In this document: in pieces, positions 1 to 64,000 of the stretch | How the letters are laid out: the number at the start of each line of letters is the position of its first letter | Numbering within the stretch: the stretch's first letter is position 1 | Made by a program: the position numbers and the translations under genes | The notes under the pieces: generated by a model | What the model saw: the letters and a program-made list of their open reading frames with translations, nothing else | Told to the model about the DNA's origin: nothing | Databases searched by the model: none | DNA from: Burkholderia contaminans | Lineage (GTDB): Bacteria; Pseudomonadota; Gammaproteobacteria; Burkholderiales; Burkholderiaceae | Direction of reading: 5' to 3' | Assembly: GCF_029633825.1 (NCBI RefSeq) | Contig: NZ_CP090640.1 | Coordinates: 2,790,001 to 2,854,000, forward strand | DNA: 64,000 nt

Positions 1-2
1 GT

Positions 3-1154
3 GCGCTGCGCACCCCCGTGGGCAAGCGCGGCGGGCGCTTGCAGAAATGGCATCCCGTCGATTTGTTGGGCGAGACGCTGCGCCAACTGGTCGAGCACTC
101 CGGCATCAACCCGGCCGATCTGGACGATGTGATCGTCGGCTGCGTGCTGCAGTGGGACCAGCAGCACGGCAACCTGGGCCGTCATGCCGTATTGGCGGCG
201 GGGCTGCCCGAATCCGTGCCGGCGGTGACGGTCGATCGGCAATGCGGGTCGGGCCAGCAGGCGGTGAGCTTTGCCGTGCATGGCATCCGGGCGGGCGCTT
301 ACCAACTGGTCATCGGTGCCGGGGTCGAGTCGATGTCGCAGGCCCCCATGCCGCCGTCGTTCAAGCCCGGCGCGCCGCTGGGCTCGCAATACAGCCCGAG
401 CGAACTGGCGCGCTACCAGGACAACCCGCTGATACCGCAGGGCGCTTCCTCGGAGTTGATGAACAAGCGCTTCGGTCTCACGCGCGAGGCCTTGGATGCC
501 TTCGCCGTGCGTAGCCATCGGCGGGCCACCGAGGCCTCGCAGGCTGGCCGCGTCAGGGATCAACTGGTGCGGCTGACCGAGGATCCGGCCGATCCGGACA
601 GCCCGATCGTCGCCGCCGACGAGGGCGTGCGCGCGGACCCCAACCCCGAGAAGATGGCCACGCTGAAAGGCGTGTTTGCCGCCGACGGCGCCACCACGGC
701 CGCCAACTCATCGCAGATCAGCGACGGTGCCGCCGCGCTGCTGATCGCCAGCCGTGCCTACGCCAAGCAATACGGCCTGAAGCCGCGTGCGCGCTTCGTC
801 AGCACCGCCGTGGCAGCCGCCGACCCGGTGATCCAGTTCACCGCCGTGCTCGACGCCACCCGCAAGGCACTGAAGGAATCGGGTCTGACCCTCGACGATA
901 TCGATCTGTTCGAAGTCAACGAGGCCTTCGGCGGCGTGCCGCTGATGTTTCAGCAGGAGTTCGGCATCCTGGACGACCGCCTCAACGTCAACGGCGGCTC
1001 GATAGCCATCGGCCATCCGCTGGGCTCTACCGGCGCGCGCATGCTCACTGACCTGCTGTGCGAGCTGGAGCGCCGGGGCGGCCGCTATGGCCTGCAGACG
1101 ATTTGCGAGGCCTCGGGCACGGCCAACACCACCATCATCGAGCGGCTTGGATGA
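3..1154 (+). CDS. Acetyl-CoA acetyltransferase (thiolase), 5' end cut by window
   Basis: Thiolases cleave 3-ketoacyl-CoA with CoA, or condense two acyl-CoAs. The open frame runs in from base 3 and reads A-L-R-T-P-V-G-K-R-G-G, the usual thiolase N-terminal motif, so only a few codons are missing. The nucleophilic cysteine lies in VDRQCGSGQQ and the catalytic histidine in SIAIGHPLGSTGAR. The C-terminal motif, usually C-E-G-G-G in this subfamily, reads C-E-A-S-G here. The stop overlaps the next gene's start (ATGA), so the two are translationally coupled. With the next three genes it forms a beta-oxidation-like cargo operon. The substrate is unknown. Confidence 0.9.
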   Translation, partial: ALRTPVGKRGGRLQKWHPVDLLGETLRQLVEHSGINPADLDDVIVGCVLQWDQQHGNLGRHAVLAAGLPESVPAVTVDRQCGSGQQAVSFAVHGIRAGAYQLVIGAGVESMSQAPMPPSFKPGAPLGSQYSPSELARYQDNPLIPQGASSELMNKRFGLTREALDAFAVRSHRRATEASQAGRVRDQLVRLTEDPADPDSPIVAADEGVRADPNPEKMATLKGVFAADGATTAANSSQISDGAAALLIASRAYAKQYGLKPRARFVSTAVAAADPVIQFTAVLDATRKALKESGLTLDDIDLFEVNEAFGGVPLMFQQEFGILDDRLNVNGGSIAIGHPLGSTGARMLTDLLCELERRGGRYGLQTICEASGTANTTIIERLG

Positions 1155-1951
1155 GCGGGGCCACCATGAGCGAAGCCAGCGAAGTGCTCGTCAGCCGCGA
1201 TGGCGCCATCGCCACCTTGACCATCAACCGCCCGCGCGCGAAGAACAGCTTGAACCGCGCGGTATTCGATGGCCTGCGTGCGCAGCTTGTGCAACTGCGC
1301 GACGACGATACCGTGCGCGCGGTCATCATCACCGGCGCCGAGGGCGTGTTCTGCGCCGGGGCCGACATCACGGCCTTCGATGCGCTGCGCGCCGAGCCAC
1401 TGCTGGGCGATCGTGCGGCAGCAGGCGGCCACTTTTGGTCGGAACTGGAGCGCTTCCCCAAGCCCGTCATCGCAGCGGTGGAAAAGCTCGCGCTGGGCGG
1501 CGGCACAGAATTAGCGCTGGCCTGCGACATCGCGATCGCTGGCGAGTCCGCCAATTTCGGTGTGCCGGAAGTCAAGCTGGGCGCCATTCCGGGTGCCGGG
1601 GGCACGCAGCGCCTGATCCACGCTATCGGTAAGTCCAAGGCCATGGCCCTGTTGCTGACCGGCGATTTCATCGACGCCCGCAAGGCTTGCGATGCAGGCA
1701 TGGTCGCCGAAGTGACGGCTGATGGCCAGGCCCTGCCGACGGCGTTGGCGATGGCCAACCGGATTGCAGCCAATTCGCCGCTGGCCGTGGCGCTGGCGAA
1801 AGATGCGGCACTGGCCAGCTTTGAGACTCCGCTCGCGCAAGGCCTGGAGCATGAGAAGCGCAATTTCCTCGTCGCTTTGCGTTCGGCCGACAACCTGGAA
1901 GGGCAAGCGGCATTCCTAGGCAAGCGCACACCCAACTTTACCGGCCAATAA
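1151..1951 (+). CDS. Enoyl-CoA hydratase/isomerase (crotonase)
   Basis: Hydrates 2-enoyl-CoA in beta-oxidation. About 267 aa, normal for the family. The oxyanion-hole segments FCAGADITAF and GGGTELALA are present. Both acidic residues of true hydratases can be seen: Glu in GGTELAL and Glu in VPEVKLGAIPG. The start at 1151 makes an ATGA overlap with the thiolase. An ATG five codons later (1166) is an equal alternative. It lies between a thiolase and a hydroxyacyl-CoA dehydrogenase gene, which fits a complete degradation round. The exact substrate cannot be told from sequence. Confidence 0.9.
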   Translation: MSGATMSEASEVLVSRDGAIATLTINRPRAKNSLNRAVFDGLRAQLVQLRDDDTVRAVIITGAEGVFCAGADITAFDALRAEPLLGDRAAAGGHFWSELERFPKPVIAAVEKLALGGGTELALACDIAIAGESANFGVPEVKLGAIPGAGGTQRLIHAIGKSKAMALLLTGDFIDARKACDAGMVAEVTADGQALPTALAMANRIAANSPLAVALAKDAALASFETPLAQGLEHEKRNFLVALRSADNLEGQAAFLGKRTPNFTGQ

Positions 1952-1981
1952 CGCCTGTTTCTCACCCATCGAGGAAAAACC

Positions 1982-2764
1982 ATGCAACTGAACTCCGACA
2001 TCTCTGCCGTCATCACCGGGGGCGCTTCCGGCCTGGGAGCCGCCACGGCCCGGCGTTTGGCCAGCCATGGCGTCAAAGTCGCCATCTTCGACATGAACGA
2101 AACCTTCGGCCAGGCGTTGGCTAGCGAACTCGGCGGCGTTTACTGCAATGTGGACGTGATGTCCGAGGAGCAGGTGGACGCCGCCTTCGCCAAGGCCCGC
2201 GCGGCCATTGGGCAGGAACGCATTCTGGTCAACTGCGCCGGCACTGCCGATGCCGTCAAGACTGTCAGCCGCGACAAGAAAACCGGCGAAATCCGCCCAT
2301 GCGCGGCAGATCGTTTCAATCGCATCATTCAGATCAACCTGGTGGGCACCTTCCGCTGCATCGCCAAGTCAGCTGCGGGCATGTTGACGCTCGCGCCGCT
2401 GGCCGATGGCGACCGCGGCGCCATCGTCAACACTGCTTCGGCCGCCGCGCAGGACGGCCAGGTCGGCCAGGCCAGCTATGCGGCCAGCAAGGCAGCCATC
2501 GTGGGCATGACCCTGCCAATCGCGCGCGACATGATGGACGAAGGGATCCGGATCAACACCATCATGCCGGGGATCTTCGGTACACCGTTGCTGCTGGGTC
2601 TGCCGGACAACGTCAAACAGGCGCTGGCGGCCAGCGTGCCCTTCCCCAAGCGTTTAGGCGACCCCGATGAATTCGCGCAGGCCGTCGAGTTTCTCGTTAC
2701 TTGCGGCTACATGAATGCCGAGTCCATTCGTGTGGATGGTGCCATTCGCATGGCGCCGCGCTGA
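1982..2764 (+). CDS. Short-chain dehydrogenase, HSD10-like 3-hydroxyacyl-CoA dehydrogenase
   Basis: A 260-aa SDR with the cofactor motif TGGASGLGAA near the N-terminus, Asp in IFDMN (suggesting NAD preference), and NCAG in the middle. The catalytic Ser is in NTASAAAQDGQ and Tyr-x-x-x-Lys is in SYAASKAA. The overall pattern resembles type II hydroxyacyl-CoA dehydrogenases, which oxidise the 3-hydroxyacyl-CoA made by the upstream hydratase. The start ATG has AGGAAA upstream. The gap of 30 bp to the hydratase suggests one transcript. Substrate preference (branched acyl or steroid side chain) is inference only. Confidence 0.87.
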   Translation: MQLNSDISAVITGGASGLGAATARRLASHGVKVAIFDMNETFGQALASELGGVYCNVDVMSEEQVDAAFAKARAAIGQERILVNCAGTADAVKTVSRDKKTGEIRPCAADRFNRIIQINLVGTFRCIAKSAAGMLTLAPLADGDRGAIVNTASAAAQDGQVGQASYAASKAAIVGMTLPIARDMMDEGIRINTIMPGIFGTPLLLGLPDNVKQALAASVPFPKRLGDPDEFAQAVEFLVTCGYMNAESIRVDGAIRMAPR

Positions 2765-2797
2765 CGCTGAAATTTTGATCAATCAGGGAACGTCAGC

Positions 2798-3593
2798 ATG
2801 CCTGGAAATCCGGTAATTCTCGAAAAGAATGGTGCCGTCGCGACCATAACACTCAACTCGCCAAAAAAAATGAATGCGTTGAGCACGTCGGTCGTAAACG
2901 TGCTCGCTGGTGTCATTGCAGATGTCGAACGCGATGGCTCGATTCGAGCTTTGCTGCTGCGCGGCGAGGGCCGGATGTTCAGTTGCGGAGGCGACATCGA
3001 AGAAATGGTGGCCGCAGGCGATGCGTTGTCTACCTTGGTCGATGACGAACTGAGAGTGGCCGAAAGCATGATTCCTCAATTCGCCAGCCTGCCGTTCCCG
3101 GTAGTCTGCGCCGTACAAGGCGCGGTAGCCGGAGGCCGGAGGCGGTCTCGGGCTTGCCTTGGCCTCTGACTACCTGATTGCCGCAAGTGGGACGAAGTTT
3201 GTGGCGGCCCATACCGGCCTCGGATACGCGGGGGATTTCGGCATCAGCTGGCTACTTCCACGCGCAGTGGGTGGACGACGCGCACGAGACATGATCTTGA
3301 CCAATCGCGTAGTCAGTTCGGACGAGGCCTTGGCCTGGGGATTGGTCGAGAAAGTGGTTCCTGGCGAGAGCCTGCTGGGCGAAGCGCGGCGTATGGCGGT
3401 GCAATTTTCGGTCGGACCAACGCAAGGTTATGCGGGCGCCAAGCGCCTGCAACTCGCTGCCTTCGAGAGTGATCTGGCGACCTCATTGAGGCTGGAGGCG
3501 GCCGAAATGAATCGAGCCTCGAAAACCACAGATTCGCTGGAAGCGGTTCACGCGTTCGTCGCAAAGCGAGTCCCGCAGTTTGCCGGACGCTGA
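2798..3593 (+). pseudogene. PaaG-like enoyl-CoA hydratase/isomerase, frameshifted
   Basis: The N-terminal half (2798-3169 frame) has the crotonase motif FSCGGDIEEM. The C-terminal half (from about 3135, a different frame, to 3593) has GLALASDYLIAAS and GYAGDFGISWLLPRAVG, closest in type to PaaG-like isomerases, which use an Asp in this loop. The break is a perfect tandem duplication of CCGGAGG at 3129-3135 and 3136-3142. Removing one copy restores one frame reading AVAGGGLGLALAS, so the parent gene was about 262 aa. The mutation looks recent because both halves are intact. A translated start at 3159 would give only the C-terminal 144 aa. Confidence 0.88.
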
Positions 3594-3640
3594 ACGGCTG
3601 TAGACGCATCCGGTCGGTAGGTGCTCAATCGCTGCTGGCG

Positions 3641-5623
3641 TCAGGTAACGGATAAACCCTGCTGCCGTCGGATTTGCCAGGATAGGGTGCCACCATGTAC
3701 CTGCCCAGAAATCAGCATGCCGAGTCGTTGTTCGATGACCGGCGTCCATGGCACCAAGCTGAACCCCATACCATCATCGAGCATGGCAAAGCGGCCACTG
3801 GCGAGCATGAGGCTGCGCCGGTAGATGCCGGTCACGCGCTGGCCATCGGCCGCCAGACGGTGTTCCAGCCCGGTTTCGGTGGCAATATCCTTGGCAGCCC
3901 GAATCACATCCCGATCGCGTAGTGTCGCCAATAGATTGCGCGCGAGGATTACGCGCTGCCCGCGCCGCTCTGCCAGCCCCTGTTCGGCCAGGAATTCGGC
4001 GCGCTGCTGCATCGCCTGGTTGACCTCGCTGCCAAAGCCCAGGTTGCCCAGGCCCGAGCCGCCGCCGATCAACTGCTGGTCGAGCCAGGTGGCTCCGATC
4101 ACGCGGGCCTGCCGCTCGATGGGCAGGTGCGATTTCAGCTCCACCGCCACGCCGCCCAGGCGCTGCGCATCGTAGCGACGGCCCTGCTCGGGCAAGTCGT
4201 CCGGCACCTTCCATAGCCCCTCGGCCACCCGTTCCACGATACCGGCACGGCGCAAGGCTTCCAGCCGGCGGACGTGGGACGCGACCACTTCCGGCGGATC
4301 GCGGCCGGGCACGGCCTGACCCTGCGCGATGGCAAGGTGGTGGTCGGTGCGGTACAGGCCATCGCTCGCCAACGCGGCGATGTTCTTGTCGGCCGCGCGC
4401 ACGTCAGCCGATCTCCTTGCCTCCACCACGGCGCCGGTCGGATAGTTCGCCAGCTCGTCGCGGGCGTTGAGCGCAACGTAGTGGGCCTTGCCGTCCACGC
4501 CGTCGATGACCAGATAGCCCCGGTCGTGCAGTTCGTCGGCCAGCCCCTTCGCGGCCACGCGGCCGAGGATGGTTCGGCCATCGTCCCCAGGCTCGAACAC
4601 CGCCAGTTCGCGTGGCTCGCCGCGCATGGCCCGCTGCATGGTGCGGATGATGTCGCCGCGCTCGCCCAGGGCGCGCAGGGTCTTTTCCGCATCGTTGTGG
4701 ACGGTCCACGTGCCGGGCTGGGCCTCGTCGGCCAGGCCCAGGCGCTGCAAACGCTGCAACCTGCCGATCAGCAGCAGACGCTGGCGTTGCAGTCGGGGTT
4801 CGTTGAGCCGTTCGACATGCACCATGCCATCGTCGCCGGCCTCGCGCTTCAAGGTGCGATCCAGGCTCGTCCACCGCTCCTGATCCACCTCGCGCCGCAA
4901 GGTCTGCTGGATCTCCAGCTCGGTGCGCGGCCCCAGCCATTCGGTCGCCAGTTCGGCGGCGCGATGGCGGAACCCATCGGCGATGTAGTCGCCCGCGATG
5001 ATGAGGTCTTTGCCGGTGTCGTCGCGCCCGCGCACGACGATGTGCGTGTGCGGGTTGTCGGTGTTCCAGTGATTGACGGCCACCCAATCGAGGCCCGTGC
5101 CAAGGTCGGCCTCCATGCGACCCATGAGGTGCCGGGTATAGGTGCGCAGGTCTTCCAGCTCCGCGCCATCTTCGGGCGAAAGGATAAAGCGGAAGTGATG
5201 CCGGTCGTCGGCGCAGCGTTCCTTGAACGCATCGAGGTCGGCGGCATCGGTCTGCGGCCCGTAGGCTTGGCCCGACTCGCCATCGCGGCCCACACCATCG
5301 CGCTCGATATAGCGCAGGTGCTTGGCAAGCGACTGCGGGCTGGCTCGGTGCTGATTGAGCAGCAGCGTCTTGATGGTCACACGCCGCGACATGGACGTGA
5401 GCTTCGCCCCCGCGAAGCGCGCCGCCGTGTGGCCGCGTCCCAAGCGTGAGCCGGGCCGCTGGCCGGAGCCGGCACTCTTGCTACTGCCACCAGGACGGCG
5501 CACCGAGGACTTACCGCCGCTGGCCTTGCCCGCCTGCTTGAGTACCTTGGAGACGAAGCTCTGGCCCCGGTTCTTCGGGGCGCTGGGACGGATGCGGAAA
5601 TCGTCGTCGCGGCGGTCGGTCAT
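3641..5623 (-). CDS. traI: Conjugative relaxase, TraI/RlxS type with DUF3363
   Basis: Nicks oriT and pilots the strand during ICE transfer. 660 aa from ATG 5623. Residues 1-75 are basic and Ser/Gly-rich. The relaxase core carries a candidate catalytic Tyr105 in RYIERDG and the metal-binding histidines His185, His192 and His194 in VNHWNTDNPHTHIVV. The C-terminal two thirds matches the DUF3363 region typical of Tn4371-like relaxases. The start was chosen over longer open frame because GGAG lies upstream and the ATG overlaps the stop of the previous gene (ATGA). It is the last gene of the parA-to-traI operon. No frameshift is seen, so it looks functional. Confidence 0.92.
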   Translation of the reverse strand: MTDRRDDDFRIRPSAPKNRGQSFVSKVLKQAGKASGGKSSVRRPGGSSKSAGSGQRPGSRLGRGHTAARFAGAKLTSMSRRVTIKTLLLNQHRASPQSLAKHLRYIERDGVGRDGESGQAYGPQTDAADLDAFKERCADDRHHFRFILSPEDGAELEDLRTYTRHLMGRMEADLGTGLDWVAVNHWNTDNPHTHIVVRGRDDTGKDLIIAGDYIADGFRHRAAELATEWLGPRTELEIQQTLRREVDQERWTSLDRTLKREAGDDGMVHVERLNEPRLQRQRLLLIGRLQRLQRLGLADEAQPGTWTVHNDAEKTLRALGERGDIIRTMQRAMRGEPRELAVFEPGDDGRTILGRVAAKGLADELHDRGYLVIDGVDGKAHYVALNARDELANYPTGAVVEARRSADVRAADKNIAALASDGLYRTDHHLAIAQGQAVPGRDPPEVVASHVRRLEALRRAGIVERVAEGLWKVPDDLPEQGRRYDAQRLGGVAVELKSHLPIERQARVIGATWLDQQLIGGGSGLGNLGFGSEVNQAMQQRAEFLAEQGLAERRGQRVILARNLLATLRDRDVIRAAKDIATETGLEHRLAADGQRVTGIYRRSLMLASGRFAMLDDGMGFSLVPWTPVIEQRLGMLISGQVHGGTLSWQIRRQQGLSVT

Positions 5624-6063
5624 GGCTGTGCTCCTTGCAAGTTCTGGCGTGTCCGGGCGTGCGAAGCACGCGGACATGCCCGCATCGGCGCGGGCTTCGC
5701 GCCCCACGCGGCACGGTGGCGAAGCCGCTGCGTGTCGCGCCACCCCCATGTGCAGACTGGCTTTGCGGGCCGACAGGTGCCGCACCCTTTTGTCTTGCCT
5801 TCCGCATTTGCCTCTCGCATCCGCTCCCGGCAACTGCGGCCCGGTGGCAAGGCTGCACCAGCAGCCAGCGCACCGGCGAACACGGCGATGGCCGCAGGCC
5901 AGCCGTGTTCGAGGCAAGACGCCTGCACGTGGGACGGCTGCGCCGGAGGCAGCGCGAAGTGCCGCGCGGATGCGCTCGCACTGCACGCACGACGACACCG
6001 CGACAGCAGCCCGAACGACACGCCCAATAGCACGACGATGCGCAGCGAATCGGCGGCCGTCAT
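5620..6063 (-). CDS. Small membrane protein between traF and traI (unrecognised)
   Basis: A 147-aa frame hidden inside a longer open frame. ATG 6063 overlaps the traF stop (ATGA), and its stop overlaps the traI ATG in the same way, so it fits exactly into the operon chain. This is the main evidence that it is real. The N-terminus has a hydrophobic stretch (about residues 8-20, RIVVLLGVSFGLLS) and there is a second at about 55-75 (AAIAVFAGALAAGAALPP). The tail is basic with several Cys residues. I do not recognise a family. A role in processing or anchoring transfer components is a guess from position only. Confidence 0.65.
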   Translation of the reverse strand: MTAADSLRIVVLLGVSFGLLSRCRRACSASASARHFALPPAQPSHVQASCLEHGWPAAIAVFAGALAAGAALPPGRSCRERMREANAEGKTKGCGTCRPAKPVCTWGWRDTQRLRHRAAWGAKPAPMRACPRASHARTRQNLQGAQP

Positions 6064-6647
6064 GGGCGCGACTCCAACCAGACCGGACGCGCAACGCCGA
6101 TCACGGCGGCTGCGCTGACCGGCCCGAAATACCGGCTGTCGAACGACGCCGGATTGGTGACACTGAGCAGGAACAGCTCGCCAGGCCGAAGGCGGTGGCA
6201 CTGCTGCCAGGATGGCAGCGGCCGGCCCCAGCGGTCGGCAGACAGCACGGCGGCCGAAGGCACGCCGTCGATAAGGACTCTGCCGTCGGCGATACACACC
6301 TCCTGCGGCGCCACCGCGCCCACGCGCTTGAGCAACGGGATGCGCGTCGGCAGGTAGCCGCGCTGCGCAGCGAGCGCGGCAGCCTCGGCAGGCAGCGGCA
6401 CCAGCACGATGCTGCCCACGGACAAAGGATGTGGCGGCGAGCTGGTGCGATGGTCGAGCGGATCGACGCGATACCAACCGACCGCCACGCTGTCGGACGG
6501 GTTGTAGGTCAGGCGCGGCAGTGGATGCACGAAGGACGCCCAGGCCAGCGCAGCGAGGCCGCAGACGGACAGGCCCGCCAGCACGATGCGAGCGCGCAGG
6601 CGCGAGCGAGGATGCGTGACAGCAGTGGAAACAGAAATCGTGGTCAT
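6060..6647 (-). CDS. traF: TraF-like conjugative signal peptidase (S26 family)
   Basis: In IncP-type systems TraF is a periplasmic-facing protease that matures and cyclises the pilin. 195 aa. One N-terminal membrane anchor lies at about residues 20-38. The catalytic Ser is probably Ser53 in SDSVAVGWYR, and the general-base Lys is probably Lys107 in LLKRVGA. The C-terminal half has the S26 pattern ending in the D-S-R-Y-F-G-P box. The start overlaps the DUF2840 gene stop (ATGA). It is followed by a coupled small gene and then traI, the order usual in Tn4371-like elements. Pilin and trb genes must lie outside the window. Confidence 0.9.
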   Translation of the reverse strand: MTTISVSTAVTHPRSRLRARIVLAGLSVCGLAALAWASFVHPLPRLTYNPSDSVAVGWYRVDPLDHRTSSPPHPLSVGSIVLVPLPAEAAALAAQRGYLPTRIPLLKRVGAVAPQEVCIADGRVLIDGVPSAAVLSADRWGRPLPSWQQCHRLRPGELFLLSVTNPASFDSRYFGPVSAAAVIGVARPVWLESRP

Positions 6648-7177
6648 GACAGCGCTCTCCCGGCCAGCCAGGCGGCGTGCCGCTCGGCGCTGTATTCGGG
6701 CAACTGCAGGCGCGCCGCGAGCCGGTTGCCCAGCGTGCGCCAGTACGCGGGCGAAGCGCCAGCAGGCACGATGCCCAGCGCCTCGATGGCGTCGATGCGT
6801 GCCAGCACCGCACGCACCGACTGCTCACCCTCGGCGTGCAGCAACAGGCGCGCGCCTGGCTGCACGCCGGGGATGCGCTGCGCGCCATCCATCGACATGC
6901 ACGCCTGCATCACCATGAGCTGCCAGCGGATCGTGCCGTAGTCGTTGGCCTGCCAACGGATGCGGCAGAGAACCGCATTCGGAGTGAACACCGCGCAGCG
7001 GCGCCAGCGATCCAACCGGATGATGTGAGCAGGATCACCGAAGCGCAGGTAGAGGTCGAAGCGTTGGTCGATGTATGCGAGCGCAACGCGCGTCAGCGGC
7101 ACGCCGTCGGCCACGCCGACAGGCGGGATGGACGGCGGTGCCGATGCAGTCGAAGTCGTTGAGGCGGACGTGTTCAT
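6644..7177 (-). CDS. DUF2840 domain protein of the ICE transfer operon
   Basis: A 177-aa soluble protein matching the DUF2840 family that sits beside traF in Tn4371-like elements. It contains a W/Y-rich middle (RIRWQANDYGTIRWQLMV) and a C-terminal region ending AAWLAGRALS. Function is unknown. It is coupled on both sides by ATGA overlaps with the ribbon-helix-helix gene and traF, so it must be made together with them. No signal peptide or membrane segment is visible. Confidence 0.82.
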   Translation of the reverse strand: MNTSASTTSTASAPPSIPPVGVADGVPLTRVALAYIDQRFDLYLRFGDPAHIIRLDRWRRCAVFTPNAVLCRIRWQANDYGTIRWQLMVMQACMSMDGAQRIPGVQPGARLLLHAEGEQSVRAVLARIDAIEALGIVPAGASPAYWRTLGNRLAARLQLPEYSAERHAAWLAGRALS

Positions 7178-7437
7178 GAGGACTTCTCCGGGAATTCGCG
7201 CTCCAGCAGCGCGCGCAGCAGATCGGCCACCGTCACGCCTAGCGTGAAGGCCGATACCTTGATGCGCGCCCGCATGGCGGGCGTGATGTCGAGGGTCAGG
7301 CGAGCTGTGTAGAGGTCGCCTTTCTGGAGGTCATCGGCGCTGCCCTGGCGAATCCACGCCTCAGCGTGCGGATTCGCGGGCGGACGCGCGCCGATACCGA
7401 CGCGCTTTGCCGTGCGCTTGCTGGCGGGACTGCTCAT
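7174..7437 (-). CDS. Ribbon-helix-helix-like partition partner protein
   Basis: An 87-aa protein. The C-terminal half (LYTARLTLDITPAMRARIKV, then a helix ending LLRALLEREFPE) fits a ribbon-helix-helix DNA-binding fold. The N-terminus is basic and disordered-looking. The start at 7437 was chosen over a GTG three codons earlier because it gives an ATGA overlap with the parA stop. A small DNA-binding protein right after parA usually serves as the centromere-binding partner or autorepressor. That role is inferred from position. Confidence 0.75.
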   Translation of the reverse strand: MSSPASKRTAKRVGIGARPPANPHAEAWIRQGSADDLQKGDLYTARLTLDITPAMRARIKVSAFTLGVTVADLLRALLEREFPEKSS

Positions 7438-8072
7438 GACGGCCACCGCAGCAGTTCATCGACCAGCGCGGTGATTTCGCGCGCGGCGGCGCTGTCTGGC
7501 GCCGTCTCGCGTGCAAGCCGGCCGGCGGCCACGCTGTCGGCGAACACGATGCGCTGATGCACTTCCGCGCGCAGCGCAGGAAGCGGCTGCTCGGCCAGCG
7601 CGCCGCGGGCCTCGCGTCCGATCACGGTGGTGCTCACGCGCCGGTTGATGACGAAGGCCGCGCGCAGCGCAGGCCGGAACACCTGCGCCTCACGGATCAG
7701 CGCCACCATCTCGGCGCTGGCCCACAGGTCGTAGGGGCTGGGCTGCACCGGGATCAGCACCCGCTCGGCCGCCAGCAGCGCGGAGCGCGCCAAGGCAGCG
7801 ATCCTGGGTGGCCCGTCGATGACGACATGATCGGCCCGCCTGGCGAGTTCTGGTGCTTCCTGATGCAGCGTTTCGCGTGCGAGGCCCACGGCGCTGAACA
7901 GCCTTGGCAAACCTTGCTGGCTGCGGCGCTGTGTCCAGTCCAGCGCGGAGCCCTGTGGATCGGCATCCAGCAGGATGACCGACTGCCCGCGCATCGCCAG
8001 CTCGCCGGCGATGTGGGTGGCGAGCGTGGTCTTGCCCACGCCGCCTTTTTGGTTCAGCAGCGCGACGATCAT
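7434..8072 (-). CDS. parA: ParA-family partition ATPase
   Basis: A 212-aa ParA of the short plasmid type. The deviant Walker A box NQKGGVGKTT lies at residues 7-16 with signature Lys9 and Lys14. LLDADPQGSALDW follows, and VVIDGPP is the Walker B region. It lacks the N-terminal HTH of long ParA proteins, so regulation probably falls to the small partner protein encoded next. ATG 8072 is the first codon of the conserved fold. The gene follows the iteron block and repA, giving a plasmid-like rep-par arrangement that would stabilise the excised circular ICE. Confidence 0.92.
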   Translation of the reverse strand: MIVALLNQKGGVGKTTLATHIAGELAMRGQSVILLDADPQGSALDWTQRRSQQGLPRLFSAVGLARETLHQEAPELARRADHVVIDGPPRIAALARSALLAAERVLIPVQPSPYDLWASAEMVALIREAQVFRPALRAAFVINRRVSTTVIGREARGALAEQPLPALRAEVHQRIVFADSVAAGRLARETAPDSAAAREITALVDELLRWPS

Positions 8073-8237
8073 GGCCTGGCCCTCCGCGTTGGAAAGCCTG
8101 GCTGTTGCAGCTGGATTTCGGGCAGCGTGGTGGTTGTCCACCGTGGCGCGGCGCTTCTACTATCAGTTAGATGTTTTAAGTTAGGGAAGTTAAGGGAGGC
8201 CGAAACCCGCGCCAGCATTGGCTTTGCGGCCGATGGA

Positions 8238-8301
8238 CACGCCTGATAGCACGATAGTCCCACGCCTGATAGCACGACACCGGGCACGCCTGATAGCACG
8301 A
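8238..8301. repeat. Three iteron-like direct repeats, candidate ICE replication origin
   Basis: CACGCCTGATAGCACGA occurs perfectly at 8238-8254, 8261-8277 and 8285-8301, a period of 23 then 24 bp, close to two helical turns. The block lies directly 3' of repA and before parA. Upstream toward parA is an AT-richer stretch (about 8160-8190). A loose DnaA-box-like TTATCCCCG (8327-8335) lies at the repA end. Plasmid iterons bind the Rep protein, so RepA binding here is the natural reading. This is inference and was not tested. Confidence 0.7.
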
Positions 8302-8325
8302 GTCCGTCCACAGGGCGCGCACCGT

Positions 8326-9192
8326 TTATCCCCGTGCCGCGGACGGCACGGGACGCCCTGGCCGGAACGTCAGCAGCTCGGCGCCATCCAGCCGCTCGAT
8401 GCCCAGGACGTAGCCCGGTAGCGACTGCCGCGCCACCAGGGCGCGCAGGTCGCAGGCGAAGTCGTAGGGCTTGGCCGTGCTGCCCGACTTGCGGTGCAGG
8501 TGCCGGAAGTCGAATTGCCAGCCGCCCGGCTGTCGCCCGCCGTGCTTGCGCACCAGACGGTACAGCCACCGCTCGATCCCGCCCGTCAGCTGGAAATACG
8601 CCGGATCGATGGTCAGCACCAGCGCGGCATCGAGCACGCCCGCATAGAACCAGTCCGGCAGGATCAGCTCCAGCCCCAAGGGCGTGCCCTTGGCATCGGC
8701 CAGCTCCTTCCACTCGTTGATCCACGAGAAGCGATGCAGGCGCCGCCCAGTCGTCTCGCGGATCGACGTGGCCACCGTCGTGGATTGCAGGCGATCCAGC
8801 GCCGCCTTGAGGCGCTGGTAGTCTCGCAGCGACGTACCGCGCCCGATGAAGCGCAGGATCTCGTAGGGCGTGGCCTGCATCAGCCGCGACGGGCGCAAGC
8901 CCGCGTCGCGGGCTTCCACGATCTGCGAAGCCGCCCAGATCAGCACGTCCGCGTCCCAAATCGTGGCGATGCCGTGCTCCTGCGTGCCCTCCACGCGGAT
9001 CGTCACGCCGCTGGCCTGGAAGTCGATGGGCGCCGTGCGCCGCGACTTTGCCAGCGAGAAGAACGGAAAGGCCATCAGGTCCTGGCTGTCGCGCGGCGCC
9101 ATGTTGCCCGGCAAGGCGCGGAACAGATCGAGCTGTTCGCGCTCCTGCCTGACTGCCCCGGATGGGCTGGACATGGCGAAGGCCACCCGCAC
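8326..9192 (-). CDS. repA: Replication initiator protein A (RepA)
   Basis: 288 aa, matching the replication initiator protein A family of Tn4371-like elements and some broad-host-range plasmids. Visible landmarks are RYLRL-free winged-helix-type segments such as PYEILRFIGRGTSLRDYQRL and FSWINEWKELADAKGTPLGL. The start is GTG 9192, with GGAG five bases upstream. ATG 9174 is an alternative that gives MSSPSGAV. It follows an AlpA-like HTH gene by 9 bp and precedes the iterons. Known role in the family: autonomous replication of the circular form. Whether it is active here is unknown. Confidence 0.85.
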   Translation of the reverse strand: MRVAFAMSSPSGAVRQEREQLDLFRALPGNMAPRDSQDLMAFPFFSLAKSRRTAPIDFQASGVTIRVEGTQEHGIATIWDADVLIWAASQIVEARDAGLRPSRLMQATPYEILRFIGRGTSLRDYQRLKAALDRLQSTTVATSIRETTGRRLHRFSWINEWKELADAKGTPLGLELILPDWFYAGVLDAALVLTIDPAYFQLTGGIERWLYRLVRKHGGRQPGGWQFDFRHLHRKSGSTAKPYDFACDLRALVARQSLPGYVLGIERLDGAELLTFRPGRPVPSAARG

Positions 9193-9200
9193 TCCAGCGA

Positions 9201-9482
9201 TCAGCGCGCACGGCTGTCCGCCGAGTGCTGCTCGGCGTATTCGGGATCGGACGTGCTCTCGAAGCTGCGATCCGCAGCCCAGGCATCGAGGTCGGCCACG
9301 GCGTACATGACGCGGCGGCCGAACTTGCGAAACTTGGGGCCGCCACCCAGCACGCGCTGCTTTTCCAGCGTGCGCGGCGACAGCCGCAGGTAATCGGCAG
9401 CCTCGTCGTTGGTGAGATAACGCTGCGGTTGCGCGGCAGCGGTCGAGACAGTAGCGGCAGGCCGCAAGGGAGCAGGACGCAT
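9201..9482 (-). CDS. AlpA/excisionase-like helix-turn-helix protein
   Basis: A 93-aa protein. Residues 20-80 form a MerR/AlpA-like HTH (RYLTNDEAADYLRLSPRTLE, then GGPKFRKFGRRVMYAVADLD). ATG 9482 has GGAGG about 9 bases upstream, so it is preferred over the longer frame. Such proteins bind DNA to direct excision or to regulate ICE genes. It lies between DUF2285 and repA and is probably co-transcribed with repA. Whether it acts as a recombination directionality factor or a transcription factor cannot be told. Confidence 0.85.
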   Translation of the reverse strand: MRPAPLRPAATVSTAAAQPQRYLTNDEAADYLRLSPRTLEKQRVLGGGPKFRKFGRRVMYAVADLDAWAADRSFESTSDPEYAEQHSADSRAR

Positions 9483-9565
9483 GGTGAGAACCTCCATCGG
9501 TTGCAGGGCTCCGGCCACACAGCGCAACCGGATGGAGGCAGTCTCAGAAAACGAAGCCCTCGTGC

Positions 9566-10315
9566 TCAGGGTCGTTTTGCGCTCTCTTCAAAACGACCCT
9601 TCTCAAGCGGCGGCAGTTGTGCTAGGCGGCGATAGCCGCCGCGCATCAGCGCATCGCCGCGCCGCACCAGGCGGCGCACCTTGGAGCGCAGGCCGCCGTC
9701 GCTGTACCAACCAGCTGCGGCATCCGCGCCGAACAAGCCTTCAGCTACGTCGCGTAAGGACGCACCCGCCAGGGTCGCATCGAGCGCCTGCAGGGTGTGC
9801 AGCTCCAGCAGCGCCGCAGGCGGTGGCCTGGGCCGCGCCATTGGCGCAGGCGTGTCGGGCACATGCGTGGTGCCGTGACCGCGGTGGGCGTAAGCCACGG
9901 CCATGCCGTCCTCCAGGCCAGGCGCCAGCGCATAGCGCAGGCAATGGCCTGAACTGCGCGCGATCAGCGCCAGGCCCTTGCCGTCATGCAGCAGCTGCTT
10001 GTGACCGGGGATGCACCAGAAGGCGAAGGCCGCAGCGTCAGGCGGCGGATCGGCATCCGGGTGGAGCTGCACCACGGCTTCATGGCCAGGCAGCCAGGCC
10101 GGATGCGCGTCACGCGCATCCAGGGCCGGGTCTTCCAGCAGACGCAAGCCCCAGCGATGCGCAGCATCGAGGCGGCGCGCACGGTGGAGCCAGTCAAGCC
10201 GGTAATCGGGATGGCGGCGCAGATACTCCCAGGCCAGTGCCAGCGTATCCAGGCACAGCACGTAGAGGTAGGCGGCGGTCGGATACCAGTGCGCGAGGTG
10301 GTGCGGTTCGGCCAT
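9566..10315 (-). CDS. DUF2285 domain protein, ICE regulator
   Basis: A 249-aa protein with a W-rich N-terminal region (HLAHWYPTAAYLYVLCLDTL) and a C-terminal DUF2285 segment (LDATLAGASLRDVAEGLFG, then GGLRSKVRRLVRRGDALM). DUF2285 proteins are part of the regulatory set of many proteobacterial ICEs, where they resemble HTH activators of transfer genes. It is the first gene of the minus-strand run that continues through HTH, repA, parA and traI. A 340-bp gap lies upstream and probably holds the promoter. Confidence 0.82.
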   Translation of the reverse strand: MAEPHHLAHWYPTAAYLYVLCLDTLALAWEYLRRHPDYRLDWLHRARRLDAAHRWGLRLLEDPALDARDAHPAWLPGHEAVVQLHPDADPPPDAAAFAFWCIPGHKQLLHDGKGLALIARSSGHCLRYALAPGLEDGMAVAYAHRGHGTTHVPDTPAPMARPRPPPAALLELHTLQALDATLAGASLRDVAEGLFGADAAAGWYSDGGLRSKVRRLVRRGDALMRGGYRRLAQLPPLEKGRFEESAKRP

Positions 10316-10656
10316 GACGCAAACTCCCGTAGAGCAGGACGGCCGTCACCGGTTTCACACGCAAACGTCACCGCATCGAACTAGCATCCAATCGTGAATA
10401 AGCTGGTAGATTAGTAACTTGCGTGTCAAGACGAAAAGCATCCGATGGATTGCGTGGATCGTCTGAATGCGACGGTGGCGCGCGAGGAAATGCGGCCTCC
10501 TGCGATACCCACCGTGCCCGATGGCACGGCCGGCATCATGACTGTTTGCGTCAGGATGGCACCGGTTTGGTGCAACAGTGCGAACTAAGACCTGACAGGT
10601 CTGAAGCAAGACCGAAATAGTCTCAATGCGCCCGGCTAGACCGTGGCGCGAACGGC
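10316..10656. other. Intergenic region upstream of the DUF2285-repA-parA-traI run
   Basis: 341 bp without a supported gene. A perfect short inverted repeat, AGACCT-gac-AGGTCT, lies at 10588-10602, and minus-strand TTGACA (10424-10429) could be a -35 element without a clear -10. The minus open frame at 10355-10660 has no family features and no good start, so it is not annotated. The region may hold the operon promoter or a transfer-related site. Confidence 0.4.
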
Positions 10657-11004
10657 TCAATCGAGGACGGAACCGTTCTCCTTAGCCAGCCGCAGGTACT
10701 CCGACAACGGGCGCACCGCCCGGAAATACCGATCCCGCATGACGGGTTGCTGGCGTGGCCCGACGATGGAAGCCAGGTCGGAAAGTTTCACCGTCCCCAA
10801 CTCGGGCATGCTGATTCCCAGGTCGATCAGGCCGTAGGCCGTGTCGCCATCGACGGGATCGAGCGAAGTCAGCAGCCAGGTGGCGTGCGCATCTGGCGTG
10901 AACAACCGCACCACGGGCAACGGGTCATTGGCCAAGCCAGCGGCCCGGACCCGGCCGTGTTCCAGCAGTTGCTTGCGCTCGTCCTCGGTGATGAGCCGGT
11001 TCAT
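10657..11004 (-). CDS. DUF2958 domain protein, copy 1
   Basis: A 115-aa protein, start ATG 11004 with GAGGGGG upstream. Family features: LFTPDAHATWLL, LIDLGISMPELGTVKLSDLA and RDRYF. DUF2958 proteins are small and common on conjugative elements, and their function is unknown. A clear paralogue is encoded at 18623-18973 in the same ICE. The gene is divergent from the XRE regulator gene, and the 24-bp palindrome lies between them, so both are probably controlled from it. Confidence 0.85.
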   Translation of the reverse strand: MNRLITEDERKQLLEHGRVRAAGLANDPLPVVRLFTPDAHATWLLTSLDPVDGDTAYGLIDLGISMPELGTVKLSDLASIVGPRQQPVMRDRYFRAVRPLSEYLRLAKENGSVLD

Positions 11005-11170
11005 AGATACCCCCTCATTCGTACAAAACCGCCGAAGAGTGAAAGCGCAGAACCGTATCGGCGGGTTTGAGGAAAGGCACGGATGCGGTTTTGTGCTTCT
11101 GTGAGAAGCTGCAGATACGGATTTCCGTAAAAGCACGAAAGCGGCAGGCGGGCATAGTTGAACACTATAG

Positions 11171-11194
11171 ATTGTAGCCCTATAGGGCTACAAT
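11171..11194. promoter_or_regulatory. Perfect 24-bp palindrome, likely XRE operator
   Basis: ATTGTAGCCCTA is followed immediately by its exact reverse complement. The site lies 34 bp before the XRE gene start and 167 bp upstream of the divergent DUF2958 gene. A hyphen-free 12+12 palindrome of this sort is typical of a dimeric HTH repressor site. Autoregulation by the adjacent XRE protein is the simplest reading. Confidence 0.7.
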
Positions 11195-11228
11195 CGGATG
11201 TCATCTTGGATTTTGCGGAGATCCAGGG

Positions 11229-11522
11229 TTGGCAGCGAAACATACATTGTCGGAGGCACTAAAGACCATCAGGAAAGCACGTGGTTTGAGCCAGGAAGCG
11301 TTCTCGGACGTGTCCAGCCGCACCTACATGAGCACGCTGGAACGCGACCTCAAAAGCCCCACCTTGAACAAGCTGGCCGAGCTGTGCGAGGTCATGGAGG
11401 TGCACCCGCTCACGCTGCTGACGCTGGCCTATGCCGGCGACGACCTGCAGCAGGTCGATCAGCTGCTGGCGCAGGTGCGCCAGGAGTTGGAGACTGTGGC
11501 GAAGAAGAGTGACACGCCATAG
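11229..11522 (+). CDS. XRE-family helix-turn-helix regulator
   Basis: A 97-aa protein: an HTH_3 domain at residues 5-65 (LKTIRKARGLSQEAFSDVSS, then LERDLKSPTLNKLAELCEV) and a C-terminal helix. The only in-frame upstream initiator is TTG 11229, preceded by GGAG about 10 bases earlier; the first ATG would delete the recognition helix, so TTG is used. Size and layout resemble controller-type repressors. The palindrome just upstream suggests it represses its own promoter and that of the divergent DUF2958 gene. Confidence 0.85.
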   Translation: MAAKHTLSEALKTIRKARGLSQEAFSDVSSRTYMSTLERDLKSPTLNKLAELCEVMEVHPLTLLTLAYAGDDLQQVDQLLAQVRQELETVAKKSDTP

Positions 11523-11546
11523 CGTGCGACCGCGCTGGCGTGGCCG

Positions 11547-11735
11547 ATCCGGTGCAGCCGGTTCGGGGACTTCAGGGGCGCCAAGCATCGCGCGGCGGGG
11601 AGAGGCCGCAGGGTTTTCCCCCGGAGGCAAGCGAAGCGCGCAGCTGCGATAGGGATTGAAGCCGAATGGCCATGACGGCGAAGTCGGCATGGGGCGCAGC
11701 CCGCAAAGCCCGGTCGGCGCAGTGCGCCGAATCGC
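11547..11735. repeat. Dispersed ICE intergenic repeat, copy A
   Basis: Shares three blocks with 12766-12968: GGGGCGCCAAGC followed by CGCGCGGCGGGGA; GGAGGCAAGCG followed by AGCGCGCAG; and TTGAAGCCGAATGGCC followed by GCGAAGTCGGCA and GGGGCGCAGCCCG. It sits 3' of the XRE gene. No gene is supported in it, and the conserved minus-strand reading is explained by DNA identity between copies. Confidence 0.7.
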
Positions 11736-11875
11736 CCTGCATTCGCCCTGGCAACACGAAGTCATGGTGATGCTGCCCGACCACTACCATCACGAAGCTG
11801 GGAGAGCCAAGCCTTCCAGTCTGCTGATCCAAGCAGTACAGCGCCCCGCCGCAGTGGGCGGGGCGCTGGCGGCCG

Positions 11876-12190
11876 TCAGGCCGCCTGGGGCTTGCTGCGC
11901 GACCAGATCAGGTCGTGCGTGCCGTTCTCTCCTTCGATCAGGCGGGCATAGACCGTGGCCGGGAACGAAGGATCGTCGAGGGTCACGGAGATGTACTCCC
12001 GCCCGGCCTCGCTGGTCTTCTTCCACGCCGCGCCGATGTCGTGGCTGGCGGCCTGCAGGCGGAAGTCCGGGGCCTTCTCGTTGTCCCCCTTGTCGTTGGG
12101 CACCAGCTTGACCTTGACGTTGAGCGTCAGGGTGCGAAGCGTGCCGGTGAAGCCGTCTTTGTCTGCGGTGAAGGTGCCGATGTTGGCCAT
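11876..12190 (-). CDS. DUF736 domain protein
   Basis: A 104-aa protein, ATG 12190 with AGGAG eight bases upstream. It matches the DUF736 family throughout: [16 protein letters not shown] at the start, [29 protein letters not shown], and [22 protein letters not shown]736 proteins are small beta-rich proteins carried by conjugative plasmids and ICEs of Alpha- and Betaproteobacteria. The function is not known. It is expressed alone, with an 820-bp gene-free region upstream. Confidence 0.9.
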
Positions 12191-13011
12191 GATGAAACTC
12201 CTTTTGGTGGAACAAGGTTCGCGCCCATCGCGTCCTTGTTGTGATCCGGCCGGCGGAGGACGGGCGGGCTGCACCGCTTGCGGTCGCAACGCAGTGGAGA
12301 GCCGGGAGGCGAAAAGAATTTGTCCCGCGAGGAATGCGCCGAACGCAGTGACAAAGCAGGGGAAATTGTTTTCGCCGGACGGTTGCAGCCATGAAGCCCG
12401 AGGCGCAGCCGCGCCACCGCTAGGATTCACAACAACACAAGGACGCCTTGGGCCGAACCGCATCGAAAGGAGGCAGGGCCGGCTCGGCATCCCCGCACGA
12501 AGGCAGCACCGGCTCGCCCACTGACGCGGGCCAGGTCAACCACCCGACGACAAGCGAGAACGCCCCGGCCGCACCTTGCGGCGCCGGTCTTGAGGCGTGG
12601 CGTGGAAGCTCCATAGCGATGCCGGGCGGGATGTCCGTGAACCGTCCTTCGTGACGTGATGGGCGAGAACCGCCAGCGTTGAGGACGGCACGCATTCGCA
12701 CAACCTGCCGCAGCAAGCACCAGCGTGTTCGCCAGCTCCGTCCATTGCGGCGGGGCGCTGGCCGGGCCGATCCGGCATCGACGGTTCGGCGGCATCGAGG
12801 GGCGCCAAGCTCGCGCGGCGGGGATGGGCCTTGCGCCGATCCCCCGGAGGCAAGCGCAGCGCGCAGCGCCGCAGGCGCGAAGGCGTGAGTGGATTGAAGC
12901 CGAATGGCCGTGACAGCGAAGTCGGCACGGGGCGCAGCCCGAAAGCCCGGCGGCGCTACGCGCCGACACGCCCAGGCCGTTCTATATTTTGAGCAGGGAA
13001 CGCAGAACACC
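12191..13011. other. Gene-poor ICE region with dispersed repeat copy B
   Basis: 821 bp without a supported gene. Several overlapping frames exist on both strands, but none has a family signature or a convincing ribosome-binding site. The 3' half (12766-12968) is repeat copy B. The last 40 bases hold a TATATTTT stretch and lead directly into the GNAT gene, so the GNAT promoter is probably here. Confidence 0.5.
12766..12968. repeat. Dispersed ICE intergenic repeat, copy B
   Basis: Carries the same three blocks as copy A in the same order and orientation: GAGGGGCGCCAAGC, GGAGGCAAGCGCAGCGCGCA and GATTGAAGCCGAATGGCC, with GGGGCGCAGCCCG after. It lies just 5' of the GNAT gene. Copies differ in spacing and in some internal bases, so they are diverged rather than a recent duplication. 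Confidence 0.7.
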
Positions 13012-13530
13012 ATGACCATCCAGCTACGACACGAAACCACGAACGACATTGCCGCTATCGAGGCCGTGACCATTGCCGCCTTCGCCGATGCGCCGCACAC
13101 CAGCCACACGGAGCAATTCATCGTGCGTGCATTGCGCGACGCTAGCGAACTGACGCTTTCCATCGTGGCCGAAGAACACGGCCAGGTCGTCGGCCATGTG
13201 GCTCTGTCGCCGGTGACTATCACCAACGACCACGGCCACAAGGCCAAAGGCTGGTGCGGCCTGGGGCCGATCTCCGTCCTGCCGCAGAGGCAGGGGCACG
13301 GCATCGGCTCGCGCCTGATGGAACAGGCGCTGTCTGAACTGCGGGCCATGCAGGCCGAAGGCTGTGTGCTGCTCGGAGAGCCCGCGTACTACGGGCGCTT
13401 TGGCTTCCAGGCCCATGCGGGCCTGCAACTGCCGGGCGAGCCGCCCGGCTATTTTCTCGCACTGGCCTTCCATGGGCCAGTGCCCGAAGGCATCGCGCAG
13501 TACAGCGATGCCTTCAACGCCGCCGCCTGA
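13012..13530 (+). CDS. GNAT-family N-acetyltransferase (YhbS-like)
   Basis: A 172-aa single-domain acetyltransferase. Acetyl-CoA-binding motif A is LGPISVLPQRQGHGIGSRLM at about residues 82-101. The YhbS-type GEPAYYGRFGF segment follows at about 123-133. ATG 13012 begins the conserved fold (MTIQLRHETTNDIAAIE) and has GCAGGGA upstream; the longer open frame runs back into repeat copy B and is rejected. The acceptor substrate is unknown. It is a cargo gene in the ICE backbone, transcribed alone. Confidence 0.88.
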   Translation: MTIQLRHETTNDIAAIEAVTIAAFADAPHTSHTEQFIVRALRDASELTLSIVAEEHGQVVGHVALSPVTITNDHGHKAKGWCGLGPISVLPQRQGHGIGSRLMEQALSELRAMQAEGCVLLGEPAYYGRFGFQAHAGLQLPGEPPGYFLALAFHGPVPEGIAQYSDAFNAAA

Positions 13531-13660
13531 GTGCCAGTGAAGGCGGCGGCGTAATGCCCCGGCTATTCGGCTTCAACACCGGGCGCGGCCACCGCCGCGC
13601 CCGGATTATGCGTTTCACCGCGCCCAGGGCGGAACGGCCTGGGCGCGGTGCTGACGATGA

Positions 13661-13870
13661 TCATTCCTTCGTTTCGATGATCCACCACACGGCACGCGGC
13701 AAGGCGCGGCCCGTGATGGGATGTATGTCGGTGAGGTCAGCGCGGGCCGACCAGCCCGAGGGCGGTCGGTAGCCGCGCACGTCGCCATCGCCGTGCCAGC
13801 GGCGGGCGCGCACCGTGCCGGGTGCATAGACCGCCGCCATGCGCGGGCGGTTGGTGGTGGTGCGGGTCAT
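13661..13870 (-). CDS. Conserved small ICE protein (unrecognised)
   Basis: A 69-aa basic protein, ATG 13870 with GGAGAAGCCCCC directly upstream. It is rich in Arg, Pro and Trp (ARRWHGDGDVRGYRPPSGWS) and ends RAVWWIIETKE. No known fold is visible. It lies 62 bp downstream of the parB stop on the same strand and is probably co-transcribed with parB. The strong ribosome-binding site and the operon-like position are the evidence that it is real. Confidence 0.6.
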   Translation of the reverse strand: MTRTTTNRPRMAAVYAPGTVRARRWHGDGDVRGYRPPSGWSARADLTDIHPITGRALPRAVWWIIETKE

Positions 13871-13932
13871 GGGGGCTTCTCCTTGCAGCGAAGCGCCCCG
13901 GTCGAAGCCGGGGCGCTTGCCTTCGGCGTGGG

Positions 13933-15999
13933 TCAAGCGGCCAGCGCCTCGGCGGGTTCATCCGCCATTGCCTCGGCATCCTCCGGGGCGTCCTGCTCCG
14001 GGCCTGCCTCCTGCGCGCTTTCCTTCACTGCCTGCTGCGGGCCTTCGACCTTAAAGATGGCAGGCATCCAACCCGCGCCATCGGCCAGCCGCTCGGCTTC
14101 GCTGGCAATGTCGGCCTTCTTCAGCTTCGCCAGCCGGGAAACCTGATCGGGCGCGTACTCGCCCACGGCTTGCAGAACTGCCGCCTTCGGAACGTGCTTG
14201 AAATACCCCTCGGCGGTCGGCTGCCACCATGCGGCCATGTCGAGGCCCACGGCCTGCGCCAGTTCCTCGCCGGGCTGGTGCGGTGTGGCGCGAGGCGTCA
14301 CCACGTCCACCGTGGAAGCCACGCACACGGCCAGCAGCTTGACCAGTTCGCCTTGCTCCATCGCCAGCAGCGCGGCAAACAGTTCGGCGCTGTCCTCGGG
14401 CAGCTTGCCGCTCCACGCCTGCTGCAATTCACGCAGCGCCACGGCGGCGGGTGACTCGGGCCAGTCCGGGGCCATGCCGTCCAGCCGGTCTTGGACTTTC
14501 AGGCTCACGCCCAGCGGCAGGTCGCGCCCGTAGTAGCGGCCCTGCAAGACGGTCTGCACCATGCCATGCACCAGCGCGGCCACCGCCACCTGCGGATGCC
14601 GGGCCACCTCGATTTGCAGCGCGGCGGTGCGATGGGCGCTCAGGCGCTGGGCCAGTCGGTCGGAAATCGCTGCTGCCTTGGGCGGCTCGTCGTCCTCGCC
14701 TTCGTCATCGTTCGCGGCATCTGGGTCGCTGAACCCTTGGCGCAGCTTCTCCAGTGTGCGCAGTGCCTTGGCCTCGGCCTCGCGCAGCAGTCCGCGATGA
14801 ATCACCACCTCGCCGTTGCGGCCGATGGTGACGATGGCCCCGGCTGCGGCCTTCACGTTCGCGCCGTACCCCTGCAAGCCGTCTTCCAGCGCCTGCAACT
14901 GCTCGCCCAGCCGCTCGCCTTCCTCTTGCAGCGCATCGGCCTTGTCCTCGTCGTCGGCGTCCGTCGCGGCATCAATGGCTTCGGCCACCTCCTGCATCTT
15001 GGCTTGCAGCCTCTCGATGCGCTGTGCTTCGCGCTTGTTCGGCTCGCGGCGCTCCCTCGGCGCACGCTGGAAGGCGTGCAGATCGGCATGGGTCACGCCC
15101 GGCGTGGCATCAGCCCAAGCCCAGCCCTCGGCCTTCACCTCTGCGGCGATGCCCGCCAGCTTGTCTTGCGCCAGTCGTTCCAGCAGCGCGGCGTCGGTCA
15201 GGTACACGCCTGCATCGCCCTCCGCGAACAGGTCGCGGCGGATGCCGCCGCCCGCCTGCTCGTAGGTGTCCAGCCCGACGAAGCGCACCAGCGGATGCCG
15301 GTAGGCGTCAATCTCGCGCTCCGTCAGACGTTCGCGCAAGTGCGAGGGTTGGCGCTGCCATTGCGGCGCATCGTAGAACGCGCATTCCTGCGCGGCGTGG
15401 TCGTCGGTGATGGAGAGCGCCATCAGCTGATCGAGGCTCACGGCATCGGCCCGGTAGTCCTCCATCAAACGCGGCGAGACATTGGCGAGCTTCAAGCGGC
15501 GCTGCACCACCAGCGGCGTAACGGAGAAATCCGCCGCAATGTCCTCAATCGGTCGGCCTTCGGCCACCAGCGCGGCGAAGGCTTCAAACTGGTCTGCTGG
15601 GTGCATGGCTTCGCGCTGCACGTTCTCGGTCAGGCTGGCGGTGCGGGCCGTGCCATCGGCCACCTGCAGGCAAGGCACGTCCCAATCCTTGGCGATACGG
15701 TGCTTCTTTGCCAGCAGCTTGAGGGCCGCAAAGCGTCGGCCACCTGCCACCACCTCGTAATGCAGGTCATCGGCGGCGGGAATCACGATCAGGTTTTGCA
15801 GCAGGCCCACGCGCTGAATGCTCGCGGCCAGCTCGGGGATGGACATGCGCGGGACGGTCTTGCGCACGTTGCGGCCCGTGGGGCGCAGCACCAGCCGCGA
15901 CAGCGGAACCAGAATCATGTGCTTGCTCGGGTCGGCGGCTTGCAGCACGTTTGCGCGGCTGTCGAGGGCTTGAGCTTCGGTGTAAGTAACGGCGTTCAT
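13933..15999 (-). CDS. parB: ParB/RepB/Spo0J-family protein, long ICE type
   Basis: 688 aa, about twice the usual ParB length. The ParB N-terminal domain (residues about 28-130) has the box YEVVAGGRRFAALK and ENVQREAMHPADQFEAF. The HTH that reads the centromere follows (DIAADFSVTPLVVQRRLKL). The middle is charged and coiled-coil-like (REAQRIERLQAKMQEVAEAI), and the C-terminus is acidic (AEAMADEPAEALAA). Such long ParB-like proteins are typical of Tn4371-like and related ICEs. It is not adjacent to parA, so it may serve a separate role such as regulation or protection of the transferred strand. Confidence 0.87.
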   Translation of the reverse strand: MNAVTYTEAQALDSRANVLQAADPSKHMILVPLSRLVLRPTGRNVRKTVPRMSIPELAASIQRVGLLQNLIVIPAADDLHYEVVAGGRRFAALKLLAKKHRIAKDWDVPCLQVADGTARTASLTENVQREAMHPADQFEAFAALVAEGRPIEDIAADFSVTPLVVQRRLKLANVSPRLMEDYRADAVSLDQLMALSITDDHAAQECAFYDAPQWQRQPSHLRERLTEREIDAYRHPLVRFVGLDTYEQAGGGIRRDLFAEGDAGVYLTDAALLERLAQDKLAGIAAEVKAEGWAWADATPGVTHADLHAFQRAPRERREPNKREAQRIERLQAKMQEVAEAIDAATDADDEDKADALQEEGERLGEQLQALEDGLQGYGANVKAAAGAIVTIGRNGEVVIHRGLLREAEAKALRTLEKLRQGFSDPDAANDDEGEDDEPPKAAAISDRLAQRLSAHRTAALQIEVARHPQVAVAALVHGMVQTVLQGRYYGRDLPLGVSLKVQDRLDGMAPDWPESPAAVALRELQQAWSGKLPEDSAELFAALLAMEQGELVKLLAVCVASTVDVVTPRATPHQPGEELAQAVGLDMAAWWQPTAEGYFKHVPKAAVLQAVGEYAPDQVSRLAKLKKADIASEAERLADGAGWMPAIFKVEGPQQAVKESAQEAGPEQDAPEDAEAMADEPAEALAA

Positions 16000-16074
16000 G
16001 GTGAATCTCCAATCAAGTGAAACAAGGGAATGGAGGGGAAACCGCCCCTCCGGCGGGGAACACGTCAGAGGGGG

Positions 16075-16902
16075 TCAGGCCTTGAGGGCGCGCATGCCAT
16101 CGGCCAGCAGCCACAGGGCGCGGTTCAGGCGAATGTCCGAATCAATGCCCTGCACGGGGCGGGTCTGCTGTCTGCGGCCATTGGCGGCGCGGCCATGCAA
16201 TCCGCCCTTGGTCAGGTTCTCCTGCGTGCGGTTGAACACGCTCCACAGGTCGGGGCGGCGGTCGTCGAAGCGGCGCGGCATCAGGATTTGCGATTCCGTG
16301 ACGGGCGCGGGCTTGGTTGGGTCGTCGTACTTGAGGGCCAGCGCGGCGCGGGCGAACACTTCCGATTCCCCGGCATCCAGCGTGATGGCCTGCATGGATT
16401 CGCGCGATTCCTGCGCATGCTCGAAGCCGCTCAGCACCTGATAGGCGCCCTCGATGACATGGCCCGCCACGTCGCCCTTGTGGGGCACGCGCACATCGCC
16501 CACGGTGTCGCCGCAGACAAGGCCATTGCTGCAAACGAAGCGGAACATGCCACCCAGTAATTGATAGCTGCTCGTGCCGTCGTGCGAGTTCAGCAGGATG
16601 ATTTCGTTGGCTTCGCGGGCGTTGATCTGGTTGGCGTGGCGCAGGCGCAGCATGTGTTTCGTGTGCTCGCGCCGGCCCTCGTTGCGAACGCGGGTCTGGC
16701 ACACCATGAAGGGCTGAAACCCCTCTTTGCGAAGCTCGGTCAGCACGGCGGCGGTGGGGATGTAGCTGTACCGCTCGGAGCGGCTTTCATGGGGGGCATC
16801 CGCGAAGATGGACGGGGCCACGCGGCGGATCTGGTCATCGGACAGCGGGGAGTCGCTGCGCAATGCGGGGGAATGGGAAGCGAAGCGGGATGCGAGTTGC
16901 AT
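16075..16902 (-). CDS. DUF932 domain protein
   Basis: A 275-aa protein, ATG 16902 with GGAG seven bases upstream. It matches the DUF932 plasmid/phage-like family: ERYSYIPTAAVLTELRKEGF, KHMLRLRHANQI, EIILLNSHDGTSSYQLLGGM, FVCSNGLVCGD, then a C-terminal segment ending LADGMRALKA. DUF932 proteins are frequent on plasmids and ICEs, and their role is unproven. It lies 75 bp upstream of parB on the same strand, so the two probably share a transcript. Confidence 0.9.
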   Translation of the reverse strand: MQLASRFASHSPALRSDSPLSDDQIRRVAPSIFADAPHESRSERYSYIPTAAVLTELRKEGFQPFMVCQTRVRNEGRREHTKHMLRLRHANQINAREANEIILLNSHDGTSSYQLLGGMFRFVCSNGLVCGDTVGDVRVPHKGDVAGHVIEGAYQVLSGFEHAQESRESMQAITLDAGESEVFARAALALKYDDPTKPAPVTESQILMPRRFDDRRPDLWSVFNRTQENLTKGGLHGRAANGRRQQTRPVQGIDSDIRLNRALWLLADGMRALKA

Positions 16903-17469
16903 GGTCTTTCTCCTGAACAAAAAGGCTGTTGAAGAAAACCGCACACCGGATTCCAAGATTCGAAGCCCAGCCTTTCGGCTGTTCGGTGCGGTCGGCGCGA
17001 GGAACCCGGTTGGCCCTGTTGCCACCGTCTTTCCTGAGTTCATCGCCCGCGACGAAAGGGAGCGCGCGGACGGGGGCCGTCAAGGAAACAAGCGCAGGGT
17101 GGGGGCGGCCCGCAGGCGCAGCCGAGGACACGGCCCTGCGCGCCTTGACGGCACACGGCCGCGGGCTACAGTCGCGGACAAGGTGATGAAGTCAGGGAAG
17201 AGGACTGGACATGGCAACGGCCATCCCACAAGCCGACCGCACGGCAAGCGAAGCGCGCAGGCTCGAAGCTGGAAGCCGGGCCGGAGGCGTCAGCCGAACG
17301 GAGTGAGGGAACGATCGAAGCCCGAAGGGGGCGAGACGCCGCAGGCGGCTCGATGCGCTAGCACGAGAGCGCGACCGGCCATCTCCCAGGTGGCCGGGGA
17401 CGCCCACATGACTTCAATGAAATCCCCGTGGACAGCTACCCACCCAGCCATCGGCAAAATGGCAATGGC
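16903..17469. other. Intergenic region with a partial dispersed repeat (copy E)
   Basis: 567 bp with no supported gene; the long plus-strand frame is an antisense shadow of the DUF932 leader. At 17233-17250 it has GGCAAGCGAAGCGCGCAG, the middle block of the dispersed repeat, followed by GAAGC-rich short motifs to about 17345. The promoter of the DUF932-parB transcript probably lies near 16910-17000. Confidence 0.45.
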
Positions 17470-17691
17470 ATGGACATACGAGCCCTACAAGACGATGAAC
17501 TGATGGCCCAGGCCCGAGACTGGCGGCAACGGGCACTGCGCGGCGAGAAGGACGCACGCGGCCTCGCGCACGAACTGGAATGCGAAGTGCGCCGGCGCTT
17601 CCCCAGGAACAATGCGCCCCATGCACTGCCGCCGATCCAATTGCTCGGCGCCGTGCCGCAAACACCCCAGCGGCGCTGGAAGCCCTGGTAA
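17470..17691 (+). CDS. Hypothetical small ICE protein
   Basis: A 73-aa protein from ATG 17470; a GTG at 17428 would add 14 residues. It has an amphipathic, charged helical region (DDELMAQARDWRQRALRGEK, then AHELECEVRRRF) followed by a proline-rich tail ending RRWKPW. I do not recognise a family. The ordered helix pattern and high-GC codon use argue for real coding, but there is no clear ribosome-binding site. Confidence 0.5.
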   Translation: MDIRALQDDELMAQARDWRQRALRGEKDARGLAHELECEVRRRFPRNNAPHALPPIQLLGAVPQTPQRRWKPW

Positions 17692-17838
17692 GCACCGGCT
17701 CAAAGGCAGCCCGCCCGCATGACTGCGCCACGGCCGATCGGCGCTGATCCCGAAATCCCCCCGAAATAGCGCGAATTTCGAGTGGCCCGGTCACGGGCCA
17801 ATGCCTACCGTGGAATCTCCACCTTCTGGAGAACCACC

Positions 17839-18138
17839 ATGAGCGATCCCATGCAACCCGGAACGCCTGCGCCTGGAGCAGAAGGGCCTGGCATCTTTCT
17901 GCCGACCCTCATCTGGACCACCGACCGCAAGACGGTAGGCAACGAGATGCAGCGCCTGCTGGGACGGCGCGCACAGCTCAACGTCCTGCTGTCCGCCTCC
18001 GAAGAAACGGACGACGGCACCACCTGGTACGCAATGGCCCAGGCCACGCTGAACCAGCTGGACTGCGATATCGAACGTCTCTTCGAGTGGCTGGGCGACT
18101 ACGAACCCGACACACCCACGCCCGAAGTGCCATCGTAA
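17839..18138 (+). CDS. Hypothetical ICE protein, acidic
   Basis: A 99-aa acidic protein, ATG 17839 with CTGGAGAACCACC upstream, a clear ribosome-binding site. After a Pro/Gly-rich start it reads FLPTLIWTTDRKTVGNEMQR and ends with an acidic helix DCDIERLFEWLGDYEPD. No known domain is recognised. It is probably conserved among related ICEs given its position between DUF932/parB and DUF2958. Dispersed repeat copy C begins about 15 bp after its stop. Confidence 0.65.
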   Translation: MSDPMQPGTPAPGAEGPGIFLPTLIWTTDRKTVGNEMQRLLGRRAQLNVLLSASEETDDGTTWYAMAQATLNQLDCDIERLFEWLGDYEPDTPTPEVPS

Positions 18139-18154
18139 TGTCCGGCATGAAGGG

Positions 18155-18280
18155 AGCGATCCGGCACCAGCCGGTTCGCTGCGCGAGAGGGGCGCCAAGC
18201 CTGCGCGGCGGGGATAGCCCGCAGGGCTTTCCCCTGGAGGCAAGCGCAGCGCGCAGCGCCCCGCCAGGGGCGCGAAGGCA
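18155..18280. repeat. Dispersed ICE intergenic repeat, copy C (partial)
   Basis: Contains GATCCGGC, AGAGGGGCGCCAAGC, TGCGCGGCGGGGATA and GGAGGCAAGCGCAGCGCGCA in the same order as copies A and B. The third block (TTGAAGCCGAATGG) is missing because the copy ends at the stop of the convergent gene at 18281. It may act as a shared 3' region of two convergent genes. Confidence 0.68.
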
Positions 18281-18559
18281 TCAGGCCGGGTCGTCGGGGC
18301 GCAGGCTGGCTTCCGACACCGGCATCCACGGCGATGACGAGTCCAGCAGGTAGCGCGCACCGCGCGCGTACAGGCCCGAAAGTCCGCTGGGACGATAAAA
18401 CCCGGTGACGCGGCACCGGAACTGTGCGCCAAACTCGTTGGTATAGATCACCGCGTCGCCGAGCGCAAAGCGCAAGGGCTGGCCGTTCTCCGGTGGGAAC
18501 GGCTTGAACGCATCATGCTCTGCCGTGATTTCGAGGATGTAGTCGTGGTGGCTGCTCAT
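18281..18559 (-). CDS. Hypothetical small ICE protein
   Basis: A 92-aa protein, ATG 18559 with AGGAGGTC upstream. It has a mixed alpha/beta character (YILEITAEHDAFKPFPPENG, FALGDAVIYTNEFGAQFRCR, then YARGARYLLDSS), with a short beta-rich core. I do not recognise the family. It lies directly downstream of the second DUF2958 gene on the same strand (63-bp gap) and is probably co-transcribed with it. Confidence 0.68.
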   Translation of the reverse strand: MSSHHDYILEITAEHDAFKPFPPENGQPLRFALGDAVIYTNEFGAQFRCRVTGFYRPSGLSGLYARGARYLLDSSSPWMPVSEASLRPDDPA

Positions 18560-18622
18560 GGCCTTGACCTCCTGAAATGATTGAGAACGCTCAGGAGCGC
18601 CTTGCGGCGCCCCAGAACCAGG

Positions 18623-18973
18623 TCAGACAACGACACGCCCCGCCAGCCGCGCATCGCGCGCATAGGCGCTCAGCCGCTTCTCGGCACGAAAGTGCAGATC
18701 CCGCTCTACCGGCAAGCCCAGCCGCCCGCGCACGGTCGCCAGTTCGGAAAGACTGACCCAGCCGATTTCCGGCATCCCTAGGCCCAGGTCGCAAAGACCG
18801 AAGGCGTGATCGTGGTCATCGGGATCAATCTCGGTCAGCAGCCAGGTCGCGCCGGCATCCGGCGTGAACAGCTTGACCACTGGGGCCGGATCGAAGTCCG
18901 GGTTCTCCAAGGATTCGCGGCCGTTGGCCAGCAGCACGATGCGCTGCTCGTCCGTGATGAATGCGTGGTTCAT
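18623..18973 (-). CDS. DUF2958 domain protein, copy 2
   Basis: A 116-aa paralogue of the protein at 10657-11004. Shared landmarks are LFTPDAGATWLLTEIDP, LCDLGLGMPEIGWVSLSELA and RDLHFRAEKRLS. ATG 18973 has AGGAG eight bases upstream. Identity to copy 1 looks moderate, so the duplication is old. Function unknown. It is the last backbone gene before the conjugation-cassette cargo. Confidence 0.85.
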   Translation of the reverse strand: MNHAFITDEQRIVLLANGRESLENPDFDPAPVVKLFTPDAGATWLLTEIDPDDHDHAFGLCDLGLGMPEIGWVSLSELATVRGRLGLPVERDLHFRAEKRLSAYARDARLAGRVVV

Positions 18974-19349
18974 GGTGAACTCCTGTAAGGTTACCGGGCG
19001 GAATTGCCCAGCCCTTGCAGGGCACGGCGCAGCGCAAGCAGTCAAAGATCGAAGACGGCCGCCAGGCCGCAAGCGCCGAAGGTGCGCAGTCATTGACGGC
19101 GAGCACGCCGTGGCACGATGAAGGGAACAGCAAGCCGCCACACCTCACCACGCAGCCACCCCGGTATTGACAAGCGTAGCGCGCAGGTCCGAAGCGTCAG
19201 TCCAGATCAGAGCGTCCGGGCTTGAAGCCGGATGACTGCGATTCGGCACGAAGCTCGGGGCGCAGCCCATGAGCCCGACGAAGGAACGTCGGGATGCAGG
19301 CCAAGTTGCCAGCAGGCAGTTGAAAAGTGGTGCTGGCCTTCAGGCGCTG
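18974..19349. other. Intergenic region with a degenerate dispersed repeat (copy D)
   Basis: 376 bp. It has CAAGCGTAGCGCGCAG at 19174-19189, then GGCTTGAAGCCGGATGACTG at 19220-19239 and GGGGCGCAGCCCATGAGCCC at 19257-19276, all degenerate forms of the dispersed repeat. No gene is supported. This is the junction between ICE backbone and cargo. Confidence 0.45.
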
Positions 19350-20420
19350 TCAATTTTCTTGATCTTCCGGATACGCCGCCTGGGGAATCGGCACCCAGCC
19401 ATCGCGGGTGATGCCTGCCCCGATGCGTATGTTCTGGCTTTCAGTTGCCGCCCAGTGCCCACCCCGGTGCAATACGGCGCGAATCACCGACTTCCGCGGA
19501 TGATCCTCATCCGCCTTGGCAGAACTGCATATGGCATTCCAATGGTGCTTGTCCGGCATACTGTTCAACCGTGGGCCGAGCAGTTGATCCAAGACTTCGG
19601 TCGAAACGTTGTGTCGCCCGCCGTGATGGGGCACTTGGAAATACCGAATACCTGGCAGCGCGAGTCCCACGAAAGGTGCGTAGTCGATCACCTCCTGCAG
19701 TGCTTCACGCCCGGCATCGCCAGTAAGCATGACGCGATGACCGTTCAAGACAGCCGACTGCACCACACTCATTTCATTCTCACGACTGGTCGGCTCAGGC
19801 GGGAAATATTCCTCGCCCCACAGGGACTTGATGTAGGCGGTCGCGGCCTTCACTGCCCGGAATATGCTGCTCAGCGCGCTATCAAAAGCACTTTCTTCGA
19901 CAGCTTCCGGTGTCTTCGCGGAGTCCACGATCAGGTCCAAGTAGCGCCCCAGGGTAGGTGCCATGACCGCGAACGGACCGATGCTCTGCCCCTGAAGGGG
20001 GGCATGGATTGGAATTCCCTTCTCCACCGCAATATCCTCAAGAATTGCCGTGGCATCGTAGATTGAGCGCAACTTCCGTCGCAGGGCTTCAACCGATTCA
20101 TAGGTCTCAAAGCGATCGATCAACTGGTCCGCGTATATCCACGGCCGGTTGATCCAAAGATTCCTGACCGTGCATTGCTCCAGGACTTTTCGTAGTCCGT
20201 TGGCGTGATCGCGATCTGGGTGCGTGAGGATCACATGGTCGATGACTGTTGTTCCATAGTACGTCTTCAGATGCTCGACTATCTGATCACCCGTATCCAG
20301 ATACCCACCGTCAACAACGTGCACGCCCTCGGTGCCATTCACCGAGTAGCGCAGCGTGATCGCGTCCCCGCTTTTCGCTGTTTCGACGCCAAGAAAGTCG
20401 ATCTCGAAGTAGTCAGCCAT
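19350..20420 (-). CDS. ComEC-type metallo-beta-lactamase-fold protein (MBL1)
   Basis: A 356-aa predicted metal hydrolase. The metal-binding motif is His67-P-Asp69-R-Asp71-His72 (LTHPDRDHANG), the HxDxDH form of ComEC/Rec2-type enzymes. Further ligands are probably Asp235 in LTGDAGREAL and His265-His266 in QVPHHGGRHN. There is no signal peptide or membrane segment, so it should be cytoplasmic. ATG 20420 has GAGGG upstream; the longer frame is rejected. It is encoded 45 bp after the E2-E1-JAB gene and is the last gene of a three-gene operon. A nuclease or phosphodiesterase effector role is inferred. Confidence 0.82.
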   Translation of the reverse strand: MADYFEIDFLGVETAKSGDAITLRYSVNGTEGVHVVDGGYLDTGDQIVEHLKTYYGTTVIDHVILTHPDRDHANGLRKVLEQCTVRNLWINRPWIYADQLIDRFETYESVEALRRKLRSIYDATAILEDIAVEKGIPIHAPLQGQSIGPFAVMAPTLGRYLDLIVDSAKTPEAVEESAFDSALSSIFRAVKAATAYIKSLWGEEYFPPEPTSRENEMSVVQSAVLNGHRVMLTGDAGREALQEVIDYAPFVGLALPGIRYFQVPHHGGRHNVSTEVLDQLLGPRLNSMPDKHHWNAICSSAKADEDHPRKSVIRAVLHRGGHWAATESQNIRIGAGITRDGWVPIPQAAYPEDQEN

Positions 20421-20465
20421 ACATCCCTCTTGTTTTATGCCAACAAAGTGCCGGTGGCTTTGCAC

Positions 20466-22721
20466 CTACCAGCGATCCACCGCACACGTGAGTCCTGTCG
20501 GAGTCCATACCAACGACACGGCCGGAAGGCCGCCAGCATCCTCGGCGATGCCGCGCAATGTATTTCGGTCGATACCCGAATGTGCGCCGCCTTTCGGGTG
20601 GCTGTGCCACGTTCCTATAAAGGCGAGATACCCCAAAGAGGCCGCGTTTGCGGCGCGCAAATTTTGAACAAGCCCGTTGGTTCCGAGGACGAAGCGGGCG
20701 GCCTCTCGAACACTGTCAGGCGGTGCCTCAACAAGGCCTGCAATGGTGATGGTTCGATTTTCAAACGAGATGCGGCCGATCAAGGCGCCGCCTGTTTCCA
20801 GAGCACCCCAGCGCAGCGCATCAGCATGGATTGCTTGCGCAACTGGGGACAGGACCCGAATGTTCCAGCCACCATCGTCTGCGACTTCAAGCGCAGTGGT
20901 CGGGCCAAGGCTGGCGCGGGTCCATGCCATTCCAAGGCCTTCGGCATCTGAGATTCCGGCGCAAAGCGTCGCTTCCTTCGGAAGCCCATCAACGAGCCAT
21001 CGTTCCAGTTGCAGGCCGGCCAGTGACGTCGACCGCGAAACAACGGCGTCAGACATAGGCATCGTCAGCGAACGACAGTTGTCACCCACGAAAATCCGAG
21101 TCGGCTCAGACGTCTCGCCGGCAATCGACGCACGCAGTTCCGGTGCAAACCGGCAGCACTCGAACAAGAACGCCGTGAGGTCGTCAACTCGGCCGGCACG
21201 GCCAGCTCCTTCGAGCAATACCGCCACACAGCGCCCCTGACCATACATCGCGATCCGTGCCAATCGGGCTGGGGATTGATCCAACGCTGCCGATTGTGTT
21301 TCTGCAGCCAGCACCTGAAGTGACGCCGTCGCATCCACGATGAGGGCCGCATCCTGCGGAACGGTTGCCGCAAACTGTTCCGGATCGACCAAAAGAGTCA
21401 CTGCGTCGGTGTCGAACGCTCGCGATTGAAGATGCGACAGCGATTCAAAGGCTGTCTTCATCAGCGCCGACTTCCGAGGCGGAACCAGAACTGATGCCCG
21501 CTCAATGAGTGCATGCCGCGCGGCGTTGTGAGGCGACATGGGTTCGTTGTCGACGAAAGTCATCGAACCAAAGCCCGCTCGCCCCAGTTGCATCGCGACT
21601 TTCGATCCCACGCTTCCGCAGCCGAGCACGACCAGCGGCTGTGATGTGGCTGCGTATGGAATGCCGGACGTCCTTGCCAGCAGTTCAGGAGACAACGCAT
21701 GCGCGTGAAAGGCCGGGTGAACCGTGGCGTTACGCTCCAGGAGCGATTGAGCGTTGAGTTCATAGCGCACCACATAGGGCAATACCTCGACACTCCTCCC
21801 TGGCGAGCCCACAAGCGACGCTGGCCTTTGCACAGCCAGAATCACAATCGCGTACAAACCATGCACCCAGCCATGCGAGTCCTGTCGCATATCCAGGATT
21901 GAGCGTCCGAAATAACCGTCCACTTCCTGGGCCAAAGCGTCGCGATCAATACCAAGCTCCGCTGCTCGATCGAGCAGCGTCGCGAGATCGACAACTGTCT
22001 CTGGTTGATAGCGTCCGATCACATGCGGGAGGCCGTCGGTCATCGGAGCGCGCGCGATGAAGGCCGCGGCATGGCCGTTCCCCCATTTGCCCAGCTTGTC
22101 GTTGTGAACATCCTGATAAAACACAGGATCGACTTGTGCGGTCAGTTCGGCGTTGATGATGGCGTACAGACCGCCATCGATCGTCACGTAGCCTGCGGGA
22201 ACCACCAGAATCGTGCCGTCAGCGGGAGCGGCGGCCGCGACCTTCTCGGCACTGAATACAACGGTCGAAGGACAGCTGTCTCGGCGCGTTGGTTCCCACC
22301 CCTGCTCCAGGTCCAGGAGTGTTCCGGCCGCGGCCTTGTGCAGCCAGTCGATCAACTGATCGACAACGGCGTCCAGGCCAAACCGATGCAGCAGCTCGTT
22401 CAACGACCCTTCGAATAGGCACGGCGAGACTAACTCGCCTTGGCGATGGGGGTTGATGTGCGGCAAGTTGAGCGGGAAGTCCGCACGTAAGAAGGGCTCG
22501 GGTGCAGACAGGGGCCAGTCACTACCGAATACCAGCACGCACGTCTCGACGGTGCGCACTCCGGTCTCAGAGATACCATTGCGCCGAGACCTGTTCGGCA
22601 GTTGGACCGCAACATCGACTTCAATCTCCGTCGATGCACCAGTTGTCCTTGGCTCGCCAACGCGGATAAGGCCTCGATGCCGCTGAAGTTGATGCAGTGC
22701 GTCTGCGATGGTGCCCGTCAT
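20466..22721 (-). CDS. E2-E1-JAB fusion protein (ubiquitin-like conjugation/deconjugation)
   Basis: 751 aa with three parts. Residues about 30-140 form an E2-like domain with LPHINPHRQGELVSPCLFEG and candidate catalytic Cys101. Residues about 360-580 form an E1/ThiF adenylyltransferase with LVVLGCGSVGSKVA (nucleotide loop at 367-373) and FVDNEPMSPHNAARH. Residues about 630-751 form a JAB/JAMM protease with Glu642, His706, His708, Ser715 and Asp718 (TWHSHPKGGAHSGIDR), one residue shorter than the canonical spacing. Residues 150-350 form a linker region I do not recognise. It should activate, transfer and remove a ubiquitin-like or peptide modifier. The start overlaps the MBL2 stop (ATGA). Confidence 0.88.
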   Translation of the reverse strand: MTGTIADALHQLQRHRGLIRVGEPRTTGASTEIEVDVAVQLPNRSRRNGISETGVRTVETCVLVFGSDWPLSAPEPFLRADFPLNLPHINPHRQGELVSPCLFEGSLNELLHRFGLDAVVDQLIDWLHKAAAGTLLDLEQGWEPTRRDSCPSTVVFSAEKVAAAAPADGTILVVPAGYVTIDGGLYAIINAELTAQVDPVFYQDVHNDKLGKWGNGHAAAFIARAPMTDGLPHVIGRYQPETVVDLATLLDRAAELGIDRDALAQEVDGYFGRSILDMRQDSHGWVHGLYAIVILAVQRPASLVGSPGRSVEVLPYVVRYELNAQSLLERNATVHPAFHAHALSPELLARTSGIPYAATSQPLVVLGCGSVGSKVAMQLGRAGFGSMTFVDNEPMSPHNAARHALIERASVLVPPRKSALMKTAFESLSHLQSRAFDTDAVTLLVDPEQFAATVPQDAALIVDATASLQVLAAETQSAALDQSPARLARIAMYGQGRCVAVLLEGAGRAGRVDDLTAFLFECCRFAPELRASIAGETSEPTRIFVGDNCRSLTMPMSDAVVSRSTSLAGLQLERWLVDGLPKEATLCAGISDAEGLGMAWTRASLGPTTALEVADDGGWNIRVLSPVAQAIHADALRWGALETGGALIGRISFENRTITIAGLVEAPPDSVREAARFVLGTNGLVQNLRAANAASLGYLAFIGTWHSHPKGGAHSGIDRNTLRGIAEDAGGLPAVSLVWTPTGLTCAVDRW

Positions 22722-23911
22722 GATGCTCCGTGCGGCATGGGGGTGCGCGCAGAGGTCACCACGGCAGCGGCCTTCGATCCGGACTCCTTCTTCGAGGGAG
22801 GTTGCACACCCTGAGCGGTTACGGTGAAAACGAGCGGTTCCACGGACTTTTCGCTGGGGTACTCGCCTGTGCAGTAGAACTCGCCTTTTGCTTCGTCCAC
22901 GATCGTCACGTACTCACGCTTCGCACGGATGCAGGGCGGATCGCTGTCATCATCTGCAATCGGCTTGCAGCTGGCGACGATGACGGCGCCGTCACGGGTC
23001 TGCGAAAGCGCCTTGCGAGCATCAGCATCGAGCTTGGCTTTTTCACGGTAGTCGGACCAGCTGTCATAGGACAGCGAATGCCAGGAACAATGATGAGGCG
23101 CCTGCATGATGTCGTACTCAAGCACATCTGCTTCAGCCTTGTGGCGTTGCCACTGGCGGTTCCAGATGAACACCTCAGCATCGCCACCAGTAAGGAATTT
23201 CGCACCATCCGGCGTCTGCGCGTCAGCCGCCAACGTGATGTTCAGAATAACGCTGGACTGGTTCTTGACCAGGCACTCTTCCTCTTCCTCGTCATCCTGG
23301 GCGTCCAGTGGAGCCAAAAGAAACGCAGAAAAGAATGCGGAACTCTTGCCATTGATCGTTGAAAAGCGCGTGTCCACCTTCCGCACAATCGAAGTGAGAT
23401 CATCGGTTTTTCCGTCGATGTCCTCGCCCATGATCTGAATGCGGTCACCGTTCCCGACGGCGAAATTCTTGTCACGGTTCAGTTGCACGCGCCGACGCGC
23501 CTCCGTGTTGAATGCCTTGGCGTCGTCGCTCAAGGTGTGCGTCTTGCTGGCGCGTCGAAACACGATCGGGGACGACCACATCTCGCGGATCACGATTTTC
23601 TTGTCCTTGTCGTCCTTCTTGTCGTCCGGGTACTTGTCGAGTGGCCCTAGGTAGAAGTGTCGCTTCAACCCTCGGCAATGGTCTTGATCCGGGTGGCTCA
23701 GCAGGAACGCATCGACATACGGCCTGCCGTTCTCATCCTTCTTCAGTCGTTCGCGCAAATCCTTGGCGACATCGCGCGCCTCCCCGTCAGGGTCGTCGGC
23801 GTCTTGCCTGATGTTTACGTCGATCAGCAGAGTCGTCGCGTCGAGATCGCCGAACTTGATGAGGGTCATGTCCCCGTTGTCGACGGGAAAAAACGTGATG
23901 GTTGTAGGCAC
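22718..23911 (-). CDS. ComEC-type metallo-beta-lactamase-fold protein (MBL2)
   Basis: 397 aa. The metal motif is His73-P-Asp75-Q-Asp77-His78 (LSHPDQDHCRG). Later ligands are Asp244 in LTGGDAEVF and His273-His274 in QAPHHCSWHS. Compared with MBL1 it has a lysine/aspartate-rich insertion (about residues 95-105) and an acidic patch (about 205-213). The start is GTG 23911, with GGAG five bases upstream, and it begins MPTTITFFPV, which forms the first strand of the fold. It is the first gene of the cassette operon and is coupled to the E2-E1-JAB gene. The substrate is unknown. Confidence 0.82.
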   Translation of the reverse strand: MPTTITFFPVDNGDMTLIKFGDLDATTLLIDVNIRQDADDPDGEARDVAKDLRERLKKDENGRPYVDAFLLSHPDQDHCRGLKRHFYLGPLDKYPDDKKDDKDKKIVIREMWSSPIVFRRASKTHTLSDDAKAFNTEARRRVQLNRDKNFAVGNGDRIQIMGEDIDGKTDDLTSIVRKVDTRFSTINGKSSAFFSAFLLAPLDAQDDEEEEECLVKNQSSVILNITLAADAQTPDGAKFLTGGDAEVFIWNRQWQRHKAEADVLEYDIMQAPHHCSWHSLSYDSWSDYREKAKLDADARKALSQTRDGAVIVASCKPIADDDSDPPCIRAKREYVTIVDEAKGEFYCTGEYPSEKSVEPLVFTVTAQGVQPPSKKESGSKAAAVVTSARTPMPHGAS

Positions 23912-24000
23912 TGGGGTCTCCGGGTAGACGACCGAAGGATGATCGCGTATAGTTAATGTACGACGATTTTTTATATCCGTCTACTTTTTAGGCGTGACTG
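23912..24000. promoter_or_regulatory. Divergent control region of the conjugation cassette
   Basis: 89 bp between the divergent MBL2 and WYL genes, visibly AT-rich compared with the ICE backbone. It carries a separated inverted repeat GTAGACG (23924-23930) and CGTCTAC (23978-23984), and a plus-strand TATAGT (23948-23953). WYL proteins often repress their own divergent defence operons, so this is the likely operator region. No exact promoter is assigned. Confidence 0.5.
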
Positions 24001-24903
24001 ATGCAAAAACCTTCCGTTCCTGCCGCCGAACCTGCTGAGCCTAAGGGGCTAAGTTGGGGGCTGGAGAGCAGACTTCAATTCATCGATTTCCGTCTGCGCT
24101 GGGAGCGGCGCATCAACCGGATGGATCTCACCGAGCACTTTGGTATTTCGGTCCCGCAGGCATCGCTGGACATTTCCAAGTACATGGAGTTGGCGCCGAG
24201 CAACCTGACTTACGACCGCAGCTCCAAGACCTACACGGCAGCGCAGAGTTTTCACCCGCTTTACCAACGAAGCTCGGCGCAACGCTATCTAGCAGAACTG
24301 CTAGCGACAAAGATGGGAATTGTCGAGCCGACGGCCAGCTTCATCGGCTCCGCGCCGGAGACAGATTGGGCCCCGTCCCCTTGGCGCACGATCAATGAGC
24401 AGACCGTCGAAGCAGTGGTGCGCGCAATCCGCCAGCAGGAATCCATTCTGGTGAGCTACCAGTCCATGACGTCGTTGGATGAATCGGTTCGCTTGCTGTC
24501 TCCCCACGCCCTTGGCAATGACGGTTTTCGCTGGCACATGCGCGCGTTTTGCCACAAGCGCCAGCGCTTCAGCGATTTCGTCCTTGCTCGAATCCTGCGC
24601 ATCGATGGCTTCGAGGCGACCCAAGTGGACTCCAACCAAGATTCGCATTGGCAAACTGTATTGACGCTGGTACTTGCACCGCATCCCGATTTGCCTGCAG
24701 CCAAGAAACGAGTCTTAGAGTTGGACTACGGCATGGAAGATGGAGAGGTCAAACTTCCATGCCGCCAAGCGTTTCTGTACTACACGCTGAGACGTTTGGG
24801 TTTGCATACCAAGGAAGCACCAGACCCCCTCGCACAGCAGATCACGCTGAAAAACCGCGATGAAATCCAACCCTATATCGACGCCTTGGCGGCACAGGCC
24901 TGA
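24001..24903 (+). CDS. WYL-domain transcriptional regulator
   Basis: A 300-aa protein. Residues about 20-75 form a winged HTH (RLQFIDFRLRWERRINRMDL, then FGISVPQASLDISKYMELAP). Residues about 140-225 form a WYL domain, in which the signature reads W-H-M (FRWHMRAFCHKRQRFSDFVL). The C-terminus (about 230-300) resembles the WCX extension. The general layout matches CapW/BrxR-type repressors of phage-defence loci. It is divergent from the MBL2/E2-E1-JAB operon and 6 bp from the membrane protein gene. The ligand that would relieve repression is unknown. Confidence 0.88.
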   Translation: MQKPSVPAAEPAEPKGLSWGLESRLQFIDFRLRWERRINRMDLTEHFGISVPQASLDISKYMELAPSNLTYDRSSKTYTAAQSFHPLYQRSSAQRYLAELLATKMGIVEPTASFIGSAPETDWAPSPWRTINEQTVEAVVRAIRQQESILVSYQSMTSLDESVRLLSPHALGNDGFRWHMRAFCHKRQRFSDFVLARILRIDGFEATQVDSNQDSHWQTVLTLVLAPHPDLPAAKKRVLELDYGMEDGEVKLPCRQAFLYYTLRRLGLHTKEAPDPLAQQITLKNRDEIQPYIDALAAQA

Positions 24904-24909
24904 CTTCAC

Positions 24910-25698
24910 ATGACAACAATTTTTGAACTGGTCAAAGACCCCTACGAGCGCAAGGCACGTGTTATCCCTGGCCTTCTTGTGGCCTTACCCGTGCTGGTGC
25001 CGCTGTTGTGCGTCTACGGGGCTCGGCACCCTGTGCTTACAGGTGTGATCGGCCTGCTGGGCGGCTGCGGCGCTATCTATGCACTCGCGAGCGTAGCGCG
25101 CGGACGTGGTAAAAAACTTGAAGAGATGCTGGTCTCAAAATGGGGTGGCATGCCCACGACCATCGCACTACGCCACCGCGACAAGTTCCTTGATGGTGTC
25201 AGCAAGCAGCGTTATCACACGGCGATCACTGCCAAGTTGGGTATCGCCATGCCAACGGCAGAAGAAGAATCAGCAAACCCAGACAAGGCAGACGACATCT
25301 ACATCGGTGCCACTAAGCGGCTTCGCGAACTCACGCGTTCCAACAAGCAGCTCTTGCTGAAAGAGAACATCGCCTATGGATTTCATCGCAACATGCTGGC
25401 GATGAAGCCTGTCGGTATCCTGTCGTGCCTCATGGGCGTCGTCTACGGATTGTTGATTGCAAAGATTTTGCAGGTAGCACCTCTCCAATTTGACTTGGTG
25501 CACCTTGCCGATCCAGGGCTTGCCGCAGGCTTGACATTGCTCATTTCGCTGGCGCTACTTGCCGCATGGCTACTGTATTTCGATCAGGACGCAGTAAGGC
25601 GGATGGGATTCGTCTATGCGGAACGTTTGTTTGAATGTTTGCCGTCGTTGCCTTCTTCCTCCTCACGGAAGAAAGCCGTAAAACCGACTACAGACTGA
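24910..25698 (+). CDS. Four-helix membrane protein of the cassette (unrecognised)
   Basis: 262 aa. Four hydrophobic segments: about residues 19-37 (IPGLLVALPVLVPLLCVYG), 43-62 (VLTGVIGLLGGCGAIYALAS), 166-184 (PVGILSCLMGVVYGLLIAK) and 204-223 (GLAAGLTLLISLALLAAWLL). About 100 soluble residues lie between helices 2 and 3, with charged helices. I do not recognise a family. The 6-bp gap to the WYL gene means they are co-expressed. In defence systems such a protein is often a membrane-acting effector or a sensor. That is inference from context. Confidence 0.75.
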   Translation: MTTIFELVKDPYERKARVIPGLLVALPVLVPLLCVYGARHPVLTGVIGLLGGCGAIYALASVARGRGKKLEEMLVSKWGGMPTTIALRHRDKFLDGVSKQRYHTAITAKLGIAMPTAEEESANPDKADDIYIGATKRLRELTRSNKQLLLKENIAYGFHRNMLAMKPVGILSCLMGVVYGLLIAKILQVAPLQFDLVHLADPGLAAGLTLLISLALLAAWLLYFDQDAVRRMGFVYAERLFECLPSLPSSSSRKKAVKPTTD

Positions 25699-25743
25699 GG
25701 TTCTGCCCAATCTCCAAACAGGCGTATAGCTCCGCAGGTGTGT

Positions 25744-26880
25744 CTACCGCTTCCACGTCTTGGGACGAATCGTTCCGCGAGACTCTAGCAAGAGCCGCGT
25801 GCTTTCCAGTTCCTTTTGCAGCACATCGGTATCCGGCAGAACCATCCGGTAGTTCGCCGCCATGACCTTGGTGGGTAAGCCCTCCAGCGCATACCGCGCC
25901 AGGGCGAGCCCCTTGTCGGCACAAAGAATCAGCCCCACCGGCGGGTTCTCCTCGGGATAGGCCCAGTGTTCCTTGGCATAGTTGCAGTACATGTGCATCT
26001 GGCCTACGTCCGCATGCGTCAGACTCCCCAGCTTCAGGTCGATGATGACCAGGCAGCGTAACTTGCGATGGAACAGCAGCAAGTCCACCCGATACCAGGT
26101 CTGGTCGATGCGCAAGCGCCGCTGCCGTCCAATGAAGGTGAACCCTTCACCCAATTCGAGCAGGAAGTCTTCCAGCCGCCGGATCAAGGCGGCCTCCAGA
26201 TCGGACTCCGAATACTCGTCCTTGAGGTCGAGGAACTCCAGCACATAGGGGTCTTTGATGGCATCGCCGGGCGCGACGGCATCTTCGGGCTTGGCCACCG
26301 CGCCCTTGGCCAGCATCGCCGCCTTGTTTTTCGACAGCGCCGTGCGCTCGTAGAACTGGCTGCCGATCTGCCGATCCAACTGGCGCACGCTCCAGCCGCC
26401 GCGCAAGGCCTCGGCTTCATAGAACTGGCGCGCATGCTCGTCCTTGACCGACAACAGCCGCACATAGGCCGACCACGGCAGCGTGAAGACCTGCGCCAGC
26501 TCGTCCAGCCGCCAAGGCCGCACTGGCTCCGGGGAAGATTCGCCAGACACTGTCTGGCGAATTGGCCGGGTCAGAAAAAACGACCGCATCTGCTGCAGGT
26601 TCTGACGGCTGAAGCCACGGCCGAACTGCTGGGTGAGGTCGCTTGCCAGCCGCTCGATCAACTGCTCGCCATAACCCGCGCGCCGCTTGCCCTGTTGCTC
26701 GGCCTCCACGATGCGGCGGCCAATCTCCCAGTAGCTGGCCGTCATCAGCGCATTGACGCTGCGCGCTGCCGTCTGGCGCGCGGCATCGAGCAGATCCACG
26801 ATGCCGCCGTGGATGCCGGCGTAGCCGGCAGGCACGGCGGCGGGTGCGACTCCCGCCATCGCAGGCGCCTTCTTGGTCAT
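25744..26880 (-). CDS. YhcG-family PD-(D/E)XK nuclease (DUF1016)
   Basis: 378 aa. The N-terminal DUF1016_N helical domain lies at about residues 25-190 (NALMTASYWEIGRRIVEAEQ, FGRGFSRQNLQQMRSFFLT). The C-terminal nuclease has candidate catalytic residues Asp266, Asp281 and Lys283 (WYRVDLLLFH, then LVIIDLKLG), with GQMHMYCNYAKEHW after. The family is common beside restriction systems and on mobile elements, and DNA repair or defence roles have been suggested. ATG 26880 overlaps the integrase stop (ATGA), so the nuclease is translated only with or after the integrase. It is convergent with the membrane protein gene. Confidence 0.88.
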   Translation of the reverse strand: MTKKAPAMAGVAPAAVPAGYAGIHGGIVDLLDAARQTAARSVNALMTASYWEIGRRIVEAEQQGKRRAGYGEQLIERLASDLTQQFGRGFSRQNLQQMRSFFLTRPIRQTVSGESSPEPVRPWRLDELAQVFTLPWSAYVRLLSVKDEHARQFYEAEALRGGWSVRQLDRQIGSQFYERTALSKNKAAMLAKGAVAKPEDAVAPGDAIKDPYVLEFLDLKDEYSESDLEAALIRRLEDFLLELGEGFTFIGRQRRLRIDQTWYRVDLLLFHRKLRCLVIIDLKLGSLTHADVGQMHMYCNYAKEHWAYPEENPPVGLILCADKGLALARYALEGLPTKVMAANYRMVLPDTDVLQKELESTRLLLESRGTIRPKTWKR

Positions 26881-28076
26881 GCAGCCACCTCCGCAGGCCG
26901 CTGCGCCTCGGTGATCGTCTTGCGCCGGTTCGCCACCAGCTCGGCCGCCTTGCGCACCGGATCGTCCTCGGTGTGGACGTAGCGCATGAACATCGCCACG
27001 GTCTTGTGCGCCGTCAGCGCCATGCCGACCTTGACCGGGATGCCCGAGTTGGCAATGTCGGTCGCGGAGCGGTGGCGGATGCCATGCGTGCCGACGTGCG
27101 TGGCGCCCGCCGCCTTGAGGGCGCGGCTCCAGCCGCCGTAATACTCGCCCGTGGTCAGGTGCTTGCCGGGATGGCTTGGAGACGGCAGCACATAGGGAGT
27201 GCCTTCCTGCCGTGGCGCCGTCGAGAGCAGTCGATAGGCTTCCTCGCTCATGGGCTTGGACATGCCGCCCGTCTTGCTGTCCGGCCAGACCACGCGGCGG
27301 TTGTCCAGGTCCACCCAATCCCATCGGAGCGTCACGATTTCGGAGCGGCGGCCGGCGAACTCGAATTGAAGGCGGATCGCCAGCGGGATGACGTAGTTCT
27401 CCAGACCCTCGGCTTCGATGTGCTCCAGTCGCCGAAACAGCTTGCCCATGTCCTCGTCGCTGATGAGGTGGGTGGCCTTGCCGTTGGGGTACATCGGGAC
27501 GTGGCGGCAGGGGTTGGTGCCGTCAGGCCGGTGGCCCCACACCTCGGCCAGGTTGAACATCTTGCGCATCACGCTGAAAGCACGGTTGGCCTCGGCCGGC
27601 TTGTGCGCCATCTTCTTCATCGCCGTGGCCACGTCCGGGCGCTTCACGTCCTGGACCTTCAAACGGCCCAGCATCGGAACGATGCAGCGGTCGATGACGG
27701 CCTGATACCCGCGCTGGGTGCTGGGCTTGTTGCGCTGCTTGGAGTAATCCTCCATGAACTTGGTACACAGCTCCTTGACCGTGGGGGCTGAACGGGCGGC
27801 GGCCTTGGCCGCGCTGGGGTCGCCGCCCCGGCGCACCTCGGCCAGCCATTCCTGGGCCAGCGAGCGGGCCTGCTCGACGGTCAGTTCCCCGTACAGGCCC
27901 AGGGCGGGCTTGCGCCGCTCGCCAGCGTTCGTGCGGTACTGGAGCATGAACACCTTGCGGCCCGCTGGTGTAACCTTGCACAGGAAGCCGGGCACCAGCG
28001 TGTCCCGGAGTTCGACGGCCTGCGCCTGGGGTTGTGCCGCATCGACTGCGGACTTGGTGAGCTTGAGTTTTGCCAC
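26877..28076 (-). CDS. int: Tyrosine site-specific integrase of the ICE (P4-like)
   Basis: 399 aa. An N-terminal arm-binding domain (DUF4102-like) with VPGFLCKVTPAGRKVFMLQY comes first, then a SAM-like core-binding domain at about residues 100-190. The catalytic domain has Arg in FEFAGRRSEIVTLRW (243/244), His331-x-x-Arg334, His357 and nucleophile Tyr366 (FMRYVHTEDD). GTG 28076 with GGAG six bases upstream is the best start; the ATG-led longer frame reaches back toward the attachment region. It lies 218 bp from the tRNA-Leu 3' end and points away from it, the standard layout for a tRNA-targeting ICE. Confidence 0.92.
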   Translation of the reverse strand: MAKLKLTKSAVDAAQPQAQAVELRDTLVPGFLCKVTPAGRKVFMLQYRTNAGERRKPALGLYGELTVEQARSLAQEWLAEVRRGGDPSAAKAAARSAPTVKELCTKFMEDYSKQRNKPSTQRGYQAVIDRCIVPMLGRLKVQDVKRPDVATAMKKMAHKPAEANRAFSVMRKMFNLAEVWGHRPDGTNPCRHVPMYPNGKATHLISDEDMGKLFRRLEHIEAEGLENYVIPLAIRLQFEFAGRRSEIVTLRWDWVDLDNRRVVWPDSKTGGMSKPMSEEAYRLLSTAPRQEGTPYVLPSPSHPGKHLTTGEYYGGWSRALKAAGATHVGTHGIRHRSATDIANSGIPVKVGMALTAHKTVAMFMRYVHTEDDPVRKAAELVANRRKTITEAQRPAEVAA

Positions 28077-28255
28077 GATGACTCCTCGGAAAGACCCGAT
28101 TCCCAAGAGCCATGTAGGGGCCATCAGAGGGGAAGCCGGGTCAGGTTTCGGAAAGCACCGGCATATGTTGGACTCGCCTAAGTTATTGATAAACCTGCTG
28201 TATCGGGCTTCGGCGTAGTCCAGCAAAGTTCGGTGCTGGAGTCATGGTGAAATGA

Positions 28256-28284
28256 AAAAAGGCCGGCTAGAAGCCGACCTTTTT
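28256..28284 (-). terminator. Hairpin downstream of tRNA-Leu copy 1
   Basis: AAAAAGG-c-CGGC, loop, GCCG-a-CCTTTTT. It is almost the same sequence as at 42042-42070 next to copy 3. It lies 3' of the minus-strand tRNA and, by position, on the ICE side of the attachment site. Confidence 0.75.
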
Positions 28285-28294
28285 ATAAAACAGA

Positions 28295-28381
28295 TGGTGC
28301 CCAGGAGAGGACTCGAACCTCCACGATGTTGCCACCGCTAGGACCTGAACCTAGTGCGTCTACCAATTCCGCCACCTGGGC
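28295..28381 (-). tRNA. tRNA-Leu(CAG), copy 1, ICE attachment gene
   Basis: 87 nt including encoded CCA. The 5' end is GCCCAGG and pairs with CCTGGGC at the 3' end. The anticodon loop reads TTCAGGT (anticodon CAG), and the T loop is GGTTCGAGTCC. The identical tRNA sequence occurs at 40454-40540 and 42081-42167. The ICE integrase gene is on its 3' side, so this gene probably contains the attachment core. Confidence 0.95.
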
Positions 28382-28569
28382 ACGTTTCGCTTGTTGCTGC
28401 ATCGCGAAAGAACGCAATTATAGCGTGTCCGAAGAGGCTGTCAACACAATTTCAGATCGCGAACGAAAATAATTGAGGACGCTGGTCGGACGGGCGAAGG
28501 AGGGGAGGTGGGCACGCGCGCCGTTTGAACCCGTCCGCATTTTTGTGGGCGACGCGGTTGAACCGCGCG

Positions 28570-29607
28570 TTATCCGCACGCCTTCTCTTTCAGGTCGAGC
28601 GCCACATCGATAATCATGTCTTCCTGGCCTCCAACCATGCGGCGCTTGCCCAGTTCCACCAGGATGTCGACCGTCTTCAGTCCGTATTTTTGGCCGGCTG
28701 CCTCCGCGTGGCGCAGGAACGAGCTGTAGACCCCGGCATAGCCGAGTGCGAGCGTCTCACGATCGACACGCACCGGACGATCCTGCAACGGACGTACGAT
28801 GTCGTCGGCGGCATCCATGAGCCGATACAGGTCGGTGCCGTGATGCCAGCCCAGGCGCTCGGCTGCGGCGATGAACACCTCGAGCGGCGCGTTGCCGGCG
28901 CCGGCCCCCATGCCGGCCAGGCTCGCGTCCACACGGATAGCCCCGGCCTCAACGGCCGCGATGGAGTTGGCCACGCCGAGACTGAGGTTATGGTGAGCAT
29001 GAATGCCGATCGTGGTCTCAGGCGCCAATACGTCACGCATGGCACGCACGCGATCCCGGACGTCGTTCATGTTCATCGCGCCGCCGGAATCGACGACGTA
29101 GCAGCAGGTCGCGCCGTAGCTTTCCATGAGCTTTGCCTGCTGAGCCAGCGCCTGCGGCGAAGACATGTGGCTCATCATGAGAAAACCCACCGTGTCCATG
29201 CCCAGCTTGCGTGCGAATTCGATGTGCTGCCGGGAAACATCGGCCTCCGTGCAATGGGTCGCTACGCGTACGATGCGAGCGCCTGCGCGATATGCGGCCT
29301 GCAAATCATGGACCGTGCCGATACCCGGTATCAACAGCGTCGCAATCTTGGCGTGCTTGACCACATCGGCCACCGCCTCGATCCATTCGAGATCGGTGTG
29401 CGCACCGAAACCATAGTTGAAGCTCGAGCCCTGCAGGCCGTCGCCGTGTGCAACTTCGATGGAATCCACGCGAGCCTCGTCCAGTGCCTGCGCGATCCCC
29501 CGTACTTGAGCGACGGAATATTGATGGCGGATAGCGTGGCTTCCATCACGAAGCGTCACATCGGAAATGTAGAGTTTGGTCTGCTCTGCTTTTTGGTCAT
29601 TGTTCAT
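28570..29607 (-). CDS. amnG: 4-hydroxy-2-oxovalerate aldolase
   Basis: 345 aa, DmpG/BphI/MhpE family. It cleaves 4-hydroxy-2-oxovalerate to pyruvate and acetaldehyde and channels acetaldehyde to the partner dehydrogenase encoded just upstream. The DRE-TIM signature is [13 protein letters not shown] near residue 14. The metal-binding HAHHN motif is in [12 protein letters not shown], and the C-terminus DIALDLK-type helix contacts the dehydrogenase. ATG 29607 is 15 bp after the acetaldehyde dehydrogenase stop. It is the last gene of the aminophenol meta-cleavage cluster and is downstream of the IS21 insertion, so its expression may be affected. Confidence 0.95.
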
Positions 29608-29622
29608 CGGGGTACTCCCTGA

Positions 29623-30564
29623 TCAGGCGGCAACGGTGCGAGCGGCCATCCGTGCGGCCATCTGCTCGGCAGTGCGCAGTCCTGCGCTGGTCATGATGTC
29701 GAGATTGCCTGCATAGGCGGGCAGATAGTGCGCAGCACCTTCGACTTCCAGTAAAACACTGGTTTTCAGCCCGGAAATCCGGCCTACACCTGGCACGTTG
29801 AGATTCTCGACAAGATCGAATTGAACCGACTGCTTCAGTCGGTAGCCGGGCACGTAGCTTTGGACCTCGGCCGCCATGCTCGCAATGGAGTCGGCGATTG
29901 CCTTCCGGTCGGCGATGTTGCTGAGCGTGTATACGGTGTCGCGCATGATCAGCGGTGGCTCGGCAGGGTTCAGCACGATGATGGCCTTTCCTCTGGTGGC
30001 GCCGCCTACCGCCTCGATGGCCTTCGATGTGGTCTCGGTGAACTCGTCGATATTCGCCCGGGTACCTGGCCCGGCGCTCTTGCTGGCGATGGAGGCGACG
30101 ATTTCGCCATAGTGGACCTTCGCTACACGTGACACCGCCGCCACCATCGGGATGGTCGCCTGGCCGCCGCAGGTGACCATGTTGACGTTCAGCGCGTCCA
30201 GGTTCTGCTCGCCGTTGACGACGGGAACGCAGTACGGACCGATGGCAGCCGGCGTCAGGTCGATGATGCGGATGCCCGGCTTGTGCTCACGCAGCAAGGC
30301 ATCATTGCGCAGATGCGCGCTCGCGCTGGTCGCGTCAAAAACAAAGTCGATTTCCTCGAAGACGGGCATTCGGGTCAAGCCTTCGGCACCTTCGTGTGTG
30401 GTGGCCACGCCGAGACGAGATGCCCGGGCCAGGCCGTCCGAGGCAGGATCAATGCCGACCATCGCGCCCACCTCGATGTGCTGGCCGTGGCGCATGATCT
30501 TGATCATCAGATCGGTACCGATGTTTCCACTGCCGATGATGGCAGCCTTGAATTTGCGGGTCAT
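29623..30564 (-). CDS. amnH: Acetaldehyde dehydrogenase, acylating
   Basis: 313 aa, DmpF/BphJ/MhpF family. It converts acetaldehyde, NAD+ and CoA to acetyl-CoA in a complex with the aldolase. The Rossmann motif is [14 protein letters not shown] at the N-terminus. The catalytic Cys is in [14 protein letters not shown], and the C-terminal domain includes [18 protein letters not shown] 30564 (MTRKFKAA) is the conserved start; the longer frame is a read-through of the leader. The gene order aldolase-dehydrogenase is the usual one in meta-cleavage operons. Confidence 0.95.
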
Positions 30565-30623
30565 ACAGAACTCCAGATTTTGCTGAGGCACATGCTTGTC
30601 CGGGGAGGGGGCGCCTTCGCGTA

Positions 30624-31388
30624 CTAGACCAGTTGGAAACCGGCGCTGCCCAGGCCTTGCATGCGCAGGGAGATGTGTTGGCCCGGATGGATCCACTCCG
30701 CGGGGGTCGCGCCTCCCGCGAGAACGATCCAGCCGGCTTCCAAAGGCTCTCCCGCCGCTGCCGAGACGCGTGCCGCGGCCACGAGCGAGCGCAATGGGTC
30801 GCCGAGCAACGCGGCGGTGGAGCCGACTTGCACAGCGCGCCCATCGATGCTCATGACCAGGCCCAGGTTGCGAAAATCGGTTGCGGGAGAATGCCAGCCG
30901 CCGACCACGAACCCGCTCGAGGAAGCGTTGTCGGCGATGACCTCCGGCAGCGTGAATTTGAAGTTCCGGTAGCGCGAGTCGATCAATTCCAATGCGGGTG
31001 CAATGGCTTCGACCGCAGCGAGGGCCTCGGCGCCAGTGACCTTGCCCGTCAGCGGCTTTTTCAGCAGGAAGGCGAGTTCCGGCTCGACTCGCGGATGCAC
31101 GAACCGCGAACGCTGCACATCGGCGCCTTCCTCCAATTGCATCGCGTCAGTCAGCCGTCCCCAGATCACGTCAGACAGCCCCATCTGGAGCATCTTGGCG
31201 CGGCTGGTGAAACCCATCTTCACGCCGACACGGCGCTCGCCTCGCTCCAGCCTGCGAGCGATGGATCCCCGCTGGATTTCATAAGCATCGGGCAGGCTCA
31301 GGGCGTTGTCCTGGTCGAACTGGGGGACCTCGCGCGCGTATCGCGCGGCGTCGTCCAGTCGGGTAATGATTTCCTCGTGTGCGCTCAT
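30624..31388 (-). CDS. amnE: 4-oxalocrotonate decarboxylase
   Basis: 254 aa, DmpH/XylI family of the hydratase/decarboxylase superfamily. It decarboxylates 4-oxalocrotonate to 2-hydroxypenta-2,4-dienoate and works in complex with the hydratase. Family motifs are [29 protein letters not shown] (metal-binding Glu residues), [20 protein letters not shown] and a closing GLGSAGFQL. It is distinguished from its hydratase paralogue by the KMGFTS and SRYRNF segments. The start overlaps the hydratase stop (ATGA), consistent with a 1:1 complex. Confidence 0.9.
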
Positions 31389-32197
31389 GCCGTAACTCCA
31401 GCGTCTTGGTTATCCGATTCAAACTCTGTGCGAACGGTGCCCAGCCCGTTGATGCTGCACTCGAACACATCGCCCGGATTGACGGCGACCATGGGGCCGA
31501 GGGCGCCGGACAGCACGAGTTCGCCGGCACGCAGCGGCTTTCCGACGCGCGTCATGGTGCGCGCAAGCCAGACCACGGCGTTCAGCGGGTTGCCCAGGCA
31601 AGCTGCGCCAGCGCCCGTGGAGACGGGTTCTCCGCGTCGCGACAGACACATCCCGGCCAGACTCAGGTCCAGGCCGGAAGGAGAAATCGGCGTCGAGCCC
31701 AACACGTAGACGCCGCTCGATGCGTTGTCGGCCACGGTGTCCACGAACTTGATGTTCCAGGAGTCGATGCGGCTGCCGACAATTTCAAGCGCCGGAATCA
31801 GATAGTCCACCGCTTGAAGGACTTCCTGATGTGTGGGGCATTCCATGTTTAGGTCGCGTCCGAGGACAAAACCGATTTCAGCCTCCACCTTGGGCTGATG
31901 AAGAATCGATAGCGGTACGATTTCTGCATCGCCGAAAGACAGGTCATCAAAGAGCGAGCCGAAGTCAGGCTGGTCGACACCCAGCTGACGCTGGACCACG
32001 AGCGAGGTCAATCCGATCTTGCGACCCACGACGCGCCGACCTTCGGAGATGCGCCTGTCGGTGTTGATGGATTGAATCGTGTAGGCATCCTCCGCACTCA
32101 TGTCCGGGTAGGTTTCCCGCAGCGGGGGGATGAACGTACCATTCTGCGCTGCCCGATAAAGAGCCCGTGCGGCCTCTTCGCGTTGTTGTGGCGTCAT
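31385..32197 (-). CDS. amnF: 2-hydroxypenta-2,4-dienoate (2-oxopent-4-enoate) hydratase
   Basis: 270 aa, DmpE/MhpD family. It adds water to 2-hydroxypentadienoate to give 4-hydroxy-2-oxovalerate. Motifs: VVGRKIGLTSLVVQRQLGVD, QPKVEAEIGFVLGRDL (metal ligands) and VDTVADNASSGVYVLG. ATG 32197 has AGGAG eight bases upstream, so the longer frame that runs back into the IS is rejected. It lies 13 bp after the broken amnD 3' end and is the first intact gene downstream of the IS element. It needs read-through or an IS-borne promoter for expression. Confidence 0.92.
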   Translation of the reverse strand: MTPQQREEAARALYRAAQNGTFIPPLRETYPDMSAEDAYTIQSINTDRRISEGRRVVGRKIGLTSLVVQRQLGVDQPDFGSLFDDLSFGDAEIVPLSILHQPKVEAEIGFVLGRDLNMECPTHQEVLQAVDYLIPALEIVGSRIDSWNIKFVDTVADNASSGVYVLGSTPISPSGLDLSLAGMCLSRRGEPVSTGAGAACLGNPLNAVVWLARTMTRVGKPLRAGELVLSGALGPMVAVNPGDVFECSINGLGTVRTEFESDNQDAGVTA

Positions 32198-32321
32198 GAT
32201 GGATACTCCTTTATGCGAGTGACGCGAGAGGCTTGTAGGCCACCGCCTTGATTTCGATGCGCAGCATCGGGTGAGGCAGCTGGTGAACGGCCACGGTCGT
32301 GCGCGTGGGGCCGTCGTAGCC

Positions 32322-32329
32322 GAAATACT
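32322..32329. repeat. Target site duplication, left copy
   Basis: GAAATACT directly outside the left IS end. The same 8 bp lies at 35048-35055. Confidence 0.93.
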
Positions 32330-32435
32330 TGCGTATTTCGGCGAAGCCGAACACGGATTTCGGTTGAAGTCGAACAGGGTTTCCGGAGGAAGGTGAACAG
32401 CCGTTTCGCTTGAAGTCGAACAGTTTCGGGGTATT

Positions 32436-32546
32436 CCGAAATTGGTGTTCGGCGTTCCGAAACGCGTGTTCATCTTCCCGAAATCGGTGTTCAGCCCGCC
32501 GAAACGGCTGTTCACTGCGCCGAAATGTGTGTTCGGCGTGCCGAAA
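32436..32546. repeat. Array of 21-bp repeats at the left end of the IS
   Basis: CCGAAA recurs at 32436, 32457, 32478, 32499, 32520 and 32541, exactly 21 bp apart. The units have the form CCGAAA, three variable bases, TGTTC, then variable bases. They resemble the inner part of the terminal inverted repeat. IS21 elements are known to carry multiple internal repeats at the ends that bind IstA; six strictly phased units is a long array. Confidence 0.8.
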
Positions 32547-32630
32547 CGAAAGGCGCGGTTTCGGTTGGCGGTACTGCGGATGGCTCAATCGGCCGGCGGT
32601 TAAGGTTGCTCCTTTTGGGAGAAACCGACT

Positions 32631-34183
32631 ATGCCGGCTCACCGGACGACCATGCGCAAAATAAAAGATGTGCTTCGCCTGAAATGGACCTGTAATCTGT
32701 CTCACCGGCAAGTGAGCGGCGCGCTCGGCGTCGGGCTCGGTACCATTACCCAATATTTGCAGCTTGCCGCCTCGGCCGGCTCGGACTGGGCGAAGATCGA
32801 GCCGCTGTCCGAGGCAGAGCTGGAGCAGTTGCTCGTCAACGGCGCCGTTCCGACGACGGCCGCAGGCAAGCGCATGGAGCCTGACTGCGCCTGGATTCAT
32901 CGGGAGTTGCGCCGCAAAGGCGTAACCTTGCAACTGCTGTGGGAGGAGTACGTCGGCGCGAACCCCGGCCAGAAGACCTTGCGCTACACGCAGTTCTGTC
33001 AGCGATACAAGGACTGGGCCCAGACGTTGAAGCGCTCGATGCCCCAGCAACATTACGCCGGCGAGAAGTTGTTCGCCGACTACGCCGGGCAAACGGTGCC
33101 GATTCTCGATCGCACCGGCGGCATTGCGTTCAAGGCGCACATCTTCGTCGCCGTGCTCGGCGCATCGAATTACACGTATGCGTGCGCTACGCGATCGGAA
33201 GCGACACCCGACTGGATCGGTGGCCTCATTGACGCGATGGAGTTCTGCGGCGGCGTGCCCGCTCTGCTTGTGCCCGACAACCCGAGGGCACTGATCTCGA
33301 ACGCCGACCGCTACGAACCCACGCTCGGCCTGACCACGCAGGACTTCGTGAACCATTACGGTACCGCGATGCTGCCCGCGCGCCCGCGCAAGCCGAAGGA
33401 TAAGGCGAAAGTTGAGGTCGGCGTACAGATCGTCGAACGATGGATTCTCGCCCGCCTCCGGAATTACCGGTTCTACAGTCTGGCCGAACTGAACAAGGCG
33501 ATCGCCGGGTTGATCAATGACCTGAATACGCGGCCGTTCAAGAAGCTCGATGGCACTCGACGCGAGTGGTTCGAGCGGCTCGACAAACCGGCGCTGCGCC
33601 CGTTGCCGACGCGTCGCTACGAAATCGCCACCTTCCAGAAGTGCCGCGTCAACATTGACGCGCACATTGAGGTAGACGGTCACTACTACAGCGCACCGCA
33701 CAGTCTTGTGCGTCAGGAAGTCCACGCGCGCGTGACGCGTTACGGTGTAGAAGTCCTGCACGGCGGCAAGCGCGTTGCCGCCCACGCTCGCAGTCGGCTC
33801 AAGGGAAGTACACCACCGTGGCCGAGCATATGCCTGCGGCTTACCGCGCCCACATGGAATGGACCCCGAGCCGGCTGCTGCACTGGGGTACATCGATCGG
33901 CGTCAGCGCTGAGGCGATCGTCAGGCATTTGCTGACGAACCGTCCGCACCCGGAAATGGGATACCGGGCCTGCCTGGGTCTGCTGTCGCTGTCGCGCAAG
34001 TACGGCAAGGAGCGGCTGGAAGCGGCGTGTCAGCGCGCACTCGTGATTGGCGCGCCGACCCAGCGGTCCGTGCGCACCATCCTGCAAACCGGCGCCGACA
34101 AGCATCCACTGCCACAAAGCGGGGCCACCGAATGGCAGTCGCCCCTGCACGAGAACGTGCGAGGGCCCAAGTATTACCACTGA
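32631..34183 (+). pseudogene. istA: IS21 transposase IstA, frameshifted
   Basis: The 5' frame (32631 to about 33805) holds the N-terminal HTH ([20 protein letters not shown]) and the DDE integrase core ([37 protein letters not shown]), then the C-terminal beta domain ([20 protein letters not shown]). At about 33803-33806, AAGGGAAGTAC lacks one base relative to an expected AAGGGCAAGTAC. The continuation [20 protein letters not shown] is in another frame (33818-34183). The corrected protein would be about 517 aa, normal for IstA. The shifted product loses the last 120 residues. Confidence 0.88.
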
Positions 34184-34198
34184 CCCAAGGAGGTCGCG

Positions 34199-34948
34199 AT
34201 GTTGATGCAGCAAACCCTCTCCCAGCTCAAGGCCCTCAAGCTGGACGGCATGGCTCGCGCGTTCGAGGAACAGGCGGCGCTGACGGCCAGCACGAGCCTG
34301 TCGTTCGAGGAACGCTTCGGCATGGTCGTGGATCGTGAGATCGCCTGGCGCGATACCCGGCGGCTCGAGCGATTGCTCAAGTCTGCGAAGCTCAAGAATC
34401 CCCAGGCCTGCGTTGAGGACATCGAGTACCGGCAGAGCCGTGGGCTCGACAAGGGTATCGTCGCTACGCTCGCCGGCTGTGACTGGATCCGCAATGCACA
34501 GAACCTCATCCTGACAGGGCCGACTGGCGCCGGAAAAACATGGGTCGCCTGCGCCTTCGGCCAGCAGGCCTGCCGACAGGGATTCTCCGTGCTGTACGTG
34601 CGCGTCGCCCGGCTGTTCGAGGAATTGAAGATCGCCCATGGCGACGGCAGCTTCACACGTCGGCTCGCGCAGCTCGCCAAGATGGACGTCCTGTTGCTCG
34701 ACGACTGGGGACTGCAGGACGTCGACCAGGGCGCGCGCAACGACTTGCTCGAAGTGCTCGACGATCGCGTCGGCACGCGATCCACGATCATCACATCGCA
34801 ATTGCCCCTTGAACACTGGCACGCCTGGCTGCAAGACCCGACTCTCGCCGACGCAATCCTCGACCGCCTCGTCCATCAGGCTCACAAGCTTGCATTGAAG
34901 GGCGACTCGATGCGCAAGAAGAACGCACCTGATCAAAAAGTAGCCTGA
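34199..34948 (+). CDS. istB: IS21 helper ATPase IstB
   Basis: 249 aa. An AAA+ ATPase that loads IstA on target DNA. The N-terminal helix bundle starts [20 protein letters not shown]. Walker A is [16 protein letters not shown] and Walker B is [11 protein letters not shown]. The sensor region is [19 protein letters not shown] 34199 with AGGAGG upstream starts 15 bp after the istA stop. It is intact although its partner istA is broken, so it could act only with IstA supplied by another copy of the element. Confidence 0.95.
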
Positions 34949-35047
34949 TCTCGAACACCTGCAGTACAATCTAAGCACAACGCAGCACCTCCCTCCTGGC
35001 CTGTTCGACTTCACCGAAACGGGCGTTCAACTTCCCCGAAATACGCA

Positions 35048-35055
35048 GAAATACT
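35048..35055. repeat. Target site duplication, right copy
   Basis: GAAATACT directly outside the right IS end, matching 32322-32329. Confidence 0.93.
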
Positions 35056-35381
35056 CGGCGTACACCTCGTTGTAGCCCTTGAAGTCGCCCATATCGACCA
35101 GGAAGGCGGATAGCTCGACCAGATCCGTCAAGTCCGCGCCGACGCTTTGCAGGATGGCCTGGATGTTCTCGATGACGGCGCGGGTCTGCGCACGGATGTC
35201 CGCATTGAGCACGCCCATCGCATCGGCTTCGGCTCCCGCGAAACTGTTGTCGGGGCGGCGCGAGCTGGTGCCCGAAACGAAGAGAAAGTCCCCCGCGCGC
35301 TTGGCGTGCGGGAACTTTCCGCGCGGTTGGGCTCGCCCTTGGACGACCGCCGAAGAAGTATTGGCGTTGCTGTCGGCTTTT

Positions 35382-36857
35382 TCATTCATGGGCGGCATCC
35401 GGCGCATCTACATGGACGCAGACGTTGGTGAGTTCGGAGTAGAAGTTCAGCGAATGCAGCCCGCCCTCGCGCCCGATGCCGGACAAGCCGCTTCCGCCGA
35501 AGGGAGTACGCAGGTCGCGCAGGAACCAGGTATTGACCCATGCAATGCCGACGTTCATCGATTGCGCGACGCGGTGCGCCTTGTTGACATTGCTTGTCCA
35601 GATCGTCGCAGCCAGGCCGTAGGGTGTCGCATTCGCGCGCCGGATGACCTCAGCCTCCGAATCGAAAGGCGAGATGTGGCCGATGGGTCCGAAAATCTCT
35701 TCCGTGACGCATCGCGCGTCGTCGGCCAGCCCCGCAATCAGCGTGGGTTCCACCCAGAAACCATCATCGAGTTGGTTGCCAAAGCGTGGGATGCCGCCGC
35801 CGACGATGAACTCGGCGCCTTCCTCGCGAGCCAGTGCGTAGTAGCTCAGCACCTTGTCGCGGTGGGCGGCGGAGATGACCGGCCCCATGCCGGTTGTCTC
35901 GTCGGTGGGGTCGCCCAGTTTGATTGCCTTTGCTCGCTCAGCGAGCGCCTTCACGAAGCGGTCGTAGATGGGGCGTTCAACGAATATCCGCTCCGAGCAC
36001 AGGCAAACCTGGCCGCTGTTGAGGAATGCCGCGCGCGTCATTCCCTCCACCGTCTTTTCGAAATCGCAGTCGGCGAAGATGATGGCGGCGTTCTTGCCAC
36101 CCAGTTCGAACGATACGGGCTTCACCCCCTCCGCGGCCGCGTGCATGATCGCCGTGCCCGTCTTCGATTCGCCGGTGAAGGTGATGGCGTTGATGCGGGG
36201 GTGCGTGCTGATGAACTCTCCGGCAGAGTCGGGTCCGAAGCCATGCACCAGATTGAAGACGCCCGGGGGAAGGCCGGCAGTCTGCGTGACTTCGGCGAGC
36301 AGGGTCGCGGTTCCCGGTGTTTCTTCCGAGGGCTTTGCCACCACGGCATTGCCACAGGCCAGCGCCGGGGCCACCTTCCAGCTGAACAAGAGCAGGGGAA
36401 GGTTCCAGGGGGAGATGATGCCGACAACACCTAACGGCTTGCGCACGGTGTAGTTGATGGCCTGCGCACCGCCCGGCAGCTCGGTGCGGAAGGTGTCCAA
36501 TGGCGCGGTCTTCAGAATGTCGGCGAAGATGCGGAAATTCGCTGCGCCGCGCGGGATGTCCAATCTGGAAGCCAGTGACACCGGCTTGCCGGTATCGCTC
36601 ACTTCGGCATCCAGGAAATCATCGGCACGCCGATCGATCTCGTCGGCAATGCGATAGAGCATGTCGGCTCTATCGATCACCGACGTCGCACCCCAGCCGC
36701 GCACTGCCTCGTGGCCCGCCTCGACGGCCGCATCGACCATCTCCCTGGTGGCTTCATGAACATCGGCAAAGCGAATGCCGGTGGCTGGATTGATCCCGGC
36801 AAACCTTCTGTCGCTCTCGACGAATCGGCCATTGATAAAGTTCTTGTATTGCTTCAA
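35382..36857 (-). CDS. amnC: 2-aminomuconate 6-semialdehyde dehydrogenase
   Basis: 491-aa NAD-dependent aldehyde dehydrogenase of the AmnC/XylG/DmpC group. It oxidises the ring-cleavage product 2-aminomuconate 6-semialdehyde to 2-aminomuconate. Motifs: [20 protein letters not shown], catalytic Glu in [12 protein letters not shown] and catalytic Cys in [14 protein letters not shown]. The start is TTG 36857 ([12 protein letters not shown]) with GGGAG eight bases upstream. The assignment as an amino-semialdehyde rather than hydroxymuconic semialdehyde enzyme comes from its place beside amnA/amnB and amnD. The stop overlaps the amnD start. Confidence 0.9.
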
Positions 36858-36914
36858 AACGAAAGCTCCCTGGAGGCAAATGTGGACTCGCCGTGCAAGC
36901 CGTGATGGAAGGCG

Positions 36915-37727
36915 TTACTGCAAGCTGAACTCCACGACAGCGCCGCCGCTGCCGTAGAGGGGCGCATACTCATGGACAGTCGATTTCTTGAAGCCGCCGT
37001 TCATTGCGCCGAGTAGCCAGTAGAAGTGCTTGAGCGCCATATCAGGGCGCGCCTCGCTGGCGTACTGAGGAAGGGTTGCGCGCAGTACGTCGATATGGCC
37101 GATTTCCATGAGCGCCAGCACACGCCGGTTCCACTTGTCGTCGGCTTCGGCGAAGATGTGATCCTCTCCAAGGTCGATGTTTTCGCGGAACATGCCGTTG
37201 GAAAGGCCGCCAATTCCGACGACCGCCACACGCTTGTCCGAGGCTGTGGCCGCTGCAATTGCGCCCAGTTGCTCGGTCGTCTCGGCGCTGTGGTAGAGGT
37301 TGTTGGCGGCGATGGCGACCGGGATATCGGCCGTGCCGAAGCCCATCAACGTTGCCGCGGTGATCGTGCCGGTGTCGATCGGAAACTGGTCATAGTCGAC
37401 CCCTCGCGTTTTGATGCCCGCTGCATTGCACGCTTGTACGCAGTGCTCCACCAATGTGGAGTCCGAATGGATATCAAACGCCTGCTCGCCGAATTCATGC
37501 CAGTTTTCATCGACATGAAGCCCGGTACTTCGCTCCCGCGTGATCCACAGCTGGTCGAGCACCGCGAACCATTGCGTCGAGTACACAAGCACGCAGTCCG
37601 GTTTCGACGCCGCAAGCGCTTTGCCGGCTCGCGCCATGCCTTCGCGCAGGCGCCCCCACGGCGCGATATCAGGCCGCAGCTGCGGCAGGGGGCTGCCGGG
37701 GACGAGGAATGCAGATACGATGGTCAT
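36915..37727 (-). CDS. amnA: 2-aminophenol 1,6-dioxygenase, alpha subunit
   Basis: 270 aa, LigB-type class III extradiol dioxygenase fold. It matches AmnA-like alpha subunits: MTIVSAFLVPGSPLPQLRPD, CVLVYSTQWFAVLDQLWI, then GDVRVAVVGIGGLSNGMF-like core and LKHFYWLLGAMNGGF. Alpha subunits lack the full iron-binding set and act as a structural partner of the beta subunit. ATG 37727 with GGAGACTCAAT upstream. It is 31 bp after amnB. The length agrees with about 271 aa for known alpha subunits. Confidence 0.88.
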   Translation of the reverse strand: MTIVSAFLVPGSPLPQLRPDIAPWGRLREGMARAGKALAASKPDCVLVYSTQWFAVLDQLWITRERSTGLHVDENWHEFGEQAFDIHSDSTLVEHCVQACNAAGIKTRGVDYDQFPIDTGTITAATLMGFGTADIPVAIAANNLYHSAETTEQLGAIAAATASDKRVAVVGIGGLSNGMFRENIDLGEDHIFAEADDKWNRRVLALMEIGHIDVLRATLPQYASEARPDMALKHFYWLLGAMNGGFKKSTVHEYAPLYGSGGAVVEFSLQ

Positions 37728-37758
37728 ATTGAGTCTCCTGTTGGTCTTTTTGTCCGCG

Positions 37759-39113
<1,355 letters not shown>

Positions 39114-39139
39114 AGTTTTCGCGTCCTCGTTTTGGCCTG

Positions 39140-39300
39140 ATTGTAATACGTATACGTCGTATATTGTCGGATGCGTACCGCTGGATATAAGAGGGTTTTC
39201 CCTTGGTTTTTTGCAAAATAGGTGCGTTGATACCCCGCTGCTTGAAGTCAAAATTGTATGTATACGTTCTATTTTGATATGATGGGATCCGTCTTATAAT
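39140..39300. promoter_or_regulatory. amn/marR divergent promoters and two operators
   Basis: Operator 1 contains the perfect palindrome ACGTATACGT (39148-39157); operator 2 contains the near match ATGTATACGT (39258-39267). For marR, TATAAT lies at 39295-39300 with TTGATA at 39274-39279 (15-bp spacer), and operator 2 abuts the -35. For the amn side, minus-strand TACAAT (39140-39145) and CCGACA (39165-39170) flank operator 1. The layout suggests one MarR dimer represses each promoter. Confidence 0.65.
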
Positions 39301-39332
39301 TTGCCCACCCATTGAATTTCCATCAGGCCAAA

Positions 39333-39836
39333 ATGCCTCGCTCTCCTTCGCCCCGATCCTCGTCTGCCGCGCCGTCATCTCAGTCCGCTACGAAGGAAGT
39401 GCATGCGCTGCTGAGGAATTTCAGGCTGGAGGACGTCCCTTCCCATTTGCTTCGGCGGGCGCACTTCAAGGCCGAGGAGATCTTCGCGAATACGTTTTCG
39501 GACGAGGGGGTCACGCCACGGCAGAAGGCAGCGTTGGTGTTGCTGTATCAAGAGCCCGGGCTCAATCAGAACACCTTGTCTGAGCGGTTGGCCATGGATC
39601 GCAACACGGTGGCGGAAATGGTTCGGCGAATGAGCCGTGGAGGCCTGATTGAACGCAGGCCGTCACCAGAGGACGCGCGGGCCTACCAACTGTATGTGGC
39701 CGCTGCAGGGATGGATTTGCTCAACCGAGTCATGCCGCGCGACTCTGCTGTCGAAGAGCAGTTACTCGCTCGCCTGCCGGAGGAGTACCGCAGCCTTTTC
39801 GTCAAATGTCTGCGCTTGATCGCCGAGGAGGGCTAG
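39333..39836 (+). CDS. MarR-family regulator of the amn cluster
   Basis: 167 aa from ATG 39333; a TTG seven codons earlier is possible. Winged HTH: GVTPRQKAALVLLYQEPGLN, then LSERLAMDRNTVAEMVRRMS (recognition helix) and wing LIERRPSPEDARAYQLYV. A C-terminal helix gives the dimer interface. It is divergent from the amn operon, with two related palindromic sites between, so it probably represses amn genes and responds to 2-aminophenol or a pathway intermediate. The effector is inferred. Confidence 0.88.
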   Translation: MPRSPSPRSSSAAPSSQSATKEVHALLRNFRLEDVPSHLLRRAHFKAEEIFANTFSDEGVTPRQKAALVLLYQEPGLNQNTLSERLAMDRNTVAEMVRRMSRGGLIERRPSPEDARAYQLYVAAAGMDLLNRVMPRDSAVEEQLLARLPEEYRSLFVKCLRLIAEEG

Positions 39837-40380
39837 GATGACGCTCGGGTTCGAGGCCCGGGCAGAGGAGGGTTATTCGCATTGCCCTCGCGGTGGGGAT
39901 TTACGGCCCCACTCGTTTTTCGCAAAGGTATCCCTCGCCGCTGCCGCCCCGGCAATGGCTGCCTGGTAGATTGGCTTGAGCGCGGCCGCTCGCGGTTTGC
40001 GGTCCTTTCACTTTCAGTTCACCAGATCCAGTGAGATGCGCATCAGATGTGCGATCCAGGTCTGGATTTGCGCGGCCGGATAGACCGAAGCACTCATTTC
40101 CTGGCGAGTAGGCTCCGTAGCCGTTCGATGTGCTGTTTAGATACTTCTGACGGCACGGGCTTGCCCCGGCGCAGGGGAGGGGCTCGCGCTGTTGGAGGTG
40201 GCCGGTCGCTTTGTGGTGCGGGTGCCGCTAGCGCATCTGCAGTCCTGGCCCATGCATTGATTTCCCCGCGGATGGCGCGGTGGATTCGGTCAACTCGAAC
40301 GTTCGATGTGCCGAAAAATGTACCAGCTTGGGTGCTGGCTTGCCGCGGCCCTCAGTGGATCGTGATGGGCGCGCAAAAAC
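39837..40380. other. Gene-free stretch before tRNA-Leu copy 2
   Basis: About 540 bp. Fragmentary open frames on both strands have no family signature. The base composition is mixed and the stretch may be decayed mobile-element DNA. No gene, repeat or RNA is supported here. Confidence 0.4.
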
Positions 40381-40405
40381 AAAAAAGCCCGCAACGGCGG
40401 GCTTC
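40381..40405 (-). terminator. Rho-independent terminator of tRNA-Leu copy 2
   Basis: On the minus strand: AAGCCCGC-cgtt-GCGGGCTTTTTTG. It lies about 50 bp 3' of the tRNA and differs from the hairpins beside copies 1 and 3. Confidence 0.85.
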
Positions 40406-40453
40406 TTCGAAGTTCCAGAAGACACTCTTGGAGTGTCTCCGGACGTATATAAG

Positions 40454-40540
40454 TGGTGCCCAGGAGAGGACTCGAACCTCCACGATGTTGCCACCGCTAG
40501 GACCTGAACCTAGTGCGTCTACCAATTCCGCCACCTGGGC
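40454..40540 (-). tRNA. tRNA-Leu(CAG), copy 2
   Basis: Identical in sequence to copies 1 and 3 (87 nt, CCA encoded, anticodon CAG). Its 5' flank (CGTTTCGCTTGTTACTGCA) closely matches the 5' flank of copy 1, but its 3' flank is different. Confidence 0.95.
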
Positions 40541-40652
40541 ACGTTTCGCTTGTTACTGCAGTGCGAAGACCGCTATTTTAGCGTGTCGGCCGAGTCTGTC
40601 AACATAATTTCGCTCAATGCGATAAAAATATTGCCCCTTCCGCGACGGATTC

Positions 40653-41642
40653 TCACACGCCGACCGGTTCGGCACGTTTCGCCACGAAATTCCAGCGCTG
40701 CGCCTGGCTCGTGTCGACGCGGGCAGGTAGCAGCCCGGCTGCGAGAAACGTGTCGGCGATCTTCTGCTGCTCGCTGAAGTTCTGCGCGACCACCGCGCGG
40801 ACGACATAGCTGCGCCGCGTGTTCGCGCGCGCGATCGTCGCCGCGTCGAGCCCCCAGATCGGCGCGAGGGTGTTCGCGGCCTCCTGCGGGTGGTCGCGCA
40901 GCCACGTGCCCGCTTGCGACAACTGGTCGAACAGGATCTGGAGGACATCGGGCCGCGCGGCGGCGAAACTGCTGGAGGCGAGGTAGTAGCGCTGGTACGA
41001 CGCGAGTCCATTGCCGTCGGCCAGAATCCGCACGTCCGGATTCCGGTCGACCGACGCGACATAGGGATCCCACGTGATCCAGGCGTCCACGCTGTCACGC
41101 TCGAACGCCGCGCGGCCGTCCGCGGGTGTCAGGTAGTGGACCGCTACATCGGCTGGCCCGAGCTTCGCGCGTGCGAGCGCGGCAAGCAGCAGGTAATGAC
41201 TGCCGGCTGCCTTCGTGACCGCAATGCGCTTGTCCTTGAGATCGGCGAGCGTGCGCAGCGCGCTGCCCTGCTTGACGATGATCGCCTGTGCCTTGGGCGA
41301 AGGCGCCTCCTGCGCGACGTACACGAAACGCGCACGCGCGGCCTGTGCGAAGACCGGAACCGTATCGGCCACATCGGCACTGAAATCGACGGCGCCGACA
41401 TTGAGCGCTTCGGTCAGCGGCAATCCGCTTGCGAATTCATGCCACGACACGCGCAGGCCGAGCGGCGCCAGTGCCTGCTCGAGCGCGCCCCGCGTCTTGA
41501 GCAGCGTGATGATTGTCGATGACTTCTGATAGCCGATGCGCAGCACATCGGGTGCGTTCTCGGCGTGCGTTCGGACGCCGGCCGCAGCAAGGCCGGCGGC
41601 CAGGATCACGCGCGCAAATGCGCGGCGGTTCGTCGACGTCAT
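40653..41642 (-). CDS. Aliphatic sulfonate ABC transporter substrate-binding protein
   Basis: 329 aa, SsuA/NrtA-like periplasmic binding protein. The signal peptide is TNRRAFARVILAAGLAAAGV, with a twin-arginine-like RR, and probable cleavage after THA. The mature part has LRIGYQKSSTIITLLKTRG, then SAPSPKAQAIIVKQGS-type and ITWDPYVASVDRNPDVRIL, all typical of alkanesulfonate binders. It is transcribed alone between two tRNA-Leu genes. The ssuD-ssuC-ssuB operon at 58 kb has no binding-protein gene, so this could supply it. That pairing is inference. Confidence 0.87.
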   Translation of the reverse strand: MTSTNRRAFARVILAAGLAAAGVRTHAENAPDVLRIGYQKSSTIITLLKTRGALEQALAPLGLRVSWHEFASGLPLTEALNVGAVDFSADVADTVPVFAQAARARFVYVAQEAPSPKAQAIIVKQGSALRTLADLKDKRIAVTKAAGSHYLLLAALARAKLGPADVAVHYLTPADGRAAFERDSVDAWITWDPYVASVDRNPDVRILADGNGLASYQRYYLASSSFAAARPDVLQILFDQLSQAGTWLRDHPQEAANTLAPIWGLDAATIARANTRRSYVVRAVVAQNFSEQQKIADTFLAAGLLPARVDTSQAQRWNFVAKRAEPVGV

Positions 41643-41768
41643 GGGCTGTGCTCCTCGTGTCTGGTTCGTTGCATTGAAGCGAGCCGGCTAACGTACCAAC
41701 GAGGCGGCCGGACGATAACCGATAAATTCTGCTATCGATCCGGCTGGCGGGCATAAGAGAAGGCGAGG

Positions 41769-42011
41769 GTGCCTGACCGCTGTCTCCTGCGTGCATTGGA
41801 TATGTGCATGGAGGGCAAGGGGCTCGTCGAGCATTCGCGCAGCGTGAGCGATCGGCGGGTGATGAACCTCGCGCTGACCGAAGCGGGGCAGGCGGTTGTC
41901 GCCCAGATTCCGGGGATTGCGCCGAAGGCGCTCAACGCCTGCTTGCGGAAATTCTCGAAGGCGGGGTTTGATGAACTGACCCGGCTGCTGCGCAAGTTCA
42001 TCGGCGAGTAA
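41769..42011 (+). pseudogene. MarR-family regulator, N-terminally truncated
   Basis: 80 codons matching only the C-terminal part of a MarR protein: wing and dimer helix (GLVEHSRSVSDRRVMNLALT, EAGQAVVAQIPGI, DELTRLLRKFIGE). The HTH region before it is missing; the frame starts with a GTG lacking a ribosome-binding site. It lies 30 bp before the terminator of tRNA-Leu copy 3. This is a remnant next to a recombination hot spot, and it is unrelated to the amn MarR at the sequence level. Confidence 0.75.
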
Positions 42012-42041
42012 GCCGGGCGCCTTTTGTTGGCACCGGAAATG

Positions 42042-42070
42042 AAAAAAGGCCGGCTAGAAGCCGACCTTTT
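42042..42070 (-). terminator. Hairpin downstream of tRNA-Leu copy 3
   Basis: AAAAAAGG-c-CGGC, loop, GCCG-a-CCTTTT. It shares the sequence from GAAATG onward with the copy 1 terminator. Confidence 0.75.
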
Positions 42071-42080
42071 CAAAAACAGA

Positions 42081-42167
42081 TGGTGCCCAGGAGAGGACTC
42101 GAACCTCCACGATGTTGCCACCGCTAGGACCTGAACCTAGTGCGTCTACCAATTCCGCCACCTGGGC
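42081..42167 (-). tRNA. tRNA-Leu(CAG), copy 3
   Basis: Identical 87-nt tRNA with encoded CCA. Its 5' flank (CGTTTTGCAGTAGCTGC) differs from those of copies 1 and 2. Being next to rnr, it is probably the oldest chromosomal copy at this locus. Confidence 0.95.
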
Positions 42168-42416
42168 ACGTTTTGCAGTAGCTGCTTGCTGCAAAGAAGC
42201 GAAATTATAGCGCCCCAATTATTCGTGTCAACACTTTTTTGCGATGCATCGCAAACCGGGCTCCGCCGCGCCCGCTGGCGGCATTCCGGTCTTTTGGTGA
42301 CACAGGCGGGTGATAGAATGACCCGCCGCCGTCAATATAGAACTGTCTGACGGACACCTCTATGTTGATGCCGTGCACCATCAATCAACGCAACGAGAAC
42401 AACCATCGACAAACCC

Positions 42417-44885
42417 TTGAGCAAATATCCGTACCCCATTCCGAGCCGTGAAGAAATTCTCGGCGTGCTGCGTACGAGCGACGCGCCGCTGGCCGCCAAC
42501 GACATCGCAGAAGCACTGTCGATCAAGCGTCAGGAGCGCGAGGGGTTCTTCCGGCGTGTCGCCGCGATGGAACGCGACGGCCAGATCCGCCTCGACAAGC
42601 GCGGCCATTACCAGTTGACCCATCCGTCGAACTTCGTCGCCGGGCGCGTGCAGGGCCATCGCGACGGCTACGGGTTCGTGATTCGCGACGACGGCCAGGA
42701 CGACCTGTTTTTGCCGAACGGCGAAATGCAGAAGGTGATGCACAACGATCGCGTGCTCGCACGGATCGTCGGCTACGATCGCCGCGGCCGTCCGGAAGGG
42801 CATGTCGTCGAAGTCACCGAGCGCGCGAACAAGCGCGTGATCGGCCGCCTGCTCAACGAGAACGGCGCGCTGATCGTCGCACCGGAAGACAAGCGCATCG
42901 GCCACGACATCCTGATCACGCAGAACGTGAAGAAAGCGAAGGTCGGGCAGGTCGTCGTCGTCGAGCTGACCGATTTCCCGAGTCGCCATTCGCAGCCGCT
43001 CGGCCGTGTCGTCGAGGTGCTCGGCGACATCGACGATCCGGGCATGGAAATCGAAATCGCGGTGCGCAAGTACGGCGTGCCGCACGAGTTCAGCCAGCCG
43101 GCGCTCGACGAAGCCGCCGCGCTGCCCGACAAGGTGCGGCCGACCGACCTGCGTTTCCGCGTCGACCTGCGCGACGTGCCGCTCGTGACGATCGACGGCG
43201 AGGACGCCCGCGACTTCGACGACGCCGTCTACTGCGAGCCGGTCAAGGTCGGCCGCGGCGACGGCTACCGCCTGATCGTCGCGATCGCCGACGTGTCGCA
43301 CTACGTACAGCCGGGCAGCGGGCTCGATGCCGACGCGCTCGAGCGCAGCACGTCGGTCTACTTCCCGCGCCGCGTGATTCCGATGCTGCCGGAGAAGCTG
43401 TCGAACGGCCTCTGCTCGTTGAATCCGCAGGTCGACCGCTGCGTGCTCGCATGCGACATGGTGATTACCGCGCGCGGCGAGATCAAGGCGTACCAGTTCT
43501 ATCCGGCGGTCATCCATTCGGCAGCGCGCCTGACGTACACCGAAGTCGCCGCCGTATTGTCGAACACGAAGGGGCCGGAGGCTGCGCGCCGCGCGGACCT
43601 GCTGCCGCACCTGCAGGATCTGTACGGCGTCTACAAGTCGCTGTTCGCCGCACGGCAGAAGCGTGGCGCGATCGACTTCGACACGACCGAGACCTACATC
43701 GTCTGCAACTCGCAGGGCAAGATCGAGCAGATCGTGCCGCGCCAGCGTAACGATGCGCACAAGCTGATCGAGGAATGCATGCTGGCCGCGAACGTCTGCG
43801 CGGCCGATTTCCTGAAGCGCAACAAGCATCCGGGCCTGTACCGCGTGCACGCGGGGCCGACGCCGGAGAAGCTCGAGAACCTGCGTGCGTTCCTGCGCGG
43901 CATGGGCCTGTCGCTCGGCGGCGGCGACAAGCCGCATGCGAGCGACTACGCGGCGCTGATGGCGCAGATCCGCGACCGGCCCGATGCGCAGATGCTGCAG
44001 CCGATGCTGCTGCGCTCGATGCAGCAGGCCGTCTACAGCCCGGACAACATTGGTCACTTCGGCCTCGCCTACGAGGCATACGCGCACTTCACGAGCCCGA
44101 TCCGCCGTTATCCGGACTTGCTCACGCACCGCGCGATCTACGCGATCCTGTCGGGCAAGAAATACGTGCCGAAGGCGCCGGAAGGCTTCGAGCTGAACAC
44201 TGCGCTGTCGCCGCGCGCCCGCGCGATGCAGCAGGCCGACGACGAATCGCGCGGCCGCTCGCGCTCGAACACGGCGATCTGGGAAGAACTCGGCCTGCAT
44301 TGCTCGGCGAACGAGCGCCGCGCGGATGAGGCATCGCGTGACGTCGAGGCCTGGCTCAAGTGCTACTTCATGCGCGACAAGCTCGGCGAGGAGTACGGCG
44401 GGATGGTGAACGGCGTCACGTCGTTCGGCATCTTCGTGCAGCTCGACACGCTCTTCATCGAAGGGCTCGTGCACGTCACGGAACTCGGCTCGGACTACTT
44501 CCAGTACGACGAGATCAAGAACGAGCTGCGCGGTGAGCGCACGGGCATCCGCTATCGCCTGTCGGATCGCGTGCGCGTGCAGGTGAGCCGCGTCGATCTC
44601 GATGCACGCAAGATCGACTTCCGCCTCGTGCGCGATACGCCGGTGAAGGCGCCGCGTCCGTCGCCCGCGCCGGCGTCCGCCGGCGGCGGTGTCGATCGCG
44701 GCAACGGCCCGCGTGTACGCACGCTGCCGCAGGTGGAGGAGCCGGCGCCGCGCCGCAAGAAGGCCGCGAGTGCGCCGAGCGTCGCGGTGAAGGAAGTGCG
44801 CGCCGCGCGTAAGAAGGGTGGCAGCGGTGGCGGAGCGGCGGCGAAGCCGACCGCGAAGAAGACACGCGCCCGCAAGAAGTATTGA
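42417..44885 (+). CDS. rnr: Ribonuclease R (3'-5' exoribonuclease)
   Basis: 822 aa. An N-terminal winged HTH (EEILGVLRTSDAPLAANDIA) is followed by two cold-shock OB domains. The RNB catalytic domain has TIDGEDARDFDDAVYCE with metal-binding Asp residues, then GLYRVHAGPTPEKLENLRAF and SPIRRYPDLLTHRAIYAILS. An S1 domain lies near residues 660-740 (GVTSFGIFVQLDTLFIEGLV), and the Lys/Arg-rich tail is typical of RNase R. It degrades structured RNA. No ATG occurs in frame at the start; TTG 42417 gives MSKYPYPIPSREE. It heads the chromosomal rnr-rlmB segment. Confidence 0.96.
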   Translation: MSKYPYPIPSREEILGVLRTSDAPLAANDIAEALSIKRQEREGFFRRVAAMERDGQIRLDKRGHYQLTHPSNFVAGRVQGHRDGYGFVIRDDGQDDLFLPNGEMQKVMHNDRVLARIVGYDRRGRPEGHVVEVTERANKRVIGRLLNENGALIVAPEDKRIGHDILITQNVKKAKVGQVVVVELTDFPSRHSQPLGRVVEVLGDIDDPGMEIEIAVRKYGVPHEFSQPALDEAAALPDKVRPTDLRFRVDLRDVPLVTIDGEDARDFDDAVYCEPVKVGRGDGYRLIVAIADVSHYVQPGSGLDADALERSTSVYFPRRVIPMLPEKLSNGLCSLNPQVDRCVLACDMVITARGEIKAYQFYPAVIHSAARLTYTEVAAVLSNTKGPEAARRADLLPHLQDLYGVYKSLFAARQKRGAIDFDTTETYIVCNSQGKIEQIVPRQRNDAHKLIEECMLAANVCAADFLKRNKHPGLYRVHAGPTPEKLENLRAFLRGMGLSLGGGDKPHASDYAALMAQIRDRPDAQMLQPMLLRSMQQAVYSPDNIGHFGLAYEAYAHFTSPIRRYPDLLTHRAIYAILSGKKYVPKAPEGFELNTALSPRARAMQQADDESRGRSRSNTAIWEELGLHCSANERRADEASRDVEAWLKCYFMRDKLGEEYGGMVNGVTSFGIFVQLDTLFIEGLVHVTELGSDYFQYDEIKNELRGERTGIRYRLSDRVRVQVSRVDLDARKIDFRLVRDTPVKAPRPSPAPASAGGGVDRGNGPRVRTLPQVEEPAPRRKKAASAPSVAVKEVRAARKKGGSGGGAAAKPTAKKTRARKKY

Positions 44886-44927
44886 GCGTTCGGGGTGGCG
44901 CCAGCGCCCGCCCTGCAGTATCGAGAG

Positions 44928-44975
44928 ACGCCGCGTGACCGGTCATCCACCGGCAACGCGGCGCTTTCCTTTTCC
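44928..44975 (+). terminator. Terminator between rnr and rlmB
   Basis: GCCGCGT (44930-44936) pairs with ACGCGGC (44956-44962), followed by GCTTTCCTTTTCC. Confidence 0.65.
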
Positions 44976-45033
44976 ATGGATCGCGGCTGCGCGCGTCGCG
45001 CGGCCGCACGTTTGATCGAAGGTTGTTCCAGTC

Positions 45034-45777
45034 ATGTCACGTCTGAAGGTTCTTTACGGTTTTCATGCGGTGACCGCACGTTTGCGGCACGATGCATCGA
45101 CGGTTGCGGAGGTGCTGTACGACCAGACGCGCCGCGACCGCCGCATGCAGGACTTCCTGCACACCGCGAAGGAAGCGGGCGTGCGGCTGATCGCGGCCGA
45201 TGAAACGCGCCTGTGGGGCCTCGCGCATACCGAGCGTCACCAGGGCGTCGTGGCGCGTGTCGAGGACATCCCGCTCGCGCAGAACCTGTCCGAACTGCTC
45301 GACGGCATCCAGGGCCCCGCGCTGCTGCTGGTGCTTGATGGTGTCACCGATCCGCACAACCTCGGCGCGTGCCTGCGTGTCGCCGATTCGGCTGGCGCGC
45401 ATGCGGTGATCGCGCCGCGCGACCGCGCGGTCGGCCTGAATGCCACCGCGGCCAAGGTGGCGAGCGGCGCGGCGGATACGGTGCCGTACATCACGGTGAC
45501 GAACCTCGCCCGTGCGCTGCGCGAGCTGAAGGACGCCGGCGTGTGGATCATCGGCACGTCGGACGAGGCATCGGCGACGCTCTACGAAACGAAGCTCGAC
45601 GGTCCCGTCGCGCTCGTGATGGGCGCGGAAGGCGAAGGCATGCGCCGGCTGACGCGCGACACCTGCGACGAAGTGATGAGCATTCCGATGGCCGGCAGCG
45701 TGGAAAGCCTGAACGTGTCGGTCGCGAGCGGCGTGTGCCTGTACGAAGCCGTGCGCCAGCGGCGCGTGAAGGGCTGA
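45034..45777 (+). CDS. rlmB: 23S rRNA (guanosine-2251-2'-O)-methyltransferase RlmB
   Basis: 247-aa SPOUT (trefoil-knot) methyltransferase. The N-terminal substrate-binding domain begins [22 protein letters not shown] motif 1 is [19 protein letters not shown], motif 2 is [14 protein letters not shown], and motif 3 is [17 protein letters not shown]. It methylates the G2251 ribose in the ribosomal P site using S-adenosylmethionine. It follows rnr, the usual pair in Burkholderia. ATG 45034 is the conserved start. Confidence 0.95.
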
Positions 45778-45874
45778 CGCAGCCCGTCCCGCGCACCCTG
45801 CGCGGGCCTTGAATGACCCGAACGACGCGTGCCGCGATCCGATGCGGCACGCGGCTCTCCGGAGCTCGCGACCG

Positions 45875-46747
45875 ATGATCCTGTTACGCATTGGTGCATC
45901 CTGCGCCGCGCTGTGCCTGGTGGCGGCCTGTACGTCGCCGTCGCTCGTCGAACGCGGTACCTACTACGCCGACACGAGCCTGCACGCGCGCGGCGCCGAT
46001 TCGCGGGTCCGCTTTCTCGTGATGCATTACACCGAAAGCGACGAGGCGAAATCGCTGCGCACGCTGACGGGCGATGCAGTCAGCGTGCATTACGTCATCC
46101 CGCCGCAGCCGCGCATCGAGCGCGGGATGCCGGTGGTCTACCAGCTCGTTCCGGAATCGAATCGCGCATGGCACGCGGGTGTCAGCGCGTGGCAGGGCAC
46201 GACCGAGCTGAATGCGGTGTCGATCGGCATCGAGAACGTGAACCGCGGGCCGCTCGATCCGCAAAACCGCACCTGGCAGCCCTATCCGCCCGAACAGGTC
46301 GCGGCGCTGACCCGACTGTCGAAGGATATCGTCGCGCGCTACGGGATTCCGCCCACGCGCGTGGTCGGGCACAGCGACATCGCGCCGCAACGCAAGATCG
46401 ATCCGGGGCCGCTGTTTCCGTGGCATGCGCTGGCCGAGGCCGGCGTCGGTGCGTGGCCGGACGAGGCGACCGTGACTGCGCGGCTCGGCGGTCGTGATCC
46501 GCATGCGCCGGTCGACGTGCGCGAACTGCAGCTCAAGCTCGCGCGCTACGGCTACGACGTGGCCACCGATGGCGTGCTCGACGCACGCACGCGACGCGTG
46601 TTCGCGGCGTTCCAGATGCATTTCAGGCCGTCCGACTATGCGGGCAACCCGGATGCCGAAACCGATGCGATTGCGCAGGCATTGCTCGACAAGTACTTCG
46701 CCGGCACGCAACCGGCGGACAACGCGTCCGCAGCGGGCGCGCCCTGA
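45875..46747 (+). CDS. N-acetylmuramoyl-L-alanine amidase lipoprotein (AmpD-like)
   Basis: 290 aa. A lipoprotein signal (IGASCAALCLVAAC, with Cys at the lipobox) puts it in the cell envelope. Amidase_2 domain: first His in VRFLVMHYTESD, then NVNRGPLDPQNRTWQPYPPE, and zinc ligands His and Asp in VVGHSDIAPQRKIDPGP. A C-terminal peptidoglycan-binding domain lies at about residues 215-270 (VRELQLKLARYGYDVATDGV). It cuts the amide between MurNAc and L-Ala during cell-wall turnover. ATG 45875 with GGAG upstream; the longer frame overlaps the rlmB 3' region and is rejected. Confidence 0.92.
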   Translation: MILLRIGASCAALCLVAACTSPSLVERGTYYADTSLHARGADSRVRFLVMHYTESDEAKSLRTLTGDAVSVHYVIPPQPRIERGMPVVYQLVPESNRAWHAGVSAWQGTTELNAVSIGIENVNRGPLDPQNRTWQPYPPEQVAALTRLSKDIVARYGIPPTRVVGHSDIAPQRKIDPGPLFPWHALAEAGVGAWPDEATVTARLGGRDPHAPVDVRELQLKLARYGYDVATDGVLDARTRRVFAAFQMHFRPSDYAGNPDAETDAIAQALLDKYFAGTQPADNASAAGAP

Positions 46748-46838
46748 ATCCGCGGTGCCCGGCACGCCGAAATGAGCGGGCCGTCATCCGAGTCCGGTAA
46801 ACTGGCGGTTTTCCGCAATCCCGCAGCATTACCACTCC

Positions 46839-47534
46839 ATGACTCAAGACGAACTCAAACGCCTCGTCGGCCAGGCCGCCGCTGATTACGTGATCCAGAA
46901 CGTGCCGGAAGGCGCCGTGATCGGTGTCGGCACCGGCTCGACCGCCAACTGCTTCATCGACGCGCTCGCCGTCGTCAAGGCGCGCTATCGCGGCGCCGTG
47001 TCGAGCTCCGTCGCCACGACCGAACGCCTGAAGTCGCACGGCATCAAGGTGTTCGACCTGAACGAGGTCGACTCGCTGCAGGTGTACGTCGACGGCGCCG
47101 ACGAGATCGACGCGAGCGGCGCGATGATCAAGGGCGGCGGCGGCGCGCTGACGCGCGAGAAGATCGTCGCGTCGGTGGCCGATACGTTCGTCTGCATCGC
47201 GGACGCCAGCAAGCGCGTGCCGGTGCTCGGCGCGTTCCCGCTGCCGATCGAAGTCGTGCCGATGGCGCGCACGGCGATCGGCCGGCGCGTGACCGCGCTC
47301 GGCGGTGTGCCGGTGCTGCGCGTGACGAAGGACGGTGCACCGTACATCACGGACAACGGCAACGAGATCATCGACGTGAAGGGCCTGCAGATCGCCGATC
47401 CGCGCGGTTTCGAAGCGCAGGTGAACGCATGGCCGGGCGTCGTGACGGTCGGCCTGTTCGCCGAGCGCGGTGCGAATCTGTGCTTGCTCGGCACGGAAAA
47501 CGGCGTTGAAACGATCGTGTATTCGGCCAATTGA
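46839..47534 (+). CDS. rpiA: Ribose-5-phosphate isomerase A
   Basis: 231 aa. Interconverts ribose 5-phosphate and ribulose 5-phosphate in the pentose phosphate pathway. Motifs: [51 protein letters not shown] (catalytic Asp and Glu/Lys region) and [20 protein letters not shown]. Full length for the family. The start ATG 46839 has no strong ribosome-binding site but begins the conserved protein ([12 protein letters not shown]). It stands alone and is followed by a clear terminator. Confidence 0.96.
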
Positions 47535-47608
47535 AAGATAAGACAAGCAGTCCGTAATGAAATGCCGCACGTCGTAATGGACTGAATGTTTAAATCTTGT
47601 GGAAATCG

Positions 47609-47648
47609 GGGCCCGGTAGGCGCAATGCGCTTCCCGGGCCTTATTTTT
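47609..47648 (+). terminator. rpiA terminator
   Basis: GGCCCGG (47610-47616), a loop of 17 bases, CCGGGCC (47634-47640), then TTATTTTT. Confidence 0.8.
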
Positions 47649-47813
47649 AGCCGTATAAATCACCCCGTCAAAAAGAGGGATAACCCTGTCAGGTGTTTAC
47701 CAGATAGCGAAATATCCTCGAACTCATCAACTTATAGATCATAAGAACAGTCGTAACCAGGGCCGGCGGAACTGCGGAGCAGGTGTTCGCAAATCGACGC
47801 ACGGGGAGGTGTC

Positions 47814-48530
47814 ATGGAGCAGGGCAAAGACCGGTCACTGGTCGCCAAAGTGATGGATGGGCTTGTCTCGGGTATCGTCGAGGACAAGTACGGCGGCATC
47901 TTGCCGCCGCAGGACGTGCTGTCGAAAGAGTTCGATGTGAGTCGCACCGTGATGCGGGAAGCGCTATCGATGTTGCTTGCACGCGACATGCTCGACGTGC
48001 GTCCGAAAGTCGGCACGCGCGTGCGGCCGATGCGCGACTGGCGGATGATCGACGAAGACGTGGTGAGCTGGCGATTCCGGGCGAAACCCGATCCGCAGTT
48101 CATGCGCGACGTCATCGAATTCCGGATGCTGATCGAACCGCGTGCGACCGCGCAGGCGGCGGTGCGTGCGACGGCTGCCGACATCGCTGGCATCCGCGAA
48201 GCGTTCGATGCGTTCAAGGTGCTGCAGCCGGGCGACGCCGGCTACGACACGGCGGACGAGTTGCTGCATACGCGGATCGTGCAGGCGAGCGGCAACCAGT
48301 TCTTCCAGCAGATGGCGGCGATCGTGCGCGGTGCAGTGCGTCTCGTGAATCCGCGTGTCGTGCAGAAGGAAGGTGCACACGACATCGTCGTGAAGGCGCA
48401 TGCACGTGTGGTCGACGCGATCGAGCGTCGCGATCCGCGCGAAGCCGAAGCCGCTTCGCTCGCGCTGATCGATTTCAGCGCCGACGAGATCTCGCGCGAT
48501 TTCTCCGTCGACGTGCCCATGCGCGCCTGA
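47814..48530 (+). CDS. GntR-family (FadR/FCD type) transcriptional regulator
   Basis: 238 aa. The N-terminal winged HTH is GLVSGIVEDKYGGILPPQDV, then LSKEFDVSRTVMREALSML. The C-terminal FCD domain has metal-binding His residues near LLHTRIVQASGNQFFQQM and KAHARVVDAIERRDPREAE. ATG 47814 has GGGGAGGTGTC upstream. It lies just before a Gfo/Idh/MocA oxidoreductase gene on the same strand (about 100 bp), so it may regulate sugar or sugar-acid use. The ligand is unknown. Confidence 0.9.
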   Translation: MEQGKDRSLVAKVMDGLVSGIVEDKYGGILPPQDVLSKEFDVSRTVMREALSMLLARDMLDVRPKVGTRVRPMRDWRMIDEDVVSWRFRAKPDPQFMRDVIEFRMLIEPRATAQAAVRATAADIAGIREAFDAFKVLQPGDAGYDTADELLHTRIVQASGNQFFQQMAAIVRGAVRLVNPRVVQKEGAHDIVVKAHARVVDAIERRDPREAEAASLALIDFSADEISRDFSVDVPMRA

Positions 48531-48631
48531 CGCTGCGCGAGTCGCTCATCCGTGTGCCGCCGGGCCGTTTATCATGACGGCCGGCCGGCAGCGTGCCGGC
48601 TACCGTCATACGACCGACACGGACGATCAGG

Positions 48632-49618
48632 ATGAACGACAACGACCAACGCACGGTGCGCTTCGGCATCATTGGCGCAGGCAGCATCGCGCGCCGTTTC
48701 GCACAAAGCCTCGCGCACGTGCCGGGCGCCACGCTCGCCGGTGCCTGGGCCCGCCGCGCCGATGCCGCGGCAGACTTTTGCGAAGCGTACGGCGGTACGC
48801 CTGCCGCAAGCCTCGACGCACTCCTCGCGAGCGATATCGACGCGATCTACATCGCGACGCTCCATGACAGTCACGCGCAGTACACGCTGGCCGCGCTTGC
48901 TGCCGGCAAGGCCGTGCTGTGCGAAAAGCCTGCGACGCTGAACACGGCGCAGCTCGACACCGTGCTGCGTGCGGCACGCGACGCCGGGCGGCTTTTCATG
49001 GAGGCGATGAAGCCGCCGTTCTTCCCGCTGTACCGTCAGTTGCGCGCGCATCTGCATGACGATCCGATCGGCGAGATCCGGCTCGTGCGGGCAGGGTGCG
49101 CGTCGTCGTCGGTACCGGACGACCATTCCGTCTATCGCCTCGATCGCGCGGGCGGCGCACTGCTCGATATCGGGATCTACGAGGCGTTTCTCGCGGTCGA
49201 CTGGCTCGGCGCGGCGCTCGACGTGCAGACGCTCGGCCGCGTCGGGGCAACGGGCGTCGACCTGTTCGCGAGCCTGAACAGCGTGCACGCGAACGGCGGG
49301 ATCGCGCAGATTTTTTGCGGGCTCGACGTGATGGGCCGCGGCGACGCGTTGATCGCTGCGCCCGGCGGCCACGTGACGATTCACGAGAAGTGGTGGAACC
49401 CGGCGCGCGCGACGATCCGGTATGCGGATGGGCGCACCGTCGAACTCGACGCACCGGTCGACGGCGGCGGGCTGAACTACGAGACCGCTCACTTCTGCGA
49501 CCTGCTGCGCGCGGGCAAGATCGAAAGCCCGATCATGACGCACGACCATTCGCGGCAGATGATCGCGATGACCGATGCCGCGCGAGCGGCGCTCGGCGTG
49601 CGTTATTCGGGCGAGTAA
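48632..49618 (+). CDS. Gfo/Idh/MocA-family oxidoreductase
   Basis: 328 aa. NAD(P)-binding Rossmann motif RFGIIGAGSIARRFAQSLAH at the N-terminus. Then VLCEKPATLNTAQLDTVLRA has the conserved E-K-P, and GGALLDIGIYEAFLAVDWLG has the D-x-G-x-Y/H region. It oxidises or reduces a sugar or polyol; the substrate cannot be told. ATG 48632 begins the conserved fold; the longer frame is rejected. It may be controlled by the GntR protein encoded upstream. Confidence 0.9.
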   Translation: MNDNDQRTVRFGIIGAGSIARRFAQSLAHVPGATLAGAWARRADAAADFCEAYGGTPAASLDALLASDIDAIYIATLHDSHAQYTLAALAAGKAVLCEKPATLNTAQLDTVLRAARDAGRLFMEAMKPPFFPLYRQLRAHLHDDPIGEIRLVRAGCASSSVPDDHSVYRLDRAGGALLDIGIYEAFLAVDWLGAALDVQTLGRVGATGVDLFASLNSVHANGGIAQIFCGLDVMGRGDALIAAPGGHVTIHEKWWNPARATIRYADGRTVELDAPVDGGGLNYETAHFCDLLRAGKIESPIMTHDHSRQMIAMTDAARAALGVRYSGE

Positions 49619-49670
49619 GCGGGAGGGCGGGAGCCGGACACGCGCGAGTGGCCCCGCGGACGGCGTGCGC

Positions 49671-50363
49671 TCAGTGCCGCGTGGGCAGCGACAGGCGTTT
49701 TTCGTACCAGCGCTGCACCCATTCGAGGACCTGGCACAGGATCCAGTACACGGCGGCGGCGGCCAGGTAGAGCGGCAGCGGCTGATAGGTCGCCGCGATC
49801 ACTTCCTGCGCGCTGCGCAGCAGTTCGGTCACGGTGATCACGGACACGAGCGACGTGTCCTTGATCAGGCTGATCAGGCTGTTCGACAGGCTGGGCACCG
49901 CGATGCGCAGCGCCTGCGGGCCGATTACATAGCGCAGCGTCTGCCCCCACGACAGCCCGAGGCTGTACGCGGCGAGCCACTGGCCGCGCGCGATCCCGTT
50001 GATCGCGCCGCGCATGCTTTCCGACATGTAAGCCGCGACGTTCGCAGACAGCGCGATGACGCCGGCGGGCGTCGGATCGAGCGAGATGCCGAGGCTCGGC
50101 AGCCCGTAGTAGATGACGAAGATCTGCACGAGCAGCGGCGTGCCGCGCATCAGGCTCACGTACGCGCGTGCCAGCCACGCGAGCGCGTTGACCCAGATGC
50201 GTTCGAAGCCGTCGAGCGCTTCGCTTTGCCGGATGCCCATCATCGCGAGCACGACGGCGCCAAGCAGGCCGAACACCATCGACAGCACGGCGAACTTGAC
50301 GGTCAGTACGGCACCCTGGGCGAGCACCGGCAGCGATTGGACGAGCAGGGACGTTGTCGACAT
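49671..50363 (-). CDS. Polar amino acid ABC transporter permease (probably cystine)
   Basis: 230 aa, HisM/GlnP-type permease with about five membrane segments. The EAA loop is LGLSWGQTLRYVIGPQALRI near residue 140, and the N-terminal TM begins LTVKFAVLSMVFGLLGAVVL. It lies 120 bp downstream of a matching binding-protein gene on the same strand. No ATP-binding subunit gene is found in the window, so the ATPase must be encoded elsewhere. Cystine as substrate is inferred from the type of binding protein. Confidence 0.92.
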   Translation of the reverse strand: MSTTSLLVQSLPVLAQGAVLTVKFAVLSMVFGLLGAVVLAMMGIRQSEALDGFERIWVNALAWLARAYVSLMRGTPLLVQIFVIYYGLPSLGISLDPTPAGVIALSANVAAYMSESMRGAINGIARGQWLAAYSLGLSWGQTLRYVIGPQALRIAVPSLSNSLISLIKDTSLVSVITVTELLRSAQEVIAATYQPLPLYLAAAAVYWILCQVLEWVQRWYEKRLSLPTRH

Positions 50364-50485
50364 GGAATACGAAGCGAATGCGTGCGCGAAAGCGCAATCA
50401 TAAACCGGACCGATAAAACAAAGGGCGGCATCGTTGCGGATGCCGCCCTTTCCGGCCCGCCGTCAGGCGGGAAATGCAGGCGTGC

Positions 50486-51280
50486 TTACTTGATCGGCTT
50501 CGTCACGTCGATGCCGAACCACTTGTCCGAGATCTTCGTGAAGGTGCCGTCGGCCTCGAGTTGCGCCATCGCATCGTCGATCGCTTTCTGGAACTTCGGG
50601 TTGCCCTTCTTGAACGGGATGCCCGACGGGTTCGCCGAACCGACGTTCGCGCCCGGGCGCAGCGGCAGTTGCGAGTTCTTCGTCAGGTACGCGAGCATCA
50701 GGCGGTCGTTGAGCGCCGCGTCGAGACGGCCGGCCGCGAGATCGCGCAGGTACTCGGGCGCGCCAGGGTACGTCTTCACGTCGATGCCCGGTACCGACTT
50801 CGCCATGTCCATATAGTTCGTGCCGAGCGCGACGCCGAGCTTCTTGCCTTTCAGGTCTTCAAGCGACTTGAAGTCACGCGTGTCATCCTTGCGCTGGATC
50901 AGTTGCGCGGACGAGTACGTGTACGCCGGCGAGAAGTCGAGCGTTTCCTTGCGCTTGTCGGTGATGCCGACCTGGTTGGCGATCACGTCGAACTTGCCGG
51001 CCTGCAGGCCCGCGATGATGCCGCTCCATTCGGTCGTCACGAATTCGGCCTTCACGCCGAGCTTCGCGGCCACGGCCTTCGCGATGTCGACGTCGAAGCC
51101 GACGAGTTCGCCTTGCGGGTTCTTCGAGTTGAACGGCGGGAACGTGCCTTCGAGGCCGACTCGCAGCGTGCCGCGTTGTTTCACCTGGTCGAGGAGGTCG
51201 GCCGCATGCGCGGTGGCGGCGGCGAACGACGTGCCGATCAGGCCGGCAACCAGCAGCTTCTTCAGCAGCGCAATCTTCAT
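50486..51280 (-). CDS. Polar amino acid (cystine-like) ABC transporter substrate-binding protein
   Basis: 264 aa. Signal peptide KIALLKKLLVAGLIGTSFAA, with cleavage after AHA. The SBP_bac_3 fold follows: LLDQVKQRGTLRVGLEGTFP, FDVDIAKAVAAKLGVKAEFV, then FKSLEDLKGKKLGVALGTNY. It resembles TcyA/FliY-type cystine binders. ATG 51280 is the natural start; the longer frame covers the leader. It is followed on the same strand by the permease gene, so the two are co-transcribed. Confidence 0.92.
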   Translation of the reverse strand: MKIALLKKLLVAGLIGTSFAAATAHAADLLDQVKQRGTLRVGLEGTFPPFNSKNPQGELVGFDVDIAKAVAAKLGVKAEFVTTEWSGIIAGLQAGKFDVIANQVGITDKRKETLDFSPAYTYSSAQLIQRKDDTRDFKSLEDLKGKKLGVALGTNYMDMAKSVPGIDVKTYPGAPEYLRDLAAGRLDAALNDRLMLAYLTKNSQLPLRPGANVGSANPSGIPFKKGNPKFQKAIDDAMAQLEADGTFTKISDKWFGIDVTKPIK

Positions 51281-51379
51281 CGTGTGTTTCCTTGCCCTGT
51301 CCGGGTTATTGATTCTGATAACGGGCCGATGATAGCAAAAATGCAATCGACCAATAAATAGCGTTTGTTTATGCCTATA

Positions 51380-52417
51380 TTACGCGGTGCGGTCGCGGGC
51401 GACGGCCTTCACGCATTCCGCGACGAGCGCGGGGCCACGGTAGATGAACCCCGTGTAGAGCTGCACCAGCGCCGCGCCGGCCGCGAGCTTCGCCCGGGCA
51501 TCCTCGCCCGAGAAAATGCCGCCGACGCCGATGATCGGCACTTCGCTGCCGACTTCGGCGTGCAGCTTGCGGATCACTTCGTTCGACGCATCGAACACGG
51601 GGCGGCCCGACAGGCCGCCGGCTTCGTCAGCATGCGGCAGTCCCTGGACGGCCGCGCGCGACAGCGTCGTGTTGGTGGCAATGACCGCCTCGATCTTGTG
51701 GCGCAGCAGCGTGTCGCCGATTTCCTTGACCTGTTCGTCGTCGAGATCGGGTGCGATTTTCAGCGCGAGCGGCACGAGCTTGCCGTGCAGGTCGGCGAGG
51801 CGTTGCTGCTTGTCCTTCAGCGCCGCGAGCAGCGCGTCGAGTTCGCCCGCACCCTGCAGCTGGCGCAGGTTCTTCGTGTTCGGCGACGAGATGTTGATCG
51901 TCACGTAGCTCGCGAACGGGTACACGCGTTCGAGGCAGTACAGGTAATCCTCGGCGGCGCGCTCGATCGGCGTATCGGCGTTCTTGCCGATATTCAGGCC
52001 GAGGATGCCGCGATAGCGGGCAGCCTGGACGTTCTTCACGAACTGGTCGACGCCGTGGTTGTTGAAGCCCATCCGGTTGATCAGTGCTTCGGCCTGCGGC
52101 AGGCGGAACATGCGCGGGCGCGGGTTGCCGGGCTGCGGGCGCGGCGTGACCGTACCGACCTCGATGAAGCCGAAGCCGAGCGCCGCAAGGCCGTCGATGG
52201 CCGCGCCGTCCTTGTCGAGGCCGGCCGCGAGGCCGACCGGGTTGCGGAACGTGAGCCCCATCACGGTGCGCGGTGCGTCGGGCACGCGGGCCGACAGCGC
52301 GCAGGCAAGGCCCGTGCGGCCGGCCGCGCCGAGCGCGCGCAGCGTGAGGTGGTGAGCGTCTTCCGCATCCATCTTGAACAGGGATGCGCGGGCCAGCGGA
52401 TAGAGGGAACTGAACAC
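51380..52417 (-). CDS. pyrD: Dihydroorotate dehydrogenase (quinone), class 2
   Basis: 345 aa. Oxidises dihydroorotate to orotate with FMN and passes electrons to quinone in the inner membrane (pyrimidine synthesis). The N-terminal membrane-associated helix is [20 protein letters not shown]. Motifs: [37 protein letters not shown] (catalytic Ser region), [18 protein letters not shown] and [20 protein letters not shown]. The start is GTG 52417, which gives the protein length normal for the genus; a TTG 11 codons earlier is possible. Confidence 0.95.
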
Positions 52418-52517
52418 GGGAATAGGGCGGACAGCCGGAATGAATGACAACCCGCTATTTTACCGGGAGTTGGGCGGCAGGGGCACGCTTCGCTTCGTCA
52501 CCCCCGCGGGGCGTGCG

Positions 52518-53348
52518 TCAGCCCGAGCCGGAATGCCCGCCCGGCAACGGCGCACGGGCCAGCGCCGCGTCGACGGGCGGCAGGTCGATCCGTTCCGGAT
52601 CGAGTATCTTCCAGCGGCCGTCGATCAGCCCTTCGAGCGGGTGGAAGTTCGCCTTGTAGGCCATCTTCGGACTCTCGCGGATCCAGTAGCCGAGGTACAC
52701 GTAGGGCAGGCCGAGGCTTTTCGCCTGCTCGATCTGCCACAGGATGTTGTAGGTGCCGTAGCTCGTGTGCTGGTCGTCGGGCTCGAAGAACGTATAGACG
52801 GACGACAGCCCGTCGCCGAGGATGTCGATCATGCTGACCATGCGCAGCTTCCCGGGCTCGCCGCCCGGGGCGTCGAGGTCGCGGAATTCGACGAGGCGCG
52901 AGTTGATCCGGCTCTGCAGCAGGAATTGCTCGTACTGGTCGCGGCTGTCGCGATCCATGCCGCCGCCCGCGTGGCGCGCGGACTGGTAGCGCATGTAGAG
53001 CGCGTAGTGCTCTTCGTCGTAGTGCAGCGGCGAAACCGTCGCGACGAGCGAGCGGTGCCGCTTCCACATCCGGCGCTGCGTGCGCGACGGCGCGAATGCG
53101 TCGACGGGGACGCGCACCGGCACGCAGGCTCGGCAGCCGTCGCAGTACGGGCGATACGTGAAGACGCCCGAGCGCCGGAAGCCGGCCTTCACGAGCTCGG
53201 TGTAGATGTCGGAGTTGATCAGGTGGCTCGGCGTCGCGACTTGCGAGCGCGCGACGCGGCCGTCCAGATAGCTGCACGGATAGGGCGCCGTTGCATAGAA
53301 TTGCAGCGCCGAAAGCGGTGAAAGCGGCAGCTCAGTCGGGTGAGTCAT
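52518..53348 (-). CDS. bpt: Aspartate/glutamate leucyltransferase (Bpt)
   Basis: 276 aa. Adds leucine to N-terminal Asp or Glu of proteins, marking them for ClpAP (N-degron pathway). N-terminal Cys cluster: [20 protein letters not shown]. Then [20 protein letters not shown], and the acetyltransferase-like core [20 protein letters not shown] and [20 protein letters not shown]. It is followed by aat, the partner L/F-transferase, a common pair in Burkholderia. ATG 53348 is the conserved start. Confidence 0.94.
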
Positions 53349-53381
53349 GGGCAGCTCTCGTTGCAGGGAGGGAGTGCCGCG

Positions 53382-54146
53382 CTAGCGCTCGATTCCGGAG
53401 GGGGCCGCCGTTCCGGCGCGGCTCGTCAGCGCGGCGAGCACGCGCTTGTCGAACTGCCACGGAATCGGCGGTTCGGCTACCGCGCTGCGCACGTGAGCGA
53501 CAAAGGCCTTGCGTGCGATCTCGCGGCCGCCGAGCGACGCTAGATGCGACGTATTCTGCTGGCAGTCTATCATTTCCAGCCCCTGCTCGCGAAGGTGGGC
53601 GACGAGCGTGGCCAGCGCGATTTTCGACGCATCGGTCGCGTCCGCATACATCGATTCGCCGAAAAACATCCGCCCGAACGACACGCCGTACAGGCCGCCG
53701 ACGCGCCGCCCGTCGTGCCAAGTCTCGATGCTGTGCGCGTTGCCGGAGCGGTAGAGCGACGTGTACGCGTCGATGATTTCGGCCGTGATCCACGTGCCGC
53801 GCTGCCCGCGCCGCGGCGCCTGCGCGCACGCGCGCATGACACCCGGAAAGTCGTGGTCGACGCGCACTTCCCATTCGGGCTCGCGCAGCACGCGCTTCAG
53901 CGTCTTGCGCAGCGAAGGCGATACCTTGAATTCCGCCGGCACGAGGATCATGCGCGGGTCGGGGCTCCACCACAGCACGGGCTGGCCGTCCGAATACCAC
54001 GGGAAGATGCCGCGCAGGTATGCGTCGATGAGGCGCGATGGCAGCAGGTCGGCACTCGCGGCGAGCAGCCCCGGCGCGCCGGTCGCGGGACCGAGCGCGC
54101 GCTCGATGGGCGGAAACGGATCGTCCGGGCCGAGCCAGGGGACCAT
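53382..54146 (-). CDS. aat: Leucyl/phenylalanyl-tRNA-protein transferase (Aat)
   Basis: 254 aa. Adds Leu or Phe to N-terminal Arg or Lys of proteins. Motifs: [20 protein letters not shown] (the Y-G-I-F-P-W-box), [32 protein letters not shown], and [23 protein letters not shown] 54146 begins [13 protein letters not shown]; the much longer frame upstream is a shadow of the NUDIX gene. It overlaps nothing and lies 33 bp before bpt, so both are probably co-transcribed. Confidence 0.95.
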
Positions 54147-54157
54147 GGGGCGGGGGC

Positions 54158-54703
54158 TCAGCCGTTGCGCAGCGAGCGGAAGATATCGCCGGTGTGCACG
54201 CCGTAGTCGCCCGTGGCGCGATCGGCGAAGAAGAATCGCAGGGTCTGGCTGACGGTCGGGAACGCGATTTCGTCCCACGGGATGTCGGCTTCGTCGAACA
54301 GCTTCACTTCGAGGCTTTCCTCGCCGGCCTCGAACGCCGGATCGGTGAGCCGCGCGAGGTAGAACAGGTGGACCTGGTGCACGTGCGGCACGTTGAGCAG
54401 CGTGAACAGGTTCTGCACCTCGACGCGCGCGCCGGCTTCCTCGAGCGTCTCGCGTGCGGCGGCTTCGGCCGTCGTCTCGCCCATTTCCATGAAGCCGGCG
54501 GGCAGCGTCCAGAACCCGTAGCGCGGTTCGATCGCGCGGCGGCACAGCAGGATCTGGTCGCCCCAGACCGGGACCGTGCCGACGACGTTGCGCGGATTCT
54601 GGTAGTGGATCGTGCCGCAGTGATCGCAGACGAAGCGCTCGCGGTTGTCGCCCTGAGGAATGCGCGCGATGACTTCGTGACCGCAGACGGAGCAGAATTT
54701 CAT
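54158..54703 (-). CDS. NUDIX hydrolase with zinc ribbon (NudC-like)
   Basis: 181 aa. An N-terminal zinc ribbon with two Cys pairs: [18 protein letters not shown] and [16 protein letters not shown]. The Nudix box is [23 protein letters not shown] (shortened: GxxxxE, then RETxEEAG). It hydrolyses nucleoside diphosphate derivatives; the short length and zinc ribbon suggest NADH-pyrophosphatase-like or ADP-ribose activity. ATG 54703 is the conserved start. It lies 11 bp upstream of aat on the same strand, forming a NUDIX-aat-bpt operon. Confidence 0.92.
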
Positions 54704-54819
54704 GTCGAGTGGAAGGGACGAGGTGATGCGAGTGTATCACCGGGGCGCGGCATTCTTGAACGCCTGCGCGTGCAGGCCGCGTGTCGCGCGAAGCAGGGAG
54801 GGATGTGCGGCGGGAAAAC

Positions 54820-54848
54820 AAAAAGCCCGGCGCTGGGCCGGGCTTTTT
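54820..54848. terminator. Terminator 3' of initiator tRNA-Met
   Basis: AAAAAGCCCGGC, loop GCTG, GCCGGGCTTTTT. It works in either direction and lies just 3' of the minus-strand tRNA. Confidence 0.85.
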
Positions 54849-54864
54849 GCATCATTCTGGACGT

Positions 54865-54941
<77 letters not shown>

Positions 54942-55138
54942 TCCGTCGAAGAAATGAATTATAAGGAGTAACCCGAATGCGTGCAAGCGTTTTCTGACAA
55001 TTTCTTGTCGCTGCTTGTGGGGCCGGTACGGCAGGTGCGTGCGCTAGAATCGAGCGGTTTGTTTCGTTTCTTCGCCAGCGGGGCCGTGCGGGATCGCTTC
55101 GGCGCTGTTGCCGCTCTCATTACTGTATCGACGGATTC

Positions 55139-55636
55139 ATGGACATCGCTCACGATCTGCAATCGATCGGCGCGCAGGAACAGGCGCTTGTATTTCCCCA
55201 TTTCGACCCGGCCCGTGCGTGGGCACTCGGGAACCGGATGCACGCGCTCGCGACGTCGCGCGGCCATGCGATCGCGATCGACATCGTCACGTTCGGCCAG
55301 CCGCTGTTCTATGCGGCGCTTGCTGGCGCCACGCCCGACAATGCCGACTGGGTACGCCGCAAGCGCAACGTCGTCGCGCATTTCCGCCGCAGCTCGTACG
55401 CCATCGGCCTGCGCATGCAGCAGGCCGGCGCGACGCTCGTCGACAAGCACGGGCTGCCGATCGCCGAATATTCGCCTCACGGCGGCTCGTTTCCGCTGAC
55501 AGTCGCCGGTGCCGGCGTGATCGGCTCGATCACTGCGTCGGGGCTGCCGCAGCGCGCGGACCACGAATTCGTCGTCGAGGCGCTGTGTGCCGAGCTCGGC
55601 CACGACTACGCCGTGCTGGCCCTCGCCAGGAGCTGA
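55139..55636 (+). CDS. UPF0303/GlcG-HbpS-like heme-binding family protein
   Basis: 165 aa. Matches the UPF0303 branch of the GlcG/HbpS fold: [60 protein letters not shown] and [20 protein letters not shown]. No signal peptide, so cytoplasmic. The biochemical role is not established; relatives bind heme or cofactors. It ends 3 bp before the SMR gene, so the two form a transcript unit. ATG 55139 begins the conserved domain. Confidence 0.9.
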
Positions 55637-55639
55637 GCG

Positions 55640-55978
55640 ATGCAACTGCCCGGTTACGCATGGCTCGCGATCGCGATCGTTGCGGAAGTGATCGGCACGT
55701 CGGCGCTGCGCGCGGCGGACGGTTTCACGCGCCTCTGGCCGTCGTTGCTGGTCGTCGCCGGCTACGGTATCGCGTTCTACTGCCTGTCGATCACGTTGCG
55801 CACGATGCCCGTCGGCATCATCTATGCAGTCTGGTCGGGCGCCGGCATCGTGCTGATCACGCTCGTTGCGATGCTGCTCTATCGCCAGGTGCCGGACCTG
55901 CCGGCCGTGATCGGCCTTGGCCTGATCATCGCCGGCGTCGTGGTGTTGAACCTGTTCTCGAAGATGCAGGCGCACTGA
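55640..55978 (+). CDS. Small multidrug resistance (SMR) efflux protein, EmrE/QacE type
   Basis: 112 aa with four membrane helices. The essential membrane Glu16 (YAWLAIAIVAEVIGTSALRA) is the equivalent of EmrE Glu14. The G-x-G region in helix 3 is PVGIIYAVWSGAGIVLITLV, and helix 4 is VIGLGLIIAGVVVLNLF. It exports cationic drugs or small metabolites by proton antiport. The gene follows the UPF0303 gene after 3 bp. Substrate range unknown. Confidence 0.93.
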   Translation: MQLPGYAWLAIAIVAEVIGTSALRAADGFTRLWPSLLVVAGYGIAFYCLSITLRTMPVGIIYAVWSGAGIVLITLVAMLLYRQVPDLPAVIGLGLIIAGVVVLNLFSKMQAH

Positions 55979-56000
55979 GCGTGCGACTGCCATTTGCCGG

Positions 56001-57164
56001 ATGACCCTCATGACCGAATCGACTTCCGCGGCCGTTTCCGCCGAATCCACTCAGCCCGACGTGCGCGCGACTGTCGCGAACCGCATCGGCTTTCTCGAAC
56101 TGAACCGGCCGAAGGCGCTGAACGCGCTGTCGGTCGGCATGATCCGGCTGATGCAGCAGGCGCTCGACGCGTGGCGCGACGATCCCGAAGTCGTCGCGAT
56201 CGTCGTGCACAGCCCGCATCCGCGCGCATTCTGCGCGGGCGGCGATGTGCGTTTCTTCCACGAAGCGTGGCAGCGCGGCGACCGCGATGCGGTCGACACG
56301 TTCTTCGTCGAGGAATACACGCTCAACCACACGATCTTCACGTATCCGAAGCCCTATATCGCGCTGATGCACGGTGTCGTGATGGGGGGCGGCATGGGAA
56401 TTTCGCAGGCGGCGCGGCATACGGGCGGCCTGCGTGTCGTGACCGACTCGACGAAGATGGCGATGCCGGAAACGCGTATCGGCCTGTTCCCGGACGTCGG
56501 GATGAGCTGGTTCCTCGCGCGCACGCCCGGCGCGATCGGTCGCTATCTCGCCGTGACCGGCGCGACGCTCGACGCGGCCGGCGCGCTGTACGCGCAGCTC
56601 GCCGACGTCTATCTGCCCGATGCCGAGCTGCCGGCGCTGCTCGACACGCTGCGTACCGCGCACATCGACAGCGGCGAGCATGCGGTCGCGTGCGTGGCCG
56701 ATGCGGCGGCCGCACACAAGGTCGTGCCGACGCCTGACACGTCGGCGCTAGCCGACGCGCGTGCAGGGATCGACCGGCATTTCGCACACCCGGACATCGG
56801 CGCGATCCTCGCGTCGCTCGACGCCGAGCCGGATTGCGCGGCCGTCGACGGATGGGTCGAGAAGGCGACCCATGCGATGCGTGAACAACTGTCGCCGCTG
56901 TCGATGGCCGTATCGCTGGAAGTCGTCGAACGTGCACGTGGCGCAACGATGGCCGATTGCCTGCGGCGCGATCTCGATCTCACGCGCTCGACGTTCGCGC
57001 GCGGCGACGTGATCGAAGGCGTGCGCGCGCTGATCGTCGACAAGGACCACCAGCCGGCCTGGCGCTTCAAGTCGTCCGCCGATATCGACCGCGCGGACGT
57101 GCTCGCGATGTTCGACAGCCCGTGGACGCCGGACACGCATCCGCTGCGGAAACTGCAGGACTGA
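56001..57164 (+). CDS. 3-hydroxyisobutyryl-CoA hydrolase-like crotonase
   Basis: 387 aa, HIBCH-type member of the crotonase family. N-terminal core: RIGFLELNRPKALNALSVGM, oxyanion hole FCAGGDVRFFHEAW and VVMGGGMGISQAARH, then PETRIGLFPDVGMSWFLART with Glu and Asp. The C-terminal HIBCH extension (about 250-387) carries LEVVERARGATMADCLRRDL. It hydrolyses hydroxyacyl-CoA, classically in valine breakdown. An ATG three codons downstream is equally possible. It ends before a strong bidirectional terminator. Confidence 0.92.
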   Translation: MTLMTESTSAAVSAESTQPDVRATVANRIGFLELNRPKALNALSVGMIRLMQQALDAWRDDPEVVAIVVHSPHPRAFCAGGDVRFFHEAWQRGDRDAVDTFFVEEYTLNHTIFTYPKPYIALMHGVVMGGGMGISQAARHTGGLRVVTDSTKMAMPETRIGLFPDVGMSWFLARTPGAIGRYLAVTGATLDAAGALYAQLADVYLPDAELPALLDTLRTAHIDSGEHAVACVADAAAAHKVVPTPDTSALADARAGIDRHFAHPDIGAILASLDAEPDCAAVDGWVEKATHAMREQLSPLSMAVSLEVVERARGATMADCLRRDLDLTRSTFARGDVIEGVRALIVDKDHQPAWRFKSSADIDRADVLAMFDSPWTPDTHPLRKLQD

Positions 57165-57200
57165 CGTCAGTCGGACTGACCGAAGCGCGCGCTGGAAACG

Positions 57201-57233
57201 AAAAGGCCGCCTGCATGTGCAGGCGGCCTTTTT
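57201..57233. terminator. Bidirectional terminator
   Basis: AAAAGGCCGCCTGC-atgt-GCAGGCGGCCTTTTT, between convergent genes. Confidence 0.92.
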
Positions 57234-57283
57234 CATGGGTGTCGACCGGTTCGTGGTCGAAGGGCGTAGCGCTTGTCTACGCG

Positions 57284-57712
57284 TTATTCGTCGCCTGCGT
57301 TGTCCGACATGAACGCGCGCATGAACACGAGTGCGCCGAAGCCCCATACCGCGTTTGCCGCGAAGCCGGCCGCGAGCACGGGCATCATGTTGCCCGTCGG
57401 CCAGATGCCGCGCAGCGGATCGATCGCGAACACGCGGGCGGCCGTCAGCACGATGCCGCCAAATACCAGCGCGCCGATCCACGAGGCCTCGCGTTCCGGC
57501 GACACGCGCAGCAGCCACGCCATCGGGATCGCGCAGCACGCGCTGATCAGCGCATTCGCGACAAATTCAGGAATGCCGAGCGGCGCGAACGGCTGCGTGG
57601 AGAAGCCGGTTGCGGCGATCAGGTCGGCCGTATGAAGGAGTGCGAGCGTGGCTTCGCGGAAGAACAGGGCGGCCAGGAAGCCGGACAGGAATGGCAGGAT
57701 GACTTTCTGCAT
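57284..57712 (-). CDS. Hypothetical four-helix inner membrane protein
   Basis: About 142 aa from ATG 57712 (MQKVILPFL). Hydrophobic segments at about 5-22, 42-62, 75-93 and 108-130. An ATG four codons earlier is possible; neither has a strong ribosome-binding site. No family with a known function is recognised, though similar sequences are found in Burkholderia genomes by my recollection. It is convergent with the HIBCH-like gene. It may be a small transporter-like or regulator-associated protein. Confidence 0.72.
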   Translation of the reverse strand: MQKVILPFLSGFLAALFFREATLALLHTADLIAATGFSTQPFAPLGIPEFVANALISACCAIPMAWLLRVSPEREASWIGALVFGGIVLTAARVFAIDPLRGIWPTGNMMPVLAAGFAANAVWGFGALVFMRAFMSDNAGDE

Positions 57713-58053
57713 CGATGAGTGCACCGCAGGCGCGCACGGCCGGGGCCGCGCGCGCGGAGTTATTCGGATAGGTGCGCCATTATAGGGCCCGCCCGCCGCG
57801 ATATTCGCTCCAGCGTCGTGCTAATCACGAAAGCGGAAAACCTAAGCTAAAAAAAATCGTTCCAAAGCCCTGCACCGATCCCTAGACTGATTTCCCAGAA
57901 ACAGCCGTGCAATCGCGTCCTCGCCCGCTGCACGGCCTGACCGGCGAACCATCCCGATTCGAACGCACACCATGCATGCGCCGCGCATCCGCGACGCGAG
58001 CAGGGCGATGTTTTTTCCAAATTCCGGCAAGGACAGTCAAGCAGGAGCAGCAG
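57713..58053. other. Leader region of the ssuDCB operon
   Basis: 341 bp without a gene. It has an AT-rich patch (AAAACCTAAGCTAAAAAAAATCG, here shortened) near 57837-57860 and then TAGACT (57891-57896), which could be -35/-10 material. CysB or Ssu-type activator sites may be here; none could be fixed by eye. Confidence 0.45.
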
Positions 58054-59211
58054 ATGAATGTGTTCTGGTTTATCCCCACGCATGGCGACAGCCGCTATCT
58101 CGGTACGGCCGAAGGTGCGCGCGCCGCGGATTACGACTACTTCAAGCAGGTCGCAGTGGCCGCCGACACGCTCGGCTACGAGGGCGTGCTGCTGCCGACC
58201 GGTCGTTCCTGCGAGGATGCGTGGGTCGTTGCGTCGAGCCTCATCTCGGCGACGCAGCGCCTGAAATTCCTGGTCGCGATCCGTCCCGGCATCGCATCGC
58301 CGGGGCTGTCGGCGCGGATGGCCGCGACGTTCGACCGCCTGTCGGGCGGCCGCCTGCTGATCAACGTCGTGACGGGCGGCGATGCCGCCGAGCTAGAAGG
58401 CGACGGCCTGTTCGCGGATCACGACACGCGTTATGAAATCACCGACGACTTCCTGAACATCTGGCGCGGGCTGCTGTCCGCGTCGCACGACAATGGCGGT
58501 TTCGACTACATCGGCAAGCATCTGCAGTCGAAGGGCGGCAAGGCACTGTATCCGCCCGTGCAGCGTCCGCATCCGCCGCTGTGGTTCGGCGGCTCGTCGC
58601 CGGCTGCGCACGAGATCGCGGCCGACCACATCGACACCTACCTGACCTGGGGCGAACCGCCCGAGGCCGTCGCGAAGAAGATCGCCGATATTCGCGCACG
58701 TGCCGAGGCGCGCGGCCGCAAGATCAAGTTCGGCATTCGTCTGCACGTGATCGTGCGCGAGACCGAGGACGAAGCATGGCGCGACGCCGAGCGCCTGATC
58801 AGCCGCCTCGACGACGAAACCATCGCACGCGCGCAGAAGGCGTTCGCGAACATGGATTCCGAGGGCCAGCGCCGGATGGCCGCGCTGCACGGCGGCAAGC
58901 GAGGGGGCCGCGAGGCGCTCGAGGTGTACCCGAACCTCTGGGCCGGCGTCGGCCTCGTGCGCGGCGGCGCGGGCACCGCACTCGTCGGCAATCCGGAGCA
59001 GGTCGCCGAGCGCATGCGCGAATACGCCGATCTCGGCATCGAGACCTTCATCCTGTCCGGCTATCCGCACCTGGAGGAGTCGTATCGTTTCGCGGAACTC
59101 GTATTCCCGCTGATCAAGGGCACCGGCGCGACGAAGGCCACCGGCCCGCTGTCGGGCCCGTTCGGCGAGATCGTCGGCAACAGCTATCTGCCGAAAGCGG
59201 CCCAGAGCTGA
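58054..59211 (+). CDS. ssuD: FMNH2-dependent alkanesulfonate monooxygenase
   Basis: 385 aa, bacterial luciferase-like TIM barrel. It releases sulfite from alkanesulfonates. [20 protein letters not shown] at the start, [40 protein letters not shown], and [20 protein letters not shown] are all SsuD features; Cys at RSCED corresponds to Cys54 of the E. coli enzyme. ATG 58054 is chosen because it starts the conserved protein and has GGAGCAGCAG upstream; the longer frame is rejected. It heads an operon with ssuC and ssuB. No ssuA or ssuE gene is adjacent. Confidence 0.95.
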
Positions 59212-59228
59212 GCGACAGGAGGCCTGCG

Positions 59229-60041
59229 ATGACAACGAAAACGTCCACCACGGGCGCTGCCCTGGCCGCCCGCGCATGGCGCGGCGTCGCGCCATGGCTC
59301 GTGCCGCTCGCGCTGCTGGCGGCATGGGAAGTCGGCGCGCGGATCGGCTGGCTGTCGACCCGCGTGCTGCCCGAGCCCGTGGCGGTCGTGCGCGCGGCCT
59401 GGTCGCTCGTGACGTCGGGTGAAATGTGGGCGAACGTGAAGGTCAGCACCTGGCGCGCGCTGTTCGGTTTCGCGATCGGTGGCGGCGTCGGCCTAGCGCT
59501 GGGGCTCGCGACCGGCTTGTCGAAGGCGGCCGAGGTCGCGCTCGATTCGACGATCCAGATGATCCGCAACATCCCGGCGCTCGCGATGATTCCGCTCGTG
59601 ATCCTGTGGTTCGGCATCGACGAGAAGGCGAAGCTGTTCCTCGTTGCGCTCGGGGTGTTCTTCCCGGTCTACATCAACACGTATCACGGGATCCGCTCGG
59701 TCGACGCGAACCTGATCGAGATGGCGAAGAGCTACGGCGTACGCGGCTTCGCGCTGTACCGCGACGTGATCCTGCCCGGTGCGTTGCCGTCGATTCTCGT
59801 CGGTGTGCGCTTTGCGCTCGGGCTGATGTGGGTGATGCTGATCGTCGCGGAAACGATCTCCGCGCAGTCGGGTATCGGTTACATGACGATGAACGCGCGT
59901 GAATTCCTGCAGACCGACGTGGTGGTGGTCGGCATCCTGCTGTACGCGGTGCTCGGCAAGCTGGCCGACGTGCTGGCGAAATGGCTCGAACGCGTGACGC
60001 TGCGCTGGCACCCCGCTTATCAATCAGGAGCAAAGGCATGA
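59229..60041 (+). CDS. ssuC: Alkanesulfonate ABC transporter permease
   Basis: 270 aa, about six membrane helices. ATG 59229 with CAGGAGGCC upstream; the longer open frame is a shadow. The N-terminus is [20 protein letters not shown]. The EAA motif is [20 protein letters not shown], with [20 protein letters not shown] following. The stop overlaps the ssuB ATG (ATGA). Together with SsuB it imports alkanesulfonates; the matching periplasmic binding protein gene is missing from this operon. Confidence 0.94.
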
Positions 60042-60997
60042 ATGCGACGACTTCGGCGGCCGCCTACGGCCCGCTCGCCGGCGCAGACCTCGAGGCCGAA
60101 CTGGCGCAGGCGCGTGTCGCGGACGGCGACGCGCGTGACGCAGCGGTTCTCGAACGTGACGGCAGCGCATCCATCGTTCCGCTCGCGCGGCGACGGCCAG
60201 GCAGCCCGGCTCCCGACGATGCCGTGACGCTGTCGGGCGTCAGCAAGCGCTTCGGGGCACGCACGGTGCTCGACAACGTCGAACTCGGCATCGCGCGCGG
60301 CAGTTTCGTCGCAATCGTCGGCCGCAGCGGCTGCGGGAAATCGACGCTGCTGCGTCTCGTTGCGGGACTCGAGCAGCCGAGCAGCGGCACGCTTCAGGCG
60401 CGCGGCGAGGGCGGCGGCGAACTCGATACGCGAATCATGTACCAGGATGCGCGCCTGCTGCCGTGGAAAACCGTGCTGCAGAACGTGATGCTGGGCCTCG
60501 GGCGCGGCGCGCGCGACCAGGCGCGCGCGGTTCTCGATGAAGTCGGCCTGCTGGAACGCGCGAACGACTGGCCCGCGCAACTGTCGGGCGGCCAGCGGCA
60601 GCGTGTCGCACTGGCCCGTGCGCTCGTGCACCGGCCCCAACTGCTGTTGCTCGACGAGCCGCTCGGCGCGCTCGACGCGCTGACCCGCATCGAGATGCAC
60701 GCGCTGATCGAGCGGTTGTGGCGCGAGCATCGATTCACCGCGCTCCTCGTCACGCACGACGTGCAGGAGGCCGTTGCGCTCGGCGATCGCATCCTGCTCA
60801 TCGAGCAGGGGCGGGTGGCGCTGGATCAGCCGGTGCCGCTCGACCGGCCGCGCGCCCGCGCGTCGGCCGCGTTTGCGGCGCTCGAGGATCGCGTGCTGAA
60901 ACGCGTACTCGCCGGCGGGCCCGGTGCGGCCGACCACGACGCACCGCATGAGGCAGACAACGTTCGACCGGTCGGGCAGATCCGCTGGGCCGTTTAA
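60038..60997 (+). CDS. ssuB: Alkanesulfonate ABC transporter ATP-binding protein
   Basis: 319 aa. After a 70-residue non-conserved N-terminal extension come Walker A ([15 protein letters not shown]), the Q-loop ([15 protein letters not shown]), signature [15 protein letters not shown] and Walker B ([16 protein letters not shown]). It energises sulfonate uptake with SsuC. The start at 60038 gives an ATGA overlap with ssuC. The extension is unusual in length compared with typical SsuB of about 255 aa, but matches Burkholderia forms as I recall them. Confidence 0.93.
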
Positions 60998-61054
60998 ATC
61001 CGGGCGGCAGCAGCCGCCCGTTCTGAGATCCTTTTCTTCGGAGCGATCAACCTG

Positions 61055-61270
61055 ATGAGCATCACCGCAATCAACGTACGTAACCAGTTCAAGGGCAAGG
61101 TCAAGGAGATCATTCGCGGATCGGTGGTCTCCGAGGTCGACGTCGAGACGCCGTTCGGCATCGTCACGTCGGTGATCACGACCCGTTCGGTTGACGAACT
61201 CGAACTGAAGGTGGGCGCGGAAGTCGTCGCGCTCGTGAAATCGACCGAAGTATCGATCGCGCGCCTCTGA
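61055..61270 (+). CDS. TOBE/Mop-type molybdopterin-binding protein
   Basis: 71 aa, a single Mop domain: ITAINVRNQFKGKVKEIIRG, then VETPFGIVTSVITTRSVDEL and VALVKSTEVSIARL. Free-standing Mop proteins bind molybdate or similar oxyanions in the cytoplasm. ATG 61055 with GGAG upstream at about 20 bases is weak, but the family match is end to end. It follows ssuB by 57 bp and is probably in the same transcript, which fits control or storage of oxyanions during sulfur starvation. Confidence 0.9.
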   Translation: MSITAINVRNQFKGKVKEIIRGSVVSEVDVETPFGIVTSVITTRSVDELELKVGAEVVALVKSTEVSIARL

Positions 61271-61412
61271 GCCCGCGTGTCCTGAACCGGCGCGGCGCCG
61301 CGGGCAACCTGCCCGTTGGCGCCGCCTGGCATTTGCGCAGCGCGTTTGCCTTGGTATTCGACGTCGGGACGAAGTGCTAGGATGGAGCGACACCGATGCC
61401 GGAGGGCAACGC

Positions 61413-61610
61413 ATGACCCCCATCCTTTCCCCCGAAGCCATCGAGGCGCTGAAATGGATCGACCAGTTCGGTGAAAGCCGGCCGGTTCCCGCTGCGTTCG
61501 ACGACGTCATCTACGCGTTGCTGAACGAGGGGCTGATCTACCAGGCGGCGGCAGACCGGGTCGACCTGACGGCCGATGGCAAATCCTTTTTGTCCGACGA
61601 ATACGATTGA
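61413..61610 (+). CDS. Hypothetical small protein (winged-helix-like)
   Basis: 65 aa, ATG 61413 with GGAGGG nine bases upstream. The sequence ILSPEAIEALKWIDQFGESR, then LLNEGLIYQAAADRVDLTAD and a closing KSFLSDEYD suggests a short helix-turn-wing, but no function is known. It ends before the next small gene, and both are on the plus strand. Likely genuine because of its ribosome-binding site and codon use. Confidence 0.75.
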   Translation: MTPILSPEAIEALKWIDQFGESRPVPAAFDDVIYALLNEGLIYQAAADRVDLTADGKSFLSDEYD

Positions 61611-61665
61611 GCGCACGGCGCCGGCCGCGCGGGCGGCCAGGCGCCGCGTCGCCACGGAGCGTGCG

Positions 61666-61911
61666 ATGGAACCGAGAGGCAGCGACCTCGGCGATTTCAG
61701 CGAGCCGTACCGCGGCTTCGAAATCGAGGTGAAGACCGAGCAGGTCTGGGACGGCGAGCATGCGCATTACCGTGTGCTGCAGGGCGATGCGGTGCGGATC
61801 GACTGGCGGCTCGTCAAGGTCGACGGGATACTGCTGACCGAACGACGCGTGATCGAGCGCGTGCTCGACGAGGCGCGGCGGGCGGTCGATGCGGAGCTGG
61901 GCGAGGGGTAG
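61666..61911 (+). CDS. Hypothetical small protein
   Basis: 81 aa, ATG 61666 with GGAGCGTGCG upstream. It has a beta-rich core (YRGFEIEVKTEQVWDGEHAH, VRIDWRLVKVDGILLTERRV) and a C-terminal helix. I do not recognise the family. The longer frame that begins at 61576 overlaps the gene before it and is not preferred. It lies about 80 bp before dusA and may be in the same transcript. Confidence 0.72.
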   Translation: MEPRGSDLGDFSEPYRGFEIEVKTEQVWDGEHAHYRVLQGDAVRIDWRLVKVDGILLTERRVIERVLDEARRAVDAELGEG

Positions 61912-61993
61912 CCTGCATGGCGGGCAGGCGCGGCCCGTCTTGCGGTAAAATAACGGGTTGTTTCCGCGCCGTCTGGCCTGTTGCCCGAAATCC

Positions 61994-63028
61994 ATGTCCG
62001 TACCGTCCTCGCTTCCTCCCCGCCGCGTATCCGTCGCGCCCATGCTCGACTGGACCGACCGCCATTGCCGGTCGTTCCACCGTACGCTGACGCGCGACAC
62101 GTGGCTGTATACGGAGATGATCACGACGGGCGCGCTGCTGTTCGGCGATGCCCAGCGGCATCTCGCGTTCACGCCTAACGAATCGCCGGTCGCGCTGCAG
62201 TTGGGCGGCAGCGAGCGGGACGATCTCGCGCGCGCAGCGAAGCTCGGCGAGCAGTGGGGCTACGACGAGATCAACCTGAATTGCGGATGCCCGTCCGAGC
62301 GCGTGCAGCGCGGCGCGTTCGGCGCGTGCCTGATGAACGAGCCGCAGCTCGTCGCCGACTGCGTGAAGGCGATGCGCGATGCGGTGTCGGTGCCGGTCAC
62401 GGTCAAGCACCGGATCGGTGTCGACGCGGTCGAGGACTACGCGTTCGTGCGCGACTTCGTCGGCACGGTGGCCGAGGCGGGCTGCGAGACGTTCGTCGTG
62501 CATGCGCGCAATGCGATCCTGCAGGGGCTGTCACCGAAGGAGAATCGCGAGATCCCGCCGCTCAAGTACGACTATGCGTATCAGCTGAAGCGCGATTTTC
62601 CGTCGCTCGAGATCGTCATCAACGGCGGCATTACGACGCTCGACGAAGTGGCGCAGCATCTCGAGCATGTCGATGGCGTGATGCTCGGCCGTGAGGCGTA
62701 TCACAACCCGTACGTGCTCGCGGAGGTGGATACGCGCTTCTACGGATCGACCGCAGCGGTGCCGACGCGCGAAGAGGCCGAGGCGAAGCTGATCGAATAC
62801 TGCGCGGCCGAACTGAAGCGCGGGACCTACCTCGGCGCGATCGTGCGACACGCGCTCGGGCTGTATCGCGGCATGCCCGGTGCACGCGGCTGGCGTCGTG
62901 TGCTGTCCGACAACAAGAAGCTCGCGCGTGCTGATCTGGCCGTGTTCGACGAGGCGCGCGCGCATCTGAACGAGGCCGAAGAAGTTTTTGAAAAAAAAGC
63001 TTTGCAAGATTCAAAAGTGTTCGTATAA
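61994..63028 (+). CDS. dusA: tRNA-dihydrouridine(20/20a) synthase DusA
   Basis: 344 aa. Reduces U20/U20a of tRNA to dihydrouridine with FMN. Motifs: RRVSVAPMLDWTDRHCRSFH, the catalytic Cys in EINLNCGCPSERVQRGAFGA, VKHRIGVDAVEDYAFV, and IVINGGITTLDEVAQHLEHV. ATG 61994 begins MSVPSSLPPRRVS; an upstream in-frame initiator is possible but extends beyond the conserved region. It is upstream of tRNA-His. dusA 5' ends are known integration sites for some mobile elements; none is seen in this gene. Confidence 0.95.
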   Translation: MSVPSSLPPRRVSVAPMLDWTDRHCRSFHRTLTRDTWLYTEMITTGALLFGDAQRHLAFTPNESPVALQLGGSERDDLARAAKLGEQWGYDEINLNCGCPSERVQRGAFGACLMNEPQLVADCVKAMRDAVSVPVTVKHRIGVDAVEDYAFVRDFVGTVAEAGCETFVVHARNAILQGLSPKENREIPPLKYDYAYQLKRDFPSLEIVINGGITTLDEVAQHLEHVDGVMLGREAYHNPYVLAEVDTRFYGSTAAVPTREEAEAKLIEYCAAELKRGTYLGAIVRHALGLYRGMPGARGWRRVLSDNKKLARADLAVFDEARAHLNEAEEVFEKKALQDSKVFV

Positions 63029-63084
63029 TCTTGTTCTTCGCTGCTGAAACACAAACGCAGCGAAGAACAAAAAGCAGTAACAGT

Positions 63085-63161
63085 GGTGGCTGTAGCTCAG
63101 TTGGTAGAGTCCAGGATTGTGATTCCTGTCGTCGTGGGTTCGAGTCCCATCAGCCACCCCA
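63085..63161 (+). tRNA. tRNA-His(GTG)
   Basis: 77 nt with extra 5' G (G-1) paired with C73, as required for tRNA-His. The acceptor is GTGGCTG/CAGCCAC. Anticodon loop ATTGTGATT gives GTG. CCA is encoded at 63159-63161. It lies 56 bp after dusA. Confidence 0.95.
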
Positions 63162-63188
63162 AAGAATTCCAAGCGGTATCAAGTTGTT

Positions 63189-63229
63189 AAAAACGGCACT
63201 GTCCCAAAAGACAGTGCCGTTTTTGTTTT
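63189..63229 (+). terminator. tRNA-His terminator
   Basis: AAAAACGGCACTGTC-ccaaaa-GACAGTGCCGTTTTTGTTTT, a perfect 15-bp stem. Confidence 0.93.
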
Positions 63230-63432
63230 GGAATTCCATAATCGGGAATTACAGGCCTCGTCGCTTTACGATCTTCATTCGATCGTTGTGCCGTCCGCGT
63301 AACCGACCAACAACACGACACTCTGGTCTTTGTTCCGTGATCGTGAGCTTGGTCGAATCGAGAAACGCCTGGACGAACAGAAACGACGACGACCTCGGCA
63401 ACGAACAATGCCGCTATACGCACAACCCGCGC

Positions 63433-63951
63433 TTAACGATCGACCACATTGCTCGCAATCCCCGCCTGAACCGTTCGGGTGTTTCGAAAAACCACCCACG
63501 ACCACAAAGCGCCACCCGCCACCTTTGCGACGAACTGCAATGCGGCGATCGTCGGAAACACTGCCCCAAACGCAATAAGCGGAAAGACGATGGAGTCGAC
63601 AGCCGCGCCCGCGACGTTCGCACCGTTGGCGCGCGCCAGTATCGGAAAGCGACGTGCGAGTTGAAATACGATTGCACTTGCCATGGCTGCCGAACCGAAC
63701 GCAACGAGAGACGCGAGGGCGATTTCCTTGGCAGCGGGATTGAGCGCGTAACTGACTACGCCCGCGGCCGCGATCAACGCAAGCATCCTCGACCAAAGCG
63801 CGCGGCCGCGCCAGTCCAGGTGGAGCCGGTCTCGAATCGCGAGATCGAGTCCGATCAGAAAGAACGCGATGATCGGTGTAGCAGCCGGTCCGAAATGAGC
63901 GACCATCAGGTTCGCGACAGCGACTGCTGCGATATAGATCAAGACGTACAT
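63433..63951 (-). CDS. VUT-family membrane protein (YhhQ/queuosine-precursor-transporter-like)
   Basis: 172 aa with about five hydrophobic segments: MYVLIYIAAVAVANLMVAHF, TPIIAFFLIGLDLAI, SRMLALIAAAGVVSYAL, ALASLVAFGSAAMASAIVFQ and AAVDSIVFPLIAFGAVFPTI. It matches the VUT family, related to YhhQ transporters of 7-deazaguanine precursors. A short form like this is often carried by phages. Its position beside tRNA-His, with a gap between, could mean the start of an island, but the window ends. ATG 63951 is the only good start. Confidence 0.85.
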   Translation of the reverse strand: MYVLIYIAAVAVANLMVAHFGPAATPIIAFFLIGLDLAIRDRLHLDWRGRALWSRMLALIAAAGVVSYALNPAAKEIALASLVAFGSAAMASAIVFQLARRFPILARANGANVAGAAVDSIVFPLIAFGAVFPTIAALQFVAKVAGGALWSWVVFRNTRTVQAGIASNVVDR

Positions 63952-64000
63952 GATTCCCCTGCAATGAAGAGTGCGCGCTGCGTCGATTCGGAGCCGAAGT
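63952..64000. other. Window end, upstream of VUT gene
   Basis: 49 bp. Holds the likely ribosome-binding site of the VUT gene (AGGGGAATC on the minus strand). Nothing else can be seen. Confidence 0.5.

Follow-up and report, generated by a model that had tools for sequence, protein, structure and literature searches.

The window, by which we mean the whole 64,000-nt stretch of Burkholderia contaminans DNA analysed here, carries a five-gene cassette in which a known core is joined by three further genes, and the metallo-hydrolase of this core ends in a conserved glycine tail. The core consists of a triple E2-E1-JAB protein and a protein of the metallo-beta-lactamase (MBL) fold, here MBL2, and is already known as operon 6a (2006) and as the 'anti-phage 6A-MBL system' of NCBIfam. 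Because the tail is conserved and the catalytic residues of E2, E1 and JAB are kept, MBL2 is probably, judged from sequence and by analogy, the conjugated partner, standing where type II CBASS has its CD-NTase, and it may itself be the tag attached by the ubiquitin-type machinery. We consider it reasonably probable that the 6A-MBL system works like type II CBASS, with a metallo-hydrolase replacing the CD-NTase.

The glycine tail, the five-gene form and what looks like an exchangeable pair, formed by the membrane protein and a second metallo-hydrolase (MBL1), were not found described, among the matches listed, in the openly licensed literature of PubMed Central (CC0, CC BY and CC BY-SA). A candidate CapW operator between the divergent genes was likewise not met in a description. 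The same literature yielded no paper under the names '6A-MBL' and 'PDC-M48', and the available part of PMC11354881 contains no mention of 'lactamase' or 'Cap2'. The tail may already have been described in subscription papers or preprints, or noticed by those who defined 6A-MBL.

Anatomy and regulation of the cassette

The cassette fills a 6349-nt block made of two divergent units. The operon on the minus strand begins with MBL2 (22718..23911, 397 aa), which matches NCBIfam NF058524 (6A-MBL_enzyme, the 'MBL-fold protein' of the anti-phage 6A-MBL system) with 445.7 bits against a cut-off of 220. This match stops at residue 368 of 397, short of the C-terminal tail ...SARTPMPHG|AS, whose codons for TPMPHGAS lie at 22721..22744 (minus strand) and in which Gly395 is the last conserved residue. 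The E2-E1-JAB gene (20466..22721, minus strand, 751 aa) comes next, its start sharing 4 nt with the stop of MBL2 (ATGA). Its product matches NF058523 ('anti-phage 6A-MBL system cap2_3 protein') with 552.4 bits against a cut-off of 320, and in Pfam it contains, in this order, Prok-E2_A (208 bits), ThiF (43.5) and Prok-JAB (44.7). After a further 45 nt follows MBL1 (19350..20420, minus strand, 356 aa), a different metallo-hydrolase that matches Lactamase_B in Pfam (26.3) and PDC-M48B in PADLOC (PDLC04676, 515 bits) and has an acidic C-terminus with no Gly tail. On the plus strand, divergent from MBL2, a WYL repressor of the CapW type (24001..24903, 300 aa; WYL 43.6 in Pfam) is separated by 6 nt from a membrane protein (24910..25698, 262 aa; 4TM family A) with four hydrophobic stretches at residues 18-36, 42-60, 168-186 and 204-222 in a simple Kyte-Doolittle scan.

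The first-pass annotation, made from the letters alone, had read the same five genes with the same domains, and its overall observation is confirmed. Only the start of MBL1 had to be moved from 20465 to residue M16 at position 20420, the most likely start because the PADLOC model spans residues 16-371 and the annotated Acinetobacter copy begins there. Its domain calls were borne out by Pfam profiles for E2, ThiF, JAB, MBL1 and WYL, and were left without a Pfam family at E up to 0.1 for MBL2 and the membrane protein. Among the five genes no nucleotidyltransferase (CD-NTase) was matched by the Pfam, PADLOC and NCBIfam profiles, and the block, which the five modelled genes fill, showed no beta-grasp ubiquitin-like gene. 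Matches of the triple protein to solved structures were distant and involved E1 proteins (MccB, Cap2 in 7tsq and 7to3, BubCD and others) and one JAB (9ild). MBL2 showed no credible relative among solved structures (best E 0.16), the membrane protein matched one de novo design (E 0.0026), and MBL1 had a weak match to ComEC in the PDB.

The counts that follow refer to a non-random set of 71 6A loci, 70 of them with a core ORF, which form 35 clusters at 80% identity. The set comprises 40 loci from one genome scan, 17 plasmid regions hand-picked for diversity from 299 and 247 records, a single representative of the 12 Acinetobacter plasmids that carry the block, one locus from a viral contig, the window itself and 11 loci from further genomes. 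L088, with an MBL2-like gene and no E2-E1-JAB in the stretch fetched, was not counted among the 6A loci and served as a control.

By sequence, the WYL gene is a homologue of CapW, a CBASS type of repressor: its protein scored 246.6 bits (7tb6) and 248.3 bits (7tb5) against CapW of S. maltophilia by phmmer, and 187.9 bits against 9c5g. CapW binds palindromes covering the -10 box of its own CBASS promoter, according to the available part of PMC9122588. The 89-nt gap between the WYL and MBL2 genes contains a 17-nt imperfect palindrome with two mismatches (23946..23962) that overlaps the predicted -10 hexamer of the WYL unit and is a candidate CapW operator; the pattern was drawn by eye from relatives, and 0.12 matches to it are expected in the window. 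A CapW-type gene adjoins the core in 17 of the 35 clusters. Its place is taken in L106 and L111 by annotated HTH and ImmA/IrrE genes, likewise divergent from MBL2, which resemble CapH and CapP, regulators named in the part of PMC13373217 that was available. Behind the CapW-type gene of L105 and L108 lies a 227-aa gene with an annotated nucleotidyltransferase domain, and L137 was added to these two by likeness.

Co-occurrence, mobility and prevalence

All five genes are genuine, and they move together as a block more than chance would explain. The whole block was found by megablast end to end at 87.2% in 12 Acinetobacter plasmids, in one of which (NZ_CP061544) the membrane gene was matched in two pieces only. 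Against the full window, the similarity of two of these plasmids begins at 19350, the end of MBL1, and ceases 36 nt beyond the membrane gene. Among the 40 loci of the genome scan, all five genes were unbroken in 21 and all present, with one gene broken or cut short, in five more (L017, L026, L027, L030 and L042), while L024 and L035 are cut by their own contigs. The second MBL of the window's kind is absent from 12 of the 40; in these 12 and in L035 the core identity is at most 74%. A search for the same five-gene order had been proposed in the first-pass annotation, and the order does recur.

The block had also been described as cargo near an integrase, and it indeed adjoins a tyrosine integrase at a tRNA-Leu, with relaxase/DUF3363, ParB, DUF932 and DUF2958 genes upstream. 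Positions 10467-28259 of the window (or a few bases more) were matched at about 100% nucleotide identity by loci of Xenophilus, Achromobacter and Bordetella and at 98% by a locus of Azospirillum, and therefore the element itself moves between classes. In locus L010, from Xenophilus azovorans DSM 13620, each of the five proteins is 100% identical to its counterpart in the window; a further locus lies on a plasmid of E. coli SE11. Between cassette and integrase we detected a YhcG/DUF1016 PDDEXK nuclease gene (25744-27324), the start of which is probably later because its ORF overlaps the integrase frame. Downstream of the integrase lie three copies of tRNA-Leu(CAG) (28226-28400, 40454-40559 and 42036-42173) that are 98-99% alike including some flank and are possibly att repeats or the bounds of a second element.

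The 6A core is uncommon. Counting the window's own genome each time, 7 of 369 genomes at the level of the class have the triple protein above its cut-off, and MBL2 passes its own cut-off in 4 of 399 genomes at the level of the order (five if E up to 1e-30 is accepted) and in 7 of 398 at that of the phylum; an E. coli form of MBL2 is present in 29 of 5426 complete E. coli genomes. MBL2 had no match in 50,697 phage records, and the triple protein gave one locus in viral_contigs. The window's own genome (G000) holds a second, diverged 6A locus on contig 3 (L048, 161973-165299), which encodes an MBL2 with an SHG|KG tail, an E2-E1-JAB protein of 30% identity, two membrane proteins (one of type 4TM-B, one with 3TM) and a further MBL. 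In L026, L027, L017, L042, L141 and L142 a gene is broken, be it the triple protein, one of the two MBLs or the membrane gene, as might be expected of a costly system.

The block was first interpreted as a ubiquitin-like defence cassette. The anti-phage name of its core in NCBIfam, the CapW homologue and the mobile elements support this, and the core turned out to be described since 2006 and already named. Alternatively, the cassette could be a module for maintenance of, or competition between, mobile elements instead of phage defence. Its presence on integrative elements and plasmids and the broken gene of L017, L026, L027 and L042 would suit such a module, but the curated anti-phage name and the CBASS type of repressor point the other way, and we consider it quite unlikely.

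The glycine tail of MBL2 and the conjugation enzymes

In all 33 clusters with a separate, readable MBL2, this protein closes with a flexible, low-complexity linker, then [HAYF]G and 0-6 residues, whereas the pattern [HAYF]G.{0,6}$ occurs in 2 of 24 control MBLs (L085 and L098). Twelve of the controls belong to the MBL1 family, 11 are second MBLs of other kinds, and the last is L088, which has no neighbouring E2-E1-JAB and no tail. The tail count excludes L035, which lacks a core ORF, L036, whose frame is fused, and the cluster of L090/L091, in which the core is present and no MBL2 was found. Examples of the tail are PHG|AS (the window), SHG|KG (the other copy in the window's genome), AHG (Sphingobium), TYG|SKPI (Emticicia, Bacteroidota) and RAG|VSNQ (E. 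coli). Ala, Gly, Ser, Thr and Pro make up a mean fraction of 0.61 of the linker in MBL2 against 0.37 in the controls. All 32 aligned relatives share P391, H394 and G395, whereas most of the linker is variable.

The [HAYF]G pattern was picked after the first sequences had been viewed. Once it had been fixed, further loci were fetched, and all five intact MBL2 genes among them fit it, a small test in which L137 is close to L105/L108 and the E2-E1-JAB gene of L141 is interrupted; the broken locus L142 was excluded, though its MBL2 fragment fits. A separate set of 120 listed MBL2 homologues (out of 3461) showed P[HR]G.{0,6}$ in 112 cases, and of the other eight, four end in HG and four (lengths 320-410) have no tail. 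Looser tests separate MBL2 from the controls less well: a Gly within the last 7 residues is found in 33/33 clusters versus 12/24 controls, and an exactly terminal Gly in 17/33 versus 5/24.

Of the five controls with an exactly terminal Gly, four are second MBLs of 6A loci (L031, L036, L085 and L087) that lack the long linker (KRG, RNG, YHG and NNG, respectively); they might be E1-E2 substrates too, or the ending might be due to chance. L036 further encodes MBL2 and E2-E1-JAB in one 1135-aa open frame (8831-12238), a natural in-frame fusion with no Gly tail.

The residues of the triple protein are equally conserved. E2 residues H88 and C101, the latter being the E2 cysteine already singled out by the first reading, are kept in 35 of 35 clusters, as are G367, G369, G372, R381, D391, R402, K417 and C549 of E1 and E642, H706, H708, S715 and D718 of JAB, all of which we take to be the catalytic residues of their families. 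About half of the clusters have a short variable extension after the Gly of MBL2 that looks like a propeptide for JAB. A comparable arrangement is known from CBASS, where, according to the available part of PMC10097602, the C-terminal residue of cGAS is Gly/Ala only in operons having both Cap2 and Cap3, the Cap2-cGAS thioester forms at this residue and Cap3 cleaves at the cGAS C-terminus.

Two other explanations of the tail were weighed. It could be conserved for DNA reasons, for example translational coupling to the next gene, and not for the protein, as the ATGA overlap of MBL2 stop and E2-E1-JAB start in the window would allow; yet the tail is kept without overlap, for instance in L106 with 74 nt from the MBL2 stop to the annotated E2-E1-JAB start, and it occurs with different residues (PHG, SHG, RAG, TYG), and we judge this very improbable. 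Or MBL2 could be a nuclease effector and not a modifier, its tail a docking peptide for E2-E1-JAB, and the protein conjugated by E2-E1 a ThiS/MoaD-like one of the host. The predicted metal ligands of MBL2 (H73, D75, D77, H78, D244, H273 and H274) are kept in 33/33 clusters, from which MBL2 is probably an active enzyme, and this, like the block's five genes with no beta-grasp gene seen among them, agrees with an effector. A docking peptide, however, needs no Gly end with 0-6 variable residues beyond it, and the tail pattern matches the proven CBASS case as far as the available part of PMC10097602 describes it. We regard the docking peptide as unlikely and prefer MBL2 as the conjugated partner; its metal ligands being kept, the modifier would therefore be an enzyme. 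Operon 6a as described in 2006 has conjugation enzymes and no ubiquitin-like protein, and a Gly-tailed MBL would supply the missing modifier.

A possibly exchangeable pair and comparison with known systems

Both MBLs had at first been proposed as effectors or targets, and the two probably do not share one role. The Gly tail makes MBL2 more likely the conjugated partner, and MBL1, of the PDC-M48B kind and lacking a tail, seems to be paired with the membrane protein. By hand tally (a raw count), 25 of the 35 clusters have next to the core a small protein with three or more predicted TM helices, five a small protein with two, and two a patatin (L086 and L092); three clusters (L043, L090 and L094) have no neighbour of either the membrane or the patatin type. 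Support for such neighbours comes from homology: profile searches placed the window's 4TM family A beside the core in 16 of the 35 clusters. Homologues of the 4TM protein directly follow E2-E1-JAB in 6A loci elsewhere. Members of both family A and family B are also met next to MBL1-type genes whose fetched surroundings show no 6A core. The patatin-type genes (L086:11915-13090 and L092:12794-14014 by Pfam, L141:3153-4331 by eye only) recall the CapV effector of CBASS.

A second MBL was seen in 13 of the 35 core clusters and not in the other 22. PADLOC assigned seven such neighbours besides MBL1, six best to a PDC-M48B model and that of L086 best to LmuA; in Pfam only the neighbour in L036 was above cut-off, the others being weak or blank. 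L036 also contains a second 4TM gene (13415-13933) related to one beside the MBL1-type gene of L100. Ten MBL1-type loci whose fetched stretch contains no 6A core were examined, and all ten had a multi-TM neighbour, that of L126 not being cleanly delimited. Five of these ten were hand-picked from 43 plasmid records and five come from a group of seven genomes, which also includes the window and one 6A locus.

The best sign of a functional pair comes from L085. This locus shares positions 20428-24937 of the window at 88% nucleotide identity (E2-E1-JAB, MBL2 and CapW), followed by a different 4TM gene and a different MBL. Both differ together, which suggests that MBL1 and the membrane protein form one functional pair. 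Such pairs also occur away from the core, and with the joint replacement in L085 they look exchangeable. In the C-terminal tail of the 4TM protein, lysines considered as acceptors gave no signal, at least two being present in the last 20 residues in 18 of 30 6A-linked proteins versus 7 of 9 stand-alone ones.

As such pairs live alone elsewhere, MBL1 and the 4TM protein may be a neighbour of the core and not part of the system. Two systems would then stand side by side, namely a complete 6A-MBL core with CapW and an independent PDC-M48-like pair landed in the same island. The ten coreless MBL1-type loci and the 22 clusters in which no second MBL was seen favour this. In the window, however, the pair is split around the core, with the 4TM gene in the CapW unit and MBL1 behind E2-E1-JAB, and L085 retains the core while differing in both MBL and 4TM. 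4TM relatives also follow the core with no second MBL in L099, L106-L108, L111 and L113, and the slot is filled by more than one type of second MBL. We consider two independent systems unlikely.

From the sequences we infer a system of defence, conjugation and killing that might work in the following order. CapW would keep both divergent units off until, upon infection or DNA damage, it lets go and the genes come on. JAB would trim the 0-6 residues past the Gly of MBL2, E1 would adenylate this Gly, and E1 and E2 would carry MBL2 as a thioester and conjugate it to a target, a step that JAB could reverse. Conjugation would prime or place MBL2, which might then act on nucleic acid or a nucleotide signal, or mark its target, and the membrane protein and MBL1 would carry out killing or growth arrest at the membrane.

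In its full form our reading places 6A beside CBASS as a sister class. Its ubiquitin-like modifier would be an active, Gly-tailed metallo-hydrolase that is matured by JAB, conjugated by E1-E2 and in control of interchangeable effectors (a 4TM protein with a second MBL, or a patatin). The tag would then be an enzyme, and neither a small beta-grasp protein nor a CD-NTase. We propose this tentatively, as a reading with slightly less than an even chance of being right. If true, it would point to the Cap2/Cap3 chemistry as a general means of priming unlike enzymes, and to pairs of an MBL and a 4TM protein as plug-in effectors common to several candidate defence systems.

PDC-M48 is represented in the cassette by MBL1, a PDC-M48B protein, which differs in that the window's MBL goes with a 4TM protein and a 6A core. 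PDC-M48A was not listed by PADLOC for MBL2, the WYL protein or the 4TM protein, nor among the best 25 of 51 families for E2-E1-JAB. Bil and Bub are likewise bacterial E1/E2/JAB pathways, and Bub operons often adjoin CapW or CapH and CapP in the available part of PMC13373217; the window's block differs in that no beta-grasp ubiquitin-like gene was seen in it.

By name the core belongs to 6A-MBL, the triple protein and the adjoining MBL2 both lying far above the curated cut-offs. Operon 6a was described as a triple E2-E1-JAB protein with a metallo-beta-lactamase almost always adjoining, a simple operon of usually two genes, in the part of the 2006 text that was available (Iyer 2006, PMC1779556), which does not mention a Gly tail; the window adds CapW, the 4TM protein and the second MBL. 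The same part describes 6b, with a pol-beta nucleotidyltransferase, as having an E2+E1 protein and a JAB closely related to those of 6a, and in our own reading 6b corresponds to today's type II CBASS. That system comprises the E1-E2 protein Cap2, the JAB protein Cap3, a CD-NTase and, in some cases, CapW. The cassette shares with it the E1-E2 and JAB chemistry, a partner gene with a C-terminal Gly and the CapW-type repressor, and relatives of its core have membrane or patatin genes beside them. The cassette differs from type II CBASS in that it has no CD-NTase, joins E2-E1 and JAB in a single chain, and has an MBL as its Gly-tailed partner.
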